Below are positions 1-49,978 of a DNA stretch of 49,978 nucleotides, one piece after another. The DNA is taken from the NCBI GenBank assembly GCA_026388515.1, contig JAPLJO010000076.1:1-49978 (forward strand), read 5' to 3'. Position 1 is the first letter of the stretch. The number at the start of each line of letters is the position of its first letter. The notes under the pieces were generated by a model, which was not told where the DNA came from, searched no databases, and worked only from the letters and a program-made list of their open reading frames with translations. This DNA is from Deltaproteobacteria bacterium (GTDB lineage: Bacteria; Desulfobacterota; Syntrophia; Syntrophales; UBA2210). The translations under genes and the position numbers were made by a program.

Positions 1-435
1 AAAGAGGCGATGAAACGGGTGAAGCCGCATCTCGTCGAGGGAGATGATATGCACCATGGAGAGTGCGTCATGGGCACGGTTGAAGGCGATATTCATGATC
101 TCGGCAAGAACATCGTGAGCACGCTTCTGGAATGTTCCGGATTTCGTGTTATTGATCTGGGAGTGGATGTGCCGCCGGCTCGGTTTGTCGAAGCAGTCGG
201 GGATTCACGCGCCCGCCTCGTCGGCATGAGCCTCCTCCTGACCACGGCGATAGATTCCATGGGCACTACAATCAAGGCGCTTACCGAAGCGGGGTTTCGC
301 GATCATATCACTATCATGATCGGCGGCGCACCGACGAGCGAACGGTTCAGAAGCGAGATCGGCGCCGACTTTTACGGACGTGACGCCGTCGAGGCACTGG
401 CGATTGCAAGGCGTGTATATAATGATGCGACATAG
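1..435 (+). CDS. Corrinoid (B12-binding) protein, 5' end cut off
   Basis: This is the C-terminal cobalamin-binding half of a methyltransferase corrinoid protein of the MtaC/MtbC type, which carries a methyl group on cobalt between two methyltransferases. The reading frame is open to base 1, so the helical cap domain and true start lie outside the window. Counting from the in-frame ATG at 10, the base-off signature D27-x-H29-x-x-G32 is visible, with H29 the expected lower cobalt ligand. The downstream GMSLLLTT and IGGAP segments are also typical of the Rossmann-like B12 fold. A UroD-family methyltransferase gene starts 9 bases after the stop, so the two form an operon. The methyl donor (methanol, methylamine, methoxy-aromatic or other) cannot be read from this part. 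Confidence 0.9.
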   Translation, partial: KEAMKRVKPHLVEGDDMHHGECVMGTVEGDIHDLGKNIVSTLLECSGFRVIDLGVDVPPARFVEAVGDSRARLVGMSLLLTTAIDSMGTTIKALTEAGFRDHITIMIGGAPTSERFRSEIGADFYGRDAVEALAIARRVYNDAT

Positions 436-444
436 AGGTGGAGT

Positions 445-1560
445 ATGAATTCATCCGAAAGAATCGCCGCCGCCATGGCGCTTGATTGTCCGGACCGGGT
501 TCCCCTGGCGCCCCTTCTCGATCACTGGGCGGCGACATATACGGGAATCACCAACGCAATTCTCATGACCGATCCAGGCAGGCGTTTCGATGCGGTTCTG
601 AAAACCGCGGTGGATTTCAGGTGGGACATGACGTATCTCGCCGATACCGCCAACGCCACCCTCCTGCGCATAGGAGTGCCGGCGCGGCTGAGGATGCCCG
701 GAGTTGACCTTCCGGAGAACAGTATTCATCAATTCGAAGAAACCGGATTCATGAAAGATGAAGATTTCGACATTCTGGAAACAGGCGGTCTCTTCGCGCT
801 GTTTTCATCCCTGATACCCCGGATATACCCGGATATCACCTTGGAGTCTGCATTGCTGGACATCGATCGTGCCGCCGGGGAAATATCGTATCAGGCGGGC
901 AGGCTGCGTGAAGCGGGCATTGAACCGGCGGTAGGTTTTGTCATACCCGGACCGTCGTTCGAGTATTTCTGTTTTGCCCGGTCCATCAACACGGGCCTCA
1001 TGGATATCAGGAGAAGACCCGACAAGTTGAAGGCCGCCGGCAAACGATACTGTGAGGATATTCTGGAAATCGCCGTCGGCACAATCCTGCAGAATGATAT
1101 CAGGCGTGTCTTTATCGGACTGAGCCGCTCTTCGCCGGTCTTTCTGACGGCGCGGCACTTCGAGGACCTTATTCTTCCAGAGCTGGAATTCCTTGTCCAC
1201 GGACTCATCAATGCGGGAATCAACCCTGTGCTCCACTGCGACACCGACTGGACAAAGTTCCTCCATTATTTCCGCAGATTCCCGAAAGGAAAATGCATCC
1301 TCGAGCTCGACAGTTTTACCGATATCTTCAAGGCAAAGGAAATACTGGGGGACTGCATGGCCATCATGGGCGATGTGCCGAGCACACTGCTGGCGAAAGG
1401 AACAAAGGACGAAGTTCTCGAATACTGCAGGATTCTCATTGAAAAAATCGGGGCCGGAGGCGGGTTTATTCTGAGCTCGGGCTGTTCCATCCCGGCGAAC
1501 GCAAGGACGGAGAACATTCAGGCAATGACGGATGCCGTGGAAGAATGGGGACGGTATTGA
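445..1560 (+). CDS. UroD-family corrinoid methyltransferase
   Basis: The 371-residue protein has the uroporphyrinogen-decarboxylase fold used by MtaA/MtbA/CmuA-type methyltransferases, which move methyl groups between a corrinoid protein and a thiol or pterin acceptor. The N-terminal SSERIAAAMALDCPDRVPLAP segment is typical of this family. Candidate zinc ligands are H264-C265 (VLHCDTDW) and C347 (SSGCSIP). The His-Cys pair is adjacent rather than in the His-x-Cys arrangement of MtaA, so the metal site is probable, not certain. It follows the corrinoid protein by 9 bases with an AGGTGG ribosome site before the ATG. A true heme-pathway uroporphyrinogen decarboxylase is unlikely given the neighbour and the Cys-containing motifs. 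The substrate is unknown. Confidence 0.8.
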   Translation: MNSSERIAAAMALDCPDRVPLAPLLDHWAATYTGITNAILMTDPGRRFDAVLKTAVDFRWDMTYLADTANATLLRIGVPARLRMPGVDLPENSIHQFEETGFMKDEDFDILETGGLFALFSSLIPRIYPDITLESALLDIDRAAGEISYQAGRLREAGIEPAVGFVIPGPSFEYFCFARSINTGLMDIRRRPDKLKAAGKRYCEDILEIAVGTILQNDIRRVFIGLSRSSPVFLTARHFEDLILPELEFLVHGLINAGINPVLHCDTDWTKFLHYFRRFPKGKCILELDSFTDIFKAKEILGDCMAIMGDVPSTLLAKGTKDEVLEYCRILIEKIGAGGGFILSSGCSIPANARTENIQAMTDAVEEWGRY

Positions 1561-1619
1561 GGCGCATGAGTGCCTCCCGCAAGAGCGGAGTTATTTCGGG
1601 GAATATGTGAGGTGGTTGC

Positions 1620-2474
1620 GTGAAGAGCGTGAGCTACATCAAAATCAAAGAACTGTCTGAGGCGACGGGCCTGCCTGCCTCCACCATCCGATACTATGTC
1701 CGCGAGGGGCTTCTCCATCCGCCGGTCAAGACCGGAAAGACCATGGCATATTACGACGAGAGCCATGTCAGGAGGCTCGAGCTCATCAAGGAAATACAAA
1801 ACGGCGAAAAACTCCCGCTCCGTTTTCTCAAGCGCACGATCGAAAAGATGGAGCATGAACACATGGATGTTTTATCCGGGCCGGAAAAAACATCCAGCAG
1901 GCGTGATGCAATCATGCGTGCCGCCATATCGCTTTTCCGCGAGAAGGGCTATGAGAACACCAGCATCGGCGATATCGTTGACCTTGCCCGCGCGGGCAGA
2001 GGGACCTTCTACCTGCATTTCAACAACAAGGAAGAGCTCTTCATCGAATGCGCCGACAAGATATTCTTCGCCATGTATGACGACGTGTGGCAGGAAATCA
2101 AGGACGAGAAAAATATGCTGGAGCGCATTAAGAAGCGGGGAAACGCCTTTTACCGTTCCTATCCCCAATGGAAAGACATGATGAATCTTATCAGGGGCGC
2201 CGCCGTGGGGAGGGGCCCTTTTGCGGAAAAGCTTGAGAAGGTCATGCATCAGATTGTCGATCCCATCAGCCGCGACGTCAAGAAAGGAATGGATCAGGGC
2301 ACGTTCAGACCATTCGATAGAAGAATCGTGGCGTTCATGCTTATGGGAATCGCCGAGTACATATCGTACCTGCTTCACGAAGACCCCAGCTTCAATCCCG
2401 ATGATGTGTATGAGACGATGTGGGACATCATTCAACACGGCCTGGGGAGAAGGGGGGCCGGGGGATTGAGTTGA
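1620..2474 (+). CDS. MerR-TetR fusion transcriptional regulator
   Basis: The 284-residue protein carries two DNA-binding domains. Residues about 5-75 are a MerR-type winged helix (IKELSEATGLPASTIRYYVREGLL). Residues about 95-145 are a TetR helix-turn-helix (IMRAAISLFREKGYENTSIGDIVDLARAGRGTFYLHFNNKEELF), followed by an all-helical ligand-binding C-terminal region. The start is GTG at 1620, preceded by GGTGG. It lies 59 bases after the methyltransferase gene in the same direction and may control that operon; this is inference from position. The ligand is not apparent. Two HTH domains in one polypeptide suggest that it reads a composite operator or that the MerR head has become a dimerisation or DNA-specificity module. 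Confidence 0.85.
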   Translation: MKSVSYIKIKELSEATGLPASTIRYYVREGLLHPPVKTGKTMAYYDESHVRRLELIKEIQNGEKLPLRFLKRTIEKMEHEHMDVLSGPEKTSSRRDAIMRAAISLFREKGYENTSIGDIVDLARAGRGTFYLHFNNKEELFIECADKIFFAMYDDVWQEIKDEKNMLERIKKRGNAFYRSYPQWKDMMNLIRGAAVGRGPFAEKLEKVMHQIVDPISRDVKKGMDQGTFRPFDRRIVAFMLMGIAEYISYLLHEDPSFNPDDVYETMWDIIQHGLGRRGAGGLS

Positions 2475-2500
2475 AAGAATGGTATCGATCATGATATGGT
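2471..2500 (+). promoter_or_regulatory. Candidate promoter of the AbrB/PIN toxin-antitoxin operon
   Basis: TTGAAA at 2471-2476 overlaps the stop codon of the regulator gene. TATGGT at 2495-2500 lies 18 bases later. The stretch between and after them carries broken TATC/GATA symmetry (2483-2497), where an autoregulatory antitoxin could bind. This is a weak match and rests on position. Confidence 0.3.
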
Positions 2501-2530
2501 AATACAAAATTTTATCGATGGAGATTGGGT

Positions 2531-2737
2531 ATGCAATCAGTAACCGTATCACCGAAATATCAAATCGTAATACCAAAAACAATAAGGGAGGCATTGAATG
2601 TGCGTCCGGGCCAGAAAATGCAGGTTATAGAATGTGCCGGGCGCATCGAGCTTATACTGGAACGGGATATCAAAGAACTCCGTGGCTTCCTCAAGGGCAT
2701 CAATACGGCATTCAAACGAGAAACGGATAGGGTATGA
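2531..2737 (+). CDS. AbrB/MazE-type antitoxin
   Basis: This 68-residue protein has the swapped-hairpin AbrB fold: SVTVSPKYQIVIPKTIREALNVRPGQKMQVIE, then a short toxin-binding tail. It should bind DNA as a dimer, repress its own operon and neutralise the PIN-domain toxin encoded next. The ATG at 2531 is chosen over the TTG at 2525 because GGAG at 2520-2523 lies 7 bases upstream of it. Its TGA overlaps the ATG of the toxin gene (ATGA at 2734-2737), the usual coupled arrangement of VapBC operons. Confidence 0.88.
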   Translation: MQSVTVSPKYQIVIPKTIREALNVRPGQKMQVIECAGRIELILERDIKELRGFLKGINTAFKRETDRV

Positions 2738-3108
2738 ATATTGTAGATTCATCCGGTTGGCTCGCATACTTCGCCGATGAACCGAATGCAAAGCATTTTC
2801 TCGCTCCCTTGACTGATTCGGCTTCACTTATTGTTCCAACGGTAATTATCTATGAGGTCTTCAAGGTCGTACTCCGGGAATCCGGCGAGAATGACGCGTT
2901 ACAGGCGCTTGCCGCTATGCAAAAAGGAACTGTTGTTGCTTTAACTGCCTCACTGGCGCTTGCCGCTTCAAAGCTGAACATTGAGCATGCACTTCCAATG
3001 GCGGACAGCATCATTCTCGCCACAGCACAAGAATTCAACGCCGCCCTCTGGACTCAGGACTTAGATCTCAAAAAAATGAACAATGTGAAGTATTTCCCGA
3101 AGAAATAA
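2734..3108 (+). CDS. PIN-domain ribonuclease toxin (VapC-like)
   Basis: The 124-residue protein is a full-length PIN domain, the Mg-dependent RNase fold of VapC toxins. The acidic active-site residues are in place: D5 (NIVDSSGW), E41 (IIYEVFKV), D91 (MADSIILA) and D109 (TQDLDL). It overlaps the antitoxin stop by 4 bases, which couples their translation. VapC toxins usually cut tRNA or the sarcin-ricin loop; the target here cannot be predicted. All catalytic acids are present, so it is likely to be an active module rather than a remnant. Confidence 0.9.
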   Translation: MNIVDSSGWLAYFADEPNAKHFLAPLTDSASLIVPTVIIYEVFKVVLRESGENDALQALAAMQKGTVVALTASLALAASKLNIEHALPMADSIILATAQEFNAALWTQDLDLKKMNNVKYFPKK

Positions 3109-3156
3109 TGGAATGGTTTGAGGTGCTTTCCTAATCCCATCCCCTCTAATCCCCGA

Positions 3157-3188
3157 TTGACACCTGCACACTTTTCGGGCATTACTAT
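3157..3188 (+). promoter_or_regulatory. Weak promoter candidate before cydAB
   Basis: A perfect TTGACA (3157-3162) lies upstream of cydA. The best -10-like hexamer, TACTAT (3183-3188), is 20 bases away, which is longer than optimal, so an activator may be needed. A CGGG...CCCG inverted repeat spans 3176-3193. Confidence 0.3.
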
Positions 3189-3237
3189 ACCCGCTGGTGT
3201 TTTTGGTATTTGAATTCCCTTCACCGGAGGGATGCCC

Positions 3238-4575
3238 ATGGATGCCCTGCTGCTTTCGAGGCTTCAGTTCGCTGTCACCACGTTCTTTCATTTTCTCTTT
3301 GTACCGCTCACACTCGGCCTATCTGTCCTGATTGCTTGGATGGAGACGCGGTACGTAAGGACCGGCGACGACGAGTATCTCCGGATGACGAAATTCTGGG
3401 GGAAGCTCTTCATAATAAACTTCGTCATAGGCGTCGTCACGGGCATCACACTTGAGTTTCAATTCGGCACCAACTGGGCGCGTTATTCCCGCTACGTGGG
3501 GGATATATTCGGACCGCTTCTCGCCATCGAGGCGACGGCGGCCTTCTTCCTCGAATCGGTCTTCATCGCCGTGTGGATATTCGGCTGGAAGCGTCTCTCG
3601 CCGAAGGCGCACGCCGCCGTGATGTGGCTGGTCGCCTTCGCCTCCACGCTCTCCGCCTTCTGGATACTCGTCGCCAATTCGTGGATGCAGCACCCCGTCG
3701 GTTACGTCATACAGAACGGGCGGGCCGAACTGACCGACTTTGCGGCGGTCGTCTTCCAGAGTTATTCAATACTCACCTTTCTTCACACCACTGCGGCGGC
3801 CTATGTCCTTTCAGGGTTCTTTGTCATGGGGGTAAGTGCATGGCACCTCCTTCGAAAGACCCATGTGTCTCTCTTTGCGCGGTCCTTCAGGACAGGACTC
3901 ATCTTTGCCCTTTTCTTCACACTTTTCGTCGTTGCCGAGGGGCATCTGCACGGCGCCGACCTTGCCGAAAAACAGCCGGCAAAGCTCGCCGCCCTGGAGT
4001 CACTCTGGGAGACACAGGCCTATGCACCGTTCTCCCTAGTCACGGTTCCCCGTCCCGATAATGAGGGCAACCTTATCGAAGTCGGAAAAATTCCCGGTGT
4101 GATGAGCCTTCTCGCCTACCATCGTACCGATGCCGTGGTGACGGGGCTCAACGACATTCCCAAAGAGCTTCGGCCGCCGGTGCTGCCGGTCTTTCTCTCC
4201 TTCAGGTTCATGGTGATGATGGGCGGCCTTTTCATCCTTCTCACGCTCTGGGGGTTCCTTATACGAAAGAACATCGAGGAGAACAGGCTTTACCTCCGAA
4301 TCATGCTGCTCGCCGTGCCGCTTCCCTATCTCGTCTGTCTCGCGGGCTGGACCGTAACCGAAATGGGGCGGCAGCCCTGGATTGTCTATAATATTATGAA
4401 GACCTCAGATGCCGTGTCCGCGGTGCCCGCTTCTTTCGTGGCATCGTCGCTCGCGGCCTTTATCGTGGTGTATACACTTCTCGGCCTGGGCGCCTTCACG
4501 ATGATGGCACGTATCATCCTGAAAGGTCCCGCGCCGCCGCAACGGCCTGGAAAGGGGGTTTCCGGACATGCTTGA
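3238..4575 (+). CDS. cydA: Cytochrome bd quinol oxidase subunit I
   Basis: CydA carries hemes b558, b595 and d and oxidises quinol at the inner membrane, reducing oxygen to water. At 445 residues it has the short Q-loop form. The ligands are present: H18 (FFHFLF), H183 (FLHTTAAAY) and M376 (TEMGRQPW), matching H19, H186 and M393 of E. coli; GRQPW at 377-381 is a family signature. The ATG at 3238 is preferred to the one at 3232 because GGAGG at 3226-3230 is 7 bases from it and abuts the other. cydB overlaps its end by 8 bases. In an otherwise anaerobic gene setting the enzyme probably scavenges oxygen. Confidence 0.96.
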   Translation: MDALLLSRLQFAVTTFFHFLFVPLTLGLSVLIAWMETRYVRTGDDEYLRMTKFWGKLFIINFVIGVVTGITLEFQFGTNWARYSRYVGDIFGPLLAIEATAAFFLESVFIAVWIFGWKRLSPKAHAAVMWLVAFASTLSAFWILVANSWMQHPVGYVIQNGRAELTDFAAVVFQSYSILTFLHTTAAAYVLSGFFVMGVSAWHLLRKTHVSLFARSFRTGLIFALFFTLFVVAEGHLHGADLAEKQPAKLAALESLWETQAYAPFSLVTVPRPDNEGNLIEVGKIPGVMSLLAYHRTDAVVTGLNDIPKELRPPVLPVFLSFRFMVMMGGLFILLTLWGFLIRKNIEENRLYLRIMLLAVPLPYLVCLAGWTVTEMGRQPWIVYNIMKTSDAVSAVPASFVASSLAAFIVVYTLLGLGAFTMMARIILKGPAPPQRPGKGVSGHA

Positions 4576-5587
4576 GCTTGCCTGGTTTGCACTGTGGGGC
4601 ATCCTCTGGGCCGTGTATTTCGCACTCGATGGTTTTGACCTGGGGCTGGGAATGCTGATTCCCTTCCTCGCCCGGGACGAGAAGGAGAAACGGGTGGTAT
4701 ACCGCGCCATGGGACCCTTCTGGGACGGAAACGAAGTGTGGCTCATCGCCGCAGGAGGTGTGACCTTCGCCGCATTTCCCGCCGCCTATGCGACGCTTTT
4801 TTCAGCCCTCTACGCACCCCTCATGTTCGTACTCTTCGCCCTCATCCTGCGGGCTGTCTCCATCGAGTTCCGGGAACAGCTTCCGCATGTTGCCTGGAAA
4901 TCTTTCTGGGACGCCTGTCTTGTGGTGAGCAGCCTGACGGCCTCTTTTCTTTTCGGGGTGATCTTCGCCAATCTCTTTGCGGGAATTCCCATCGATAAGG
5001 AAGGCGTGTTCCGGGATACGGTCCTCGCACTTTTCAATCCTTATGGTCTTGCCGGCGGCGTCTTCTTTACGGTCATGTTTCTTGTCCACGGGATGCTCTG
5101 GCTCATCATCAAGTCGGAAGGAGGATTTCGAAGCCGTGTATCCGGCGCGGTATTCCGGATGTGGGGCGCCCTTTTCGTCGCAGCCCTCACATTCGTCGCC
5201 ATGTCGGCGCGTGTGACGGATCTTTTTGATAATTACCTGCAAAGGCCGGCGCTTTTTCTTCTCCCCGCTGCGGCCGTGGGCGCCCTCGCCGCCATTCCCT
5301 TCTTCGTCCGCACCGGGTCCTGGTGGAAGGCATGGTTCTCATCGTTCGCATTCATTGCGGGAATCACATTCTTCGGCGTGGCGGGCATGTATCCGAACCT
5401 GATTTATTCGAGCATCAATACGGCATACAGCATCACGGTATCGGGCGCCGCCTCGAGCCCGCTGGCGCTGAAAATCATGCTCGTCGTTGCACTTGTGTTC
5501 GTACCCCTCGTTATATACTACCAGGCATGGGTGTACTGGCTCTTCAGGGATGCCATTGATGATGAAGATGCGGTGGGTCACTATTAG
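4568..5587 (+). CDS. cydB: Cytochrome bd quinol oxidase subunit II
   Basis: CydB is the membrane partner that stabilises the heme-bearing CydA. The 339-residue, strongly hydrophobic protein has the family N-terminus ALDGFDLGLGML (around residues 18-29) and the PFWDGNEVWLIAAGG motif near residue 50. About eight membrane segments are visible. The gene overlaps cydA by 8 bases and follows a GGAAAGGGGG-like ribosome site inside it. No cydX-like small ORF or cydDC exporter was recognised nearby. Confidence 0.95.
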   Translation: MLELAWFALWGILWAVYFALDGFDLGLGMLIPFLARDEKEKRVVYRAMGPFWDGNEVWLIAAGGVTFAAFPAAYATLFSALYAPLMFVLFALILRAVSIEFREQLPHVAWKSFWDACLVVSSLTASFLFGVIFANLFAGIPIDKEGVFRDTVLALFNPYGLAGGVFFTVMFLVHGMLWLIIKSEGGFRSRVSGAVFRMWGALFVAALTFVAMSARVTDLFDNYLQRPALFLLPAAAVGALAAIPFFVRTGSWWKAWFSSFAFIAGITFFGVAGMYPNLIYSSINTAYSITVSGAASSPLALKIMLVVALVFVPLVIYYQAWVYWLFRDAIDDEDAVGHY

Positions 5588-5629
5588 ATTCAATGGCATT
5601 ATCGTGAGAGCACATCAGGGAGGAATCAC

Positions 5630-6670
5630 GTGGAAATAATCGATTTGAGAAGCGACACCGTCACGCTTCCCTCGCAGGCCATGAGGGATGCCATCCACCG
5701 CGCCGAACTGGGGGATGATGTTTTCGGCGAGGATCCCATAACGAACCGCCTCCAGGAAACGGCGGCGCAGAAGGTGGGCAAGGAAGCGGCACTGCTGGTT
5801 GCGAGCGGTACCATGGCGAACCTCACCTGTCTTCTCACCCACTGCCGCCGTGGCGACGAAGTAATCCTGGGGAGTGAGTCGCACGTCTTTTATTACGAAG
5901 CGGGCGGCATGTCGGCGCTCGGCGGCATCTTTCCGCAGACCGTTCCCAACCAGCCTGACGGTACCCTGCGCATCGAGGATATCGAAGGCGCGATACGAAG
6001 CGATAACGTCCACTACCCCCGGACACGTCTCATCTCTCTCGAAAACACCCACAACCGCTGCAGCGGTATGCCGCTCTCCGTGGGGTACACGGCGTCCGTC
6101 GTTGACCTCGCGCATCGTCACGGACTCAGGGTGCACCTTGACGGCGCACGCGTCTTCAATGCAGCCGCCGCCCTCGGAGTGCCTGTCACCGATCTCACGC
6201 GCGGAGTGGATTCAGTAAGTTTCTGTCTTTCAAAGGGCCTCTCGGCGCCCATCGGGTCACTTATCTGCGCCAGTCGTGAATTTATCGATGAAGCGCGGCG
6301 CGTCAGGAAAATGCTGGGAGGCGGCATGCGCCAGACGGGCGTCATTGCCGCGGCGGGGATCGTGGCGCTTGATGAAATGTTGGAGCGTCTGTCCGAGGAC
6401 CACGCCAATGCCCGTATGCTTGCCGAAGGGATCGCGGGCATTGCCGGACTTGCTGTTGACCTTGACTATGTGAAGACCAACATTGTTTTATTTGCGCTCT
6501 GTGATACTAGAATTTCCGAGACCCGCTTCCTCGCGGAGCTTGAGAAGAAGGGTGTAAAGCTTATGAGCCGCGGGAACTCGCTCTTCCGCGCCGTCACACA
6601 TTATGGGATTACGAAGAAAGATATCGAACGGGCACTGGCTGTAATGCGAAAAATTATGGGGGGTAAATAA
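5630..6670 (+). CDS. ltaE: Low-specificity L-threonine aldolase
   Basis: The protein is a 346-residue PLP enzyme of the aspartate-aminotransferase fold that splits L-threonine or L-allo-threonine into glycine and acetaldehyde. The N-terminus IDLRSDTVTLPSQAMRDA is diagnostic. The PLP lysine is K202 in SFCLSKGLSAPIGS, close to K197 of E. coli LtaE, and HLDGARVFNAA supplies the PLP-nitrogen aspartate. The GTG start is supported by GGGAGG 9 bases upstream. It lies 42 bases after cydB, but a functional link is not evident. Confidence 0.93.
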   Translation: MEIIDLRSDTVTLPSQAMRDAIHRAELGDDVFGEDPITNRLQETAAQKVGKEAALLVASGTMANLTCLLTHCRRGDEVILGSESHVFYYEAGGMSALGGIFPQTVPNQPDGTLRIEDIEGAIRSDNVHYPRTRLISLENTHNRCSGMPLSVGYTASVVDLAHRHGLRVHLDGARVFNAAAALGVPVTDLTRGVDSVSFCLSKGLSAPIGSLICASREFIDEARRVRKMLGGGMRQTGVIAAAGIVALDEMLERLSEDHANARMLAEGIAGIAGLAVDLDYVKTNIVLFALCDTRISETRFLAELEKKGVKLMSRGNSLFRAVTHYGITKKDIERALAVMRKIMGGK

Positions 6671-6732
6671 TAGGGAGATATGATGGTAAATCAGACCGGG
6701 AGCGGATTTTTAACCCCCGGGGAGGCTGGAGA

Positions 6733-6759
6733 ATGAACTTGACACAAGGTATCAATTGA
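6733..6759 (+). other. Possible 8-codon leader cistron before the toxin gene
   Basis: ATG at 6733 has an ideal ribosome site, GGAGG at 6721-6725 with 7-base spacing. It opens a frame of only eight codons (MNLTQGIN), with TGA at 6757-6759. That stop overlaps a TTG (6756-6758) that is in frame with the downstream toxin. This could be a translational-coupling leader, or the original start of the toxin gene separated from it by a frameshift. It is very short and may be chance. Confidence 0.3.
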
Positions 6760-6767
6760 TACTATAT
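6739..6767 (+). promoter_or_regulatory. Promoter candidate with palindromic operator
   Basis: TTGACA (6739-6744) and CTATAT (6762-6767) are 17 bases apart. Between them is a perfect 14-base palindrome, GTATCAATTGATAC (6749-6762), placed where a dimeric HTH protein would block polymerase. The downstream antitoxin has an MqsA-type HTH, and MqsA-family antitoxins repress their own operons through palindromes. One difficulty is that this promoter would start transcription at or just after the toxin ATG (6768), so either the mRNA is leaderless or the true promoter lies upstream. Confidence 0.5.
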
Positions 6768-7130
6768 ATGAAACGACCGACACATAAAGAGCTTGACAGC
6801 AAAATAAAACAGGCCCTCGTCGCGGTAAGACTTGGCAGGGTTGTTCTTGTTGAGCCGGAGCCTATCATCATCGATGCATTTGAACTTGGATATGAGATGG
6901 GAGATCTCCAAATAATTCTCACAGAGATGTTGCAGACGATACGACCGGACGATTATGCGGGAACATTACCTCCCCAGAAATCGTACGAAGATAAGATTTG
7001 GGGAGCCGAGCTCTTTGCGTTTCGTTTTTTCTGTAGTCGGTTTGGATGCGAGGTGTATGTCAAATTCGCGCTCAAGGATGAAGATTTAATGCTTGTATCG
7101 CTCCACAAGCACCGTATGAAACAGGAGTAG
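6768..7130 (+). CDS. MqsR-like ribonuclease toxin
   Basis: The 120-residue protein aligns by eye with the MqsR fold. It starts KRPTHKELDSKIKQALVAVRLGRV (MqsR: RTPHTRLSQVKKLVNAGQV), continues with ELGYEMGDLQIILTEML and a YAGTLPPQ region, and ends in the strand pair CEVYVKFALKDEDLMLVSLHKH (MqsR: VYLKITVIHDVLIVSFKEK). MqsR cuts mRNA independently of the ribosome, mainly at GCU/GCA. The closing basic-aromatic residues differ here (SLHKHR). The ATG at 6768 has no good ribosome site; the in-frame TTG at 6756 has AAGG 6 bases upstream and overlaps the stop of a short leader frame, so the start is open. The gene ends 5 bases before the antitoxin gene. Confidence 0.68.
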   Translation: MKRPTHKELDSKIKQALVAVRLGRVVLVEPEPIIIDAFELGYEMGDLQIILTEMLQTIRPDDYAGTLPPQKSYEDKIWGAELFAFRFFCSRFGCEVYVKFALKDEDLMLVSLHKHRMKQE

Positions 7131-7135
7131 TTATA

Positions 7136-7957
7136 ATGAGTGAAAAAAAGCATATGCTTTGCCCGAAAGATAACCACTATATGAAGTTGGCGCACAGGGC
7201 TAAGAAAGTCAGGTTTCGGGATACTTTGATTGAATATAATGCTGAGCGCTATCGGTGCCCGGATTGCGGTACTGAAACGGCTACTATCCCGCAGGCAGCT
7301 CAGATTCAGAAGAGCATTTCCGATTCGTATCGAGAGAAGACAGGGCTTCTTACAGGAAAGGACATTGTACGAAAAAGAAAAGAGTTGAAACTTTCACAGC
7401 AGGATCTTGCGCACCGCATACCGGTGGGAATTGCCAGCATCAAGCGATGGGAGGGTACGGCAATTCAAACAAAATCGATGGACCAACTCCTGCGTAATGC
7501 CTTGCAGGGGAAGGTATGCGGTGATCCCTATACCGGGAACAGGGAGTTTTCAACAGGCAGAATCAAGGTGCTTCTGAGTCATTTTGAATTCCAGTTGAAC
7601 AGGAAGATTCTGAAAAAAGGCGACAGGCTGCTCTATGCTGCCAAGTATGCATGGTATGCCGACATGCTGGCATTCAGAGAGAGGGGGGAGGGCATCACCG
7701 GCGCAACCTATGCGGCGCTTCCCAATGGTCCGCAAATTAACAACTATAAGGATTTAATCGACGACATTATCAATGCAGATATTTCCGCCATTACACCGTT
7801 GACCAATGAAGAAAAAAGATTCGTAGAACGTGTGGCCCGGACATTTCCCCGTGACAATGATGTATATAAAGCAGTGCACAATGAGCCGGTATGGAAAGAA
7901 AAAATGACCGGTGCCCTTATCCCCTATACCGACGCGGAAAGACTGACAAAAATTTAA
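7136..7957 (+). CDS. MqsA-type zinc/HTH antitoxin fused to Panacea domain
   Basis: The 273-residue protein has three parts. Residues 1-65 resemble the MqsA zinc domain, with C9 and C41-x-x-C44 but no clear second cysteine near C9. Residues about 72-128 are an XRE-type HTH (GKDIVRKRKELKLSQQDLAHRIPVGIASIKRWE). Residues about 140-250 are a Panacea (DUF4065) domain, seen in KVLLSHFEFQLN, LLYAAKYAWYADMLAF, ITGATYAALPNGP and the closing helices. Panacea domains are known antitoxin modules that neutralise diverse toxins. The gene lies 5 bases after an MqsR-like toxin gene. The HTH is expected to repress the operon through the palindrome at 6749-6762. Stand-alone MqsA is about 130 residues, so the C-terminal half is the added part. 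Confidence 0.82.
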   Translation: MSEKKHMLCPKDNHYMKLAHRAKKVRFRDTLIEYNAERYRCPDCGTETATIPQAAQIQKSISDSYREKTGLLTGKDIVRKRKELKLSQQDLAHRIPVGIASIKRWEGTAIQTKSMDQLLRNALQGKVCGDPYTGNREFSTGRIKVLLSHFEFQLNRKILKKGDRLLYAAKYAWYADMLAFRERGEGITGATYAALPNGPQINNYKDLIDDIINADISAITPLTNEEKRFVERVARTFPRDNDVYKAVHNEPVWKEKMTGALIPYTDAERLTKI

Positions 7958-7980
7958 CAAAAAGTAAGCAGGTTAATACT

Positions 7981-8056
7981 ATTCAGGCGATTTTTGTGAA
8001 AATCTGCACATTATTGGGATGAAAAACGTGAAAGTTTGCACGTTTTTCGCCTGAAT
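7981..8056. repeat. 76-bp nested inverted/direct repeat element
   Basis: The ends are a perfect 10-base inverted repeat, ATTCAGGCGA (7981-7990) and TCGCCTGAAT (8047-8056). Inside is a 10-base stem GAAAAACGTG (8021-8030) / CACGTTTTTC (8039-8048) with an 8-base loop. A 14-base direct repeat also occurs: GTGAAAATCTGCAC (7996-8009) and GTGAAAGTTTGCAC (8028-8041), with 12 identical bases. It lies 23 bases after the antitoxin stop. It could be a MITE-like element, a recombination site or, through the inner stem, a terminator. Confidence 0.7.
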
Positions 8057-8076
8057 GACGTAATAGACAGGAATTA

Positions 8077-8230
8077 TTTAACTTCTCCCTCCACTATTCG
8101 GATCTCCTCTTCCGTGAGTTTGTAGAACTCATGCACAAGGCAGTTTCCAGATGTGGTCATTGTTTCCCCTTGCGCGACTCCTGTCGGATTGCCACTGTCA
8201 TGCGCGGTTCGGCATTTACTGTGTGGCGAG
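8077..8230 (-). pseudogene. Probable remnant of a longer gene's 3' end
   Basis: Read on the minus strand, one frame ends GNCLVHEFYKLTEEEIRIVEGEVK and stop at 8077. This tail looks like the C-terminus of large DNA methylase/restriction-type proteins, where a LVYELYGLTEEEI-like segment is common. No full gene precedes it: the frame continues only to about 8230 without a convincing start, and a second frame is open over 8169-8204. I read it as a decayed 3' end, but the family match is from memory of short motifs and is weak. Confidence 0.3.
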
Positions 8231-8258
8231 TAAGGTTTCTATTTTGATGCTGGTGGCT

Positions 8259-8459
8259 TCAAGGTATTATACTTGCAATCCTCTTCCTGACGCGGCGTTC
8301 GATAGCTTCACTGTCGAGTTCGGGGTGCATCGCTCGTTCCGACACTCTCAGGAGAGAAAGCGTCATCTCCCATAGTGAAAAAGTAATCCCGAGCTTTTCC
8401 TCTCCGGACATGCGGCGGTACAGTTCTATCTGCTGGCGGGCACCTTCTTCCGGTTCCAT
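8259..8459 (-). CDS. Small conserved protein of unknown function
   Basis: The 66-residue, charged helical protein (EPEEGARQQIELYRRMSGEEKLGITFSLWEMTLSLLRVSERAMHPELDSEAIERRVRKRIASI) resembles a widespread family of small bacterial proteins with a YRxMSxEEKL...HPxxSxExIxRxVxxR pattern. I cannot name a function. The ATG at 8459 is chosen because AGGAGGT at 8464-8470 (minus strand) is properly spaced; an in-frame GTG at 8465 would overlap that site. It lies in the accessory stretch between the toxin-antitoxin genes and the efflux genes, antisense to both, upstream of the apparent gene remnant. Confidence 0.7.
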   Translation of the reverse strand: MEPEEGARQQIELYRRMSGEEKLGITFSLWEMTLSLLRVSERAMHPELDSEAIERRVRKRIASIIP

Positions 8460-8638
8460 CACCACCTCCTTGAAATGTCTTTAACCTTACCGGAACAAAT
8501 CAAATAATCAAGTTAATCTTGCAAGTTAAAGGCGTATACCCGTCATTTGTCAGGCATGAGGTTTGAGCTTGAATCAATTGCCGGAAAAAGCTATTGTGCG
8601 CGGAACAAATTCTGATTGAGGGAAAAGGACGGAGAAAG

Positions 8639-9736
8639 ATGGCAGCAGAAGCGGGGACGAATAATAATAACGATCGCAGAAAAAAAATCGCCCTTCTCAT
8701 TATTACTGTTATGGCTGTCGTCGGTGTGGTGACGGTGTTTCTCTACATGCAATACCAGAAGACCCACATTACGACGGACGATGCCTATGTGACGGGCCGG
8801 ATTCACGTGATTGCGTCAAAAGTGCCCGGTACGGTGAAGGCACTCCTCGTACAGGATAACCAACCTGTGAAGAAGGGGGAGCTTCTACTTGAAATTGACC
8901 AGAGCGACTACGATGTCCGCGTGCGCGAGGCCGAGGCGGCCCTCGGCGAAGAAAAAGCGAAGCTCGATGAACTGGCAGTCAAGGTTGACGTGGCGAAAAA
9001 ACAGCTTTCCGAGCAGGCCTCTCGCATCTCATCGGCGAAGGCGAACCTCAGGCTCCAGGAAGCGAAACTGAAACAGGCGGAAGCCGATTTGAAACGGGCG
9101 GAAAGTCTCTTTGCAAAGGAAATCATACCATCGGATCAGGTGGAAAAGGCCCGCACCGCCTATGATGTCACCTTGGCAGGGGTCGATGCGTCCCGTGAAG
9201 ACCTGAAACAGGCCGAGCTCGCCCTTGAAACCCGCCGGTCGCTGGTCGTACAGGCCGAGGCGGCGCTCAACTCCCAAGAATATATTATCAGGAAACAAGA
9301 GGCGACCCTGGAATCGGAAACGCTTCGTCAGGGGTATACAAAAATTGAGAGTCCTGTGGAAGGCTTCGTGACAGAGAGATCCGTCGAGGCAGGCAACCAG
9401 GTACAGGCGGGACAGCCGCTTCTCGCGGTGGTGCCTCTCAATGATGTCTGGGTGGTGGCGAACTATAAAGAAACGCAGGTAAAAAGTATCAAGCCGGGAC
9501 AAAAGGTGAAAATAAGGGTGGATGCCTTTGGCGGCAAGACCTTCGAGGGTGTCGTGCACAGTATTATGGCGGGCACCGGCTCGGTATTTTCCCTTTTCCC
9601 ACCGGAGAACGCGACGGGGAGTTATGTAAAGGTGGTCCAGAGAATTCCCGTAAAGATCGAGCTCAAAAGCGGAACCGATCCGGACCACATCCTCAGGGTG
9701 GGGATGTCGGTGGTTCCCACCATCCTCGTTGATTAA
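8639..9736 (+). CDS. EmrA-type membrane fusion protein
   Basis: The 365-residue periplasmic adaptor links an inner-membrane exporter to an outer-membrane channel. One membrane segment (about residues 15-36, IALLIITVMAVVGVVTVFLY) is followed by TTDDAYVTGRIHVIASKVPGTV (biotinyl-lipoyl half). A long alpha-hairpin coiled coil follows (about 75-215, rich in EAALGEEKAKLDEL-like heptads), then the second lipoyl half (ESPVEGFVTERSVEAGNQV) and a beta-barrel. ATG at 8639 with GGAG 4 bases upstream is preferred to the TTG at 8594. The DHA2 transporter gene begins 20 bases after its stop. No TolC-like gene is in the window. Confidence 0.92.
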   Translation: MAAEAGTNNNNDRRKKIALLIITVMAVVGVVTVFLYMQYQKTHITTDDAYVTGRIHVIASKVPGTVKALLVQDNQPVKKGELLLEIDQSDYDVRVREAEAALGEEKAKLDELAVKVDVAKKQLSEQASRISSAKANLRLQEAKLKQAEADLKRAESLFAKEIIPSDQVEKARTAYDVTLAGVDASREDLKQAELALETRRSLVVQAEAALNSQEYIIRKQEATLESETLRQGYTKIESPVEGFVTERSVEAGNQVQAGQPLLAVVPLNDVWVVANYKETQVKSIKPGQKVKIRVDAFGGKTFEGVVHSIMAGTGSVFSLFPPENATGSYVKVVQRIPVKIELKSGTDPDHILRVGMSVVPTILVD

Positions 9737-9756
9737 TTTCCCCCGGAAGAATCCCT

Positions 9757-11277
9757 ATGGCGGCACAGGTGAATAAATGGGTCGTCGGCCTGACGGTGAT
9801 GATCCCCACGCTCATGGTGGTCGTGGACACGTCGGTAGTCAACGTCGCCCTCGACCATATCAGGGGAAGCCTCTCCGCCGGAATCGAAGAAACCACCTGG
9901 TCCATCACCTCCTATCTCGCGGCGAACGCGGTGGTCATTCCCATGGCGGGATGGCTTGCCCGTATCTTCGGAAGAAAACGATACCTTATATTTTCAATTG
10001 TGCTCTTCACCCTGAGTTCGCTCCTGTGCGGCCTTTCATGGAGCATCGAAAGCCTGATTTTTTTCAGGGTTCTCCAGGGACTCGGTGGCGGGGCACTGCA
10101 GCCGCTCTCCCAGGCTATCCTGCTGGAGACGTTCCCTCCCAAACAGCACGGTATAGCGATGGCCGTCTTCGGTGTCGGCGTTATGTTCGGTCCTATCATC
10201 GGGCCGTTCCTGGGCGGGTGGATTACCGACAACTGGTCGTGGCACTGGGTTTTCTTCATCAACATTCCCATCGGCATATTCTCGGTCCTGATGTGCCTTA
10301 TCGTTATCACTGATCCTGACTACGTGAAGAAAGCGCTCGTAAAAATTGACTACTGGGGGCTGATGCTGCTGGGACTCGGGGTGGGGTGCCTCCAGATGGT
10401 CCTTGACCGGGGGCAGAGTCAGGACTGGTTCGCGTCCCCCTCTATCACCTGGCTCACCGTCATTTCTGTGATTGCGCTGGCCTTTTTTATCGTGGTGGAA
10501 CTCTTTGCCGAGCACCCCATCGTTGACCTGAGGGAATTCAGGAATCCTTCATTCGCCCTTGGCAACGTGGCTGTCTTTTTCATCATGGTCAATCTATTCG
10601 GCAATCTCATCCTTCCCCCGATTTACGTGCAGACACTTATGGGATACACGGCGATTCTTGCGGGCATGGTTATCATGCCGGGCGGGATTGCGAGCCTTTT
10701 TGCCATGCCGGTTGTAGGCAGGCTGATTAACGTCTTCAATCCGAAATACATCATTGTATTCGGGATACTGATAATGGTCTTTGCCGCCCATCTCATGTCC
10801 CAGTTCAGCCTCCAGGCCGATTTTATGACAATAGTACAGCCGAGAATCATCTTTGGAGTCGGCATGGCATGCATGTTTATTCCTCTCATGACGCTCACGT
10901 TATCGAGCATTCCGAAAGAGGAAATGGGAAACGCAACATCTATCTTTAACCTGTTGCGAAACCTGGGAGGCAGCGTCGGTGTCGCCTTTGTGACGACCAT
11001 GCTGTCGCGGCGATACCAGTTTCACCATGCCCGCCTTGCGGAACACATGTCGCCTTTTGAACTGCCCTATTACACGGGATCGCACCAAGTGTCGCAGTAT
11101 CTGATTTACAAGGGTTTTGACGGGAGCATTGCCGATCACGCGGGAGCGGGTGTCATTTATGAGCAGTTGATCCGGCAGGCGCACATGATGGCCTTCAATG
11201 ATGTGTACCATCTGATTTCCATCATGATGCTCACGATGATTATACCCGTCATGTTCATGCGAGCGACGAAACACTGA
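9757..11277 (+). CDS. DHA2-family MFS multidrug exporter (EmrB-like)
   Basis: The 506-residue protein has the 14 membrane segments of the DHA2 drug:proton antiporters. The TM1 motif LMVVVDTSVVNVALDHI is intact, including the acidic residue. The loop after TM2 keeps GWLARIFGRKR, and the antiporter motif appears in FGVGVMFGPIIGPFLGGWITDNWSWHWVFFINIPIGI. With the preceding adaptor it should form an EmrAB pump that ejects hydrophobic toxins or uncouplers across both membranes, given an outer-membrane partner. The substrate is unknown. The gene follows the emrA-like gene by 20 bases. Confidence 0.93.
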   Translation: MAAQVNKWVVGLTVMIPTLMVVVDTSVVNVALDHIRGSLSAGIEETTWSITSYLAANAVVIPMAGWLARIFGRKRYLIFSIVLFTLSSLLCGLSWSIESLIFFRVLQGLGGGALQPLSQAILLETFPPKQHGIAMAVFGVGVMFGPIIGPFLGGWITDNWSWHWVFFINIPIGIFSVLMCLIVITDPDYVKKALVKIDYWGLMLLGLGVGCLQMVLDRGQSQDWFASPSITWLTVISVIALAFFIVVELFAEHPIVDLREFRNPSFALGNVAVFFIMVNLFGNLILPPIYVQTLMGYTAILAGMVIMPGGIASLFAMPVVGRLINVFNPKYIIVFGILIMVFAAHLMSQFSLQADFMTIVQPRIIFGVGMACMFIPLMTLTLSSIPKEEMGNATSIFNLLRNLGGSVGVAFVTTMLSRRYQFHHARLAEHMSPFELPYYTGSHQVSQYLIYKGFDGSIADHAGAGVIYEQLIRQAHMMAFNDVYHLISIMMLTMIIPVMFMRATKH

Positions 11278-11379
11278 TGGGATTCCGGATTTATCTCTTG
11301 GTGCCGAGTCTTGCAATTTCTTCTCTCATACGGTACTCACATCCTGCATTCCATTACTTCGATCGACAGGCGGAATTCC

Positions 11380-12807
11380 ATGACCGACCGTTCCCATCTC
11401 AACGTGTTTCTCAATCCGGAATCCATTGCCGTCATCGGCGCCAGTGAAAAGCCCGGCTCGTGGGGGTCGTTTATCATGGACGGGCTGCAATCCTGGGGCT
11501 GGCCCGGCTCAATCTACCCCGTCAATCCCGGCGTGTCGGCCGTCTGTGGGGTCCCCGCGTACAAAGCCATTGCCGATATTCCCGGTTCTGTTGATCTCGC
11601 GGTCATTGCCATTCCCGAAAAAAATATCGAATCCGTCATTGAGTCGTGCGGCAGAAAGGGTGTCAGAGGAATTTCCATCATCACCGCCGGTTTCAGCGAG
11701 GCGGTGGATGGAGGACGGGAGCGTGAGCTTGCAATAGCGCGGCTCGCACGGTCCTATGGGATGCGTCTCCTCGGCCCCAACATCAGCGGCACCTTCAATC
11801 TCCACGCCCGCTTCAACGCGGCGGCATCACCCGGGAAGATTCTGCTTCCGACACCACTCGCCGGCGTTTGCCAGGGCGGCTATGCCTTTTATGATCTTCT
11901 GGCGTCGGGGGAGTCGCGGGGAATGGGGGTAGGAAAATTCATTCATACGGGAAATGAATGCGACCTCACCGTGACGGACTTCCTCGAACACTTCGGCAAT
12001 GACGATTCCGTGAAGGGCATTCTCATGTATCTCGAAACGGTTCGTGACGGGAGGCGGTTCATGGAAACGGCGCGGGCCGTCACGAAAATAAAACCCGTCG
12101 TCGCCTATAAGGCGGGCAGGACGCCGGGGAGCGCCCGTGCGGCACAGAGCCACACGGGGGCGCTGGCAGGGCGCAGGGAACTCTTCGAGGGATTTTTCAG
12201 CCAGACGGGCATCATGCTTGTGCCTCACATGGAAATTCTCGTTCCGGCGGGACACGCGCTCATCGAGCGGCCGCCCATGCGGGGGAAGCGAATCGGCATC
12301 GTGACCGTGGGGGGTTCCTGGGGAGTTGCGCTGTCTGATGCCATGGAAGAGGCGGGGCTTTTTGTTCCCGAGCTTTCCGGAGAACTTCAGAAAAAACTCA
12401 GGGCTTTCGGAATGCCCCAGAGGGCATCAACGAAAAATCCCGTTGATATCGGGGCGGCGGGATTTGTCTTTTCCGTTGACGACATGGTGGCCATCGGAAG
12501 AGAAGTGCTTCGCTCGGGCGAGGTGGACGCTCTCATCCTGCATGGATTCGGGCGGCCCGGAATGATTGCCCAGGATACACCGGACCCGATCAAGTTCTAC
12601 GCAGAGGTGGAAAAGGCAGTCATCCGCGGCTACGCGGCCCTGGAGGGGGAACTGCAGCGCCCCGTGCTTATCGGAAGTCACTACGCCCCCTCGCAGAGCC
12701 AGGTAATTTTCGATCTCAACAGCGGGGGAATACGCATCTTCAACCGGCTTGACGATGCGGCGGAGATTCTCTTCGTGCTCTCGGAGTACTGGAAGCGAAG
12801 GATCTGA
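11380..12807 (+). CDS. NDP-forming acyl-CoA synthetase, alpha-type only
   Basis: The 475-residue protein holds the CoA-binding Rossmann domain (FLNPESIAVIGASEKPGSWGSF, residues about 8-30) and the two flavodoxin-like ligase domains of ADP-forming acetyl-CoA synthetase alpha subunits. The phosphohistidine site is kept: H258 in AQSHTGALAGR. The ATP-grasp beta part is absent, so a partner is needed for ATP synthesis; the fused enzyme encoded at 13710 could supply it. The gene is first of a same-strand group that includes an SDR and a complete synthetase. ATG at 11380 is chosen because the homologous N-terminus begins there; upstream in-frame codons add unrelated residues. Acyl specificity is unknown. 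Confidence 0.88.
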   Translation: MTDRSHLNVFLNPESIAVIGASEKPGSWGSFIMDGLQSWGWPGSIYPVNPGVSAVCGVPAYKAIADIPGSVDLAVIAIPEKNIESVIESCGRKGVRGISIITAGFSEAVDGGRERELAIARLARSYGMRLLGPNISGTFNLHARFNAAASPGKILLPTPLAGVCQGGYAFYDLLASGESRGMGVGKFIHTGNECDLTVTDFLEHFGNDDSVKGILMYLETVRDGRRFMETARAVTKIKPVVAYKAGRTPGSARAAQSHTGALAGRRELFEGFFSQTGIMLVPHMEILVPAGHALIERPPMRGKRIGIVTVGGSWGVALSDAMEEAGLFVPELSGELQKKLRAFGMPQRASTKNPVDIGAAGFVFSVDDMVAIGREVLRSGEVDALILHGFGRPGMIAQDTPDPIKFYAEVEKAVIRGYAALEGELQRPVLIGSHYAPSQSQVIFDLNSGGIRIFNRLDDAAEILFVLSEYWKRRI

Positions 12808-12873
12808 GCGGCACCGCGCCGCCATAAAGACCGTGAGGTGTAAAGGATCTCTGCGCGGAAGGAGGAATGGAAC

Positions 12874-13713
12874 ATGTCCTTTCGAAGTTACGCCGGGAAG
12901 GCGGTGTACATCACCGGCGGTTCCAGCGGTATCGGGCTTGCCGCGGCCCGACTTTTTTCCTCGCTCGGCGCCCATGTCGTCATATTCGCAAGAGACCGGG
13001 AACGGGGGGAGGCGGCGCGCCGGGAAATAGAAAGGGCCCGCCTCTCGGAGAGCCAGTCAGTCGAGTACGTATCCCTCGACGTGTCGCGTCGTGATGACGT
13101 GGCGGCGGTCATGGAAAAGACAGTCGCGGTATCCGGCCCGCCCGATGTGCTCATCACGTCCGCGGGAATCCAGTATCCCGATTACTTTGAGAAGATTCCC
13201 TCTGAAAAATTCGACGAGATGCTTGGCACCAATTTCGAAGGTACCTGGAACATGATCGCAAGTCTCGTTCCTCACATGAAAAGGAAGGGGGGGCATATCG
13301 TTACCGTCTCCTCCATTGCCGGCATCATCGGCGTATTCGGCTACACCGCCTACAGCGCGACAAAATTCGCCGTCATAGGTTTTTCGGAATCCCTCCGGAG
13401 TGAACTGAAGAGGTATGGAATCACCGTGTCGGTCCTCTGCCCTCCCGATACGGACACGCCGGGGCTCGCCGAGGAGAACAGGACAAAACCGGCGGAGACG
13501 CGGGCCATCGCGGGGAACGCCGGCATCATGAAGCCCGACGACGTGGCGCGGGCGCTTGTGGCCGGGATGGAGCGGGGAACATTTCTCATCATCCCCGGCT
13601 TTGAAGGGAAGTTTGTGTGCTTCGCAAAACGGCTTCTTCCCCGGCTTGTGGAATTCATGATGGACAGGGACATCCGCAGGGTAGCGCGAAGGAGCGGCAG
13701 GCTTCAGGCATGA
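12874..13713 (+). CDS. SDR reductase, 3-ketosphinganine-reductase type
   Basis: The 279-residue short-chain dehydrogenase has the cofactor motif TGGSSGIG (14-21) and the catalytic set S147, Y160 and K164 (YSATK). The stretch after the active site, PPDTDTPGLAEENRTKPAET, closely follows 3-ketodihydrosphingosine reductase (KDSR), where the same PPDTDTPG..EENRTKP occurs. The likely reaction is NADPH-dependent reduction of a long-chain 3-keto group. A C-terminal hydrophobic or amphipathic patch (LIIPGFEGKFVCFAKRLLPRLVEFMM) could touch the membrane. GGAGG precedes the ATG. It overlaps the next gene (ATGA), so it is co-translated with the acyl-CoA synthetase. Whether the substrate is a sphingoid base or another keto-lipid is open. 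Confidence 0.82.
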   Translation: MSFRSYAGKAVYITGGSSGIGLAAARLFSSLGAHVVIFARDRERGEAARREIERARLSESQSVEYVSLDVSRRDDVAAVMEKTVAVSGPPDVLITSAGIQYPDYFEKIPSEKFDEMLGTNFEGTWNMIASLVPHMKRKGGHIVTVSSIAGIIGVFGYTAYSATKFAVIGFSESLRSELKRYGITVSVLCPPDTDTPGLAEENRTKPAETRAIAGNAGIMKPDDVARALVAGMERGTFLIIPGFEGKFVCFAKRLLPRLVEFMMDRDIRRVARRSGRLQA

Positions 13714-15830
13714 TGAATGACCTTACCTATTTTTTCAACCCCCGTTCCATCGCCGTGGTGGGTGCATCCTACCATGAAGGGAAAATCGGATACCGGCTTG
13801 TCTACAATATCGTGAAGGGCGGCTATAAGGGAGAGATCTTCCCCATAAACCCGAAGGCGGGGGAGATTCTCGGCGTCAGGGTGTATGAGCATCTCAACGC
13901 CGTCGACGCCGTTCCCGATGTGGCACTGATCGTCGTGCCGGCGGCGCAGGTTCCCGACGCGATTGAGGAGTGCGGACGGAAGGAAGTGAAATTTGCAGTC
14001 ATCATTTCGTCGGGATTTTCCGAGACGGGCAAAAGCGGGGCCGAAAAGGAAATCGCGTCATGCGCCCGCGGGTACGGAATGCGCATCCTCGGACCGAACG
14101 TCTTCGGCATCTATTCCGCGACGGTGTCTTTGAACGCGACCTTCGGGGTGACGGACATCCCGCCGGGGGACGTGGCAATCATCACGCAAAGCGGGGCCCT
14201 GGGGCTGGCGATGATAGGGAAGACCGCCGTCGAGAACATGGGGCTTTCCGCCATCTGTTCCGTGGGGAACAAGAGCGACCTCAACGAAGCCGACCTCCTC
14301 GAATATCTGATGACCCAGGACGAGACCAAGGTCATCCTCATGTACATAGAGGGCGTGAAAGACGGAGAGCGCCTGGTGGAGATGCTGAAGGAGGTCACCC
14401 GCCGCAAGCCCGTGATTGTCATAAAGTCGGGGCGCTCCCGGCGGGGCGCCATCGCCGCCGCCTCGCACACGGGTTCTCTGGCGGGGGCGGACAATGTGTT
14501 CAGTGATATCATGCGACAGTGCGGGGTTCTGAGGGCGGAAACAATCGACGAAGCCTTCCAGTGGTGCAGCTTTATTTCCGAGAGTCCCGTCCCTCACGGG
14601 GAGAATACCGTCATTATCACCAACGGCGGCGGCGTGGGAGTCATGGCCGCCGACGCATGCGAAAAATATGAAATTCCGCTCTATGATGATATTGCCGGGC
14701 TGGAAAAATTATTCGGGCCCGCGATTCCCCCGTTCGGCTCGTTTAAAAATCCCATCGATCTTACGGGACAGGCGTCGGCCATCAATTACGCGCAGGCCCT
14801 CAATGCCGCCCTCGAGAGCGACACCGTGAATGCCGTGATAGCCATTATATGCGGCACACCCGATGTGAGTCCGGAGATTCTGGCGGCCATGGTGAAGGAT
14901 GTATGCGGACAGTTCAAGAAGAAGGAAAAACTCATCACCTTTTCACTCTTCGGCGGATTGGAAACCGAGAAGTGCCTCTCGATGCTCGCGAAAGAAAGGG
15001 TTCCCGCCTACGGCGATGTGTACCGGGCGGTATCGTCGATGGGCGCCCTCTATGCGTACCGGCGCGCCCTTGCGGAGGCGGGGGAGAGTTCGTGTGATGC
15101 AGTCATAGATGTCGACGCGGGCGCCATCGATGCGCTGGTGGAACAGGTGAGGGCGGGAGGCAGATTTTTCCTGCTCGCCCATGAGGCACAGGAAGTGATG
15201 AAGGCGGCGGGAATCACGGTGCCCCGGACGGAGATTGCGGCGACGCTCGAAGATGCCGTTACACGTGCGAGGGCTATCGGATTTCCCGTGGTCATGAAGG
15301 TGGTTTCGAGGGATATCATCCACAAGAGCGATGCAGGAGGCGTCATCCTCGATATAGACAACGAAAAGGAAGTGATTGACGCGTACGAGGCAATCATGCG
15401 CAACTGCCGGACGAAGGCGCCGTCAGCGCAGATAGAGGGTATTGAAATCACCGAAATGGTCTCGGAGGGGATAGAAATTATCGCCGGGGCCAGAAAAGAT
15501 CCCTCGTTCGGTCCGGTCGTCATGGTCGGCCTCGGAGGAATCTACGTGGAGGTCATGAAGGATGTGGCATTCAGGGCATATCCCGGGGAACGCCGCCAGC
15601 TCCTTGCCATGATAAAGGAAATCAAGTCGTACCCTTTGCTTCTGGGTGTGCGCGGCGCCGGCAGAAAGGATATCGAAGGTCTTGTGGAGGTGATTGCGAA
15701 GCTCGGCGCGATCGTCAGCCGGTGCTCCGGCATCACCGATATCGAAATCAATCCCCTTGTCGTCTATGAGAAGGAACGGGGCGTCAAGGCGGTTGACGTG
15801 AGGATATTGCTCTCAGGGGATTCAAAGTAA
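13710..15830 (+). CDS. ADP-forming acyl-CoA synthetase, fused alpha-beta
   Basis: The 706-residue enzyme interconverts acyl-CoA, ADP and Pi with acid, CoA and ATP. Residues 1-460 form the alpha part: the CoA-binding domain begins FFNPRSIAVVGASYHEGKIG, and H253 in ASHTGSLAG is the phosphohistidine. Residues about 480-700 are the ATP-grasp beta part (GFPVVMKVVSRDIIHKSDAGGVILDI and GPVVMVGLGGIYVEVMKDVAFRAYP). The ATG at 13710 overlaps the SDR stop. The gene lies in a same-strand run with an alpha-only paralogue and a P-loop/DRTGG protein. In a fermenting or syntrophic anaerobe it would conserve energy from acyl-CoA as ATP. Confidence 0.93.
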   Translation: MMNDLTYFFNPRSIAVVGASYHEGKIGYRLVYNIVKGGYKGEIFPINPKAGEILGVRVYEHLNAVDAVPDVALIVVPAAQVPDAIEECGRKEVKFAVIISSGFSETGKSGAEKEIASCARGYGMRILGPNVFGIYSATVSLNATFGVTDIPPGDVAIITQSGALGLAMIGKTAVENMGLSAICSVGNKSDLNEADLLEYLMTQDETKVILMYIEGVKDGERLVEMLKEVTRRKPVIVIKSGRSRRGAIAAASHTGSLAGADNVFSDIMRQCGVLRAETIDEAFQWCSFISESPVPHGENTVIITNGGGVGVMAADACEKYEIPLYDDIAGLEKLFGPAIPPFGSFKNPIDLTGQASAINYAQALNAALESDTVNAVIAIICGTPDVSPEILAAMVKDVCGQFKKKEKLITFSLFGGLETEKCLSMLAKERVPAYGDVYRAVSSMGALYAYRRALAEAGESSCDAVIDVDAGAIDALVEQVRAGGRFFLLAHEAQEVMKAAGITVPRTEIAATLEDAVTRARAIGFPVVMKVVSRDIIHKSDAGGVILDIDNEKEVIDAYEAIMRNCRTKAPSAQIEGIEITEMVSEGIEIIAGARKDPSFGPVVMVGLGGIYVEVMKDVAFRAYPGERRQLLAMIKEIKSYPLLLGVRGAGRKDIEGLVEVIAKLGAIVSRCSGITDIEINPLVVYEKERGVKAVDVRILLSGDSK

Positions 15831-15859
15831 TTTGACGAGTCCGTCACGAGGTGGAACCC

Positions 15860-16903
15860 ATGAAAAAGCTGGTTATTGCATCAACGGGAAAGAATGCGGG
15901 GAAAACGAGCATTATCGCGGGACTCGCCAAGGTCCTGGACAGGGGATTCACCTATCTCAAGCCCTTCGGCGATAAGCTCTATTTCAGGAAGAAGGTGCTC
16001 TGGGACCATGATGCCGTCCTGATGACTGCCATATTTGGAATCGACGAGAATCCCGAGTATCTCAGCGTCGGATTCAATCACAGAAAAATCAGGTATCTCT
16101 ATGACGAGACATCGATACGGGAAAAACTGAATTCCATGATCTGCGATGTATCCGGAGGGAAAGAAATCATCTTCGTCGAGTGCGGTGAGGATCTCGCCTG
16201 CGGCGCCTTCGCGTGGCTCGATGCAGTCTCGATAACCCGCGCGATAGAAGGCGAACTTGTCGTGGTGACGGGCGGTGACGACGAGTCCATCATGGATGAC
16301 CTCACGTTCCTGGGCGGGCACGTGAAGCTGCCGGAAGGCATGTTCAGGGGAGTGATTGTCAACAAGGTGGAGAACCTTGAGGATTTCAGGAGCATCTGCA
16401 CCGGCCCCATAGGGGACATGGGTCTCGATATGCTGGGCGTTATTCCCTTCGAGAGCGGGTTGACGTATCTCACCGGCCGTGTTGTGGCGGAGCGTCTCTT
16501 TGCAAAAATCATCGCAGGTGAACAGGGGCTGGATAACCCCGTGAGAGGCATCTTCATCGCCGCCATGACCGCGCATGCCCTTCAGGAGAGTCCCGCCTTC
16601 AAGAAAGAACGCGACAAGCTTGTCATTACCGCGGGCGACAGGAACGACCTCATCATCGCCGCCATGGACAGCGCCACCTCCTGTATCGTGATCACGAATA
16701 ACATCATGCCCGCAACCCATGTCATATCGAAGGCCGATGAGCGGGGGATTCCCCTTGTCCTGGTCGCGGAAGATACCTTTCAGACGGCGGGGCAGATCGA
16801 GGGCATTGTGCCCACCGTGACGCCGCATGATACGCGGAAACTAGAGCTGCTTGCCGAACTTGTGAAGACGCATGTGGATGTGGCGAAACTGATGGCACCG
16901 TAA
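15860..16903 (+). CDS. P-loop (BioD-like) and DRTGG-domain protein
   Basis: The 347-residue protein begins with a BioD/Pta-type P-loop (VIASTGKNAGKTSIIAGLAK, residues 4-23) and later has a DRTGG-like domain (about 210-315: AMTAHALQ, LVITAGDRNDLIIAAM, GIPLVLVAEDTFQTAGQIEG). This is the regulatory N-terminal architecture of some phosphotransacetylases without the catalytic phosphate-acetyltransferase domain. Stand-alone versions occur near acyl-CoA genes, and a sensory or regulatory role is inferred. ATG at 15860 is preceded by AGGTGG at 15848-15853; the GTG at 15851 lies within that site. It follows the fused synthetase gene by 29 bases and converges with the CoA-transferase gene. Confidence 0.8.
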   Translation: MKKLVIASTGKNAGKTSIIAGLAKVLDRGFTYLKPFGDKLYFRKKVLWDHDAVLMTAIFGIDENPEYLSVGFNHRKIRYLYDETSIREKLNSMICDVSGGKEIIFVECGEDLACGAFAWLDAVSITRAIEGELVVVTGGDDESIMDDLTFLGGHVKLPEGMFRGVIVNKVENLEDFRSICTGPIGDMGLDMLGVIPFESGLTYLTGRVVAERLFAKIIAGEQGLDNPVRGIFIAAMTAHALQESPAFKKERDKLVITAGDRNDLIIAAMDSATSCIVITNNIMPATHVISKADERGIPLVLVAEDTFQTAGQIEGIVPTVTPHDTRKLELLAELVKTHVDVAKLMAP

Positions 16904-16955
16904 AAGGTCCATCTTCTGCCTTACGCCGGGATCGGGCATCCGGGCCCGGGGGGAT

Positions 16956-18848
16956 TTACCGGAATCCGCGGGCATCCTTTCCGTTGAGTTCCTTTTCAAA
17001 GGGTATCCTGATTTCGTAGACACCCTGTTCGAGATGGGTGGTCATGGGATATCCCGCCTTTGAAAACACCTTCATCATGCGATCATTCTGGGCGAGCACA
17101 TCCGCGGTAAATCCCTTGATATTCTTTTCCAGGGCAATCCTGATGAGGTATTTCAGAAGGAAGGACCCGATTCCCCTGTTCTGCCACTCGTTGTGCGTGG
17201 TGAAGGCGACTTCCGCAAAATTGGTGATGGGGTCCCTGAAGTAGCGCCCGATGGCGATAATCTGTTCCTTGCTCTCCGGCTCTTCTCTTCCGATAACACC
17301 CATAATGGCCATTTTATCCTGGTAGTCTATGGCTGCGAGCGGCATGGCGACCTTGTGGGAAAATGAGCTGAGGTGCGTGAAAAAACGTGTATACACGTCC
17401 TGCTTCGGCAGGGAATAGATGAGATCCTGAATCAACCGCTCATCCGTGGACTTCGCGGGGCGGAAGAAGAGCGGCTCACCTTTCTTGTCGGTGAAGGTGG
17501 TTTCATATTCCTTCGGGTAGAGCACCGCGGGAAGAATCTGATCCTTGAACACGTACCCCTGTTTTTTCGCCGCACTCAGCAGTTCCTCGCGGAAGTCCGG
17601 GTGTGCGATATTGATGAGCGCCATCGCCCTTTCCCTGATTGATTTGCCGTGGATATAGGCGACGCCGTACTCGGTGACCACATAATGCACGTCACCCCGC
17701 GTGACCACCACGCCGCTCCCCTGGTCCAGGTAGGGAACGATCCGCGACTTCGTGCCGTCATCCGTGGTGGAAGGGAGCGTCATGATTGACTTGCCGTGGC
17801 GGGACATGGCGGCGCCCCGGACAAAATCAACCTGACCCCCGATGCCGCTGTAAAACTGGAATCCCACGGAATCGGAGCAGACCTGGCCGGTGAGATCGAC
17901 GGTGAGGGCGGCGTTTATCGAGACCATCTTGTCGTTCTGGGCGATTATGTTCGGATTATTGACATAGCTGCACGGCCTGAATTCAAAGAGCGGATTGTCG
18001 TGAATATAGTCAAAGAGCCGGGTGGTTCCTATGCAGAAACTCGTCACGATTTTGCCGGGATTCAGGGTTTTTTTCCCGCAGGTGATTATCCCCGCCTCGA
18101 CGAGGTTGATGATTCCCTCGGTGAGCGCTTCCGTGTGAATGCCCAGGTCCCTTTTTTCTTTCAGGTAGCGGAACACGGAATTGGGGATACGTCCCACGCC
18201 CGTCTGGATGGTGGATTCGTTTTCTATGAGTTCGGCAATGTACTGGCAGATGTTCTTTTCCAGATCACCGAGGGGTTTCGGAATGAATTCCAGGAGCGGT
18301 GCGTCGTTTTCAACAAAGGCATGTATCCGGCTCACGTGGATGAAGCTGTCGCCGTGGGTACGCGGCATGTGGGGATTCACTTCGGCAATGATGTAGCGGG
18401 CCGTGTCGGCGGCGGTTTTGGTGATGTCCACCGAGACACCGAGGCTTACATACCCGTTTTTATCCGGCGGCGATACGGTGATGAGCGCCACGTCGATGTG
18501 CATCCTGTTCCGTATCATCAGGAGGGGCACCTCGGATAAAAATATCGGCGTATAGTCCGCCTTTCCCTCCCTGATGGCGCTCCGGGTATTCGCGCCGATG
18601 AAGAGGGCGTTGTGACGGAAATGGCTGTCGTACCGCTCATCGGCGTAGGGCGTGTTTCCGAGGTCGAGGAAGTGGATTATTTCCGTGTCGGCGAGTTTCG
18701 GCGCGATGTCGATGAGTGTCTTCACCAGAAGCTGCGGCTCGCCGCAGGCCGAGCCTATGAAAACCCTGCCGCCCTTGGGTATCATCTGGAGCGCCGCTTC
18801 CGGCGTGGTAAGCCGTTCTCTGTATGTTTTTTCCCAGTCAAGAATCAT
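16956..18848 (-). CDS. Acetyl-CoA hydrolase/transferase fused to GNAT domain
   Basis: Residues 1-440 are a class I CoA-transferase of the acetyl-CoA hydrolase/4-hydroxybutyrate CoA-transferase family: PKGGRVFIGSACGEP, SPPDKNGYVSLG, SGIGGQVDFVRGA and VVTEYGVAYIHGKSIRERA. Residues about 465-630 are a GNAT acetyltransferase with the acetyl-CoA site VAFTTHNEWQNRGIGSFLL. The two halves could move CoA between carboxylates and acetylate a protein in response to acetyl-CoA. ATG at 18848 follows an AGGGG-type ribosome site and starts the conserved region, so the upstream in-frame ATG at 18905 is unlikely. The gene converges with the P-loop/DRTGG gene; a CCGGGCCCGG palindrome at 16940-16949 lies in the short gap. 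Confidence 0.9.
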   Translation of the reverse strand: MILDWEKTYRERLTTPEAALQMIPKGGRVFIGSACGEPQLLVKTLIDIAPKLADTEIIHFLDLGNTPYADERYDSHFRHNALFIGANTRSAIREGKADYTPIFLSEVPLLMIRNRMHIDVALITVSPPDKNGYVSLGVSVDITKTAADTARYIIAEVNPHMPRTHGDSFIHVSRIHAFVENDAPLLEFIPKPLGDLEKNICQYIAELIENESTIQTGVGRIPNSVFRYLKEKRDLGIHTEALTEGIINLVEAGIITCGKKTLNPGKIVTSFCIGTTRLFDYIHDNPLFEFRPCSYVNNPNIIAQNDKMVSINAALTVDLTGQVCSDSVGFQFYSGIGGQVDFVRGAAMSRHGKSIMTLPSTTDDGTKSRIVPYLDQGSGVVVTRGDVHYVVTEYGVAYIHGKSIRERAMALINIAHPDFREELLSAAKKQGYVFKDQILPAVLYPKEYETTFTDKKGEPLFFRPAKSTDERLIQDLIYSLPKQDVYTRFFTHLSSFSHKVAMPLAAIDYQDKMAIMGVIGREEPESKEQIIAIGRYFRDPITNFAEVAFTTHNEWQNRGIGSFLLKYLIRIALEKNIKGFTADVLAQNDRMMKVFSKAGYPMTTHLEQGVYEIRIPFEKELNGKDARGFR

Positions 18849-18943
18849 TGTGCCGCCCCTTTCCCTCCTGGTCTCGCGCGGGTCGATTGTTTTGTAACAC
18901 GGCAATAGGAATTCTTCAAGGTGGCTTCTGGTGAGGCCGAAAG

Positions 18944-19125
18944 GACCCGCAGCTCTTTTGAGTAGTCAATCACAAGCACTTTTTGCGAATAAATCAAGGC
19001 GCAGCGGAGGAAAGCGTTTTCAACTGTCTGAACACCGACGGAGTCGGGGCGAGTTTTGAAAACGCCCGCAGCGAGCCGTAGATTTATCAAAAAGCTGCTT
19101 GGACGACGAAAAAGAGCTGCGGGTC
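18944..19125. repeat. 182-bp palindromic (MITE-like) element
   Basis: The ends are a perfect 16-base inverted repeat, GACCCGCAGCTCTTTT (18944-18959) and its complement (19110-19125). Matching continues inward: AAGCACTTTTTGCGAATAAATC near 18975 pairs with most of GATTTATCAAAAAGCTGCTT near 19081-19100, and GCGTTTTCAA pairs with TTGAAAACGC about 19015-19060. The whole would fold into one long cruciform or hairpin. The element fills most of the gap between the CoA-transferase gene and the next gene. The motif GCACTTTTTGC is shared with the palindrome at 31086-31190. No ORF is inside. Confidence 0.8.
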
Positions 19126-19190
19126 AAGGATGAATCCTCTGGGAGGTGGATTAAAATTCGCAATCGGTTATAATGATGGCATGTGCAGGT

Positions 19191-20363
19191 ATGAAAAATA
19201 CTTTCAATACGTGGTGTGGAACTGTGCCGAATAAAAAACTTCTGATTCGAAAGTGCGGTATTCTTGCAGTCTGCCTTCTCCTTACCGCATGTGGTGTCTG
19301 CCGGGTTCCCCCGGCATCGGAGGAATCGGGCCGGTGCACGCTTGCCGCAGAACCCTGGCCCGCGGCAGACCGCCTTTTCCGGGAAGATCCCTGCTGGCTG
19401 GGCGGCGACGGCGCCACCTCGGTGGACCTCGGTGAGGGAAGGGTGCTCTGGCTTTTCGGGGACAGCTTTGTGTGCCGGGACCGGCCGTGCAGTCGGCGTG
19501 ACGCCATCATTGTCCGCAACAGCGTGGCCATCCAGTCGGGGTATGATCCCGCGTCGGCCACGATTACTTTTTACCATGGTTCTGAAGACGATATGCCCGC
19601 CTCTTTTTTCCCTGAGCGCGACGATGACTGGTTCTGGCCGGGGGGTGGTGTGCTGGTGGAGGGCAGACTCATCATCTTTCTCATGGAAATTCGTGGTGCC
19701 GACAATGAACTCGGCTTCGATGCGGCAGGATGGACCGCCGTCATTGTGGAAAACCCCCGCATGCCGCCGGGCGCATGGCGCTTTACCGAAGCGAGGGTCT
19801 CACCCAATGCATACGGCGTTATTATAGGTTCCGCTACCGTCCTCAGGGAAGGGGACTACCTGTACTCCTTCGGCGTTCATACAAAGACACATGACGTCTT
19901 TCTTGTCCGCTGGCCGGTCTCCTCGGCCGTTTCGGGAGATCTCTCACAGCCCGAGTGGTGGACCGGAATTGACGGCGGATGGATGCAAGAGAAACTGTTG
20001 AGGGACCTGCCCGCCCCTCTCTTTTCCGGCGGCCAGATCGAATTCACCGTTCACCGGGAGCCGCGGTGCGGGCGGTATATTCAGATCCAGACAAAATCGC
20101 TTACCGATCCTTCCCTGACAGTCCGGCTCGCGGCCAAGATAACCGGCCCCTGGTCTTCGGCGGACACGTTCTACACGCCCATAGAGGCGGGAAAGCCGGG
20201 GCTCCTCGTGTATGCCGGCGAGGCGCAGCCCGCGCTTTCGGGCGCCGACATGGTCTTTACCTACAACGTCAACACCATCGATATGGAGCGGCTTTTCGAT
20301 GATGCTGGTATTTACTATCCCTTTTTTCTGAAAGGGACTCTGCACAGAGCGGAGATGCCGTGA
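19191..20363 (+). CDS. Putative lipoprotein, DUF4185-like beta-propeller
   Basis: The protein carries a lipoprotein signal ending LLLTAC|G (C at about residue 34). The rest is beta-rich and repetitive, with W/F-G-D motifs such as GEGRVLWLFGDSFV, RNSVAIQSGYD, FWPGGGVLVEGRLIIFLM and LYSFGVHTKTHDVFLVRW. This resembles DUF4185/five-bladed propeller lipoproteins related to carbohydrate-active enzymes; the assignment is tentative and no catalytic residue was identified. Starts at ATG 19191 and GTG 19224 are both possible; the GTG gives a more standard 23-residue signal but a weaker codon, and neither has a clear ribosome site. Function unknown. Confidence 0.7.
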   Translation: MKNTFNTWCGTVPNKKLLIRKCGILAVCLLLTACGVCRVPPASEESGRCTLAAEPWPAADRLFREDPCWLGGDGATSVDLGEGRVLWLFGDSFVCRDRPCSRRDAIIVRNSVAIQSGYDPASATITFYHGSEDDMPASFFPERDDDWFWPGGGVLVEGRLIIFLMEIRGADNELGFDAAGWTAVIVENPRMPPGAWRFTEARVSPNAYGVIIGSATVLREGDYLYSFGVHTKTHDVFLVRWPVSSAVSGDLSQPEWWTGIDGGWMQEKLLRDLPAPLFSGGQIEFTVHREPRCGRYIQIQTKSLTDPSLTVRLAAKITGPWSSADTFYTPIEAGKPGLLVYAGEAQPALSGADMVFTYNVNTIDMERLFDDAGIYYPFFLKGTLHRAEMP

Positions 20364-20418
20364 ATATGAAGCGCGTGACGATTCTGAAAGAGACCGGGGC
20401 GGATCCCGGTCCCGTGGC

Positions 20419-21309
20419 ATGAAGAAGTTTAGAATGAAAAACATCGTCCCGCAAAAGAAGGCCGGTTCTTCAACGAATGCAAACGTCACGCTCAACACTC
20501 ATGAGATCAGCACATTAAGAAAGACTGTCTACGGGCACTTCCGGCGGCACCGGAGGGACCTGCCCTGGCGGCGGACTGAAGATCCCTTTCATATTCTGGT
20601 CTCGGAGGTCATGCTTCAGCAGACCCAGGTGCCCCGCGTCCTTGAAAAATATGCCGCCTTTATTGAGACGTTTCCTGATGCCAGGACGCTCGCGCGGGCG
20701 CCGCTTCACCGTGTCATGAAACTCTGGCAGGGACTCGGCTACAACCGACGTGCCGCCGCGCTCAAAAGGGCGGCGTTCGTCATAGTGAATGACTGCGGCG
20801 GCGTGGTCCCCCGTAGCGAGGAAACACTGGTTTCACTCCCCGGCATCGGGAGAGCCACGGCATGTGCGATTCGCGCCTTTGCCTTCAACGAACCCGTGGT
20901 CTTCATCGAAACCAATATCAGGGCCGTCTTCATTCACCATTTTTTCCAGGGCGAGGAGGAAGTATCCGATGACCGGATACTTCCTCTCGTCACGGCCACG
21001 CTGGACAGACGAAATCCCCGCCGCTGGTACAGTGCCCTCATGGATTACGGGAGTGCACTGAAAAAGACTGGAACCAATCCCTCCCGAAGAAGCTCCCACT
21101 ACCGCCGCCAGACGCCCTTCGAAGGCTCGAACCGGCAGGTAAGGGGCGCCATAGTGAAGGCGCTCGTGAAGAAACGCGGAATCGAAGAGAGGGAACTCGT
21201 GAAAGAAACGGGCTTCGCCACCGCCCTCGTGCGAAGCAATCTCGACGCGATGGAACGGGAAAGGATGGTGGTGAGAAGAGGGGGACGGGTGAAGCTGGGG
21301 CAGGGGTAA
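20419..21309 (+). CDS. MutY-like adenine glycosylase without Fe-S cluster
   Basis: The protein is an HhH-GPD DNA glycosylase that would remove adenine opposite 8-oxoguanine. The MutY start (YGHFRRHRRDLPWRRTEDPFHILVSEVMLQQTQVPRV) includes the catalytic glutamate in SEVMLQQT. The helix-hairpin-helix LPGIGRATACAIRAFAF follows. Where MutY/Nth have the catalytic aspartate (as in VDTNV or LDGNV), this protein has FIETNIRAVF, a glutamate. The four-cysteine Fe-S motif is absent and is replaced by DYGSALKKTGTNPSRRSSHYRRQTPFEGSNRQVRG. The C-terminus is a winged-helix-like domain, not the NUDIX-like 8-oxoG sensor. Cluster-less MutY relatives are known. The ATG at 20419 is one of two close candidates (also 20434). 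Confidence 0.82.
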   Translation: MKKFRMKNIVPQKKAGSSTNANVTLNTHEISTLRKTVYGHFRRHRRDLPWRRTEDPFHILVSEVMLQQTQVPRVLEKYAAFIETFPDARTLARAPLHRVMKLWQGLGYNRRAAALKRAAFVIVNDCGGVVPRSEETLVSLPGIGRATACAIRAFAFNEPVVFIETNIRAVFIHHFFQGEEEVSDDRILPLVTATLDRRNPRRWYSALMDYGSALKKTGTNPSRRSSHYRRQTPFEGSNRQVRGAIVKALVKKRGIEERELVKETGFATALVRSNLDAMERERMVVRRGGRVKLGQG

Positions 21310-21421
21310 GGGTGCACACATGAGTGCGCCCCACCTATTTCAACCCGAATACGAGAAATCAGCGACTTCTTTTTCAAAAAAAAGTTCTCAACCGGCAGTG
21401 TAACGAGGGGGGGAGAGGAGG

Positions 21422-21443
21422 GTACGATTTGGATCGTACTTTT
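21422..21443 (+). terminator. Weak hairpin with T-run
   Basis: GTACGAT (21422-21428), loop TTGG, then ATCGTAC (21433-21439) and TTTT. It lies between the convergent glycosylase and acyl-CoA dehydrogenase genes and could end the plus-strand transcript. The stem is AT-rich and the T-run is short. Confidence 0.35.
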
Positions 21444-21522
21444 GGATCGCTACAGCCACCGGTCAAGAACTATCCGGTCAAATTCCCCGCCCGTTTAACA
21501 TGCGGGGAATGTATGTTTGTTT

Positions 21523-22674
21523 TTACAGCCCCATGTAGCGGCTGATGATAAGAAGCATTATTTCAGATGTTCCCGCGTATATGGTCTGTACCCGGGCATC
21601 TCTGAAAATCCGGGAGATGGGATATTCCTCCATGTACCCGTAGCCGCCGTGAAACTGTACGCACCTCCCTACCATACTATTCAGCATTTCTGCAATCCAA
21701 TATTTTGCCATGGACGCCTTTTTTACGATTTCCTTTCCTTCCATGTGGTCAATGACGAGGCTCTCGAGGAAGGTCCTTCCTATCTCCACTTCGGTGGCGA
21801 TTTTCGCCATCTCGAAGGCGATATACTGAAACTTGCTGATGGGTCTTCCGAAAGCCTCGCGGCTTTTCGTATAGTCAATGGTGACTTTCAGCGCCTCTTC
21901 CGCCGATACCTGGCTCATCATGGCGGAGATGATTCGTTCCTGCTGGAGCTTTTCCATGAGGTAGTAGAAGCCGTGCCCCTCCTTTCCGAGCAGGTTTCCC
22001 ACGGGCACCCGGCAGTCGACAAAAGCCATTTCCGCCGTATCCTGTGAGAGGAGACCCACCTTGTGCAGTTTTTTACCGCGTTCGAATCCCGGCGTGTCGG
22101 ATTCGACGACGATGAGTGATATTCCCGTGTAGGGAGGGTCGGCCTTGGGATTTGTCTGGGCCGCCACCACGATGAGATTGCACAAAAGTCCGTTCGAGAT
22201 AAAGGTTTTCTGGCCGTTGATGATGTAATGGTCGCCGTCCCTGACCGCGGTCGTTCTGATGGCCGAAAGATCGGAACCGGTGCCCGGTTCGGTCATTGCA
22301 ACCGCGGTGATGTAATCACCGGTGACACAGCCGGGAAGCCAGCGTTTTTTCTGCTCCTCCGCACCGTAGCTGTTGATATAGGGCACGACAATATCGGAAT
22401 GCAGGGGAAAGGCGAACCCGCTGCACCCGGTGGCTGCAATTTCTTCTATGGCGATGAGCGAGAAGAGAAAATCAGCTCCCACACCGCCGTGCTCTTCGGG
22501 AAGCCAGGGGCACAGAAATCCCTGATCCCCGAATTTCTTCCAGGTTTCCCGCGGGACCACTCCCGCCTTCTCCCATTCTTCGACATGGGGAGTGACTTCC
22601 TTTTCAAAGAATTTTTTGATTGACTGCCGGTAGATGGTGTGTTCCTGCGTGTAGTGCTTTTCCAGAAGCGACAT
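21523..22674 (-). CDS. Acyl-CoA dehydrogenase
   Basis: This 383-residue FAD enzyme oxidises acyl-CoA to trans-2-enoyl-CoA and passes electrons to ETF. Family motifs include FLCPWLPEEHGGVGADF, VAMTEPGTGSDLSAIRTTA (flavin/substrate loop), REAFGRPISKFQ and QFHGGYGYMEEYPISRIFRDARVQTIYAGTSEIM. The C-terminal glutamate of short- and medium-chain enzymes (YEGT) is Ala here (YAGT). As in long-chain and isovaleryl-CoA dehydrogenases, the base is probably the glutamate of LQQERI, near residue 230. The ATG has a strong AAGGAGGGG ribosome site. It is monocistronic. Chain-length or branched-chain specificity is not determined. Confidence 0.93.
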   Translation of the reverse strand: MSLLEKHYTQEHTIYRQSIKKFFEKEVTPHVEEWEKAGVVPRETWKKFGDQGFLCPWLPEEHGGVGADFLFSLIAIEEIAATGCSGFAFPLHSDIVVPYINSYGAEEQKKRWLPGCVTGDYITAVAMTEPGTGSDLSAIRTTAVRDGDHYIINGQKTFISNGLLCNLIVVAAQTNPKADPPYTGISLIVVESDTPGFERGKKLHKVGLLSQDTAEMAFVDCRVPVGNLLGKEGHGFYYLMEKLQQERIISAMMSQVSAEEALKVTIDYTKSREAFGRPISKFQYIAFEMAKIATEVEIGRTFLESLVIDHMEGKEIVKKASMAKYWIAEMLNSMVGRCVQFHGGYGYMEEYPISRIFRDARVQTIYAGTSEIMLLIISRYMGL

Positions 22675-22776
22675 GAGACCCCTCCTTTGCGTTACGCTGC
22701 ACGTGGCGCGTCATTCGGGCCCTTTCCATATGATAAATGGGAATCGGGTGCAAGGAGAAAGAAGGGAATCCCCGTG

Positions 22777-22805
22777 TTGACTTAGCGGGATATATCGGAT
22801 AAAAA
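22777..22805 (+). promoter_or_regulatory. Sigma70-type promoter for the FGE-fold lipoprotein
   Basis: TTGACT (22777-22782) and TAAAAA (22800-22805) are 17 bases apart, 38 bases before the gene's ATG. AAGGAGGG follows at about 22826. The match is 5/6 and 4/6 to consensus. Confidence 0.5.
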
Positions 22806-22842
22806 CTATCATACCATGCATTGAGAAGGAGGGATTTTGACG

Positions 22843-23670
22843 ATGAAACGAAACACCTGTCGTCTCATCTCGGTCGTCATTGTGGTTCTTCTTATTCTCA
22901 CCGGCTGCTTCTTTTTTAAAAAAGCCCCGCTGCCTGATTCGTCGAATCCGTCTTTTGTCAACACTGTCGGCATGAGCTTTGTCCTTATCCCGGCCGCCCC
23001 CTTCTACATCATGGGAAGCCGCCTGGAGGAGGCGGAGAGGTCCGGTGAAGAGGCGCAGTACAAGGTCGTCATGGAAAGACCCTTCTATATGCAGACGACA
23101 GAGGTGACGCAGGACCAGTGGAACGAAGTGATGGGTACGAAACCGTCCTTTTTCAGGAAATGCGGTGGTACATGCCCCGTTGAACAGGTGTCATGGAATG
23201 AGGTACAGCAGTTCATAGAAAAACTGAACACAATGGAAAATACGAAAAAGTACCGCCTCCCCACGGAAGCGGAGTGGGAATATGCCTGCCGGGCGGGAAC
23301 GACAACCCCCTTCTCTACGGGTGCCTGCATCGGCGCCGATCAGGCAAATTACAACGGAAATTATTCTTTTGCCGGGTGTGCGCCGGGTGACTATAAAAAC
23401 GAGACCGTCAGCACCGGAGGCATGGCGCCGAATCCCTGGGGGCTCTATGACATGCATGGAAATGTCTATGAGTGGTGCCAGGACTGGAAGGGCCCCTATG
23501 CCGGCAAAAACACCACGAACCCGGAGGGACCTTCAAAAGGAACCGAACGGGTGATCCGCGGCGGGGCATGGAACAGCCAGGCATACCAGCTGCGGACGGC
23601 GGCCCGTGCCGGGTGTGCGCCGGCGAGCTACACGCCTTACATCGGGTTCAGACTTGTCAGTATCTACTGA
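22843..23670 (+). CDS. FGE/SUMF1-fold lipoprotein, probably non-catalytic
   Basis: A lipoprotein signal (VVLLILTGC|FF) is followed by a complete formylglycine-generating-enzyme-like domain: MSFVLIPAAPFYIMGS, MQTTEVTQDQWNEVMG, YRLPTEAEWEYACRAGT, NPWGLYDMHGNVYEWCQDW, VIRGGAWN and YIGFRLV. FGE enzymes convert a sulfatase cysteine to formylglycine with two copper-binding cysteines near the C-terminus. That place here reads QAYQLRTAARAGCAP, with only one cysteine and out of register, so a binding or structural role is more likely. No sulfatase gene is in the window. ATG at 22843 is chosen; the TTG at 22837 is too close to AAGGAGGG. Confidence 0.88.
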   Translation: MKRNTCRLISVVIVVLLILTGCFFFKKAPLPDSSNPSFVNTVGMSFVLIPAAPFYIMGSRLEEAERSGEEAQYKVVMERPFYMQTTEVTQDQWNEVMGTKPSFFRKCGGTCPVEQVSWNEVQQFIEKLNTMENTKKYRLPTEAEWEYACRAGTTTPFSTGACIGADQANYNGNYSFAGCAPGDYKNETVSTGGMAPNPWGLYDMHGNVYEWCQDWKGPYAGKNTTNPEGPSKGTERVIRGGAWNSQAYQLRTAARAGCAPASYTPYIGFRLVSIY

Positions 23671-23673
23671 CAG

Positions 23674-23697
23674 TGATGATGGCGTCGTACAAAGTCC
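23674..23697 (+). repeat. Dispersed repeat copy 1 (TGATGGCTTCGTAAAAAGTC family)
   Basis: The sequence TGATGGCGTCGTACAAAGTC (23677-23696) differs from the family consensus TGATGGCTTCGTAAAAAGTC at two positions. It begins 3 bases after the stop of the FGE-fold lipoprotein gene. Confidence 0.6.
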
Positions 23698-23735
23698 GCC
23701 TTCCGTCAATAATGCGTTTCCTTCAATCATTCTCA

Positions 23736-23871
23736 TCAGTAGGGTAAAAGTCCGGTGCCGCTGGCAGTGAATCTGCCGGTACAGTGCATGCGCCTTTCAT
23801 GCGCCGGGACGAAGCCGGTGCTCCCGCCTGAGCAGCCAGGGGCCGACCTGTCTGCCGGCCAGTGAGGGCTT
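23736..23871. other. GC-rich structured intergenic region, possible RNA
   Basis: No ORF is supported here. The DNA holds stem candidates GGCAG-TGAAT-CTGCC (about 23763-23778), a GCATGCGC/TCATGCGC repeat pair, and GGCCG...CGGCC (about 23841-23860). The tail AGCCAGGGGCCGACCTGTC loosely recalls the B12-box end of cobalamin riboswitches, and AGGGTAAAAGTCCGGTG loosely recalls their 5' part. There is no gene downstream on the plus strand for it to control, because the next gene is convergent, so this is not a firm call. Confidence 0.25.
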
Positions 23872-24786
23872 TCAGGGAGCGCCTCGTGCCGTTCCCCTAT
23901 CTCCCATCCCCCTGATAATTACCAGTGCCACACCGCTGATGATGAGCGCCATCCCGGCGAGCATCCAGGTGTTCACCGATTCGCCCAGAATTGCGACTGC
24001 GAGGAGTGACGCAAGGACGGGCTTCAGGAAAAATATCATCCCTCCCATCTGTGCCGACGTATTGAGAAGCCCGTGGTAGTAAAGGACATAGGCGACCGTC
24101 GTGCCGATGACGGAAAGATAGAGCACGGGTACCCAGGCGTCCCTGAGCGTCCGGAGCGAGTCGGGGGAGATATGAAATGCCACGAAGGGAAGCAGAAGCA
24201 GGCTCCCGAAGAGCGATGAATACCCCATGAGGACCATTGCCCCGTAGCGGGCCACGAACCGTTTCGAGATGCACACGCTCATGGCGAAGAGCCATGCCGC
24301 GAGCAGCATGAGCCCCAGTCCCGTGAGCGACTTTGCCGTCACGGAACCCGTTTCAAGGGCGAAGCACAGGACGCCGCCCGTGCCGAGGCAGGCGGCAATC
24401 CACATCTCTGCCCGCCACGCCTCCTTATTGATGAAACGGGCACAGATGATGACGAAGACGGGATTGACACTTATTATGACGGCCGCCGAGACGGCCTTTT
24501 CAAGGATCAGAAGGGCAATGTGGTAGAGCGAGAGCGCGAGGGTGATGCCTATCGTGCCGTTGAGAAGAAAGACCCCGTAATCCTCGAGAGTAAGTTTCCG
24601 AATCCGCAGCCTGAGCAGGGGAATCGAGAGCGCGATGAGGACGATGCCCGTCAGGGAAAAACGGATAAAAGTGAGAACCACGGGATGAACCCGCATGCCG
24701 ATGATTTTGCCTGCCACCTCGACGGTACTGAAGAGGCCCACTCCGCCGATGAGACTGGCGATACCGAGTAATTCATCCCGTGTCAT
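23872..24786 (-). CDS. EamA/DMT-family transporter
   Basis: The 304-residue protein contains two tandem EamA repeats with ten membrane segments. The first is IASLIGGVGLFSTVEVAGKIIGMRVHPVVLTFIRFSLTGIVLIAL and the second begins near residue 150 (GLGLMLLAAWLFAMSVCISKRFVARYG). The closing GGMIFFLKPVLASLLAVAILGESVNTWMLAGMALIISGVALV is typical. Family members export amino acids, metabolites or nucleotide sugars; the substrate is unknown. The gene is monocistronic and divergent from the secretion locus. The last codons (RGMGDRGTARGAP) abut the structured intergenic stretch. Confidence 0.9.
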   Translation of the reverse strand: MTRDELLGIASLIGGVGLFSTVEVAGKIIGMRVHPVVLTFIRFSLTGIVLIALSIPLLRLRIRKLTLEDYGVFLLNGTIGITLALSLYHIALLILEKAVSAAVIISVNPVFVIICARFINKEAWRAEMWIAACLGTGGVLCFALETGSVTAKSLTGLGLMLLAAWLFAMSVCISKRFVARYGAMVLMGYSSLFGSLLLLPFVAFHISPDSLRTLRDAWVPVLYLSVIGTTVAYVLYYHGLLNTSAQMGGMIFFLKPVLASLLAVAILGESVNTWMLAGMALIISGVALVIIRGMGDRGTARGAP

Positions 24787-24880
24787 AGTGTGTCGGTCCG
24801 ATTACCACCGTGGTGTGCGCTTCTCCTTCTGGGCCCGCACGCCTTGAACCTGGAGCGATTTGCGTTGCCATCTATATTCT

Positions 24881-24902
24881 GACTTTTTTTACGAAGCCAT
24901 CA
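24881..24902 (-). repeat. Dispersed repeat copy 2
   Basis: GACTTTTTTTACGAAGCCATCA on the plus strand is the reverse complement of the consensus TGATGGCTTCGTAAAAAGTC with two extra T. It lies in the 292-base gap between the EamA gene and gspF; nothing else firm was seen there apart from a weak TTGAAA...TAGTTA pair at 24997-25025 that might start the secretion operon. Confidence 0.65.
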
Positions 24903-25078
24903 GGAATGTCTGAGGCAAGGTAGACTAAAGTGCGGTAAAATTCAAGAAAACTCCGCACCGCGCCGCGTGAAAAGACTCCCGCGGGACCTGCTTGTATTGA
25001 AATAAAGGGACTGATGTGTTAGTTATACGCGCGACGCCGTGGACGCGTTATATCCTTACAGAATAAAAAGCGAACCCT

Positions 25079-26308
25079 ATGCCGGTATTTGAATACAGCG
25101 CCCTCACCGCCGAGGGTAAAAAAATCAAGGGAATCGTCGATGCCGAGAGCATCCTCGCGGCCCGCCAGAAACTGAGGGAATCAAGCACATATCCCATTGA
25201 TCTGAAGGAAACATCGGCACAGCTGAGGGCCGAAGCGCCGCTCGGTATCAGCATCGGCAGTTTCATGAAAAAAGTCGGCCTCCGGGAAGTCTCCGTCATG
25301 ACGAGGCAGCTCGCCACGCTTCTCGATGCGGGCCTGCCCCTCGTGCAGTCGCTCAACGTTATTATTACCCAGACGGTCAATCCCCAGTTCAAGAAAACCC
25401 TCGCCCAGGTCAAAGAAGAGGTCAATGAGGGGAACAGCCTGGCCCAGAGTATCTCGCATTACCCCGCCGTCTTTTCGCCTTTTTACGTGAACATGGTGAG
25501 GGCAGGCGAGGCATCGGGTACACTGAACGTGGTCCTCGATCGGCTTGCCGATTTCAACGAAAGCCAGCAGATCATGCGGGGGAAGGTACGCGCGGCGCTC
25601 ACCTATCCCGCGTTCATGTTCATCATCGGTTCCGCGGTCCTCTTTTTCATGACCACCTTCATCGTTCCGAAAATAACGGGCATCTTCGAGGAAATGCATC
25701 AGAGCCTGCCGGGCATTACCATCATTCTTATCGCGGTCAGCAACTTCTTCCGGTTTTACTGGTTTCTCATCATCATTTTCATTGCGGTGCTCGTCCTGGG
25801 TCTGCGCCACTATTTCACCAAAACCATCAAGGGACAGTACCACTGGGACAGGCTTAAAATCACCGTTCCCTTCATCGGTGCGCTGATTCACCGCATGGCG
25901 ATGGCCCGTTTCAGCAGGACCCTGGGTACGCTTCTCCAGAGCGGCGTGCCTCTCCTGACCGCCCTTGCCATCGTCAAGAATGTCGTGGACAACCGTCTCA
26001 TCGCCGATGTAATCAATAAGGCAAGCGGGGATGTCGAGGAAGGGCAGAGCCTGTCGGGCACGCTGGGGCAGAGCCCGCTGATTCCGCCCCTCATGATTCA
26101 GATGATTGCCGTAGGTGAGCAGAGCGGGAATCTCGAGGCAATGCTCTACAAAGTCGCCAACAGTTACGAATCCGAGGTGGAATCCAATATTACCGTCATG
26201 ACGTCCATGCTCGAACCGCTGATGATCCTCGTGATGGGTCTTTTCGTGGCGTTCATCGTGCTGTCCATCCTGCTTCCCATCTTTGAAATGAACCAGCTTG
26301 TTCGATAG
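25079..26308 (+). CDS. gspF: Type II secretion inner-membrane platform protein GspF
   Basis: The 409-residue polytopic protein forms the core of the T2SS inner-membrane platform. It starts MPVFEYSALTAEGKKIKGIVDAES, the standard GspF/PilC head, and has two copies of the T2SSF domain (about 70-195: MTRQLATLLDAGLPLVQSLNVI...ALTYPAFMFIIG; about 275-400: RFSRTLGTLLQSGVPLLTALAIVKNVV...LEPLMILVMGLFVAFIVLSIL). Three membrane segments are visible. GspG follows by 31 bases. The partner ATPase GspE is encoded 20 kb downstream at the other end of the locus. No clear ribosome site precedes the ATG. Confidence 0.95.
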   Translation: MPVFEYSALTAEGKKIKGIVDAESILAARQKLRESSTYPIDLKETSAQLRAEAPLGISIGSFMKKVGLREVSVMTRQLATLLDAGLPLVQSLNVIITQTVNPQFKKTLAQVKEEVNEGNSLAQSISHYPAVFSPFYVNMVRAGEASGTLNVVLDRLADFNESQQIMRGKVRAALTYPAFMFIIGSAVLFFMTTFIVPKITGIFEEMHQSLPGITIILIAVSNFFRFYWFLIIIFIAVLVLGLRHYFTKTIKGQYHWDRLKITVPFIGALIHRMAMARFSRTLGTLLQSGVPLLTALAIVKNVVDNRLIADVINKASGDVEEGQSLSGTLGQSPLIPPLMIQMIAVGEQSGNLEAMLYKVANSYESEVESNITVMTSMLEPLMILVMGLFVAFIVLSILLPIFEMNQLVR

Positions 26309-26339
26309 GATATGATACGTTTTATGAGAGGAGTTACCT

Positions 26340-26780
26340 ATGAATATGAAACTCAATAACCGCGGATTCACGCTCATTGAACTCATGGTGGTCATCGTGA
26401 TTCTCGGCATACTGGCGGGACTCATTGTGCCCAGGATAATGGGACGGCCCGAAGAAGCGCGGCGTGCCAAGGCGGCGATGCAGATGGAGAGCATCGAGAC
26501 GGCACTGAAACTCTACAAACTGGATAGCGGAACCTATCCTTCTACTGAGCAGGGACTCCAGGCCCTGGTGGAAGCACCCTCGGTGGGCGAGCCTCCGCGG
26601 AACTGGAGGGAAGGCGGGTACCTGGAGAAGGGGAAAGTTCCGAAAGACCCCTGGGGGAATGACTATGTCTATATGTCTCCGGGCACCCACGGCGAGTACG
26701 ATCTCCTGTCCTACGGTTCCGACGGGGAACCCGGCGGCGAGGACAAGGACAAGGATATAGCGAGCTGGGAAATTGAGTAA
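26340..26780 (+). CDS. gspG: Major pseudopilin GspG
   Basis: The 146-residue prepilin has leader MNMKLNNRG, cleaved before [27 protein letters not shown]5 of the mature protein is present. The C-terminal calcium site typical of GspG is seen in [13 protein letters not shown]...[25 protein letters not shown]. It should polymerise into the pseudopilus that drives substrates through the secretin. GGAG lies 8 bases before the ATG. Its stop overlaps the start of gspH. The prepilin peptidase needed to process it (GspO) is not in the window. Confidence 0.97.
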
Positions 26781-27270
26781 ACGAGGGTTTACCCTTATCG
26801 AGCTGACCATCGTGCTTTTTCTCATCGGCACGATGCTCTTTTTTGCTGTGCCCCGCATCAGGGATGTGGTGCTCACCGATGACCTTAAGAAGACGGCGAA
26901 CCTTCTCAATACCAAGGCGCGCCAGCTCAGGAGCGACGCCGTCCGGAACCAGGTGGACTATGTCATCAGCCTGGACCTTGACCACAATCTTCTCTACACC
27001 TTCAGCACGGACATGACACCCGAGGCGCTCCAGGAGGTAAAGAACCGTCCCTATAAACTTCCCGGGCAGGTGAAATTCGTGGATGTGTATCAGTTCGGGG
27101 AAGACAAGATTACCACCGGGGAGGTGCGCATCACGTTTTTCCGTAAGGGCTACACTGCGCCTGCCGTCATTCATCTTGCCCGTGGGGACGACTTCATGAC
27201 GCTCGTCGTGAGCCCCTTTCTTCCTGATATCAAGACCTACGACAAGTATCTCGACTTTGACTACATATGA
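26773..27270 (+). CDS. gspH: Minor pseudopilin GspH
   Basis: The 165-residue pseudopilin has the short leader MSKRG before [28 protein letters not shown]. The C-terminal part is beta-rich, as in GspH/FimT proteins. The TTG start at 26773 overlaps the end of gspG (TTGAGTAA), so the two are translationally coupled. It would sit near the pseudopilus tip with I, J and K. It is followed by two genes on the opposite strand, so the transcript probably ends here. Confidence 0.93.
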
Positions 27271-27336
27271 CGGCGGTGATGGAATAATGCGGCAGAGTGA
27301 CCGTGTGGGGCATATCCATGCGTGTGCCCGACGGGG

Positions 27337-27996
27337 TTATGATGGCAGGCCCGACACCATCATTGACACCGCAAAAATTGCCGCGTTCCCGAGGACGTGC
27401 AGTATGATGGGCGCCATGAGCTTTCCTTCCGCCTCATAGGCTGCGGCAAAGAGAATTCCCCCGGTCATTTGTGTAAACGGAATGCCCGCCCCCGGCGGGT
27501 GAGCGAGTGTGAAGAGAAGCGTGCTGAGGGTAATCGCCGCCGCCGCTCCCCATCGCCTGAAGAACCCGTAAAGAATCCCCCTGAAGAACATTTCCTCCGC
27601 CACGGGTGCGACAAGCGCGCCGACGAGTACGAACGCGATGCGCGTCTCCCGTGCTCCCGGAAGCCGTGTGGCGATGAGCCTCAGGGGGTCACTACCGAAG
27701 CCGGCGAGAATGAGCCCGAGGACGATGACGACAAGGCCGAATCCGAATGACCAGACAAATCCTTTCGTAATACCGGGGATTATCTCCCTCCGCCCAAGAC
27801 CGATGGATGACATGCCGTTCCCGAACTGTGTAACAATTGCCGCCAGAAGCCCGATTTCGATACACCGCGCCACGCCGGTCGCCGTGAGCGGATGTACGGC
27901 GGCCATGATGGAGGCGGCGCGGGCGCATGCCTCCACGAGCACGACGGCAGCCACGGCGATACAGAAAGTTTTTACGTTGATTTTGTCTGCTTCCAC
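27337..27996 (-). CDS. CPBP-family intramembrane protease
   Basis: The 219-residue membrane protein of the CPBP (Abi/CAAX-protease-like) family has about seven membrane segments. The metal-binding motifs are all present: EEMFFRGILYGFFRR, FTLAHPPG and HVLGN. Relatives act as prenyl-protein peptidases, bacteriocin self-immunity proteins or membrane chaperones; the role here is unknown. GTG at 27996 with AGGAG 6 bases upstream is better than the start at 28029. It overlaps the end of the preceding HEAT-repeat membrane gene by 25 bases, so both are one operon inserted antisense between gspH and the PPIase gene. Confidence 0.85.
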   Translation of the reverse strand: MEADKINVKTFCIAVAAVVLVEACARAASIMAAVHPLTATGVARCIEIGLLAAIVTQFGNGMSSIGLGRREIIPGITKGFVWSFGFGLVVIVLGLILAGFGSDPLRLIATRLPGARETRIAFVLVGALVAPVAEEMFFRGILYGFFRRWGAAAAITLSTLLFTLAHPPGAGIPFTQMTGGILFAAAYEAEGKLMAPIILHVLGNAAIFAVSMMVSGLPS

Positions 27997-29456
27997 CCCA
28001 GGCTCCTGAGTGCGCGATAGGCATACCACTGCACGTACCAGTGGTCCGAAGTCCTGATCCGTCCCTTCAGTACTTCAATCGCGCGGCTGTCGCCCCGTTT
28101 TCCCAGCGCCTCGATGGCTTTGCAGACCACGTTCGGATGGGGGTCATCGAGGAGCGTGACGATATCGGGGTACGTCTCCGGGCGTTGGCTCTTTCCCAGC
28201 ACAAAGGCAATCCAGTAGCGTTCCGCCACATGGGTACCGGCGGGCATTTTCCGGTATGAGGGATAGTTACCGATTTCCATGCCCGCCCGGTCGATGGTCC
28301 GGAGCGCCGCCACCCGCTCACGCCAGTCCGGCGATTCCATTGCCATGGCCACCCTGTCGGGTGATACCACGTCGCCCTGTATATAGAAGGGAACCACGAG
28401 CACTGTCCCGGCGGCAAGGCAGGCCACCGATGCCGCGAGCGATGCCTTTCCCGCATTCATGAAAAAGGAGAGAGCAAACCGGCAGAGGCCGTAGATGATG
28501 ATGTAAAGCGCGACGGGAAGCCCGGCGGCAAGGGAAAAAAAGGTGATGCGCCGAAAGAAGAGGTTGCCGTCGCCCTGTCGCGAGAACTCCCTGAGCGTCT
28601 CCGCGGGGCGGGCGAGAAAATCACCCGGCGTGCTCTTCACCAGCACGGCGCCTTCATGCTCAAAGAACAGCGTACCGTCCCGTTCCCTCACCGCGAGATC
28701 GGCACGGGCCGGAACGTCAACGGCAAGGTAATCGAACCGGGCCAGCGTTTTCTCGAGTGACGCCGCGAGCGCGGCATCCGGGATCCCGGTTATGCGGCAA
28801 GTTTTCAGCGTTTTCTGCTGGAGCGTCTTGAAGACCTCGGCGGGATACAGCGTGTGTGTGTAATAAAAGTCATTGACCCTGATGCCCGCCGGATTTGAGA
28901 GAAGGAGCGTATCCCGTACGTTGAGAAAAATCCACTCGTTCATAAAGGCTCCCCAGAGCGCCGCGATGAGGACGAGGGGAATCACCTGCGCCATCTCAGT
29001 GAGAACAAGCCTTTTCCCGGTCCGTGGCGGAAGTGCCTTTGCGGTTATCAAGAAGATAAGCGGTGGGATGAGAAGAAGGTAGAGGGAAACGAACGGGGAG
29101 AATTCCCGGATATTCGGAAGTGCAATAAGGATACCCCAGAGAAGCGCAAAGGGAATCAGAAGCATCTTTTTCCGCAGAAGAAGCCTGTCCCATATCCATG
29201 CCGCGGCGAAGGAGAGAACCGTGAGTCCTGCGCCGAGACTGAGCGTGAAAAAAAGCGCGCCGGCCAGAGCGGCGCCGGGCTCCAGAAGGCGCGGCATCAC
29301 ACGCTCGTTCGGGACAACAAGATATCCGGCGCCGGCCAGAGCGGTGAGCGTCTGATAAAGACCGCGGTTTGAAACATACACCTGAATTGTGGCGATGACG
29401 TGCGCGGCGAGAAGGCCCGGCATCAGTATTTTTAAAGTATAAGGAAGTCTCTTCAT
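27972..29456 (-). CDS. Polytopic membrane protein with C-terminal HEAT repeats
   Basis: The 494-residue protein begins with about five hydrophobic segments (residues about 8-175) and has a soluble mixed domain (about 190-300: RVNDFYYTHTLYPAEVFKTLQQKT...RFDYLAVDVPARADLAV). Two further membrane segments lie at about 305-365. A HEAT/PBS-lyase-like repeat region follows (about 390-490: HVAERYWIAFVLGKSQRPETYPDIVTLLDDPHPNVVCKAIEALGKRGDSRAIEVLKGRI). I do not recognise a family with this exact layout. It is co-oriented and overlapping with the CPBP protease gene, so the two may act together, for instance in membrane-protein quality control or lipoprotein handling; this is inference. Confidence 0.75.
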   Translation of the reverse strand: MKRLPYTLKILMPGLLAAHVIATIQVYVSNRGLYQTLTALAGAGYLVVPNERVMPRLLEPGAALAGALFFTLSLGAGLTVLSFAAAWIWDRLLLRKKMLLIPFALLWGILIALPNIREFSPFVSLYLLLIPPLIFLITAKALPPRTGKRLVLTEMAQVIPLVLIAALWGAFMNEWIFLNVRDTLLLSNPAGIRVNDFYYTHTLYPAEVFKTLQQKTLKTCRITGIPDAALAASLEKTLARFDYLAVDVPARADLAVRERDGTLFFEHEGAVLVKSTPGDFLARPAETLREFSRQGDGNLFFRRITFFSLAAGLPVALYIIIYGLCRFALSFFMNAGKASLAASVACLAAGTVLVVPFYIQGDVVSPDRVAMAMESPDWRERVAALRTIDRAGMEIGNYPSYRKMPAGTHVAERYWIAFVLGKSQRPETYPDIVTLLDDPHPNVVCKAIEALGKRGDSRAIEVLKGRIRTSDHWYVQWYAYRALRSLGWKQTKST

Positions 29457-29576
29457 TATTGAGATAGAGGGAAATGGAGTGTGGCGACATGGTAGTCTCG
29501 CGACCGGGAAAAAGCAATATGGAAAATCGGGAATCGTTATTCGTAATTCGTCTTACGTCCCTTTCGTACATTCTTT

Positions 29577-29605
29577 TTGAAAATTACCACATAAAGGTGT
29601 ATGTA
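29577..29605 (+). promoter_or_regulatory. Promoter candidate for the PPIase-gspIJKLMN transcript
   Basis: TTGAAA (29577-29582) and TATGTA (29600-29605) have 17-base spacing. AAGGAGG follows at about 29624 before the PPIase ATG. It would restart transcription after the two inverted genes. The -10 match is weak. Confidence 0.35.
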
Positions 29606-29639
29606 GTCTGCCACCGAAAGTCACAAGGAGGATGAAGGA

Positions 29640-30572
29640 ATGAAACACCGGTCTCTTGAGAAGATTCTATTGATAGTCGTGGCAGCTATCGCTGTCATGT
29701 TGTTTGTGTACGGGAACGCAGCGTATGCCGATGACAAGGCAGACTCGAAGGTGCTCGCCCGCATCGGCGACAAGGTTATTACCGAAGCCGACATAGCGGC
29801 GAGGATCGACGCCATTTCACCGCTTTACAAGGCCACGATGGACAAGGAAGGGGGGAAAAAGGCATTTGTTGAGAAAATGGTATACCTTTATATATATGCC
29901 CAGGAAGCCCGCGCGGAGAAGATAGACCAGGACAAAACCGTCAAAATGAAGCTTGACGATATGGCGAACAGCGTGCTTGCAAAAGAATACCTCAAAAAGA
30001 AAGGCATCGTGTCCCCGGAGGTCACGAAAGAGGAAGTGGAAAAGTTTTACCGGGAGCATGAAAAAGATTTCATGAAGGGAACGTCGGTGAAGCTCAGCGA
30101 GATTCTGGTGAAAACTGATGCTGGAGCGACGGACGACCAGGCGAAGGCGGCCCGCGAGAAGGCGCAGAAGATAACAGACGAAGTAAAGAAGGGTACCGAC
30201 TTTGCGAAGCTTGCCATGAAATATTCCGACGACGAAAAGACCGCTTCAAAAGGAGGGCGCCTCGGCTATCTCACAAAAGAACAGATGCCTCCCGAAGTTG
30301 CAAAAACGGCCTTCTCCATGAAATCCGGCGATACCAGTGATCCAATAAAGACGGCGCAGGGTTTCTACGTCATCAAGGTTGAGGACAAAAAAGAGGGAAC
30401 CAGGGAAAGTTTCGACGAGGCGAAGAAGCGTATCATCCCCATGCTGGGTAGGCAGAAGGAAAAGGAACTGGTGGATAAGGAAACGAAGCGGCTCGAAAAG
30501 AAGTACAACGTGAAGATCTACCTTGAAGATTCCGAGGTGAAACCCGCTGCGGCGGCAGAGGGAAAGAACTGA
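29640..30572 (+). CDS. Periplasmic parvulin-type peptidyl-prolyl isomerase
   Basis: The 310-residue protein has a signal sequence (LLIVVAAIAVMLFVYGNAAYA|DD), a SurA-like N-terminal chaperone region (KVLARIGDKVITEADIAARIDAISP, about 35-140) and one parvulin domain (about 148-245: SVKLSEILVKTD, KGTDFAKLAMKYSDDEKTASKGGRLGYLTKEQMPPEVAKTAFSMKSGDTSDPIKTAQGFYVIKVED). A charged C-terminal helix follows. It would isomerise prolyl bonds and chaperone exported proteins. An AAGGAGG site lies 9 bases before the ATG. It is placed 50 bases before gspI, so a role in folding secretion-system components or substrates is plausible. Confidence 0.92.
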   Translation: MKHRSLEKILLIVVAAIAVMLFVYGNAAYADDKADSKVLARIGDKVITEADIAARIDAISPLYKATMDKEGGKKAFVEKMVYLYIYAQEARAEKIDQDKTVKMKLDDMANSVLAKEYLKKKGIVSPEVTKEEVEKFYREHEKDFMKGTSVKLSEILVKTDAGATDDQAKAAREKAQKITDEVKKGTDFAKLAMKYSDDEKTASKGGRLGYLTKEQMPPEVAKTAFSMKSGDTSDPIKTAQGFYVIKVEDKKEGTRESFDEAKKRIIPMLGRQKEKELVDKETKRLEKKYNVKIYLEDSEVKPAAAAEGKN

Positions 30573-30622
30573 TAAGAAGGTTATCTTCATAAGCTCATGC
30601 GTCACAGAACATTCAGGCAGGG

Positions 30623-31069
30623 ATGGATCGTTTGATGATAAGGAACGCACGGGCTGGCCCATGTGCCGGCTCCCATGAAACGCTACCGGGCTCGCACGTT
30701 CAGAATTCCCGTGCTCCCGGCTTCACCCTTCTCGAGGTCATGATCGCCATGGCCATGCTCGCCATTACACTCGTCACCGCATTTCAGTCTCAGTCACAGA
30801 GCATCTCCATGGCCTCCGAGTCCCGTTTCGAAACAACCGCCCCGCTTCTGGCCCAGAGCAAGATGGCGGAAATCGAGGCGATGAAGATGAGCGACGTGAA
30901 TGCCGGCGAGGGCGACTTCGGCGAGAAGTTTCCAGACTATACATGGCGCGTCGAGGTGAACGATACGGAATTCGAGGCGCTGAAAAAGATTGAAGTGAAG
31001 GTGACATCGAGCGCCCTGAAGTCGCGGAACGCATACCGGCTTGTCCTGTATCGTTTTGTGATGGAGTGA
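30623..31069 (+). CDS. gspI: Minor pseudopilin GspI
   Basis: The prepilin site is APG|FTLLEVMIAMAMLAITLVTAF with E5 present. The mature part matches GspI (LLAQSKMAEIEAM and a beta-rich C-terminus, YTWRVEVNDTEFEALKKIEVKV). The leader is 33 residues if ATG 30623 is used, and 29 if ATG 30635 is used. This is long for a pseudopilin, but no later in-frame start is good. GspI, J and K cap the pseudopilus. A palindromic repeat separates it from gspJ. Confidence 0.88.
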   Translation: MDRLMIRNARAGPCAGSHETLPGSHVQNSRAPGFTLLEVMIAMAMLAITLVTAFQSQSQSISMASESRFETTAPLLAQSKMAEIEAMKMSDVNAGEGDFGEKFPDYTWRVEVNDTEFEALKKIEVKVTSSALKSRNAYRLVLYRFVME

Positions 31070-31085
31070 TTTTGGAGTGGTGCCC

Positions 31086-31190
31086 GTCAGCTTCTTTTTC
31101 GCCGTCCAGGCACTTTTTGCATAAATATGGAGCTGGCTCTCAATCTGTTCGTAAAAAGTGCCTGTAATTGACTGCTCAAAAGAAGCTGAC
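31086..31190. repeat. 105-bp palindromic element between gspI and gspJ
   Basis: The outer 13-base inverted repeat is GTCAGCTTCTTTT (31086-31098) / AAAAGAAGCTGAC (31178-31190). The inner 12-base inverted repeat is CAGGCACTTTTT (31107-31118) / AAAAAGTGCCTG (31153-31164). Both arms are perfect. The inner arm shares GCACTTTTTGC and a following ATAAAT-like segment with the element at 18944-19125, so they are probably one family. It would form a strong hairpin in the gsp mRNA. Confidence 0.8.
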
Positions 31191-31240
31191 GTGCACTATG
31201 CTCAGCAGTTAAATGATTTGAAGGACTCCGGAATAGACCA

Positions 31241-31885
31241 GTGAACAGAAGAGGCGGATTCACGCTCATCGAAATTCTCGTCGCCATCGCGATACTCGCA
31301 ACGGTGCTCACCTCGATCTACGCCGCCTACACGGGGACACTCAAGATAGTCAAAGACATGGAGTACACCGACACGATTTATCGCATGGCGCGGTCCACCA
31401 TGAAGCGTATCACCGAGGATGTCGCCTCGATCTACAAGTACAAGGAAGGATTCGTCTTCAATTCCAGGTCGAGCGAACAGGCGGGTCCGGGATTCACAGA
31501 CCTCTCGTTTCTCTCGTCGTCGCATCTGCCGTTGCGCGACAGCGATGGAGCGACGCTTGGAACAATCCGGTACTACGTGAAGGAAACCGAAGATAAGAAC
31601 GTCATCCTCTTCAGAAAAGACACCCCCTTCAGGGGAGGGGATGACGAGGAGGAGGGGTCGGAGCCGGGTTTCATCATGTGTGATCAGCTGAAATCGCTGA
31701 CCTTCACCTTCTACGACGCAAAAGGAGATGAATTCGAATCGTGGGACTCATCCGAGGATGGCAACGAGAGTAAGCGTGCCCCCTCCCTGGTGGCGGTACG
31801 TATTGAATTCATGAATCCCAAGGCGGAAGACAAGCCCTATGTGTTTACGACGAAAGTATTCATTCCCATGACGGGGGGCGCATGA
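31241..31885 (+). CDS. gspJ: Minor pseudopilin GspJ
   Basis: The 214-residue pseudopilin has leader MNRRGG before FTLIEILVAIAILATVLTSIYAAYTGTL and E5 present. The body matches GspJ: DTIYRMARSTMKRITEDVASIY, then beta-strands and KSLTFTFYDAKGDEFESWDS. The GTG start at 31241 follows a weak AAGGA. The stop overlaps the ATG of gspK by 4 bases. It forms the tip complex with GspI and GspK. Confidence 0.93.
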   Translation: MNRRGGFTLIEILVAIAILATVLTSIYAAYTGTLKIVKDMEYTDTIYRMARSTMKRITEDVASIYKYKEGFVFNSRSSEQAGPGFTDLSFLSSSHLPLRDSDGATLGTIRYYVKETEDKNVILFRKDTPFRGGDDEEEGSEPGFIMCDQLKSLTFTFYDAKGDEFESWDSSEDGNESKRAPSLVAVRIEFMNPKAEDKPYVFTTKVFIPMTGGA

Positions 31886-32856
31886 GGAAGATAATCGGCA
31901 ACGAGCGGGGTATCGCGCTCATTCTCGTGATACTCATTCTCAGTGTGATTGTCGCCGTGACGATACAGCTCAACCTCTCCTCGCGGGCCGAGGTATACGA
32001 GGCGGCGAACATGCGGGACGGCATCACGCTCACGTATATCGCCAAGTCGGGATTCAACGGCGGACGTGTCCTCCTGAAGGAGGACATGAACAACTTCGAT
32101 TCGCTGACGGAAGACTGGGCACAGGCAGGTGCGGTATCCGCCGCCTCGGGGTCCCTCTTTGATGACGGGTACTTCAGCCTCGCCATTGAAGACGAGACCG
32201 GAAAAATCCAGGTAAACAGCCTGGTCCCCGGGAGCGGATTCAATCCCGATGTCGAAGCGGTACTGCTCAGGTTTCTGTCGCTTTCCGAATTCGGCCTCAC
32301 CGAAGAGGAGGCCCGTGACATCGTGGATGCCATAAAGGACTGGATTGATGAGGATGACGAGGTGACCGGCTTCGGCGCGGAGGATCTCTATTATCGCGGC
32401 CTCAATCCGCCCTACCGCTGCAAAAACGGTCCCATGGATTGTATTGACGAGCTTTTGATGGTAAAGGGCGTCACCAGAGAACTGTACTACGGGGAGGGTG
32501 AAGTCCCCGGTATCTGCAAGTTTCTTTCCGTTCACGGAAACGGAAAAATTAATATCAATACGGCCCCCAAAGTGGTATTTAAAGCGCTCTCAGTTGACAT
32601 CACCGATGAAATGGCCTCGGAGATGGATGCGTATCGGCGCGATGAGGCGAACGAACTTTCGCAGCCCGGCTGGTACAGATCCGTGCAGGGGATGGCTGAC
32701 ATCACGATACCGAACACTATTATCACCTCGAAAGGCAGCGTCTTCAGCATAACCTCGACCGGCTATCTGAATACCATGACAAGAACCGTGACCGGAATAG
32801 TAGAAAAAAATACCGAGAACAGGACCCTTAAACTGCTCTCCTGGAATGTACGCTGA
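31882..32856 (+). CDS. gspK: Pseudopilin-tip protein GspK
   Basis: The 324-residue GspK begins MRKIIGNERG|IALILVILILSVIVAVTIQLNLSSRAEVYEA. As usual for GspK, the position-5 glutamate found in the other pseudopilins is missing. The large head domain includes EDETGKIQVNSLVPG, EARDIVDAIKDWIDEDDEVTGFGAEDLYY, and GNGKININTAPKVVFKALS with SAM/HhH-like repeats. It caps the pseudopilus and is thought to set its length. It overlaps gspJ by 4 bases and gspL by 1 base. Confidence 0.94.
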   Translation: MRKIIGNERGIALILVILILSVIVAVTIQLNLSSRAEVYEAANMRDGITLTYIAKSGFNGGRVLLKEDMNNFDSLTEDWAQAGAVSAASGSLFDDGYFSLAIEDETGKIQVNSLVPGSGFNPDVEAVLLRFLSLSEFGLTEEEARDIVDAIKDWIDEDDEVTGFGAEDLYYRGLNPPYRCKNGPMDCIDELLMVKGVTRELYYGEGEVPGICKFLSVHGNGKININTAPKVVFKALSVDITDEMASEMDAYRRDEANELSQPGWYRSVQGMADITIPNTIITSKGSVFSITSTGYLNTMTRTVTGIVEKNTENRTLKLLSWNVR

Positions 32857-34391
32857 TGCCGGACAGGATACTGGGGCTCGATATCGGCCATGACAGCGTG
32901 AAGGCGGTGCAGGTGACCCGCGGCCTCAAGGGGTTCAGGGTGACCAATGCCGCCGCCATTACCATTAACGAAGAGAGCGGCATCTCCGGCGCGCTTTCCG
33001 CGCTCTTCGGCAATCCATCGTTCAGAGGGTCCGCCTGCGTGACGGCGCTCTCCATGAAATACTGTTCCTTCCGCACACTCCTTCTCCCGTTCAGGGAACG
33101 CAAGAAAATCAGGCAGACAATCGCCTTTGAGATGGAGCAGCACATTCCCTATCCCATCGACGACGTCATCGTGGATTTCATGATGGTGGAGCAGGGACCG
33201 CAGTCGAAGGTGCTCGCCGCGGCGGTGCCCAAGGAAGCGGTATCCGGCTGTATCAGGCGCCTTGAAGAGCACCACGTGGAGGCCCACGTCATCGATGTGG
33301 ATTCACTGCCCGTTGTCGCCGCGCTTCTCGCCGGCGGGATCGCCGGAGGGTGCGGTCTTTTCTTCGATGTCGGCGCAGAGGATACGGCGGTGGTGCTCTT
33401 TAATAACGGCGCCATTGTACAGGCCCGCCACTTCGCCTTCGGCGGCGCCGCCGTCACCGCCGCGATTGCCCGTGCCGGCGGAATCGATGCCGTGCAGGCG
33501 GAGGCGTTGAAGCGGTCCGGTGATGCCGGGGAGACTGCGGCGGGTGTCCGCGCCGCCTGCCTGCCCTTCCTGCGTGAAGTGCAGAACATGCTGAAATTTA
33601 TCGAGCTCAGGGGAGAGCTCGACACAAAACCTGAAGGAATAATCCTTACCGGGGGAGGAGCGCTTTCAGCGCCGCTCCGTGAAGAGATGGAAAAATTCTT
33701 TTCACTGCCGGTCAGGCTTGCAGACCTCTCCGGTCTCGGCGACCTCACCTTCGACGATGAGGCAAAGGCGTCGTGGGACCCGGCGCTCATGAACCAGGCG
33801 CTGGCGCTCGCGACCGGCGAGATGCGCAAAGAGCCGGGCTTCAATTTCGGACGCGGCGAGTTTGAACCCCGGGGAAAAGTGGAGAAATGGAAGAAGGACC
33901 TCATGCTCATCGCCGTCTCCGTGGCGGTCATCCTTCTCCTTGCGGGTGTCGATTTCTTCCTGGGCTACTACTATGAAAGGGCACATCTGAAAGAAGTGAA
34001 AGGCCGTATTAACGCGGTCTTTGCCGAGGTCGCGCCCGAGGTGACGAAAATCATCGATCCCGTGGGCCAGCTCCGGGCCATCATCGATGAGTCGAAAAAA
34101 ACAGGTTCGGGCGGAAGCCTGCTTGCGTCCGGCATGACCATGCTTGACATCCTGAAGGATATCTCGCGGCTCGTGCCGGCGGAGATGGATTTTGTCATTT
34201 CCAGTTTCACCTTCGATAGCGGCTTCATTGAAGTCAGAGGTGAGACGGACAATTTCAACACCGTTGATGCTATCAAAATGAACCTGGAAAAATCCCCCTT
34301 CTTCAGGAGTGTAACCATAAGCTCCGCGAATCTCATGAAGGGTGAGAGCAGGGTCGGGTTTGACCTGAAGATAGAAATAAAGAGAAAGTAG
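32856..34391 (+). CDS. gspL: GspL-type assembly protein (PilM-PilN fusion)
   Basis: The 511-residue protein joins a PilM-like actin-fold domain to a PilN-like membrane part. Residues 1-325 carry the fold: ILGLDIGHDSVKAVQVTRG, a conserved IAFEMEQHIPYPIDDVIVDF segment, GLFFDVGAEDTAVVLFNNG and ILTGGGALSAPLREEMEKFF. One membrane segment (about 350-370) is followed by a periplasmic ferredoxin-like domain (ILKDISRLVPAEMDFVISSFTF...). GspL links the ATPase GspE to the inner-membrane platform. The type IV pilus-like fusion layout is the form seen in Geobacter-like T2SS. It overlaps gspK by one base. Confidence 0.88.
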   Translation: MPDRILGLDIGHDSVKAVQVTRGLKGFRVTNAAAITINEESGISGALSALFGNPSFRGSACVTALSMKYCSFRTLLLPFRERKKIRQTIAFEMEQHIPYPIDDVIVDFMMVEQGPQSKVLAAAVPKEAVSGCIRRLEEHHVEAHVIDVDSLPVVAALLAGGIAGGCGLFFDVGAEDTAVVLFNNGAIVQARHFAFGGAAVTAAIARAGGIDAVQAEALKRSGDAGETAAGVRAACLPFLREVQNMLKFIELRGELDTKPEGIILTGGGALSAPLREEMEKFFSLPVRLADLSGLGDLTFDDEAKASWDPALMNQALALATGEMRKEPGFNFGRGEFEPRGKVEKWKKDLMLIAVSVAVILLLAGVDFFLGYYYERAHLKEVKGRINAVFAEVAPEVTKIIDPVGQLRAIIDESKKTGSGGSLLASGMTMLDILKDISRLVPAEMDFVISSFTFDSGFIEVRGETDNFNTVDAIKMNLEKSPFFRSVTISSANLMKGESRVGFDLKIEIKRK

Positions 34392-34423
34392 ATCCCGAAA
34401 GGACAGGAGGATTCACGACCGGC

Positions 34424-34957
34424 ATGGATTTCTGGACAAAAATCCCGCTCTCGAAACGTGAAAAGCAGGTGCTCCTTGCAGGCGGCGCCTTCGTGGCGGG
34501 TTTCATTATCCTTCATTTCATAATCTTCCCCCTCATTGATGCGAAGGCGGGAGTCGCACGGGCGATACGCACGCAGGAAAAGGCGCTCCAGGAAATCATC
34601 GCGCTCAGGGAGGAATACCGCGGTCTCGAAATCGATTCGGGCGCTATCAGAAAAGCCGTCGCCTCGAGGCCGAAGGATTTCACGCTCTTTTCCTTCCTCG
34701 AACAGGAGGCCGGTCAGGCAGGGCTGAAATCGAATATCCAGTACATGAAGCCGTCAGCGGTGAATGACGCGGGTCCTTACAAACAGTCGATGGTGGAAAT
34801 GAAGTTAGAGGGTATTACCCTCACGCAGCTTGTTGATTATCTGGCGCTCGTGGAGTCGCCGGAGTATCTGCTGGGCGTCAAGCGTCTGTCGGTCCGGCAG
34901 AGCAAGGGAAGCGAGGGCTACCTGAGCGTACTGCTCCAGATGGTGACATACCAGTAG
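34424..34957 (+). CDS. gspM: GspM/PilO-like secretion protein
   Basis: The 177-residue protein has a short cytosolic head (MDFWTKIPLSKREKQVLLAGG), one membrane segment (about 18-38), a coiled-coil stretch (about 42-70: AGVARAIRTQEKALQEIIALREEYRGLE) and a ferredoxin-like periplasmic domain (TLFSFLEQEAGQAGL...VEMKLEGITLTQLVDYLALVES). This is the GspM/PilO layout; GspM pairs with GspL. AGGAGG lies 12-17 bases before the ATG. The gene falls between gspL and gspN, as expected. Confidence 0.85.
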   Translation: MDFWTKIPLSKREKQVLLAGGAFVAGFIILHFIIFPLIDAKAGVARAIRTQEKALQEIIALREEYRGLEIDSGAIRKAVASRPKDFTLFSFLEQEAGQAGLKSNIQYMKPSAVNDAGPYKQSMVEMKLEGITLTQLVDYLALVESPEYLLGVKRLSVRQSKGSEGYLSVLLQMVTYQ

Positions 34958-34974
34958 GATTATGACATTTTCTC

Positions 34975-35105
34975 AAAAAGTCAGAACAGGGAGGGCAAAG
35001 TAAAAAGGTTCAAATGCAAGGCGCGCAAATTCTGAGGAATGAGGCGTACTGAAATGTACGCCGCAATGACGAAGAATGAAGCGCAACGCAGCAGATGGAC
35101 TTTTT
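34975..35105. repeat. 131-bp imperfect palindromic element before gspN
   Basis: The ends are AAAAAGTC (34975-34982) / GACTTTTT (35098-35105). The centre is a perfect GGCGTAC-TGAAAT-GTACGCC hairpin (35043-35062), and flanking stretches TTCTGAGGAATGA / CAATGACGAAGAA are partly complementary. The right end runs into dispersed repeat copy 3 (ACGAAGCCATCAT to 35118). It takes up nearly all the space between gspM and gspN. Confidence 0.78.
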
Positions 35106-35118
35106 ACGAAGCCATCAT
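35098..35118 (-). repeat. Dispersed repeat copy 3
   Basis: GACTTTTTACGAAGCCATCAT on the plus strand matches the reverse complement of TGATGGCTTCGTAAAAAGTC exactly. It forms the right end of the 131-bp palindrome and lies 2 bases before the first likely gspN ATG. Confidence 0.8.
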
Positions 35119-35119
35119 T

Positions 35120-35941
35120 ATGATGCGATTCAAACCCTGGATAGGATATGTGCTCTACGGCGTGGCGGTGACGCTGGTCTTCCTCTATCTTCTCTTTCCC
35201 GGCGAGGCGCTCATGAGCTATATCAGCGCACGCGCCGAACGCGATTACCCGCAGTGGAATATCGAAATGGCCTCGGCCCGCATGGTGCTCCCCGTGGGAG
35301 TGAAGATGACGAACTGCACAGTATCCCTCAAGAGCAAGCCCGTAGCAGTGCTGAAGGCGGATTCCATGACGGTCCGGCCGTCGCTCTGGGGGTTTCTCAC
35401 GGGCAATCCCTCAGTCTCTCTGAAGGCGAAAATGTATGAAGGGACCGTCAAGGCCGGGGTTGCCACCGTCACGTCGAAGGCGGGGAAAACGGTGGACCTT
35501 GATGTCAGTGTTAACAAGGTGGACATGGGGAAGTGCTCCTTCACGGAGGCGATATTCGGCCGCCGCATTGAAGGCACGCTTGCAGGGTCGCTCACCTACA
35601 AGGGAACCATGGGAACATCCATAGACGGTGACGGAACCGTCACCTTCACACTGCGCGGCGGAACCATACCGCTTTCGAGGGATGTCCTCGGTTTTGAAAA
35701 AGTTTCCTTTGACGTGGTGGATTCCGATCTTGTCCTGAAACGCAAAACACTCCAGGTCAAGAAGCTGAATGTATCGGGCAAGGAAATGAACGGCGACTTT
35801 ACGGGGCGCATGACGCTCCAGGACAATATCATGAAAAGCGCTCTCTCGCTCCGGGGAACCATGGATTTCCCGGCCATGCGAAAAAAGATAACCATGACCC
35901 TGGGGGGCACGCTGGCCGATCCCGTTCCGAGGTTTAAATAG
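35120..35941 (+). CDS. gspN: Type II secretion protein GspN
   Basis: The protein has one N-terminal membrane segment (GYVLYGVAVTLVFLYLLFPGEALMSYI) and a beta-rich AsmA/GspN-like periplasmic body (NCTVSLKSKPVAVLKADSMTVRPSLWGFLTGNPSVSLKAKMYEGTVKAGV...), ending SLRGTMDFPAMRKKITMTLGGTLADPVPRFK. GspN is found in some T2SS and may take part in envelope assembly. The ATG pair at 35120/35123 starts the conserved protein. The frame stays open upstream to 35039, but that part is inside the palindromic repeat and would add unrelated residues. No good ribosome site is present, apparently because the repeat occupies the leader. Confidence 0.85.
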   Translation: MMRFKPWIGYVLYGVAVTLVFLYLLFPGEALMSYISARAERDYPQWNIEMASARMVLPVGVKMTNCTVSLKSKPVAVLKADSMTVRPSLWGFLTGNPSVSLKAKMYEGTVKAGVATVTSKAGKTVDLDVSVNKVDMGKCSFTEAIFGRRIEGTLAGSLTYKGTMGTSIDGDGTVTFTLRGGTIPLSRDVLGFEKVSFDVVDSDLVLKRKTLQVKKLNVSGKEMNGDFTGRMTLQDNIMKSALSLRGTMDFPAMRKKITMTLGGTLADPVPRFK

Positions 35942-35946
35942 GCTCC

Positions 35947-36792
35947 ATGCTGACACGATACAGATACATACTCATACTCGCGATTATCACGGCCGTCTCA
36001 TACCTTGCGGTGGACATCATGTATACCGTGGCGGGAGCGAGGCTGGGCCGCGCCGGGAGTACCGCCATGACGGCGGAGAAACCGGCGGAGAAAAAGGCGC
36101 CGAAGCGCATATCTCAGGCGGAGAGCGATATCATCGTGACACGGAACCTCTTTGCCTCCGCCCGGCGCGCCGCGGCGGGAAAACAGTCCGTCAATGTGGA
36201 TGAACTGCAGGCCACCTCGCTGAACCTTGTACTTCTCGGTACCGTGGCGGGTGAGGGTGACTTCGGCTTTGCCGTCATTTTTGACAGTTCCACGAAACTT
36301 CAGAAGCTCTACAAAGTGGGCGATTCCGTGGGATCGGCCACCGTGCAGAAGGTCATGCGGGGGAAGGTGGTCATCAGCGTGGGCGGCAAGGATGAAGTGC
36401 TCACCATGGCGGAGCAGCCGGTGGCGGGAGCAGGAGTAAAAGCCGCAGGCGCCGAGGCCACGCCCGGGGTGGGACATTCCATCCCCGTGAAAAAAGAGGA
36501 AATCGACACAGCCCTCAAGGACTTGAACGCCATCATGTCGGACGTGAGGGTGCGGCCCAATTTCACCGGCGGCCAGCCCGACGGATTCATGGTGACGAGG
36601 ATAAAGGAGGGAAGCCTCTTCGAAAAAATGGGGATGAAAAACGGCGATATTATCAGGGGTGTCAATGATAAAACCCTGGGAAGTGCCGATGACATGCTCG
36701 CCCTGTACCAGCAGCTGAAGAGCGGCTCCCAGGTGAACCTCAACATCAGGAGGCAGGGTAAGGAGGAAGTGCTGAAATACTCGTTCCAGTAG
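35947..36792 (+). CDS. gspC: Type II secretion linker protein GspC
   Basis: The 281-residue bitopic protein has a membrane anchor (about residues 8-26), a Pro/Ala/Lys-rich spacer, a homology-region domain that contacts the secretin (about 65-150: NLFASARRAAAGK...LNLVLLGTVAGEGDFGFAVIFDSSTKLQKLYKVGDSV), and a C-terminal PDZ domain (about 185-281: GFMVTRIKEGSLFEKMGMKNGDIIRGVNDKTLGSADDMLALYQQLK). It connects the inner-membrane platform to GspD and may help to choose substrates. It starts 5 bases after gspN. Confidence 0.93.
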   Translation: MLTRYRYILILAIITAVSYLAVDIMYTVAGARLGRAGSTAMTAEKPAEKKAPKRISQAESDIIVTRNLFASARRAAAGKQSVNVDELQATSLNLVLLGTVAGEGDFGFAVIFDSSTKLQKLYKVGDSVGSATVQKVMRGKVVISVGGKDEVLTMAEQPVAGAGVKAAGAEATPGVGHSIPVKKEEIDTALKDLNAIMSDVRVRPNFTGGQPDGFMVTRIKEGSLFEKMGMKNGDIIRGVNDKTLGSADDMLALYQQLKSGSQVNLNIRRQGKEEVLKYSFQ

Positions 36793-36820
36793 CGGGAACG
36801 TGAAGGGGCAATCCGGCGTC

Positions 36821-37753
36821 ATGTATGAATCGTTTTTCGGACTGAAGGAAAGCCCGTTTAACCTGACTCCCGACCCCCGGTATCTTTTTCTCAGCACGCA
36901 GCACCGGGAGGCGCTCAATCATCTCCTCTACGGTGTGAAAGAGCGCAAGGGATTCATCGTCATGACGGGGGGAATCGGGACGGGGAAGACCACGCTCTGC
37001 CGGGCCTTTCTCGCGGCTCTCGATGCCGCGGTGGACAGCGCCCTGGTCTTCAATGCCGGCGTATCCGACACGGAACTCCTGAAGACCGTCGTGCAGGAAT
37101 TTGACATAAAGATGGGAAAGGGGCGGAAAACGAAAAAGAACTATGTCGACGCCCTGAACCAGTTTCTCCTGAAAGGGTTCTCAGAAGGAAGGAACGCGGT
37201 GGTTCTCATCGACGAGGCGCAGAATTTGTCACGCGGCGTACTCGAACAGCTCCGGATGCTTTCCAACCTGGAAACGGACCGGGAAAAGCTGCTCCAGATC
37301 GTGCTCCTCGGGCAGCCGGAACTGCAGGAGTTGCTCCAGTCGCCGTCGCTGCGGCAGCTCAACGAGCGCATCACGGTACGGTACGAACTGGCGCCGCTCG
37401 ATCAAATACAGGTCCGGGAATATATAGAGCACAGGATTGCCGTGGCCGGTGACGGGAACGCGAAAGTCACCTTTGTGCCGGGCGCATACAAACTTGTATT
37501 CGGCTACTCACGGGGGATTCCCCGGCGCATCAATGCCATCTGTGACAGGGCGCTCCTTATTGCCTACACGAAGGATTCGCCCGTGGTCACGACCGGAATG
37601 GTCCGGCAGGCGACGCACGATATCGGCGGGGGGTATCTCCGTGGTTTCCCCGGCTTCCAAGGGGACCGGGCGATACTCATGGTGGTGGCGCTCATCCTCT
37701 CCGCCTGTACCATTTTCCTGATTGCGCTGGTGCTGTGGCAGAACTCGCTGTGA
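36821..37753 (+). CDS. gspA: GspA/ExeA-type AAA ATPase
   Basis: The 310-residue protein begins MYESFFGLKESPFNLTPDPRYLFLS, the usual ExeA/GspA start. Walker A is GGIGTGKTT (K56) and Walker B lies in AVVLIDEAQNLS. One membrane segment is near the C-terminus (about 283-303). ExeA acts with ExeB to place the secretin through peptidoglycan. The C-terminal peptidoglycan-binding domain of Aeromonas ExeA is missing, so this is the short form. ATG at 36821 is preferred from homology; an in-frame GTG at 36800 would add seven residues. The GspB-like gene follows by 45 bases. Confidence 0.9.
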   Translation: MYESFFGLKESPFNLTPDPRYLFLSTQHREALNHLLYGVKERKGFIVMTGGIGTGKTTLCRAFLAALDAAVDSALVFNAGVSDTELLKTVVQEFDIKMGKGRKTKKNYVDALNQFLLKGFSEGRNAVVLIDEAQNLSRGVLEQLRMLSNLETDREKLLQIVLLGQPELQELLQSPSLRQLNERITVRYELAPLDQIQVREYIEHRIAVAGDGNAKVTFVPGAYKLVFGYSRGIPRRINAICDRALLIAYTKDSPVVTTGMVRQATHDIGGGYLRGFPGFQGDRAILMVVALILSACTIFLIALVLWQNSL

Positions 37754-37798
37754 CGGAGAAATAAAAAGAAAAATTATTCATTCCTGTGGCGAAACGAT

Positions 37799-38497
37799 AT
37801 GAGTTATATTAATGATGCGCTTAAAAAGGCGCAGAAAGAAAAAGACGGCCTCTACAAGTACTACCATACCATTATCTGGGCGAAGGACGGCGGGGGCGGA
37901 AAAGGGAAAAAGCGAAGAACGCTCATCCTATGCGGCGCCGCGGTGCTCGTACTGGTGATTGCCGGTGTGGTGGCATACAAACTCATCGCCGGTCCCGGAG
38001 TGAAAGCCGCCTCTTCCACGGGGGTTCGCCGGGAGGTCACGCAGGAACGCATGCAGGCCGCATCACGGGAATCGTCGCGCGACGCAAGAAAACAGATGGC
38101 GGCTGAAGATGTTCCGAAACTCTATGAAGAAGCGCTCTCCTTCCAGCGGGCGAAAGATCCTGCCGGTGCGGAGCGTGCATATCGGAAACTGCTTCGGGTG
38201 GATCCGCGGCATGCCCATGCATTGAATAACCTGGGAGTCATTTATATGAGCCGCCGGGAGTACGGCAGGGCGGCGATGATGTTTGAGCGGGCATCGACGG
38301 CCGACGGGAACTATACCGACGCGTACTACAATCTTGCCTGCCTGTACTCGCAGACGAAAGATGCCGGCACAGCGCTGGAGAATCTGAAAAAGGCATTTGC
38401 ACTGGATCCCGCGGTGCGCACCTGGGCGGAGCGTGATGGGGACCTGGAGCCCCTGCGGTCGCAGGCGGGGTATAAAGAAGTATTCAGTAAAAAATGA
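37799..38497 (+). CDS. gspB: GspB-like protein with TPR repeats
   Basis: The 232-residue protein opens with MSYINDALKKAQKEKD, the hallmark N-terminus of GspB/ExeB. It then has a basic patch (KGKKRR) and one membrane segment (about 40-62). The C-terminal half is a TPR array (about 102-215: EDVPKLYEEALSFQRAKDPAGAERAYRKLLRVDPRHAHALNNLGVIYMSRREYGRAAMMFERA). Typical GspB has a different periplasmic domain, so this is a variant. The TPRs would face the periplasm and could bind secretin, substrate or peptidoglycan enzymes. It lies between gspA and gspD. Confidence 0.85.
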   Translation: MSYINDALKKAQKEKDGLYKYYHTIIWAKDGGGGKGKKRRTLILCGAAVLVLVIAGVVAYKLIAGPGVKAASSTGVRREVTQERMQAASRESSRDARKQMAAEDVPKLYEEALSFQRAKDPAGAERAYRKLLRVDPRHAHALNNLGVIYMSRREYGRAAMMFERASTADGNYTDAYYNLACLYSQTKDAGTALENLKKAFALDPAVRTWAERDGDLEPLRSQAGYKEVFSKK

Positions 38498-38519
38498 TGA
38501 TGGCTTCGCAATAAAAAGT
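38498..38519 (+). repeat. Dispersed repeat copy 4
   Basis: TGATGGCTTCGCAATAAAAAGT matches the consensus TGATGGCTTCGTAAAAAGTC with a short internal insertion. It starts at the base after the gspB stop codon, in the gap before gspD. Confidence 0.6.
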
Positions 38520-38550
38520 ATTGAAAGAAGAGGGTAGAGGCGACAGATAT

Positions 38551-40929
38551 ATGAAAACGTCAATGAAAGTAATACTGGTGGCGGTTGCGGGGTTCTTCCT
38601 GTGCGTATCATGGTACATGACGCCGCCGATCGCACAGGGCGCCCGCGTAACGGGAGAGGACAATGTAATTTCAACCACCGATGAGCAGGGGGGCGGCGAC
38701 ACAAAACCCGCGGCCCCGGTGCCGGAGGCCATGAGACCTTTTACACCTCCGGCTCCGGTAGTACCGCAGGAACCCCGGCGCATTGAGCCTTCTCCCGCTG
38801 AAGACGCGGGTGCACCGGAAGAGCCTGCGATCGGAACCGTTGAAGCCGCGCCATCCGGCGAGGAAGTACCGGTATCCCCGCCTCAGGAAGAGGCGGTAAC
38901 TCCCCCGGAAGAACCGGGGGCCACTGAACCCGAAGCCGGCATGCCGGCGCCCGAAATGGGTCAGGGAAAGCAGGATCGACGCCCCGCGGCAAGGCCCCGC
39001 ACCCGTATTGCAGCAGGAGAAGCCGCTCTTCCCTCTGGAACGACGACCACGCCGGGTGCGAAAAAAATAGAGATGCCTCCGAAGGGTGCGAAGTTCGTCA
39101 CCATCGACTTCGACGAGGTTGATATCAGGGTTTTCATAAAATTCATGAGCGAGCTCACGGGAAAGAACTTCATCATAGACAATAACGTCAAGGGAACGGT
39201 GACGGTCATGTCGCCCCGGAAGATATCCATCGACGAAGCGTTCAAGGTATTCGAGTCCGTCCTCGAAGTCCATGATTTCACCGCCGTGCCGTCGGGAGAC
39301 GTAATCAAGATCGTGCCCTTCCGGAGCGCCAAGGAAAAGAGTATCGAAACGCTCCTCCGGGAAGAGGCGCAGAGTCCCGAAGACAAGGTGGTCACCCAGA
39401 TAATCCCGCTCAAGTTCGCCGATCCCGAGGAGATGAAGAAAATTCTCACCCCCCTCATGTCGAAATCAAGCATCGCGCTTTCCTATACACCCACGGGCAT
39501 GCTGATTATCACCGACCTCCTCTCCAATATCGAAAGGCTCATGATAATCATCCAGGCGCTCGACGTGGAGGGCGTGGAAGAGCAGATTGCCGTCCTGCCG
39601 CTCCAGTATGCCAATGCGGCGGAAATTGCCAAATCACTCACGCAGATATTCCAGAAGGGAGCGGGCCAGGCGAAAAAGGAGACCATCCAGGGAGGCGTGA
39701 AAATAATCCCCGATGACCGGACCAATTCGCTCGTCATACTGGCAAGTGAAAATACGAGGGTACGCATCAAGGAACTGATCGCACTCCTCGACAAGGAAGT
39801 GCCGCGCGGCGAGGCGAAAATCCGAGTGTACCGTCTGCAGAACGCCCAGGCGGATGAACTGGCCAAGGTCCTCGCCGGCATCCCTACGTCGAAAGACTCA
39901 AAAGGGGGCACAGCGCCGGCGGCGGAAGTGCCGGCTCTTTCAAAGGATGTGAAAATCGTGCCCGACAAGGCGACCAATACCCTCGTCATCACGGCAAGCA
40001 GGGATGACTATAATGTACTGGAAGAGGTCATCAAGCAGCTCGATGTCCCCCGGCCCATGGTGTACATCGAAGCCCTCATCATGGAAGTGAACGTGAACAA
40101 GGACTTCAGGCTCGGCGTGAACTGGATGGGCGGTGAAGATTTTACCTTCAATGATCGCCAGGCTTTGTACGGCGGGGGATTCACCGGCGGCAATATTCTG
40201 CCGAGCGTCAGTTCGACCGGTGCGGTAACCCTGCCAACGGGGCTTGCCGTGGGTGTTATCGGTGAAGCCATCACCATCGGCGGCGTTACCTTTCCGTCAC
40301 TGAGCGCGGTGCTCCAGGCATATAAGAAGGATGAGGATGTGAATATACTCTCCACGCCGCAGATCATGACCCTCGACAATAACGAGGCGGAGATACAGGT
40401 GGGGGAAAATGTTCCCTACCTCACGCGGCAGGAAACATCGACCACCGACCGCGATTACAGCACCTATGAATACAAGGACGTGGGAGTGACGCTGCGCCTC
40501 ACCCCGCAGATAAGCCAGGAACGGTTCGTGAAACTGGCGATTTTCCAGGAGGTCACCAAACTTGTCTCGCAAAGCGATGTGCGGCCCACCACGCTGAAGC
40601 GCACCACAAAAACCACCGTCACCATCAAGGACGCCAATACCGTGGTCATCGGCGGCCTTATCGGGGACGATGTATCGGATACGGAATACAAGATTCCTCT
40701 TCTGGGGGACATCCCCATTCTGGGATGGCTTTTCAAGTACAAGACTGATATCCGCGGCCGGCGGAACCTCTTCATCTTCATCACCCCCCATATCGTGGAA
40801 TCACCCGTGGAGGCGAAAGCGATCTTCGAGGAAAAGCGCGAGCATATGGATTCGCTTGAGGAGGGGGTAATAAGACGGTACCAGTGGAATCGTGACGCCG
40901 CCAAGGAGGAAGGGGCGAACCCGGAATAA
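38551..40929 (+). CDS. gspD: Type II secretion secretin GspD
   Basis: The 792-residue outer-membrane channel has a signal region (VILVAVAGFFLCVSW), an unusually Pro/Glu-rich linker (about residues 50-165), then N0 (about 170-250, FVTIDFDEVDIRVFIKFMSELTGKNFIIDNNV), N1 (TQIIPLKFADPEEMKKIL), N2 (IAVLPLQYANAAEIAKSL) and N3 (RVYRLQNAQADELAKVLAGI). The secretin barrel follows, with QVGENVPYLT, VGVTLRLTPQIS and KIPLLGDIPILGWLFKYKTDIRGRRNLFIFITPHIV. It forms the gated pore. ATG at 38551 is the more plausible start; TTG at 38521 overlaps the repeat region. A pilotin (GspS) gene was not found nearby. Confidence 0.96.
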   Translation: MKTSMKVILVAVAGFFLCVSWYMTPPIAQGARVTGEDNVISTTDEQGGGDTKPAAPVPEAMRPFTPPAPVVPQEPRRIEPSPAEDAGAPEEPAIGTVEAAPSGEEVPVSPPQEEAVTPPEEPGATEPEAGMPAPEMGQGKQDRRPAARPRTRIAAGEAALPSGTTTTPGAKKIEMPPKGAKFVTIDFDEVDIRVFIKFMSELTGKNFIIDNNVKGTVTVMSPRKISIDEAFKVFESVLEVHDFTAVPSGDVIKIVPFRSAKEKSIETLLREEAQSPEDKVVTQIIPLKFADPEEMKKILTPLMSKSSIALSYTPTGMLIITDLLSNIERLMIIIQALDVEGVEEQIAVLPLQYANAAEIAKSLTQIFQKGAGQAKKETIQGGVKIIPDDRTNSLVILASENTRVRIKELIALLDKEVPRGEAKIRVYRLQNAQADELAKVLAGIPTSKDSKGGTAPAAEVPALSKDVKIVPDKATNTLVITASRDDYNVLEEVIKQLDVPRPMVYIEALIMEVNVNKDFRLGVNWMGGEDFTFNDRQALYGGGFTGGNILPSVSSTGAVTLPTGLAVGVIGEAITIGGVTFPSLSAVLQAYKKDEDVNILSTPQIMTLDNNEAEIQVGENVPYLTRQETSTTDRDYSTYEYKDVGVTLRLTPQISQERFVKLAIFQEVTKLVSQSDVRPTTLKRTTKTTVTIKDANTVVIGGLIGDDVSDTEYKIPLLGDIPILGWLFKYKTDIRGRRNLFIFITPHIVESPVEAKAIFEEKREHMDSLEEGVIRRYQWNRDAAKEEGANPE

Positions 40930-40967
40930 GCTGAAAAGAGGGGCGCGCGTACTGCAATCTCCCGCCC

Positions 40968-40994
40968 CCGCAGGACCTGCGGAAATACTTTTTT
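40968..40994 (+). terminator. Rho-independent terminator after gspD
   Basis: CCGCAGG (40968-40974), one base, CCTGCGG (40976-40982), then AAATAC and a run of six T. It lies 39 bases after the gspD stop and just before a new promoter candidate. Confidence 0.7.
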
Positions 40995-40999
40995 CCGGC

Positions 41000-41029
41000 T
41001 TGACCTCCGGGGTGTACACAGTGTAAAGT
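41000..41029 (+). promoter_or_regulatory. Promoter candidate for the TPR-barrel/FecR genes
   Basis: TTGACC (41000-41005) and TAAAGT (41024-41029) are 18 bases apart. A GTGTACAC palindrome (41012-41019) lies in the spacer. It follows the gspD terminator directly, so the genes downstream may have their own transcript. The leader to the ATG is about 135 bases and holds nothing else recognised. Confidence 0.45.
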
Positions 41030-41171
41030 ACGCTCACTAAACCCCTTCTTTCATGGTGATATAGGGTTTTTCAGTTCGATTCATCGCTTTTTCAGAAGGC
41101 GGCGAAGATGTATCGCCATTGTCTTAAAGAATCATCATCAACAGGAAACCAAAATAAGAGGGAGTCACGGT

Positions 41172-42674
41172 ATGCATAGCATGCAGAAAATGTTGAGTGT
41201 ATGTGTGGTGATACTCTCCGTCCTCGCGGTATTCCCGCCGGTGACGGCATCGGGGAGTTCAGGCAATACCTACTTTGACCTCGGTGTCTTTGCGTATGAG
41301 GGCGGTAAGTACGAGGAGGCTGTTGGAAATTTCAACCAGGCCCTCGCCACCGGCGCCGACAAGGGGCTCGTCTATCACTACCTGGGGAAAACCTATCTTG
41401 CCATGGAGAAGTTCGACGACGCCTCATACTACCTCGACTGGGCCTCGAAAATGAACCCTGAATTGCCGGGACTCACCTACGACAGGGCCATGCTTTCCTA
41501 CCGGCTCTCACAGTATGCCGCGGCGGGGGACCTCTTCACGGAGGTCGCGGATAAGGAACCGGCCAATGTGCTTGCACGGTACTACGCGGGAATATGTCTC
41601 TTTAAACAGGAGAACTACAATGACGCGCTTCCCTTTTTCATCGCCGCCGGCGATCAGAGCCCCACGCTGAAGGGAAACTGCTCCTACTACGCGGGCATCT
41701 GCTATGCGAAAGTCGGAGACTCCCCGCGGGCGCTTACGCAGTTCAAAAACGTCAGCGCCGCCACCGACGATGAACTCCTGAAAAAATATGCCGCCTCATG
41801 GCTGGAGCTTTACGAGGCGCGCGAAAAGGCGAAAGTTGAGAAGCCCTATGAGCTCTACGCAAAAGTAGGGGTGCAGTACGACAGCAACGTGGTCCTCGAG
41901 CCGGTCAATGCTGATATCTATGCCAATGACGACGACTTTGCCATAGTGGGTTATTTTTCCGGCACCTATGATCTGCTCGCGACTGATGCATGGAGAGGGG
42001 GCGTCGGCTATACCCACTATCAGACCGGCTACAGCCGCCTCAGCGAGTATGCCGTCATCGGGAGCATCGGACAGCTGTATGTGAATTACCGCGCACATCC
42101 GTTCACGTTTTCCCTGAGCTATCTTCCCCAGTACTACTGGGTTGATGCCGACAGTTTTCTCATGCGCCACCAGGTGCGCCCCGAGTTGCTCTGGAAAGTG
42201 AATGATAAAGTGATCACCCGGCTCACCGCCAGTTATTACAAGAACAATCACTTTGAGGACAACGGCAGGGACGGCAATACCGTCGAGGCATCCTTTGATG
42301 CCTTCTACCGGCTGGGTGAGGAGGGAAGTTATCTCCTGGGAGGCATCGCGTACGAGAAGGAAAACGCCGAGAACAATAATTATGACTGCGGAGAATACCG
42401 CCTGAAGCTCGGCATCACCATGGTATTTCCCAGTGACGTGCAGGTGAGCGCCGTGGCGAAATACTACAAAAAGGTGTTCAAGAATGAAGATACCTTCTTC
42501 GGTGTCCAGCGGGAAGATAACAGGTATCAGGGCTCGTTTTCGGTGGAGAAGAAGCTCTGCTATGACTGGCTCTTTGTGGCGGGTGAATTCAGCCTGGCAA
42601 AGAACGATTCCAATATTGACAGCTTCACCTATAAGAGAAATGTGACAACGCTCTCGCTGGTGGCACGATATTAA
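41172..42674 (+). CDS. Exported TPR protein with C-terminal outer-membrane barrel
   Basis: The 500-residue protein has a signal peptide (about residues 1-28, VILSVLAVFPPVTASG), a TPR array (about 30-225: NTYFDLGVFAYEGGKYEEAVGNFNQALATGADKGLVYHYLGKTYLAMEKFDDASYYLDWASKMNPE...) and a beta-barrel (about 235-500) made of alternating strands such as YELYAKVGVQYDSNVVLEP, HPFTFSLSYLPQYYWVD and VITRLTASYYKNNHF. It ends LSLVARY with a terminal aromatic residue, the outer-membrane insertion signal. TPR plus barrel recalls Slam-type surface-lipoprotein translocators and related families, but I cannot assign it to one. FecR-domain and PKD-protein genes follow. Confidence 0.78.
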   Translation: MHSMQKMLSVCVVILSVLAVFPPVTASGSSGNTYFDLGVFAYEGGKYEEAVGNFNQALATGADKGLVYHYLGKTYLAMEKFDDASYYLDWASKMNPELPGLTYDRAMLSYRLSQYAAAGDLFTEVADKEPANVLARYYAGICLFKQENYNDALPFFIAAGDQSPTLKGNCSYYAGICYAKVGDSPRALTQFKNVSAATDDELLKKYAASWLELYEAREKAKVEKPYELYAKVGVQYDSNVVLEPVNADIYANDDDFAIVGYFSGTYDLLATDAWRGGVGYTHYQTGYSRLSEYAVIGSIGQLYVNYRAHPFTFSLSYLPQYYWVDADSFLMRHQVRPELLWKVNDKVITRLTASYYKNNHFEDNGRDGNTVEASFDAFYRLGEEGSYLLGGIAYEKENAENNNYDCGEYRLKLGITMVFPSDVQVSAVAKYYKKVFKNEDTFFGVQREDNRYQGSFSVEKKLCYDWLFVAGEFSLAKNDSNIDSFTYKRNVTTLSLVARY

Positions 42675-42685
42675 GGAGACAGACT

Positions 42686-43666
42686 ATGAGAGTATCGGAA
42701 AAAATATCAATCTATGCCGTATTCGGAGTGCTGGTCCTTTTCGCTGCCGTACAGGCCATGGCCGCAGGCGGCGCGTCGGGGTTGATTCCCGCGGGGCTCG
42801 TGATTGAAAACACCTTCAAGCCGGGACTGGGCGCGCCCGTGGGATCCGTCCTCTTCGTCGAAGGAGAGGCGCTTCTCATTCACGCCGATTCGAAAACCGG
42901 TTTCCGGGCCGCACAAGGGCTTCCGCTCTTCAAGAGCGACACCATCATCACCCGCGAGGCGGCACGCCTTCAGTTCGGCCTCAATGATGGGAGCCGGATG
43001 ACGCTCTCATCGGGAACGAAGCTTGCCATCACGAGCAGCGTCTATGACCCCGCCCGGAATGCCCGCTCGTCGTTTCTCGACATGAGCGTCGGCAAGGCGC
43101 GGTTTCTCGTCTCGAAGCTCATCGGTGCGGGCAGCCTTGACTTCAAGGTGAAGACGGAAACGTCAGTCTGCGGTGTTCGCGGGTCCGACTTCATCGTGGT
43201 GGCGACGCCCCAGGCCACGGACGTGACGGCACTCAAAGAGACCGCACTCGAAGTGGGAAGTCTCGCCTATCCCGATGTGAAACCCATCGTGCTTGCCTCG
43301 TATGAAAGAACAGACGTCAGGAAGGGCGAGCTGCCGTCGGCGGTGACGAGAGTTTCTCCCGAGGAAATAGAAAGAATGCTTGACGAGTTCAGGGTCGCGC
43401 CCGCAGGGCCGGCGGCAGAGGGAGCGGCGCCTCCCGTAGGTATACTCGTCCCTCCGGAGGAACTGGTGGCGCCGGAATTTCCCGTCGAGGCAATGGAAAA
43501 GGGCGGTCCTGCACTGCCTGATTTCATGAAGGTGGAACTCTTCAAGGAAAATGTGGACAACGTGATTGACCAGCAGAATCAAATTTCCGAACAGGACCAT
43601 GAACAGTCGGTAATCGACGAAATTAATAAAATGGACCTTCCCGGGATACCCGGGACCCCGCAGTAA
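42686..43666 (+). CDS. Exported FecR-domain protein
   Basis: The 326-residue protein has a signal segment (SIYAVFGVLVLFAAVQAMAAG) and a FecR domain (about 50-170: GSVLFVEGEALLIHADSKTGFRAAQGLPLFKSDTIITREAARLQFGLNDGSRMTLSSGTKLAI and ETSVCGVRGSDFIVVATP). A Pro/Glu-rich stretch and a hydrophilic C-terminus (NVIDQQNQISEQDHEQSVIDEINKMDLPGIPGTPQ) follow. Unlike iron-signalling FecR it has no partner sigma factor and no inner-membrane anchor beyond the signal. Periplasmic FecR proteins often accompany TPR barrels and surface proteins, with possible cell-wall or barrel-binding roles. It begins 11 bases after the TPR-barrel gene. Confidence 0.82.
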   Translation: MRVSEKISIYAVFGVLVLFAAVQAMAAGGASGLIPAGLVIENTFKPGLGAPVGSVLFVEGEALLIHADSKTGFRAAQGLPLFKSDTIITREAARLQFGLNDGSRMTLSSGTKLAITSSVYDPARNARSSFLDMSVGKARFLVSKLIGAGSLDFKVKTETSVCGVRGSDFIVVATPQATDVTALKETALEVGSLAYPDVKPIVLASYERTDVRKGELPSAVTRVSPEEIERMLDEFRVAPAGPAAEGAAPPVGILVPPEELVAPEFPVEAMEKGGPALPDFMKVELFKENVDNVIDQQNQISEQDHEQSVIDEINKMDLPGIPGTPQ

Positions 43667-43684
43667 GTGGAAAGGCGATAGTGG

Positions 43685-43709
43685 TACAGAGGCACAGAGG
43701 GGCAAAGGC
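43685..43709 (+). repeat. Purine-rich ACAGAGGCACAGAGG repeat, left copy
   Basis: ACAGAGGCACAGAGGGGCAA and the bases after it form a purine/C-rich tract of the AGGCACAAAGG type. A second copy (46843-46861) lies at the other end of the PKD-protein gene. Confidence 0.5.
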
Positions 43710-43843
43710 ATCCTCTCCAGTAGCTAATGGGAGAGATTAGGTGAGAGTGAGGCATAAAATCCCAGAGGCGTGGAGAAGGCGCATATTATAAGGTTAAAAT
43801 TGAAAAACCCCAGTTATAAAATTCGCAAAGCAGGAGAGGGAAC

Positions 43844-46843
43844 ATGAAGCGTTTCCGTGGTTGTTCGATCATAGCAGTATTCGCCATCGCGGTCATCTGT
43901 ATCTTCATGAGTCGAAGCGAAGTGGCGGCGGAGGGAGATCATACGTACACAGGAACTGCCAAAATCCAATATTCTGAACTGGGAGAATTGTTCGGGTTCG
44001 AATTTCCCTTGGGATATGAGCATATTGCTTGGAGTAATTCGATGGAGGGATTTCCTATAGTAGAGGGATTTTCCATAAGCTATACGGTGGATGATGGTGA
44101 CGTCGAACTACTTGATTATCATACCTGGTCGGCCTATGATTACAGGGATGACGAAGGCGATTTCCCAGGTATTGTGATAGTGCCAGATTCATATATCGAA
44201 AGACAGAATGACGACGACTGGCTCATAATCGATAGCACGACAAGAACAATCGATGAAATACTCGACATTCACCAGACACTGGTGATGAAAAAATCGGAAT
44301 CACGGGTAGAGTTGACGATGAGCGTTGAGAACATGAGTCCTTACCCCGTGAGCAACATACGGATAAAGCGGGTCTGCGACCTTGACCTCGATGTAGACAG
44401 AGACGACGGTACATATGGGTGGGCGAATGTGGCAGATACCTGGTTCGAGCTCCTTGAAAATGGAGTCCGATGCTACACGACGGTGCCCCCTTTAGGAAGA
44501 GAAGCACACTCGATGAGCATGTATGGTATTCCCACACCGACATGGTTCGGTGCCGATGATTTGTACACGTATTATGATGGTAGTATTGCAGATTTGTTCC
44601 AGAGAGACAATTATCCCGAATTTGCGCCGGGAGACTATCCGGTTAAGTATGATTACTCAATAACCCTTTCCTGGGATCTTGCTGGTCAAATTCTTGAAGA
44701 AGGGGACACGTCAAGCCCCGTGACCGTGGTCTATTCAATGGGTATTGAGGAAACCAACAAACCGAACGGCGAAACCACGGATAGTGCCGGAGTGCCCAAA
44801 ACCGAATTCACGACGCTGGATAACATCTATGTGAGGGGAAGTCATTTCCCGGCAAACAGAGATGTAAATATATATATCGTTCCCGATCAGGGGTGGGCAG
44901 GCGGCGAAGCGATACCCGCGGATGTCGGGGACGGCATGAATACCGTGATGACCGATTCAGAGGGAAATATTAACGTAAATCTAATCTGGTCTTCGCCCCT
45001 TGAGGCCGGCGAGTATGATGTTGTAATTGACGGTTATGGCGGTTATGGCGGCATGTATGACTATGAAACGGATGCTGCCATAGGGGACGGCTTCGTGGGA
45101 TTTACGGTCACTGCCCCTGAGAATGTAGGTCCCACAGCCAACGCAGGTCCCGACAAAACCGTGACTGAAGGAGAACAGATGACACTGGACGGGTCCGGCT
45201 CCACAGACCCCGATGATGGTATTGCCTCATATCTCTGGGAGCAGATTGGCGGTCCGCCGGTTACGATCGATAATGCGGATCAGGCGATTGCCGGCTTTAC
45301 CGCTCCTCAGATAGGGCCGATTATTCTGCCGGAGCAGCTTTTCTTCAGGCTTACCGTGACGGATTTCGGCGGCCTTTCCGATGACGACATCTGCCTATTC
45401 AATGTCGTAAACAACCTTCCCCCGGTAGCAGACGCAGGAGCCGACCAGGCCATAATGGAAAACAAGAAGGTAACCCTCGACGGATCGGGCTCCCATGACC
45501 CCGACGGCGTCATCGTTTCCTACTTCTGGGAACAGACGAAAGGGCCGGCGGTGACCATAGCCGATCCTTCGGCGGTGACGACCACCTTCATTACACCCGG
45601 TTATGAGGAAGGTAACTACCTGCTTGAGTTCACCCTCACCGTGACGGACGACGGGGGACTTGCCGGACAGGATACATGCCAGGTGACGGTGGTTGAAAAT
45701 ATGCCGCCGGAGATCCCGGTCCAGACAGGGCCCGCGGATGGAGAACTCTTCGGGAGCGGCGAACCGGTCACCCTTACCTCCAGTCCCTATTCAGATCCGG
45801 AGGGTAATCCTCACGTGGAAACCTCATGGATGATACGGAGAATTGACCGCCCCACGTATGATTATCAGCATGTCTCGGTAACGGAACTTGAAGAGTATGT
45901 GGCGACGGGACTCCCTTCGGGACTCCAGTATGCCTGGATGGTGGGATACAAAGATATGGGAAGCAAGGACAATTCGTGGTCCGTGAATGAGTGGACCTTC
46001 ACTGTGGGAACGTTTACCGTTGATACGAGCGTAAAGGTGCCCACGGGATGGGGCATCAATGATTACCTCATGGTGTCATTCACCATCTGGCCCGAGGACC
46101 CGGCGGCGACAAGCGCCTTCGGCGTGGCACCCGATACCACGAAGATTCGGATCGGGACTTACGACCCCACCCTCGGAGAGACAGGCGGCTACTTTGAGTA
46201 TGGGGATCCCAACCTCTTCGTGAAGCCCGGAACCTCGTACTGGTTCCTTGTGAAGGGCGGCTTCAACGCTGTCATTGACGGCATTCCTGTGAGCCTCGAT
46301 GTAGATGTCGACATTCCGCTCCTTTACAATGCCGGCAACGCAAATGGCTGGAACATGATTGCGGCGCCCAATAATGCGAACTACAAGTGGGATGATGTGG
46401 AAGTCCTCGAATATGATACCACCGGCGCCATCGTGCAGGGCCCGACGCGCATCGACGACCTCTCTTACGAGAATACCATGATCGACAAGAAGCTCTGGCG
46501 GTGGGAGAGCGGCACCTACGCTTCAGACACCGCCGAGATTGAGAAACACTCCGGTTACTGGTTGAAAGCGAAGAGGGCGAACGTGTGGCTCCGGTTCCCC
46601 GCAGACGTACATCTGGCGGCAAAGGGCATCACGGAGTTTTACGCATCGCTCATGATGAAGGAAGCGTCGAAAATGGCAAAGGCCTGGGGAATCACGCCCG
46701 CCTATGCCGCGACCGACACATCGGATACACCGCCCATGCCGATGGGAGGATTCACGGATACAAATACGGGTTCGAATTCCGCCTCATCTTCGAAGGAAGG
46801 CGGCAGCGGCGGCTGCTTTGTTGGGACAACGACCAGGCAGTAG
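43844..46843 (+). CDS. Large exported PKD-domain protein, likely secretion cargo
   Basis: The 999-residue protein has a signal peptide (IIAVFAIAVICIFMSRSEVAA|EG) and an N-terminal region of unknown fold rich in Asp (about 30-300). A TIG-like segment (about 325-420, DNIYVRGSHFPANRDVNIYIVPDQG) is followed by two PKD domains (about 430-520 and 526-618, each with TLDGSGS and LTVTD). Then come an FN3-like part (about 620-715) and a C-terminal beta region. The tail is SSKEGGSGGCFVGTTTRQ, with a Gly-rich run and one Cys. The first third is less GC-rich than its neighbours. Position inside a T2SS locus suggests it is secreted or displayed by that system; this is inference. The GGAGAGGG ribosome site is good. 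Confidence 0.82.
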   Translation: MKRFRGCSIIAVFAIAVICIFMSRSEVAAEGDHTYTGTAKIQYSELGELFGFEFPLGYEHIAWSNSMEGFPIVEGFSISYTVDDGDVELLDYHTWSAYDYRDDEGDFPGIVIVPDSYIERQNDDDWLIIDSTTRTIDEILDIHQTLVMKKSESRVELTMSVENMSPYPVSNIRIKRVCDLDLDVDRDDGTYGWANVADTWFELLENGVRCYTTVPPLGREAHSMSMYGIPTPTWFGADDLYTYYDGSIADLFQRDNYPEFAPGDYPVKYDYSITLSWDLAGQILEEGDTSSPVTVVYSMGIEETNKPNGETTDSAGVPKTEFTTLDNIYVRGSHFPANRDVNIYIVPDQGWAGGEAIPADVGDGMNTVMTDSEGNINVNLIWSSPLEAGEYDVVIDGYGGYGGMYDYETDAAIGDGFVGFTVTAPENVGPTANAGPDKTVTEGEQMTLDGSGSTDPDDGIASYLWEQIGGPPVTIDNADQAIAGFTAPQIGPIILPEQLFFRLTVTDFGGLSDDDICLFNVVNNLPPVADAGADQAIMENKKVTLDGSGSHDPDGVIVSYFWEQTKGPAVTIADPSAVTTTFITPGYEEGNYLLEFTLTVTDDGGLAGQDTCQVTVVENMPPEIPVQTGPADGELFGSGEPVTLTSSPYSDPEGNPHVETSWMIRRIDRPTYDYQHVSVTELEEYVATGLPSGLQYAWMVGYKDMGSKDNSWSVNEWTFTVGTFTVDTSVKVPTGWGINDYLMVSFTIWPEDPAATSAFGVAPDTTKIRIGTYDPTLGETGGYFEYGDPNLFVKPGTSYWFLVKGGFNAVIDGIPVSLDVDVDIPLLYNAGNANGWNMIAAPNNANYKWDDVEVLEYDTTGAIVQGPTRIDDLSYENTMIDKKLWRWESGTYASDTAEIEKHSGYWLKAKRANVWLRFPADVHLAAKGITEFYASLMMKEASKMAKAWGITPAYAATDTSDTPPMPMGGFTDTNTGSNSASSSKEGGSGGCFVGTTTRQ

Positions 46844-46861
46844 ACACAAAGGCACAAAAAA
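46843..46861 (+). repeat. Purine-rich repeat, right copy
   Basis: GACACAAAGGCACAAAAAA resembles the left copy at 43685-43709 (ACAGAGGCACAGAGG). It begins at the stop codon of the PKD-protein gene, so the two copies bracket that gene. Confidence 0.5.
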
Positions 46862-46944
46862 CGTACACACTCTCACTTCAAACTTAAGGCGGGGCAGGGA
46901 GACGCCGCGGGGCGCTTCCTGCCTTGTGGTATATGGAGTACTTC

Positions 46945-48642
46945 ATGGATAACGCGGCAGACAACAACAACTCAGCCATCAGCAGCCTGGGACTTTCCGG
47001 GGAGGCGCTTGACGAGGCGAGAAAAACACTCACCGCAAAAGGCGGCAGCATCGTGGAGATCCTCGTGCAGAAGAAAGCCGCCCAGGAGCTTGAACTTCTT
47101 CACGCCCTCTCCCGTGATACGGGTATTCCTTTCTGGCCCGAGCTTCCCGAGGAGGACCTCTCGGGAGACTTCACGGGGCGCGTTCCCATCCAGTACCTGA
47201 GGCGGTATAAAGTGCTGCCGTTGAAGCTTCCCGAGGGTACGGTAATTGCCGTCAACGATCCCTCGAACTTTCAGCCCGTTGATGATTTGAGGCATCTCCT
47301 CGGCATTGAAGGCGTGCCGCTCATCCTCTCGACCCAGCAGGCCATACTCTCCGCCATCAACCGCGCCTATGACAGAAGCAGCGGCGCCGCCGAGGATTTC
47401 ATCCAGGACATGGCCGACGAGTCGGCGGACAGCATCATCTCGGAAATCGACGGAACGGCGGACCTTCTCGATGATACGAGCGATGCCCCGATTATCAGGC
47501 TGGTGAACCTCATGTTCGCGCAGGCCGTGAGGGACCGGGCGAGCGATATTCACATCGAGCCCTACCAGAACGCCCTCGCCGTGCGGTACCGCATTGACGG
47601 CGTCCTCTACAACACCATGCGACTTCCCAAGCGCATCCAGTCGTCCCTGATCTCCCGCGTGAAAATCATGGCGAAAATGAACATCGCCGAAAAAAGGCTC
47701 CCCCAGGACGGGCGTATCGACATCAAAATCGGCGACAAGCTCGTGGACATACGGGTATCCACCATTCCCATCGCCTTCGGGGAGCGCATTGTGCTGAGAC
47801 TCCTCGACAAGTCAACGCGGATGTTTTCCCTCTCCGAGCTTGGTCTTGATGAGAAGAACCTTGATTTACTCGATTCGCTCATCAAGTCACCCTACGGCAT
47901 CATCCTCGTCACGGGGCCCACGGGAAGCGGAAAGACGACCACCCTCTATGCGGCGCTTTCCACCATCAACAATCCCGATATCAATATCATCACCATCGAG
48001 GACCCCATCGAATACCAGATCGAGGGCATCGGGCAGATTCAGGTGAACCCGAAGATTGACCTCACCTTCGCGATGGGGCTCCGCTCCATCGTGCGCCAGG
48101 ACCCCGACGTCATCCTCGTGGGCGAGATACGCGACCGCGAGACGGCGGAAATCGCCATTCAGTCATCACTCACGGGGCACCTCGTGTTCTCCACGCTCCA
48201 CACCAACGATGCGGCGAGTGCCGTGACGCGCATCATCGATATGGGCATCGAGCCGTTCCTCGTATCCTCGTCGGTGATCGCCATCATCGCCCAGCGCCTC
48301 GTGCGTGTTCTCTGCAGCGACTGTAAGGAGTCCTACGTCCCCGACGATGCCTCGCTCGCGAAAGTCGGTATCGAAAGAGCTCAACTGAGGGATAACCGAG
48401 TCTACCACCAGAAAGGATGCCAAGCCTGCATGCACACGGGATACCGCGGGAGGAGCGCGATCTTCGAGATGATGGTCATGGACGACAATCTTAAAAAACT
48501 CGTGCTGAAGACCTCCGACGCCAACCAGATTCGAAAAGAGGCGGTCCAGGCGGGCATGCTGACCCTCATGCGGGACGGCACGCAGAAAGTCATCGAAGGA
48601 ACGACAAATATTGAAGAGATCTTCAGGGTGACGCGGATGTAG
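46945..48642 (+). CDS. gspE: Type II secretion motor ATPase GspE
   Basis: The 565-residue hexameric ATPase powers pseudopilus growth. It has the N-terminal domain that binds GspL (about 10-150), then the catalytic core: Walker A GPTGSGKTT (324-332, K330), an Asp box (ITIEDPIEYQIEGI), Walker B (DPDVILVGEIRDRETAEIA) and a His box (LTGHLVFSTLHTND). The zinc-binding cysteines C457, C460, C492 and C495 are present, as in GspE/PilB. ATG at 46945 follows GGAG with 6-base spacing; earlier in-frame codons (46924, 46933) lie upstream of that site. It is separated from gspD by three envelope genes and from gspF by 20 kb. Confidence 0.96.
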   Translation: MDNAADNNNSAISSLGLSGEALDEARKTLTAKGGSIVEILVQKKAAQELELLHALSRDTGIPFWPELPEEDLSGDFTGRVPIQYLRRYKVLPLKLPEGTVIAVNDPSNFQPVDDLRHLLGIEGVPLILSTQQAILSAINRAYDRSSGAAEDFIQDMADESADSIISEIDGTADLLDDTSDAPIIRLVNLMFAQAVRDRASDIHIEPYQNALAVRYRIDGVLYNTMRLPKRIQSSLISRVKIMAKMNIAEKRLPQDGRIDIKIGDKLVDIRVSTIPIAFGERIVLRLLDKSTRMFSLSELGLDEKNLDLLDSLIKSPYGIILVTGPTGSGKTTTLYAALSTINNPDINIITIEDPIEYQIEGIGQIQVNPKIDLTFAMGLRSIVRQDPDVILVGEIRDRETAEIAIQSSLTGHLVFSTLHTNDAASAVTRIIDMGIEPFLVSSSVIAIIAQRLVRVLCSDCKESYVPDDASLAKVGIERAQLRDNRVYHQKGCQACMHTGYRGRSAIFEMMVMDDNLKKLVLKTSDANQIRKEAVQAGMLTLMRDGTQKVIEGTTNIEEIFRVTRM

Positions 48643-48681
48643 CGGGGCGGCGGATAAAAAAATCTCACAGTGCACATTATT

Positions 48682-48703
48682 CAAGAAACACTCAAGAAAC
48701 ACT
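48682..48703 (+). repeat. Tandem 11-bp repeat upstream of lipoprotein promoter
   Basis: Two perfect copies of CAAGAAACACT (48682-48692, 48693-48703) are followed by a partial third, CAATAAA. The unit is one helical turn, so a regulator could bind both on the same face, 10 bases before the -35. Confidence 0.75.
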
Positions 48704-48713
48704 CAATAAAAGC

Positions 48714-48742
48714 TTGACATTTAGAGTTGAGGTTGTTAAAAA
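48714..48742 (+). promoter_or_regulatory. Promoter of the terminal lipoprotein gene
   Basis: A perfect TTGACA (48714-48719) and TAAAAA (48737-48742) have 17-base spacing. This implies a leader of about 170 bases before the lipoprotein ATG. The leader contains hairpins AGGGAC/GTCCCT (48813-48818, 48831-48836) and CGTGCC/GGCACG (48883-48888, 48892-48897) and a 13-codon frame (48862-48903). Confidence 0.6.
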
Positions 48743-48922
48743 TCACACAATCAATGTGGCTGCAATTAAGGTAAATTAAGGAGTTACAGAAAGGAGGTGG
48801 GGGCTGGAGGAGAGGGACAGAGCCGACAAGGTCCCTTAAAAAAGGAGAAACACAGCTTTTTATGAATGTTTCTTACATAAGCCGTGCCGCTGGCACGATC
48901 TGAAAAGGAGGTTATAGGCTGT

Positions 48923-49978
48923 ATGAAAAGAAAATGGTGTGCATTGCTTGTATGTGCAATGATTGTGTCGCTGGGGCTTGCTGGATGCAGCAGCGATGAC
49001 ACTTCGGTGTCATCGTCGGGCGATACGATCAAGGCAAGTACGGAGGCGATCTTCACCGGTCAGGTGCTCAATGTGCTTGACAAGCCCATGGCAGGCGTTG
49101 CCGTCACGCTGTATGCAAAGAACAAATATACGACGAAGACGGACGACTATGGTAATTACATGATTACCGTGAGTCTCGGTGATGTAGTTGCCACGCCGGG
49201 CGGTGGATCGGGTACGAAAGATGATGTCAACATCGGTGACGGGGATATTGTAAAACGGACATTCCCCATTGAAATTCAAGAGAAGGGATATGCCGTATTC
49301 CGTCAGTTAGTGAACTTTGAAGGTGTACTCGGGTACACCGACGGAACGGGCGCGGTGGTCCTGCTTTCTCAGGTAGGCCAGTGCATCCCGACGGTATGGC
49401 TTGACCCCATCGTGGACAATTTCAAATTCACGGTATATGCGCAGGGTGTACCGGCTCCTTATGCTACTGTATCGCTCTATCCTGACTCTATGGACAATTA
49501 CCAGGTTAGCAGTGAGAAGTGCGGCGATGACGACGGCGGCTGCTGGTACTATGGCTGGTACGAGACGGGTATCATTCAGCTCCATTCCGACGCGAACGGC
49601 GTAGTGGAAATAAAGGCTGAAGACGGAATCCCGGCACAGGATTACGATGTTTTTGCGGCACCCTACGATGTGAACGGGGACGGCATATTCGAGTATGACG
49701 CCTCCAACGAAACGCAGCCCTGGGGTGGTTTTGATCTCTGTATAGGCGACGGGCTCCTCGATCTCATTTATAACCAGGAATCCGACAGCTATGCGGTGAC
49801 GCAGACCGCGTTTGCTCCCTCCGTTATTCTCAACGACGGACAAGGGTGCATCGATGTGGTATTCTGCAACATGGAAGATCTGAAAATGATCCCCCAGGCA
49901 CAGTCGGCGAACTTCCAGATTACCGTCATGCTGGGCCGTCCGATCATGGTCAATGCGGACGGCGTGACCATTCCCGGC
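48923..49978 (+). CDS. Lipoprotein with carboxypeptidase-regulatory-like domain, 3' end cut off
   Basis: The gene runs off the window; 352 codons are visible. The signal MKRKWCALLVCAMIVSLGLAGC ends in a lipobox (LAG|C), with serines and aspartates after the cysteine (SSDD). A CarboxypepD-reg/Cna-B-like domain follows (about residues 45-80, IFTGQVLNVLDKPMAGVAVTLYAKNKYTTKTDDYGNYMITV). A Cys- and Asp-rich beta region comes next (SEKCGDDDGGCWYYGWYETG, and YDVNGDGIFEYD, which looks like a Ca-binding loop). AAGGAGG lies 9-15 bases before the ATG. It may be a surface lipoprotein exported by the adjacent T2SS; this is inference from position. Confidence 0.85.
   Translation, partial: MKRKWCALLVCAMIVSLGLAGCSSDDTSVSSSGDTIKASTEAIFTGQVLNVLDKPMAGVAVTLYAKNKYTTKTDDYGNYMITVSLGDVVATPGGGSGTKDDVNIGDGDIVKRTFPIEIQEKGYAVFRQLVNFEGVLGYTDGTGAVVLLSQVGQCIPTVWLDPIVDNFKFTVYAQGVPAPYATVSLYPDSMDNYQVSSEKCGDDDGGCWYYGWYETGIIQLHSDANGVVEIKAEDGIPAQDYDVFAAPYDVNGDGIFEYDASNETQPWGGFDLCIGDGLLDLIYNQESDSYAVTQTAFAPSVILNDGQGCIDVVFCNMEDLKMIPQAQSANFQITVMLGRPIMVNADGVTIPG

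Follow-up and report, generated by a model that had tools for sequence, protein, structure and literature searches.

What do genes for a TPR-barrel protein, a FecR-domain protein and a large PKD protein do between the T2SS genes gspD and gspE, and is the T2SS the machinery they serve? The question arises in the window, the 49,978-nucleotide stretch of DNA analysed here, which belongs to genome G000. A sequence-only reading had placed the three genes there, and open reading frames with matching domains were found for all of them.

Three envelope genes between gspD and gspE

The triplet and the surrounding T2SS locus are made up as follows.

25088..38497, + strand: remaining T2SS locus, with gspF at 25088, gspG at 26361, gspI at 30623, a gspJ-like gene at 31241, gspK at 31882, gspL at 32856, gspM at 34424, gspN at 35039, gspC at 35947, an ExeA/GspA-like ATPase gene at 36800 and a TPR protein gene at 37799
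38551..40929, + strand: gspD secretin, likely ATG start (TIGR02517, 538.9 bits against a cut-off of 351)
41172..42674, + strand: Slam/T11SS-like outer-membrane TPR-barrel protein, 500 aa (PF04575 SlipAM, several TPR models)
42686..43666, + strand: stand-alone FecR-domain periplasmic protein, 326 aa (PF04773, 1.4e-11)
43844..46843, + strand: large secreted modular PKD protein, 999 aa (PKD domain matches)
46799..46840, + strand: C-terminal tail of the PKD protein, GGSGGCFVGTTTRQ, a short CFI-box-like putative sorting motif, alike in paralogues and relatives
46933..48642, + strand: gspE ATPase, in-frame ATG at 46933 or 46945 (TIGR02533, 693 bits against a cut-off of 630)

Core T2SS genes were found in the locus, and, judged by eye, all three proteins of the triplet begin with a plausible Sec signal sequence. 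The triplet had also been credited with a promoter of its own; a candidate (TTGACC-18-TAAAGT) does exist at 41000-41029, but it is weak, and promoter-type patterns matched nine times across the region against 4.4 expected.

Two further genes of the window were noted. A lipoprotein-like open reading frame with a weak carboxypeptidase regulatory domain lies 3' of gspE (48884-49978) and runs off the contig end. Near the T2SS genes, on the opposite strand (27337-28026, −), a CPBP/Rce1-like CAAX protease is encoded that is weakly similar to the myxosortase-type enzymes MrtJ and MrtS. We rejected it as the enzyme that processes the tail of the PKD protein, because this short tail offers nothing obvious to cleave.

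The triplet is a conserved unit and a local insertion

Relatives from the same family and order have gspE directly after gspD in 17 T2SS loci, which makes the triplet a local insertion and not part of an ancestral T2SS operon. In a genome of the same family but another genus (G005) the triplet lies 3' of gspD, where the contig then ends, and a second copy, at another place, has the PKD gene first, then those for the TPR-barrel and FecR. Of these two G005 copies, the one away from the T2SS locus (C3) is nearer to the window unit than is the one within it (C27), with identities of 61% versus 48% for the TPR-barrel, 58% versus 49% for the FecR protein and 56% versus 51% for the C-terminal module of the PKD protein. 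A tree of the barrels gave the same placement. As all three genes are closer to the same G005 copy, the unit appears to be passed on as a whole, irrespective of where it lies.

The conserved unit was seen in the window, in the two G005 copies and at loci L138, L142 and L145, with related units at L185, L192 and L195. At L138, L142 and L145 a long third protein carries a C-terminal module and tail of the window type, and none of the three lies in a T2SS operon; a gspC homologue is found about 6.6 kb upstream of the unit at L142, and a prepilin peptidase gene is nearby at L138. A position beside gspD was found in G000 and G005 only. The expectation that the triplet would be conserved near gspD or gspE thus held for the gene set but not for its location, and the proposed three-gene surface-display unit is, as a conserved set, consistent with display. 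Since the unit usually lies away from T2SS genes, it is unlikely in general to be a T2SS-specific device, and that part of the earlier proposal finds no support in the form given. Since the gspD-gspE position is restricted to two genomes, one might also suppose that the triplet is a chance grouping of genes that have nothing to do with one another. However, the set recurs across several lineages, with either gene order, and this conserved neighbourhood contradicts a chance association, which we consider scarcely credible.

The PKD protein ends in a putative sorting motif

The PKD protein matches PF22352 (5.6e-38) and PF18911 (1.7e-20), with two PKD domains. These follow a variable head and precede an Ig-like/GWNMI C-terminal module and the tail. 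The C-terminal module aligns with those of relatives (alignments A4 and A6), and the heads of these relatives differ, consisting of beta-helix, FG-GAP or propeller-like repeats. The head of the window's PKD gene is GC-poor (48% versus 56-58%). Together these observations suggest that in PKD-type proteins the C-terminal module is kept while the surface head can be exchanged.

In the window protein the chain stops eight residues past the cysteine of the tail. The corresponding tails are GGGCFITTTKAH in a G000 PKD paralogue on contig C148 and EGGCFITTTEAP and GGSCFISTTLGR in the two G005 copies, and CFI-type tails were also found on unrelated G000 proteins (GGGGCFIDTMSQ and GGGGCFISTLHMY). A Gly-rich run followed by CF[IV]xT at the C-terminus is common to the window, C148, C139 and C130 tails, and a DNA pattern for the motif matched four times in the G000 genome, compared with no matches for the reversed control. 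The NCBIfam model NF041763, a 14-position 'CFI-box putative sorting motif', did not match the window tail and gave 14.1 bits versus 15.9 with the C139 tail of G000. Other families of the order have a long form of the motif, in which CFIATAAYGS is followed by about 100 further residues. A protein at L197 combines a C-terminal module of the window type with such a long CFI-box, and it includes a hydrophobic stretch and, close to the end, KRRK. Because the homologous module bears the long form there, a truncated CFI-box is the best reading of the window tail.

We know of no machinery associated with the CFI-box putative sorting motif, and no paper on it was found in the open-access literature. 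The TPR/FecR pair was considered as general CFI machinery and rejected: CFI-positive genomes often have no FecR match, and the C148 paralogue is also without the pair. Both G000 PKD paralogues, on C148 (L084) and C83 (L085), have no TPR or FecR neighbours on the stretch read, the C83 gene being cut by the contig end.

CFI tails and the T2SS

Across 80 genomes, a gspE orthologue was present in 17 of the 20 with a CFI protein and in 26 of the 60 without one (Fisher p=0.0016; within-family permutation p=0.04), a correlation obtained with a strict DNA pattern plus hand-curated matches. The G005 contig stops short of gspE, and this genome was counted by its other T2SS genes; strict-pattern matches in G016 and G031 were discarded, no C-terminal tail having been found. 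In G001 (L117, 7180-9090) an S8-like protease with the tail GGSCFITSLISQ adjoins gspE in convergent orientation. These findings agree with what is described for MYXO-CTERM proteins, in which an invariant cysteine goes with dependence on the T2SS (PMC11980579). For the PKD protein itself, T2SS export is no more than possible.

These data bear most directly on a rival explanation, which takes up the model of the sequence-only reading: the T2SS would export the PKD protein, and at the cell surface the barrel/FecR pair would only retain or sense it, with the CFI cysteine added as an anchor in the manner of MYXO-CTERM. The position of the triplet, inserted between gspD and gspE in G000 and next to gspD in G005, fits this explanation, as do the more frequent gspE orthologues of CFI-positive genomes, the protease adjoining gspE in G001, the MYXO-CTERM precedent (PMC11980579) and the presence of core T2SS genes. 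On the other hand, the unit stands outside T2SS operons in Desulfobacterota relatives, of the two G005 copies it is the one away from the T2SS locus that the window unit resembles more, and the correlation leans on a strict DNA pattern and hand curation. We regard this explanation as rather unlikely, if still one to be reckoned with.

A Slam/T11SS-like barrel

The TPR-barrel protein consists of a signal peptide, TPRs at about residues 33-220 and a predicted barrel at about 222-500. In Pfam, SlipAM (PF04575) matched residues 303-495 with 41.7 bits against a gathering threshold of 22, and the TPR_Slam match was sub-threshold. In two sets of barrel relatives SlipAM was found in 8/18 and 6/12 and TPR_Slam in 14/18 and 11/12, many of these matches being sub-threshold, and some relatives matched generic porin models (BBP2_2). 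A PDB search with alignment A5 returned TPR proteins only, among the matches listed. Nine full-length relatives, 35-44% identical, were obtained from a scan of GTDB genomes; their hosts are MAGs named Desulfobacteria, Desulfobacterales, Desulfobacteraceae or Deltaproteobacteria. At E<1e-50 the barrel is present in 20 of 395 genomes of the phylum, mostly paired with FecR.

The sequence-only reading had taken this protein for an outer-membrane barrel with periplasmic TPRs and had suggested that, as a pair with FecR, it retains or senses the PKD protein. Its description as an outer-membrane TPR protein stands; that reading had overlooked the SlipAM (Slam/T11SS) identity of the barrel, as well as the C-terminal tail of the PKD protein. 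As Slam/T11SS is the type of a protein translocator, the barrel itself may be the export route for the PKD protein, beyond any retention.

A TPR plus barrel layout is also that of PgaA, BcsC and PelB. The barrel could accordingly export a polysaccharide, like PgaA or BcsC, which the FecR and PKD proteins would bind or organise, and the BBP2_2 matches could be cited in support of this along with the common layout. However, SlipAM is the best barrel model, and no conserved glycosyltransferase or synthase gene was seen beside the unit among its partly labelled neighbours. Polysaccharide export is accordingly a very unlikely function.

The FecR partner

A FecR gene lies directly 3' of the barrel gene in about 40 loci, forming a near-invariant pair; for the nine full-length barrel relatives, a stand-alone FecR gene comes next wherever the contig allows. 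FecR is the sole Pfam domain of the window protein. All 11 FecR proteins compared are weakly similar to the LapA retention module NF033682 (best 1.2e-6), the window protein scoring 20.3 bits, under the curated cut-off of 50. The stand-alone FecR proteins of the window's group share a conserved C-terminal ending of the LPxxPxxP type (alignment A7; window 43640-43663). CHASE2 cyclases or a CHASE2 kinase are encoded near TPR-barrel/FecR units at L182, L187, L194 and L195.

Classically, FecR is a signalling domain, and the FecR protein and barrel might form a surface-signalling receptor with the PKD protein as its ligand-binding head. Such a sensory unit would agree with this classical role and with the CHASE2 cyclases or kinase near several related units, and operons combining LysM-FecR with a CHASE2 kinase have been described and provide a precedent (PMC5192318). 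In contrast, no sigma factor gene lies beside the window FecR gene, the neighbours of which are gspD, the TPR-barrel and PKD genes and gspE, and the triplet likewise has no adjoining CHASE2 protein or kinase. The FecR protein has a signal peptide and no cytoplasmic domain, and the conserved partner in the window's group is a CFI-tailed protein. We therefore judge a sensory function improbable.

Fused and free-standing FecR proteins

A tree of 42 barrels contained a supported clade A (99/98) and, as its sister, a less well supported group B (81/78) that includes the window. Most clade-A FecR domains sit at the N-terminus of a passenger of about 900-2800 aa, and many of these passengers share a C-terminal domain, A2. 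In group B, FecR is free-standing. The unit adjoins a protein with a CFI-type C-terminus at 10 of 13 readable group-B loci (the window, L064, L065, L138, L142, L145, two L185 units, L192 and L195), whereas none was found at the 19 clade-A loci (Fisher p about 4e-6, kinship ignored), with locus readability and some tail calls decided by hand, many loci stopping at contig edges and most genomes being MAGs. The CFI protein comes last in the window and at L065, L138, L142 and L145, and first at L064, L185 and L192.

PDB searches with alignments A2, A6 and A7 gave no significant match. Domain A2 was rejected as a relative of TbpB_B_D, as hhalign against the L081 domain failed to relate the two. At L081 itself (525-4992, genome G048) a TPR-barrel is followed by a FecR protein with a TbpB_B_D-like C-terminus (E=3e-4, below cut-off), possibly a T11SS cargo fused to FecR.

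A candidate surface-display cassette

The explanation that we favour, while giving it somewhat less than an even chance, is that the triplet is a surface-display cassette in which the barrel and FecR handle the CFI-tailed PKD protein at the outer membrane. The PKD protein would cross the inner membrane by Sec, as its signal peptide suggests. The barrel would then pass it to the surface or hold it there, assuming that transport runs in the direction of export, and the FecR protein would stay in the periplasm as an adaptor or a plug for retention, the role that the fused FecR would have in clade A. The C-terminal module and CFI tail would mark the cargo, with the tail cysteine probably a modified or anchoring residue. 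Given that FecR and passenger are either fused (clade A) or separate (group B), a barrel that passes or holds the passenger and a periplasmic FecR that serves as plug or adaptor is the simplest common scheme. What the data establish are the domains, the conserved gene set, the tail and its association with one group of barrels; the export direction, the plug role and the modification of the cysteine are inferred.

In favour of the cassette are the SlipAM match of the window barrel and of many relatives, the near-invariant FecR partner, the CFI-type neighbours of group B and the closeness of all three window genes to one and the same G005 copy. In addition, the clade-A fusion ties FecR to a passenger, the set is kept in both gene orders, and the faint similarity of FecR to the LapA retention module fits a plug role. 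However, this similarity is below the curated cut-off, the PKD protein does not have the 8-stranded C-terminal barrel of known T11SS cargo, and CFI-tailed proteins also occur without TPR/FecR, so that some of them do not depend on the pair.

More tentatively, display could be the work of a distinct outer-membrane secretion/display system for CFI-box proteins, built from a T11SS-related barrel and a near-obligate FecR. With the same reserve we propose that such a system has two versions, with FecR either fused to the passenger or free-standing with a CFI-tailed passenger. If true, this would be the first machinery tied to the CFI-box motif, as far as could be found. No description of a TPR-barrel/FecR/CFI-tailed composition was found in the open-access literature; FecR-linked barrels may still be described elsewhere.

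Comparison with known systems

Descriptions of T11SS come from Proteobacteria, where the cargo ends in a barrel. The window unit resembles T11SS/Slam systems in the N-terminal TPRs and C-terminal SlipAM barrel of its outer-membrane protein and in a large, putatively exported protein that is gene-linked to it. In contrast, the partners of the window barrel are a FecR protein and a CFI-tailed modular protein, and the hosts of such units are Desulfobacterota-type bacteria. Known T11SS cargo has an 8-stranded barrel at its C-terminus (PMC5449769, PMC12282271), whereas the PKD protein has no TbpB-type C-terminal barrel; with Pfam, neither it nor the window FecR protein gave a match to a TbpB_B_D or lipoprotein C-type C-terminal barrel. 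FecR is not mentioned in the T11SS/Slam literature searched.

The FecR domain (PF04773) is common to the window protein and the FecI/FecR anti-sigma regulators, but the window FecR has a signal peptide (by eye) and no cytoplasmic anti-sigma part. With LapA-type adhesins it shares a weak, sub-threshold likeness to their N-terminal retention module, and in clade A FecR is likewise N-terminal on giant proteins; unlike these adhesins, the window unit has no ABC exporter. The LysM-FecR/CHASE2 operons (BiofilmReg, PMC5192318) also encode a FecR-domain protein in an envelope operon, but the triplet is without LysM, CHASE2 kinase or response regulator.

The MYXO-CTERM/myxosortase/T2SS system has in common with the window tail a C-terminal motif with a conserved cysteine in T2SS bacteria, whereas the window tail has no TM helix or Arg-rich end. 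The tail agrees with the CFI-box (NF041763) in its Gly-rich stretch followed by CF[IV]xT near the C-terminus of a secreted modular protein, but differs from the long form at L197 in having none of the roughly 100-residue region, the hydrophobic stretch or the basic end. The window unit presents a barrel related to that of T11SS but from bacteria other than those in which T11SS is described; its partner is a different one, based on FecR, and its cargo is a candidate for a new class. The unit also gives CFI-box tails, which NCBI lists just as a putative sorting signal, a link by gene neighbourhood.
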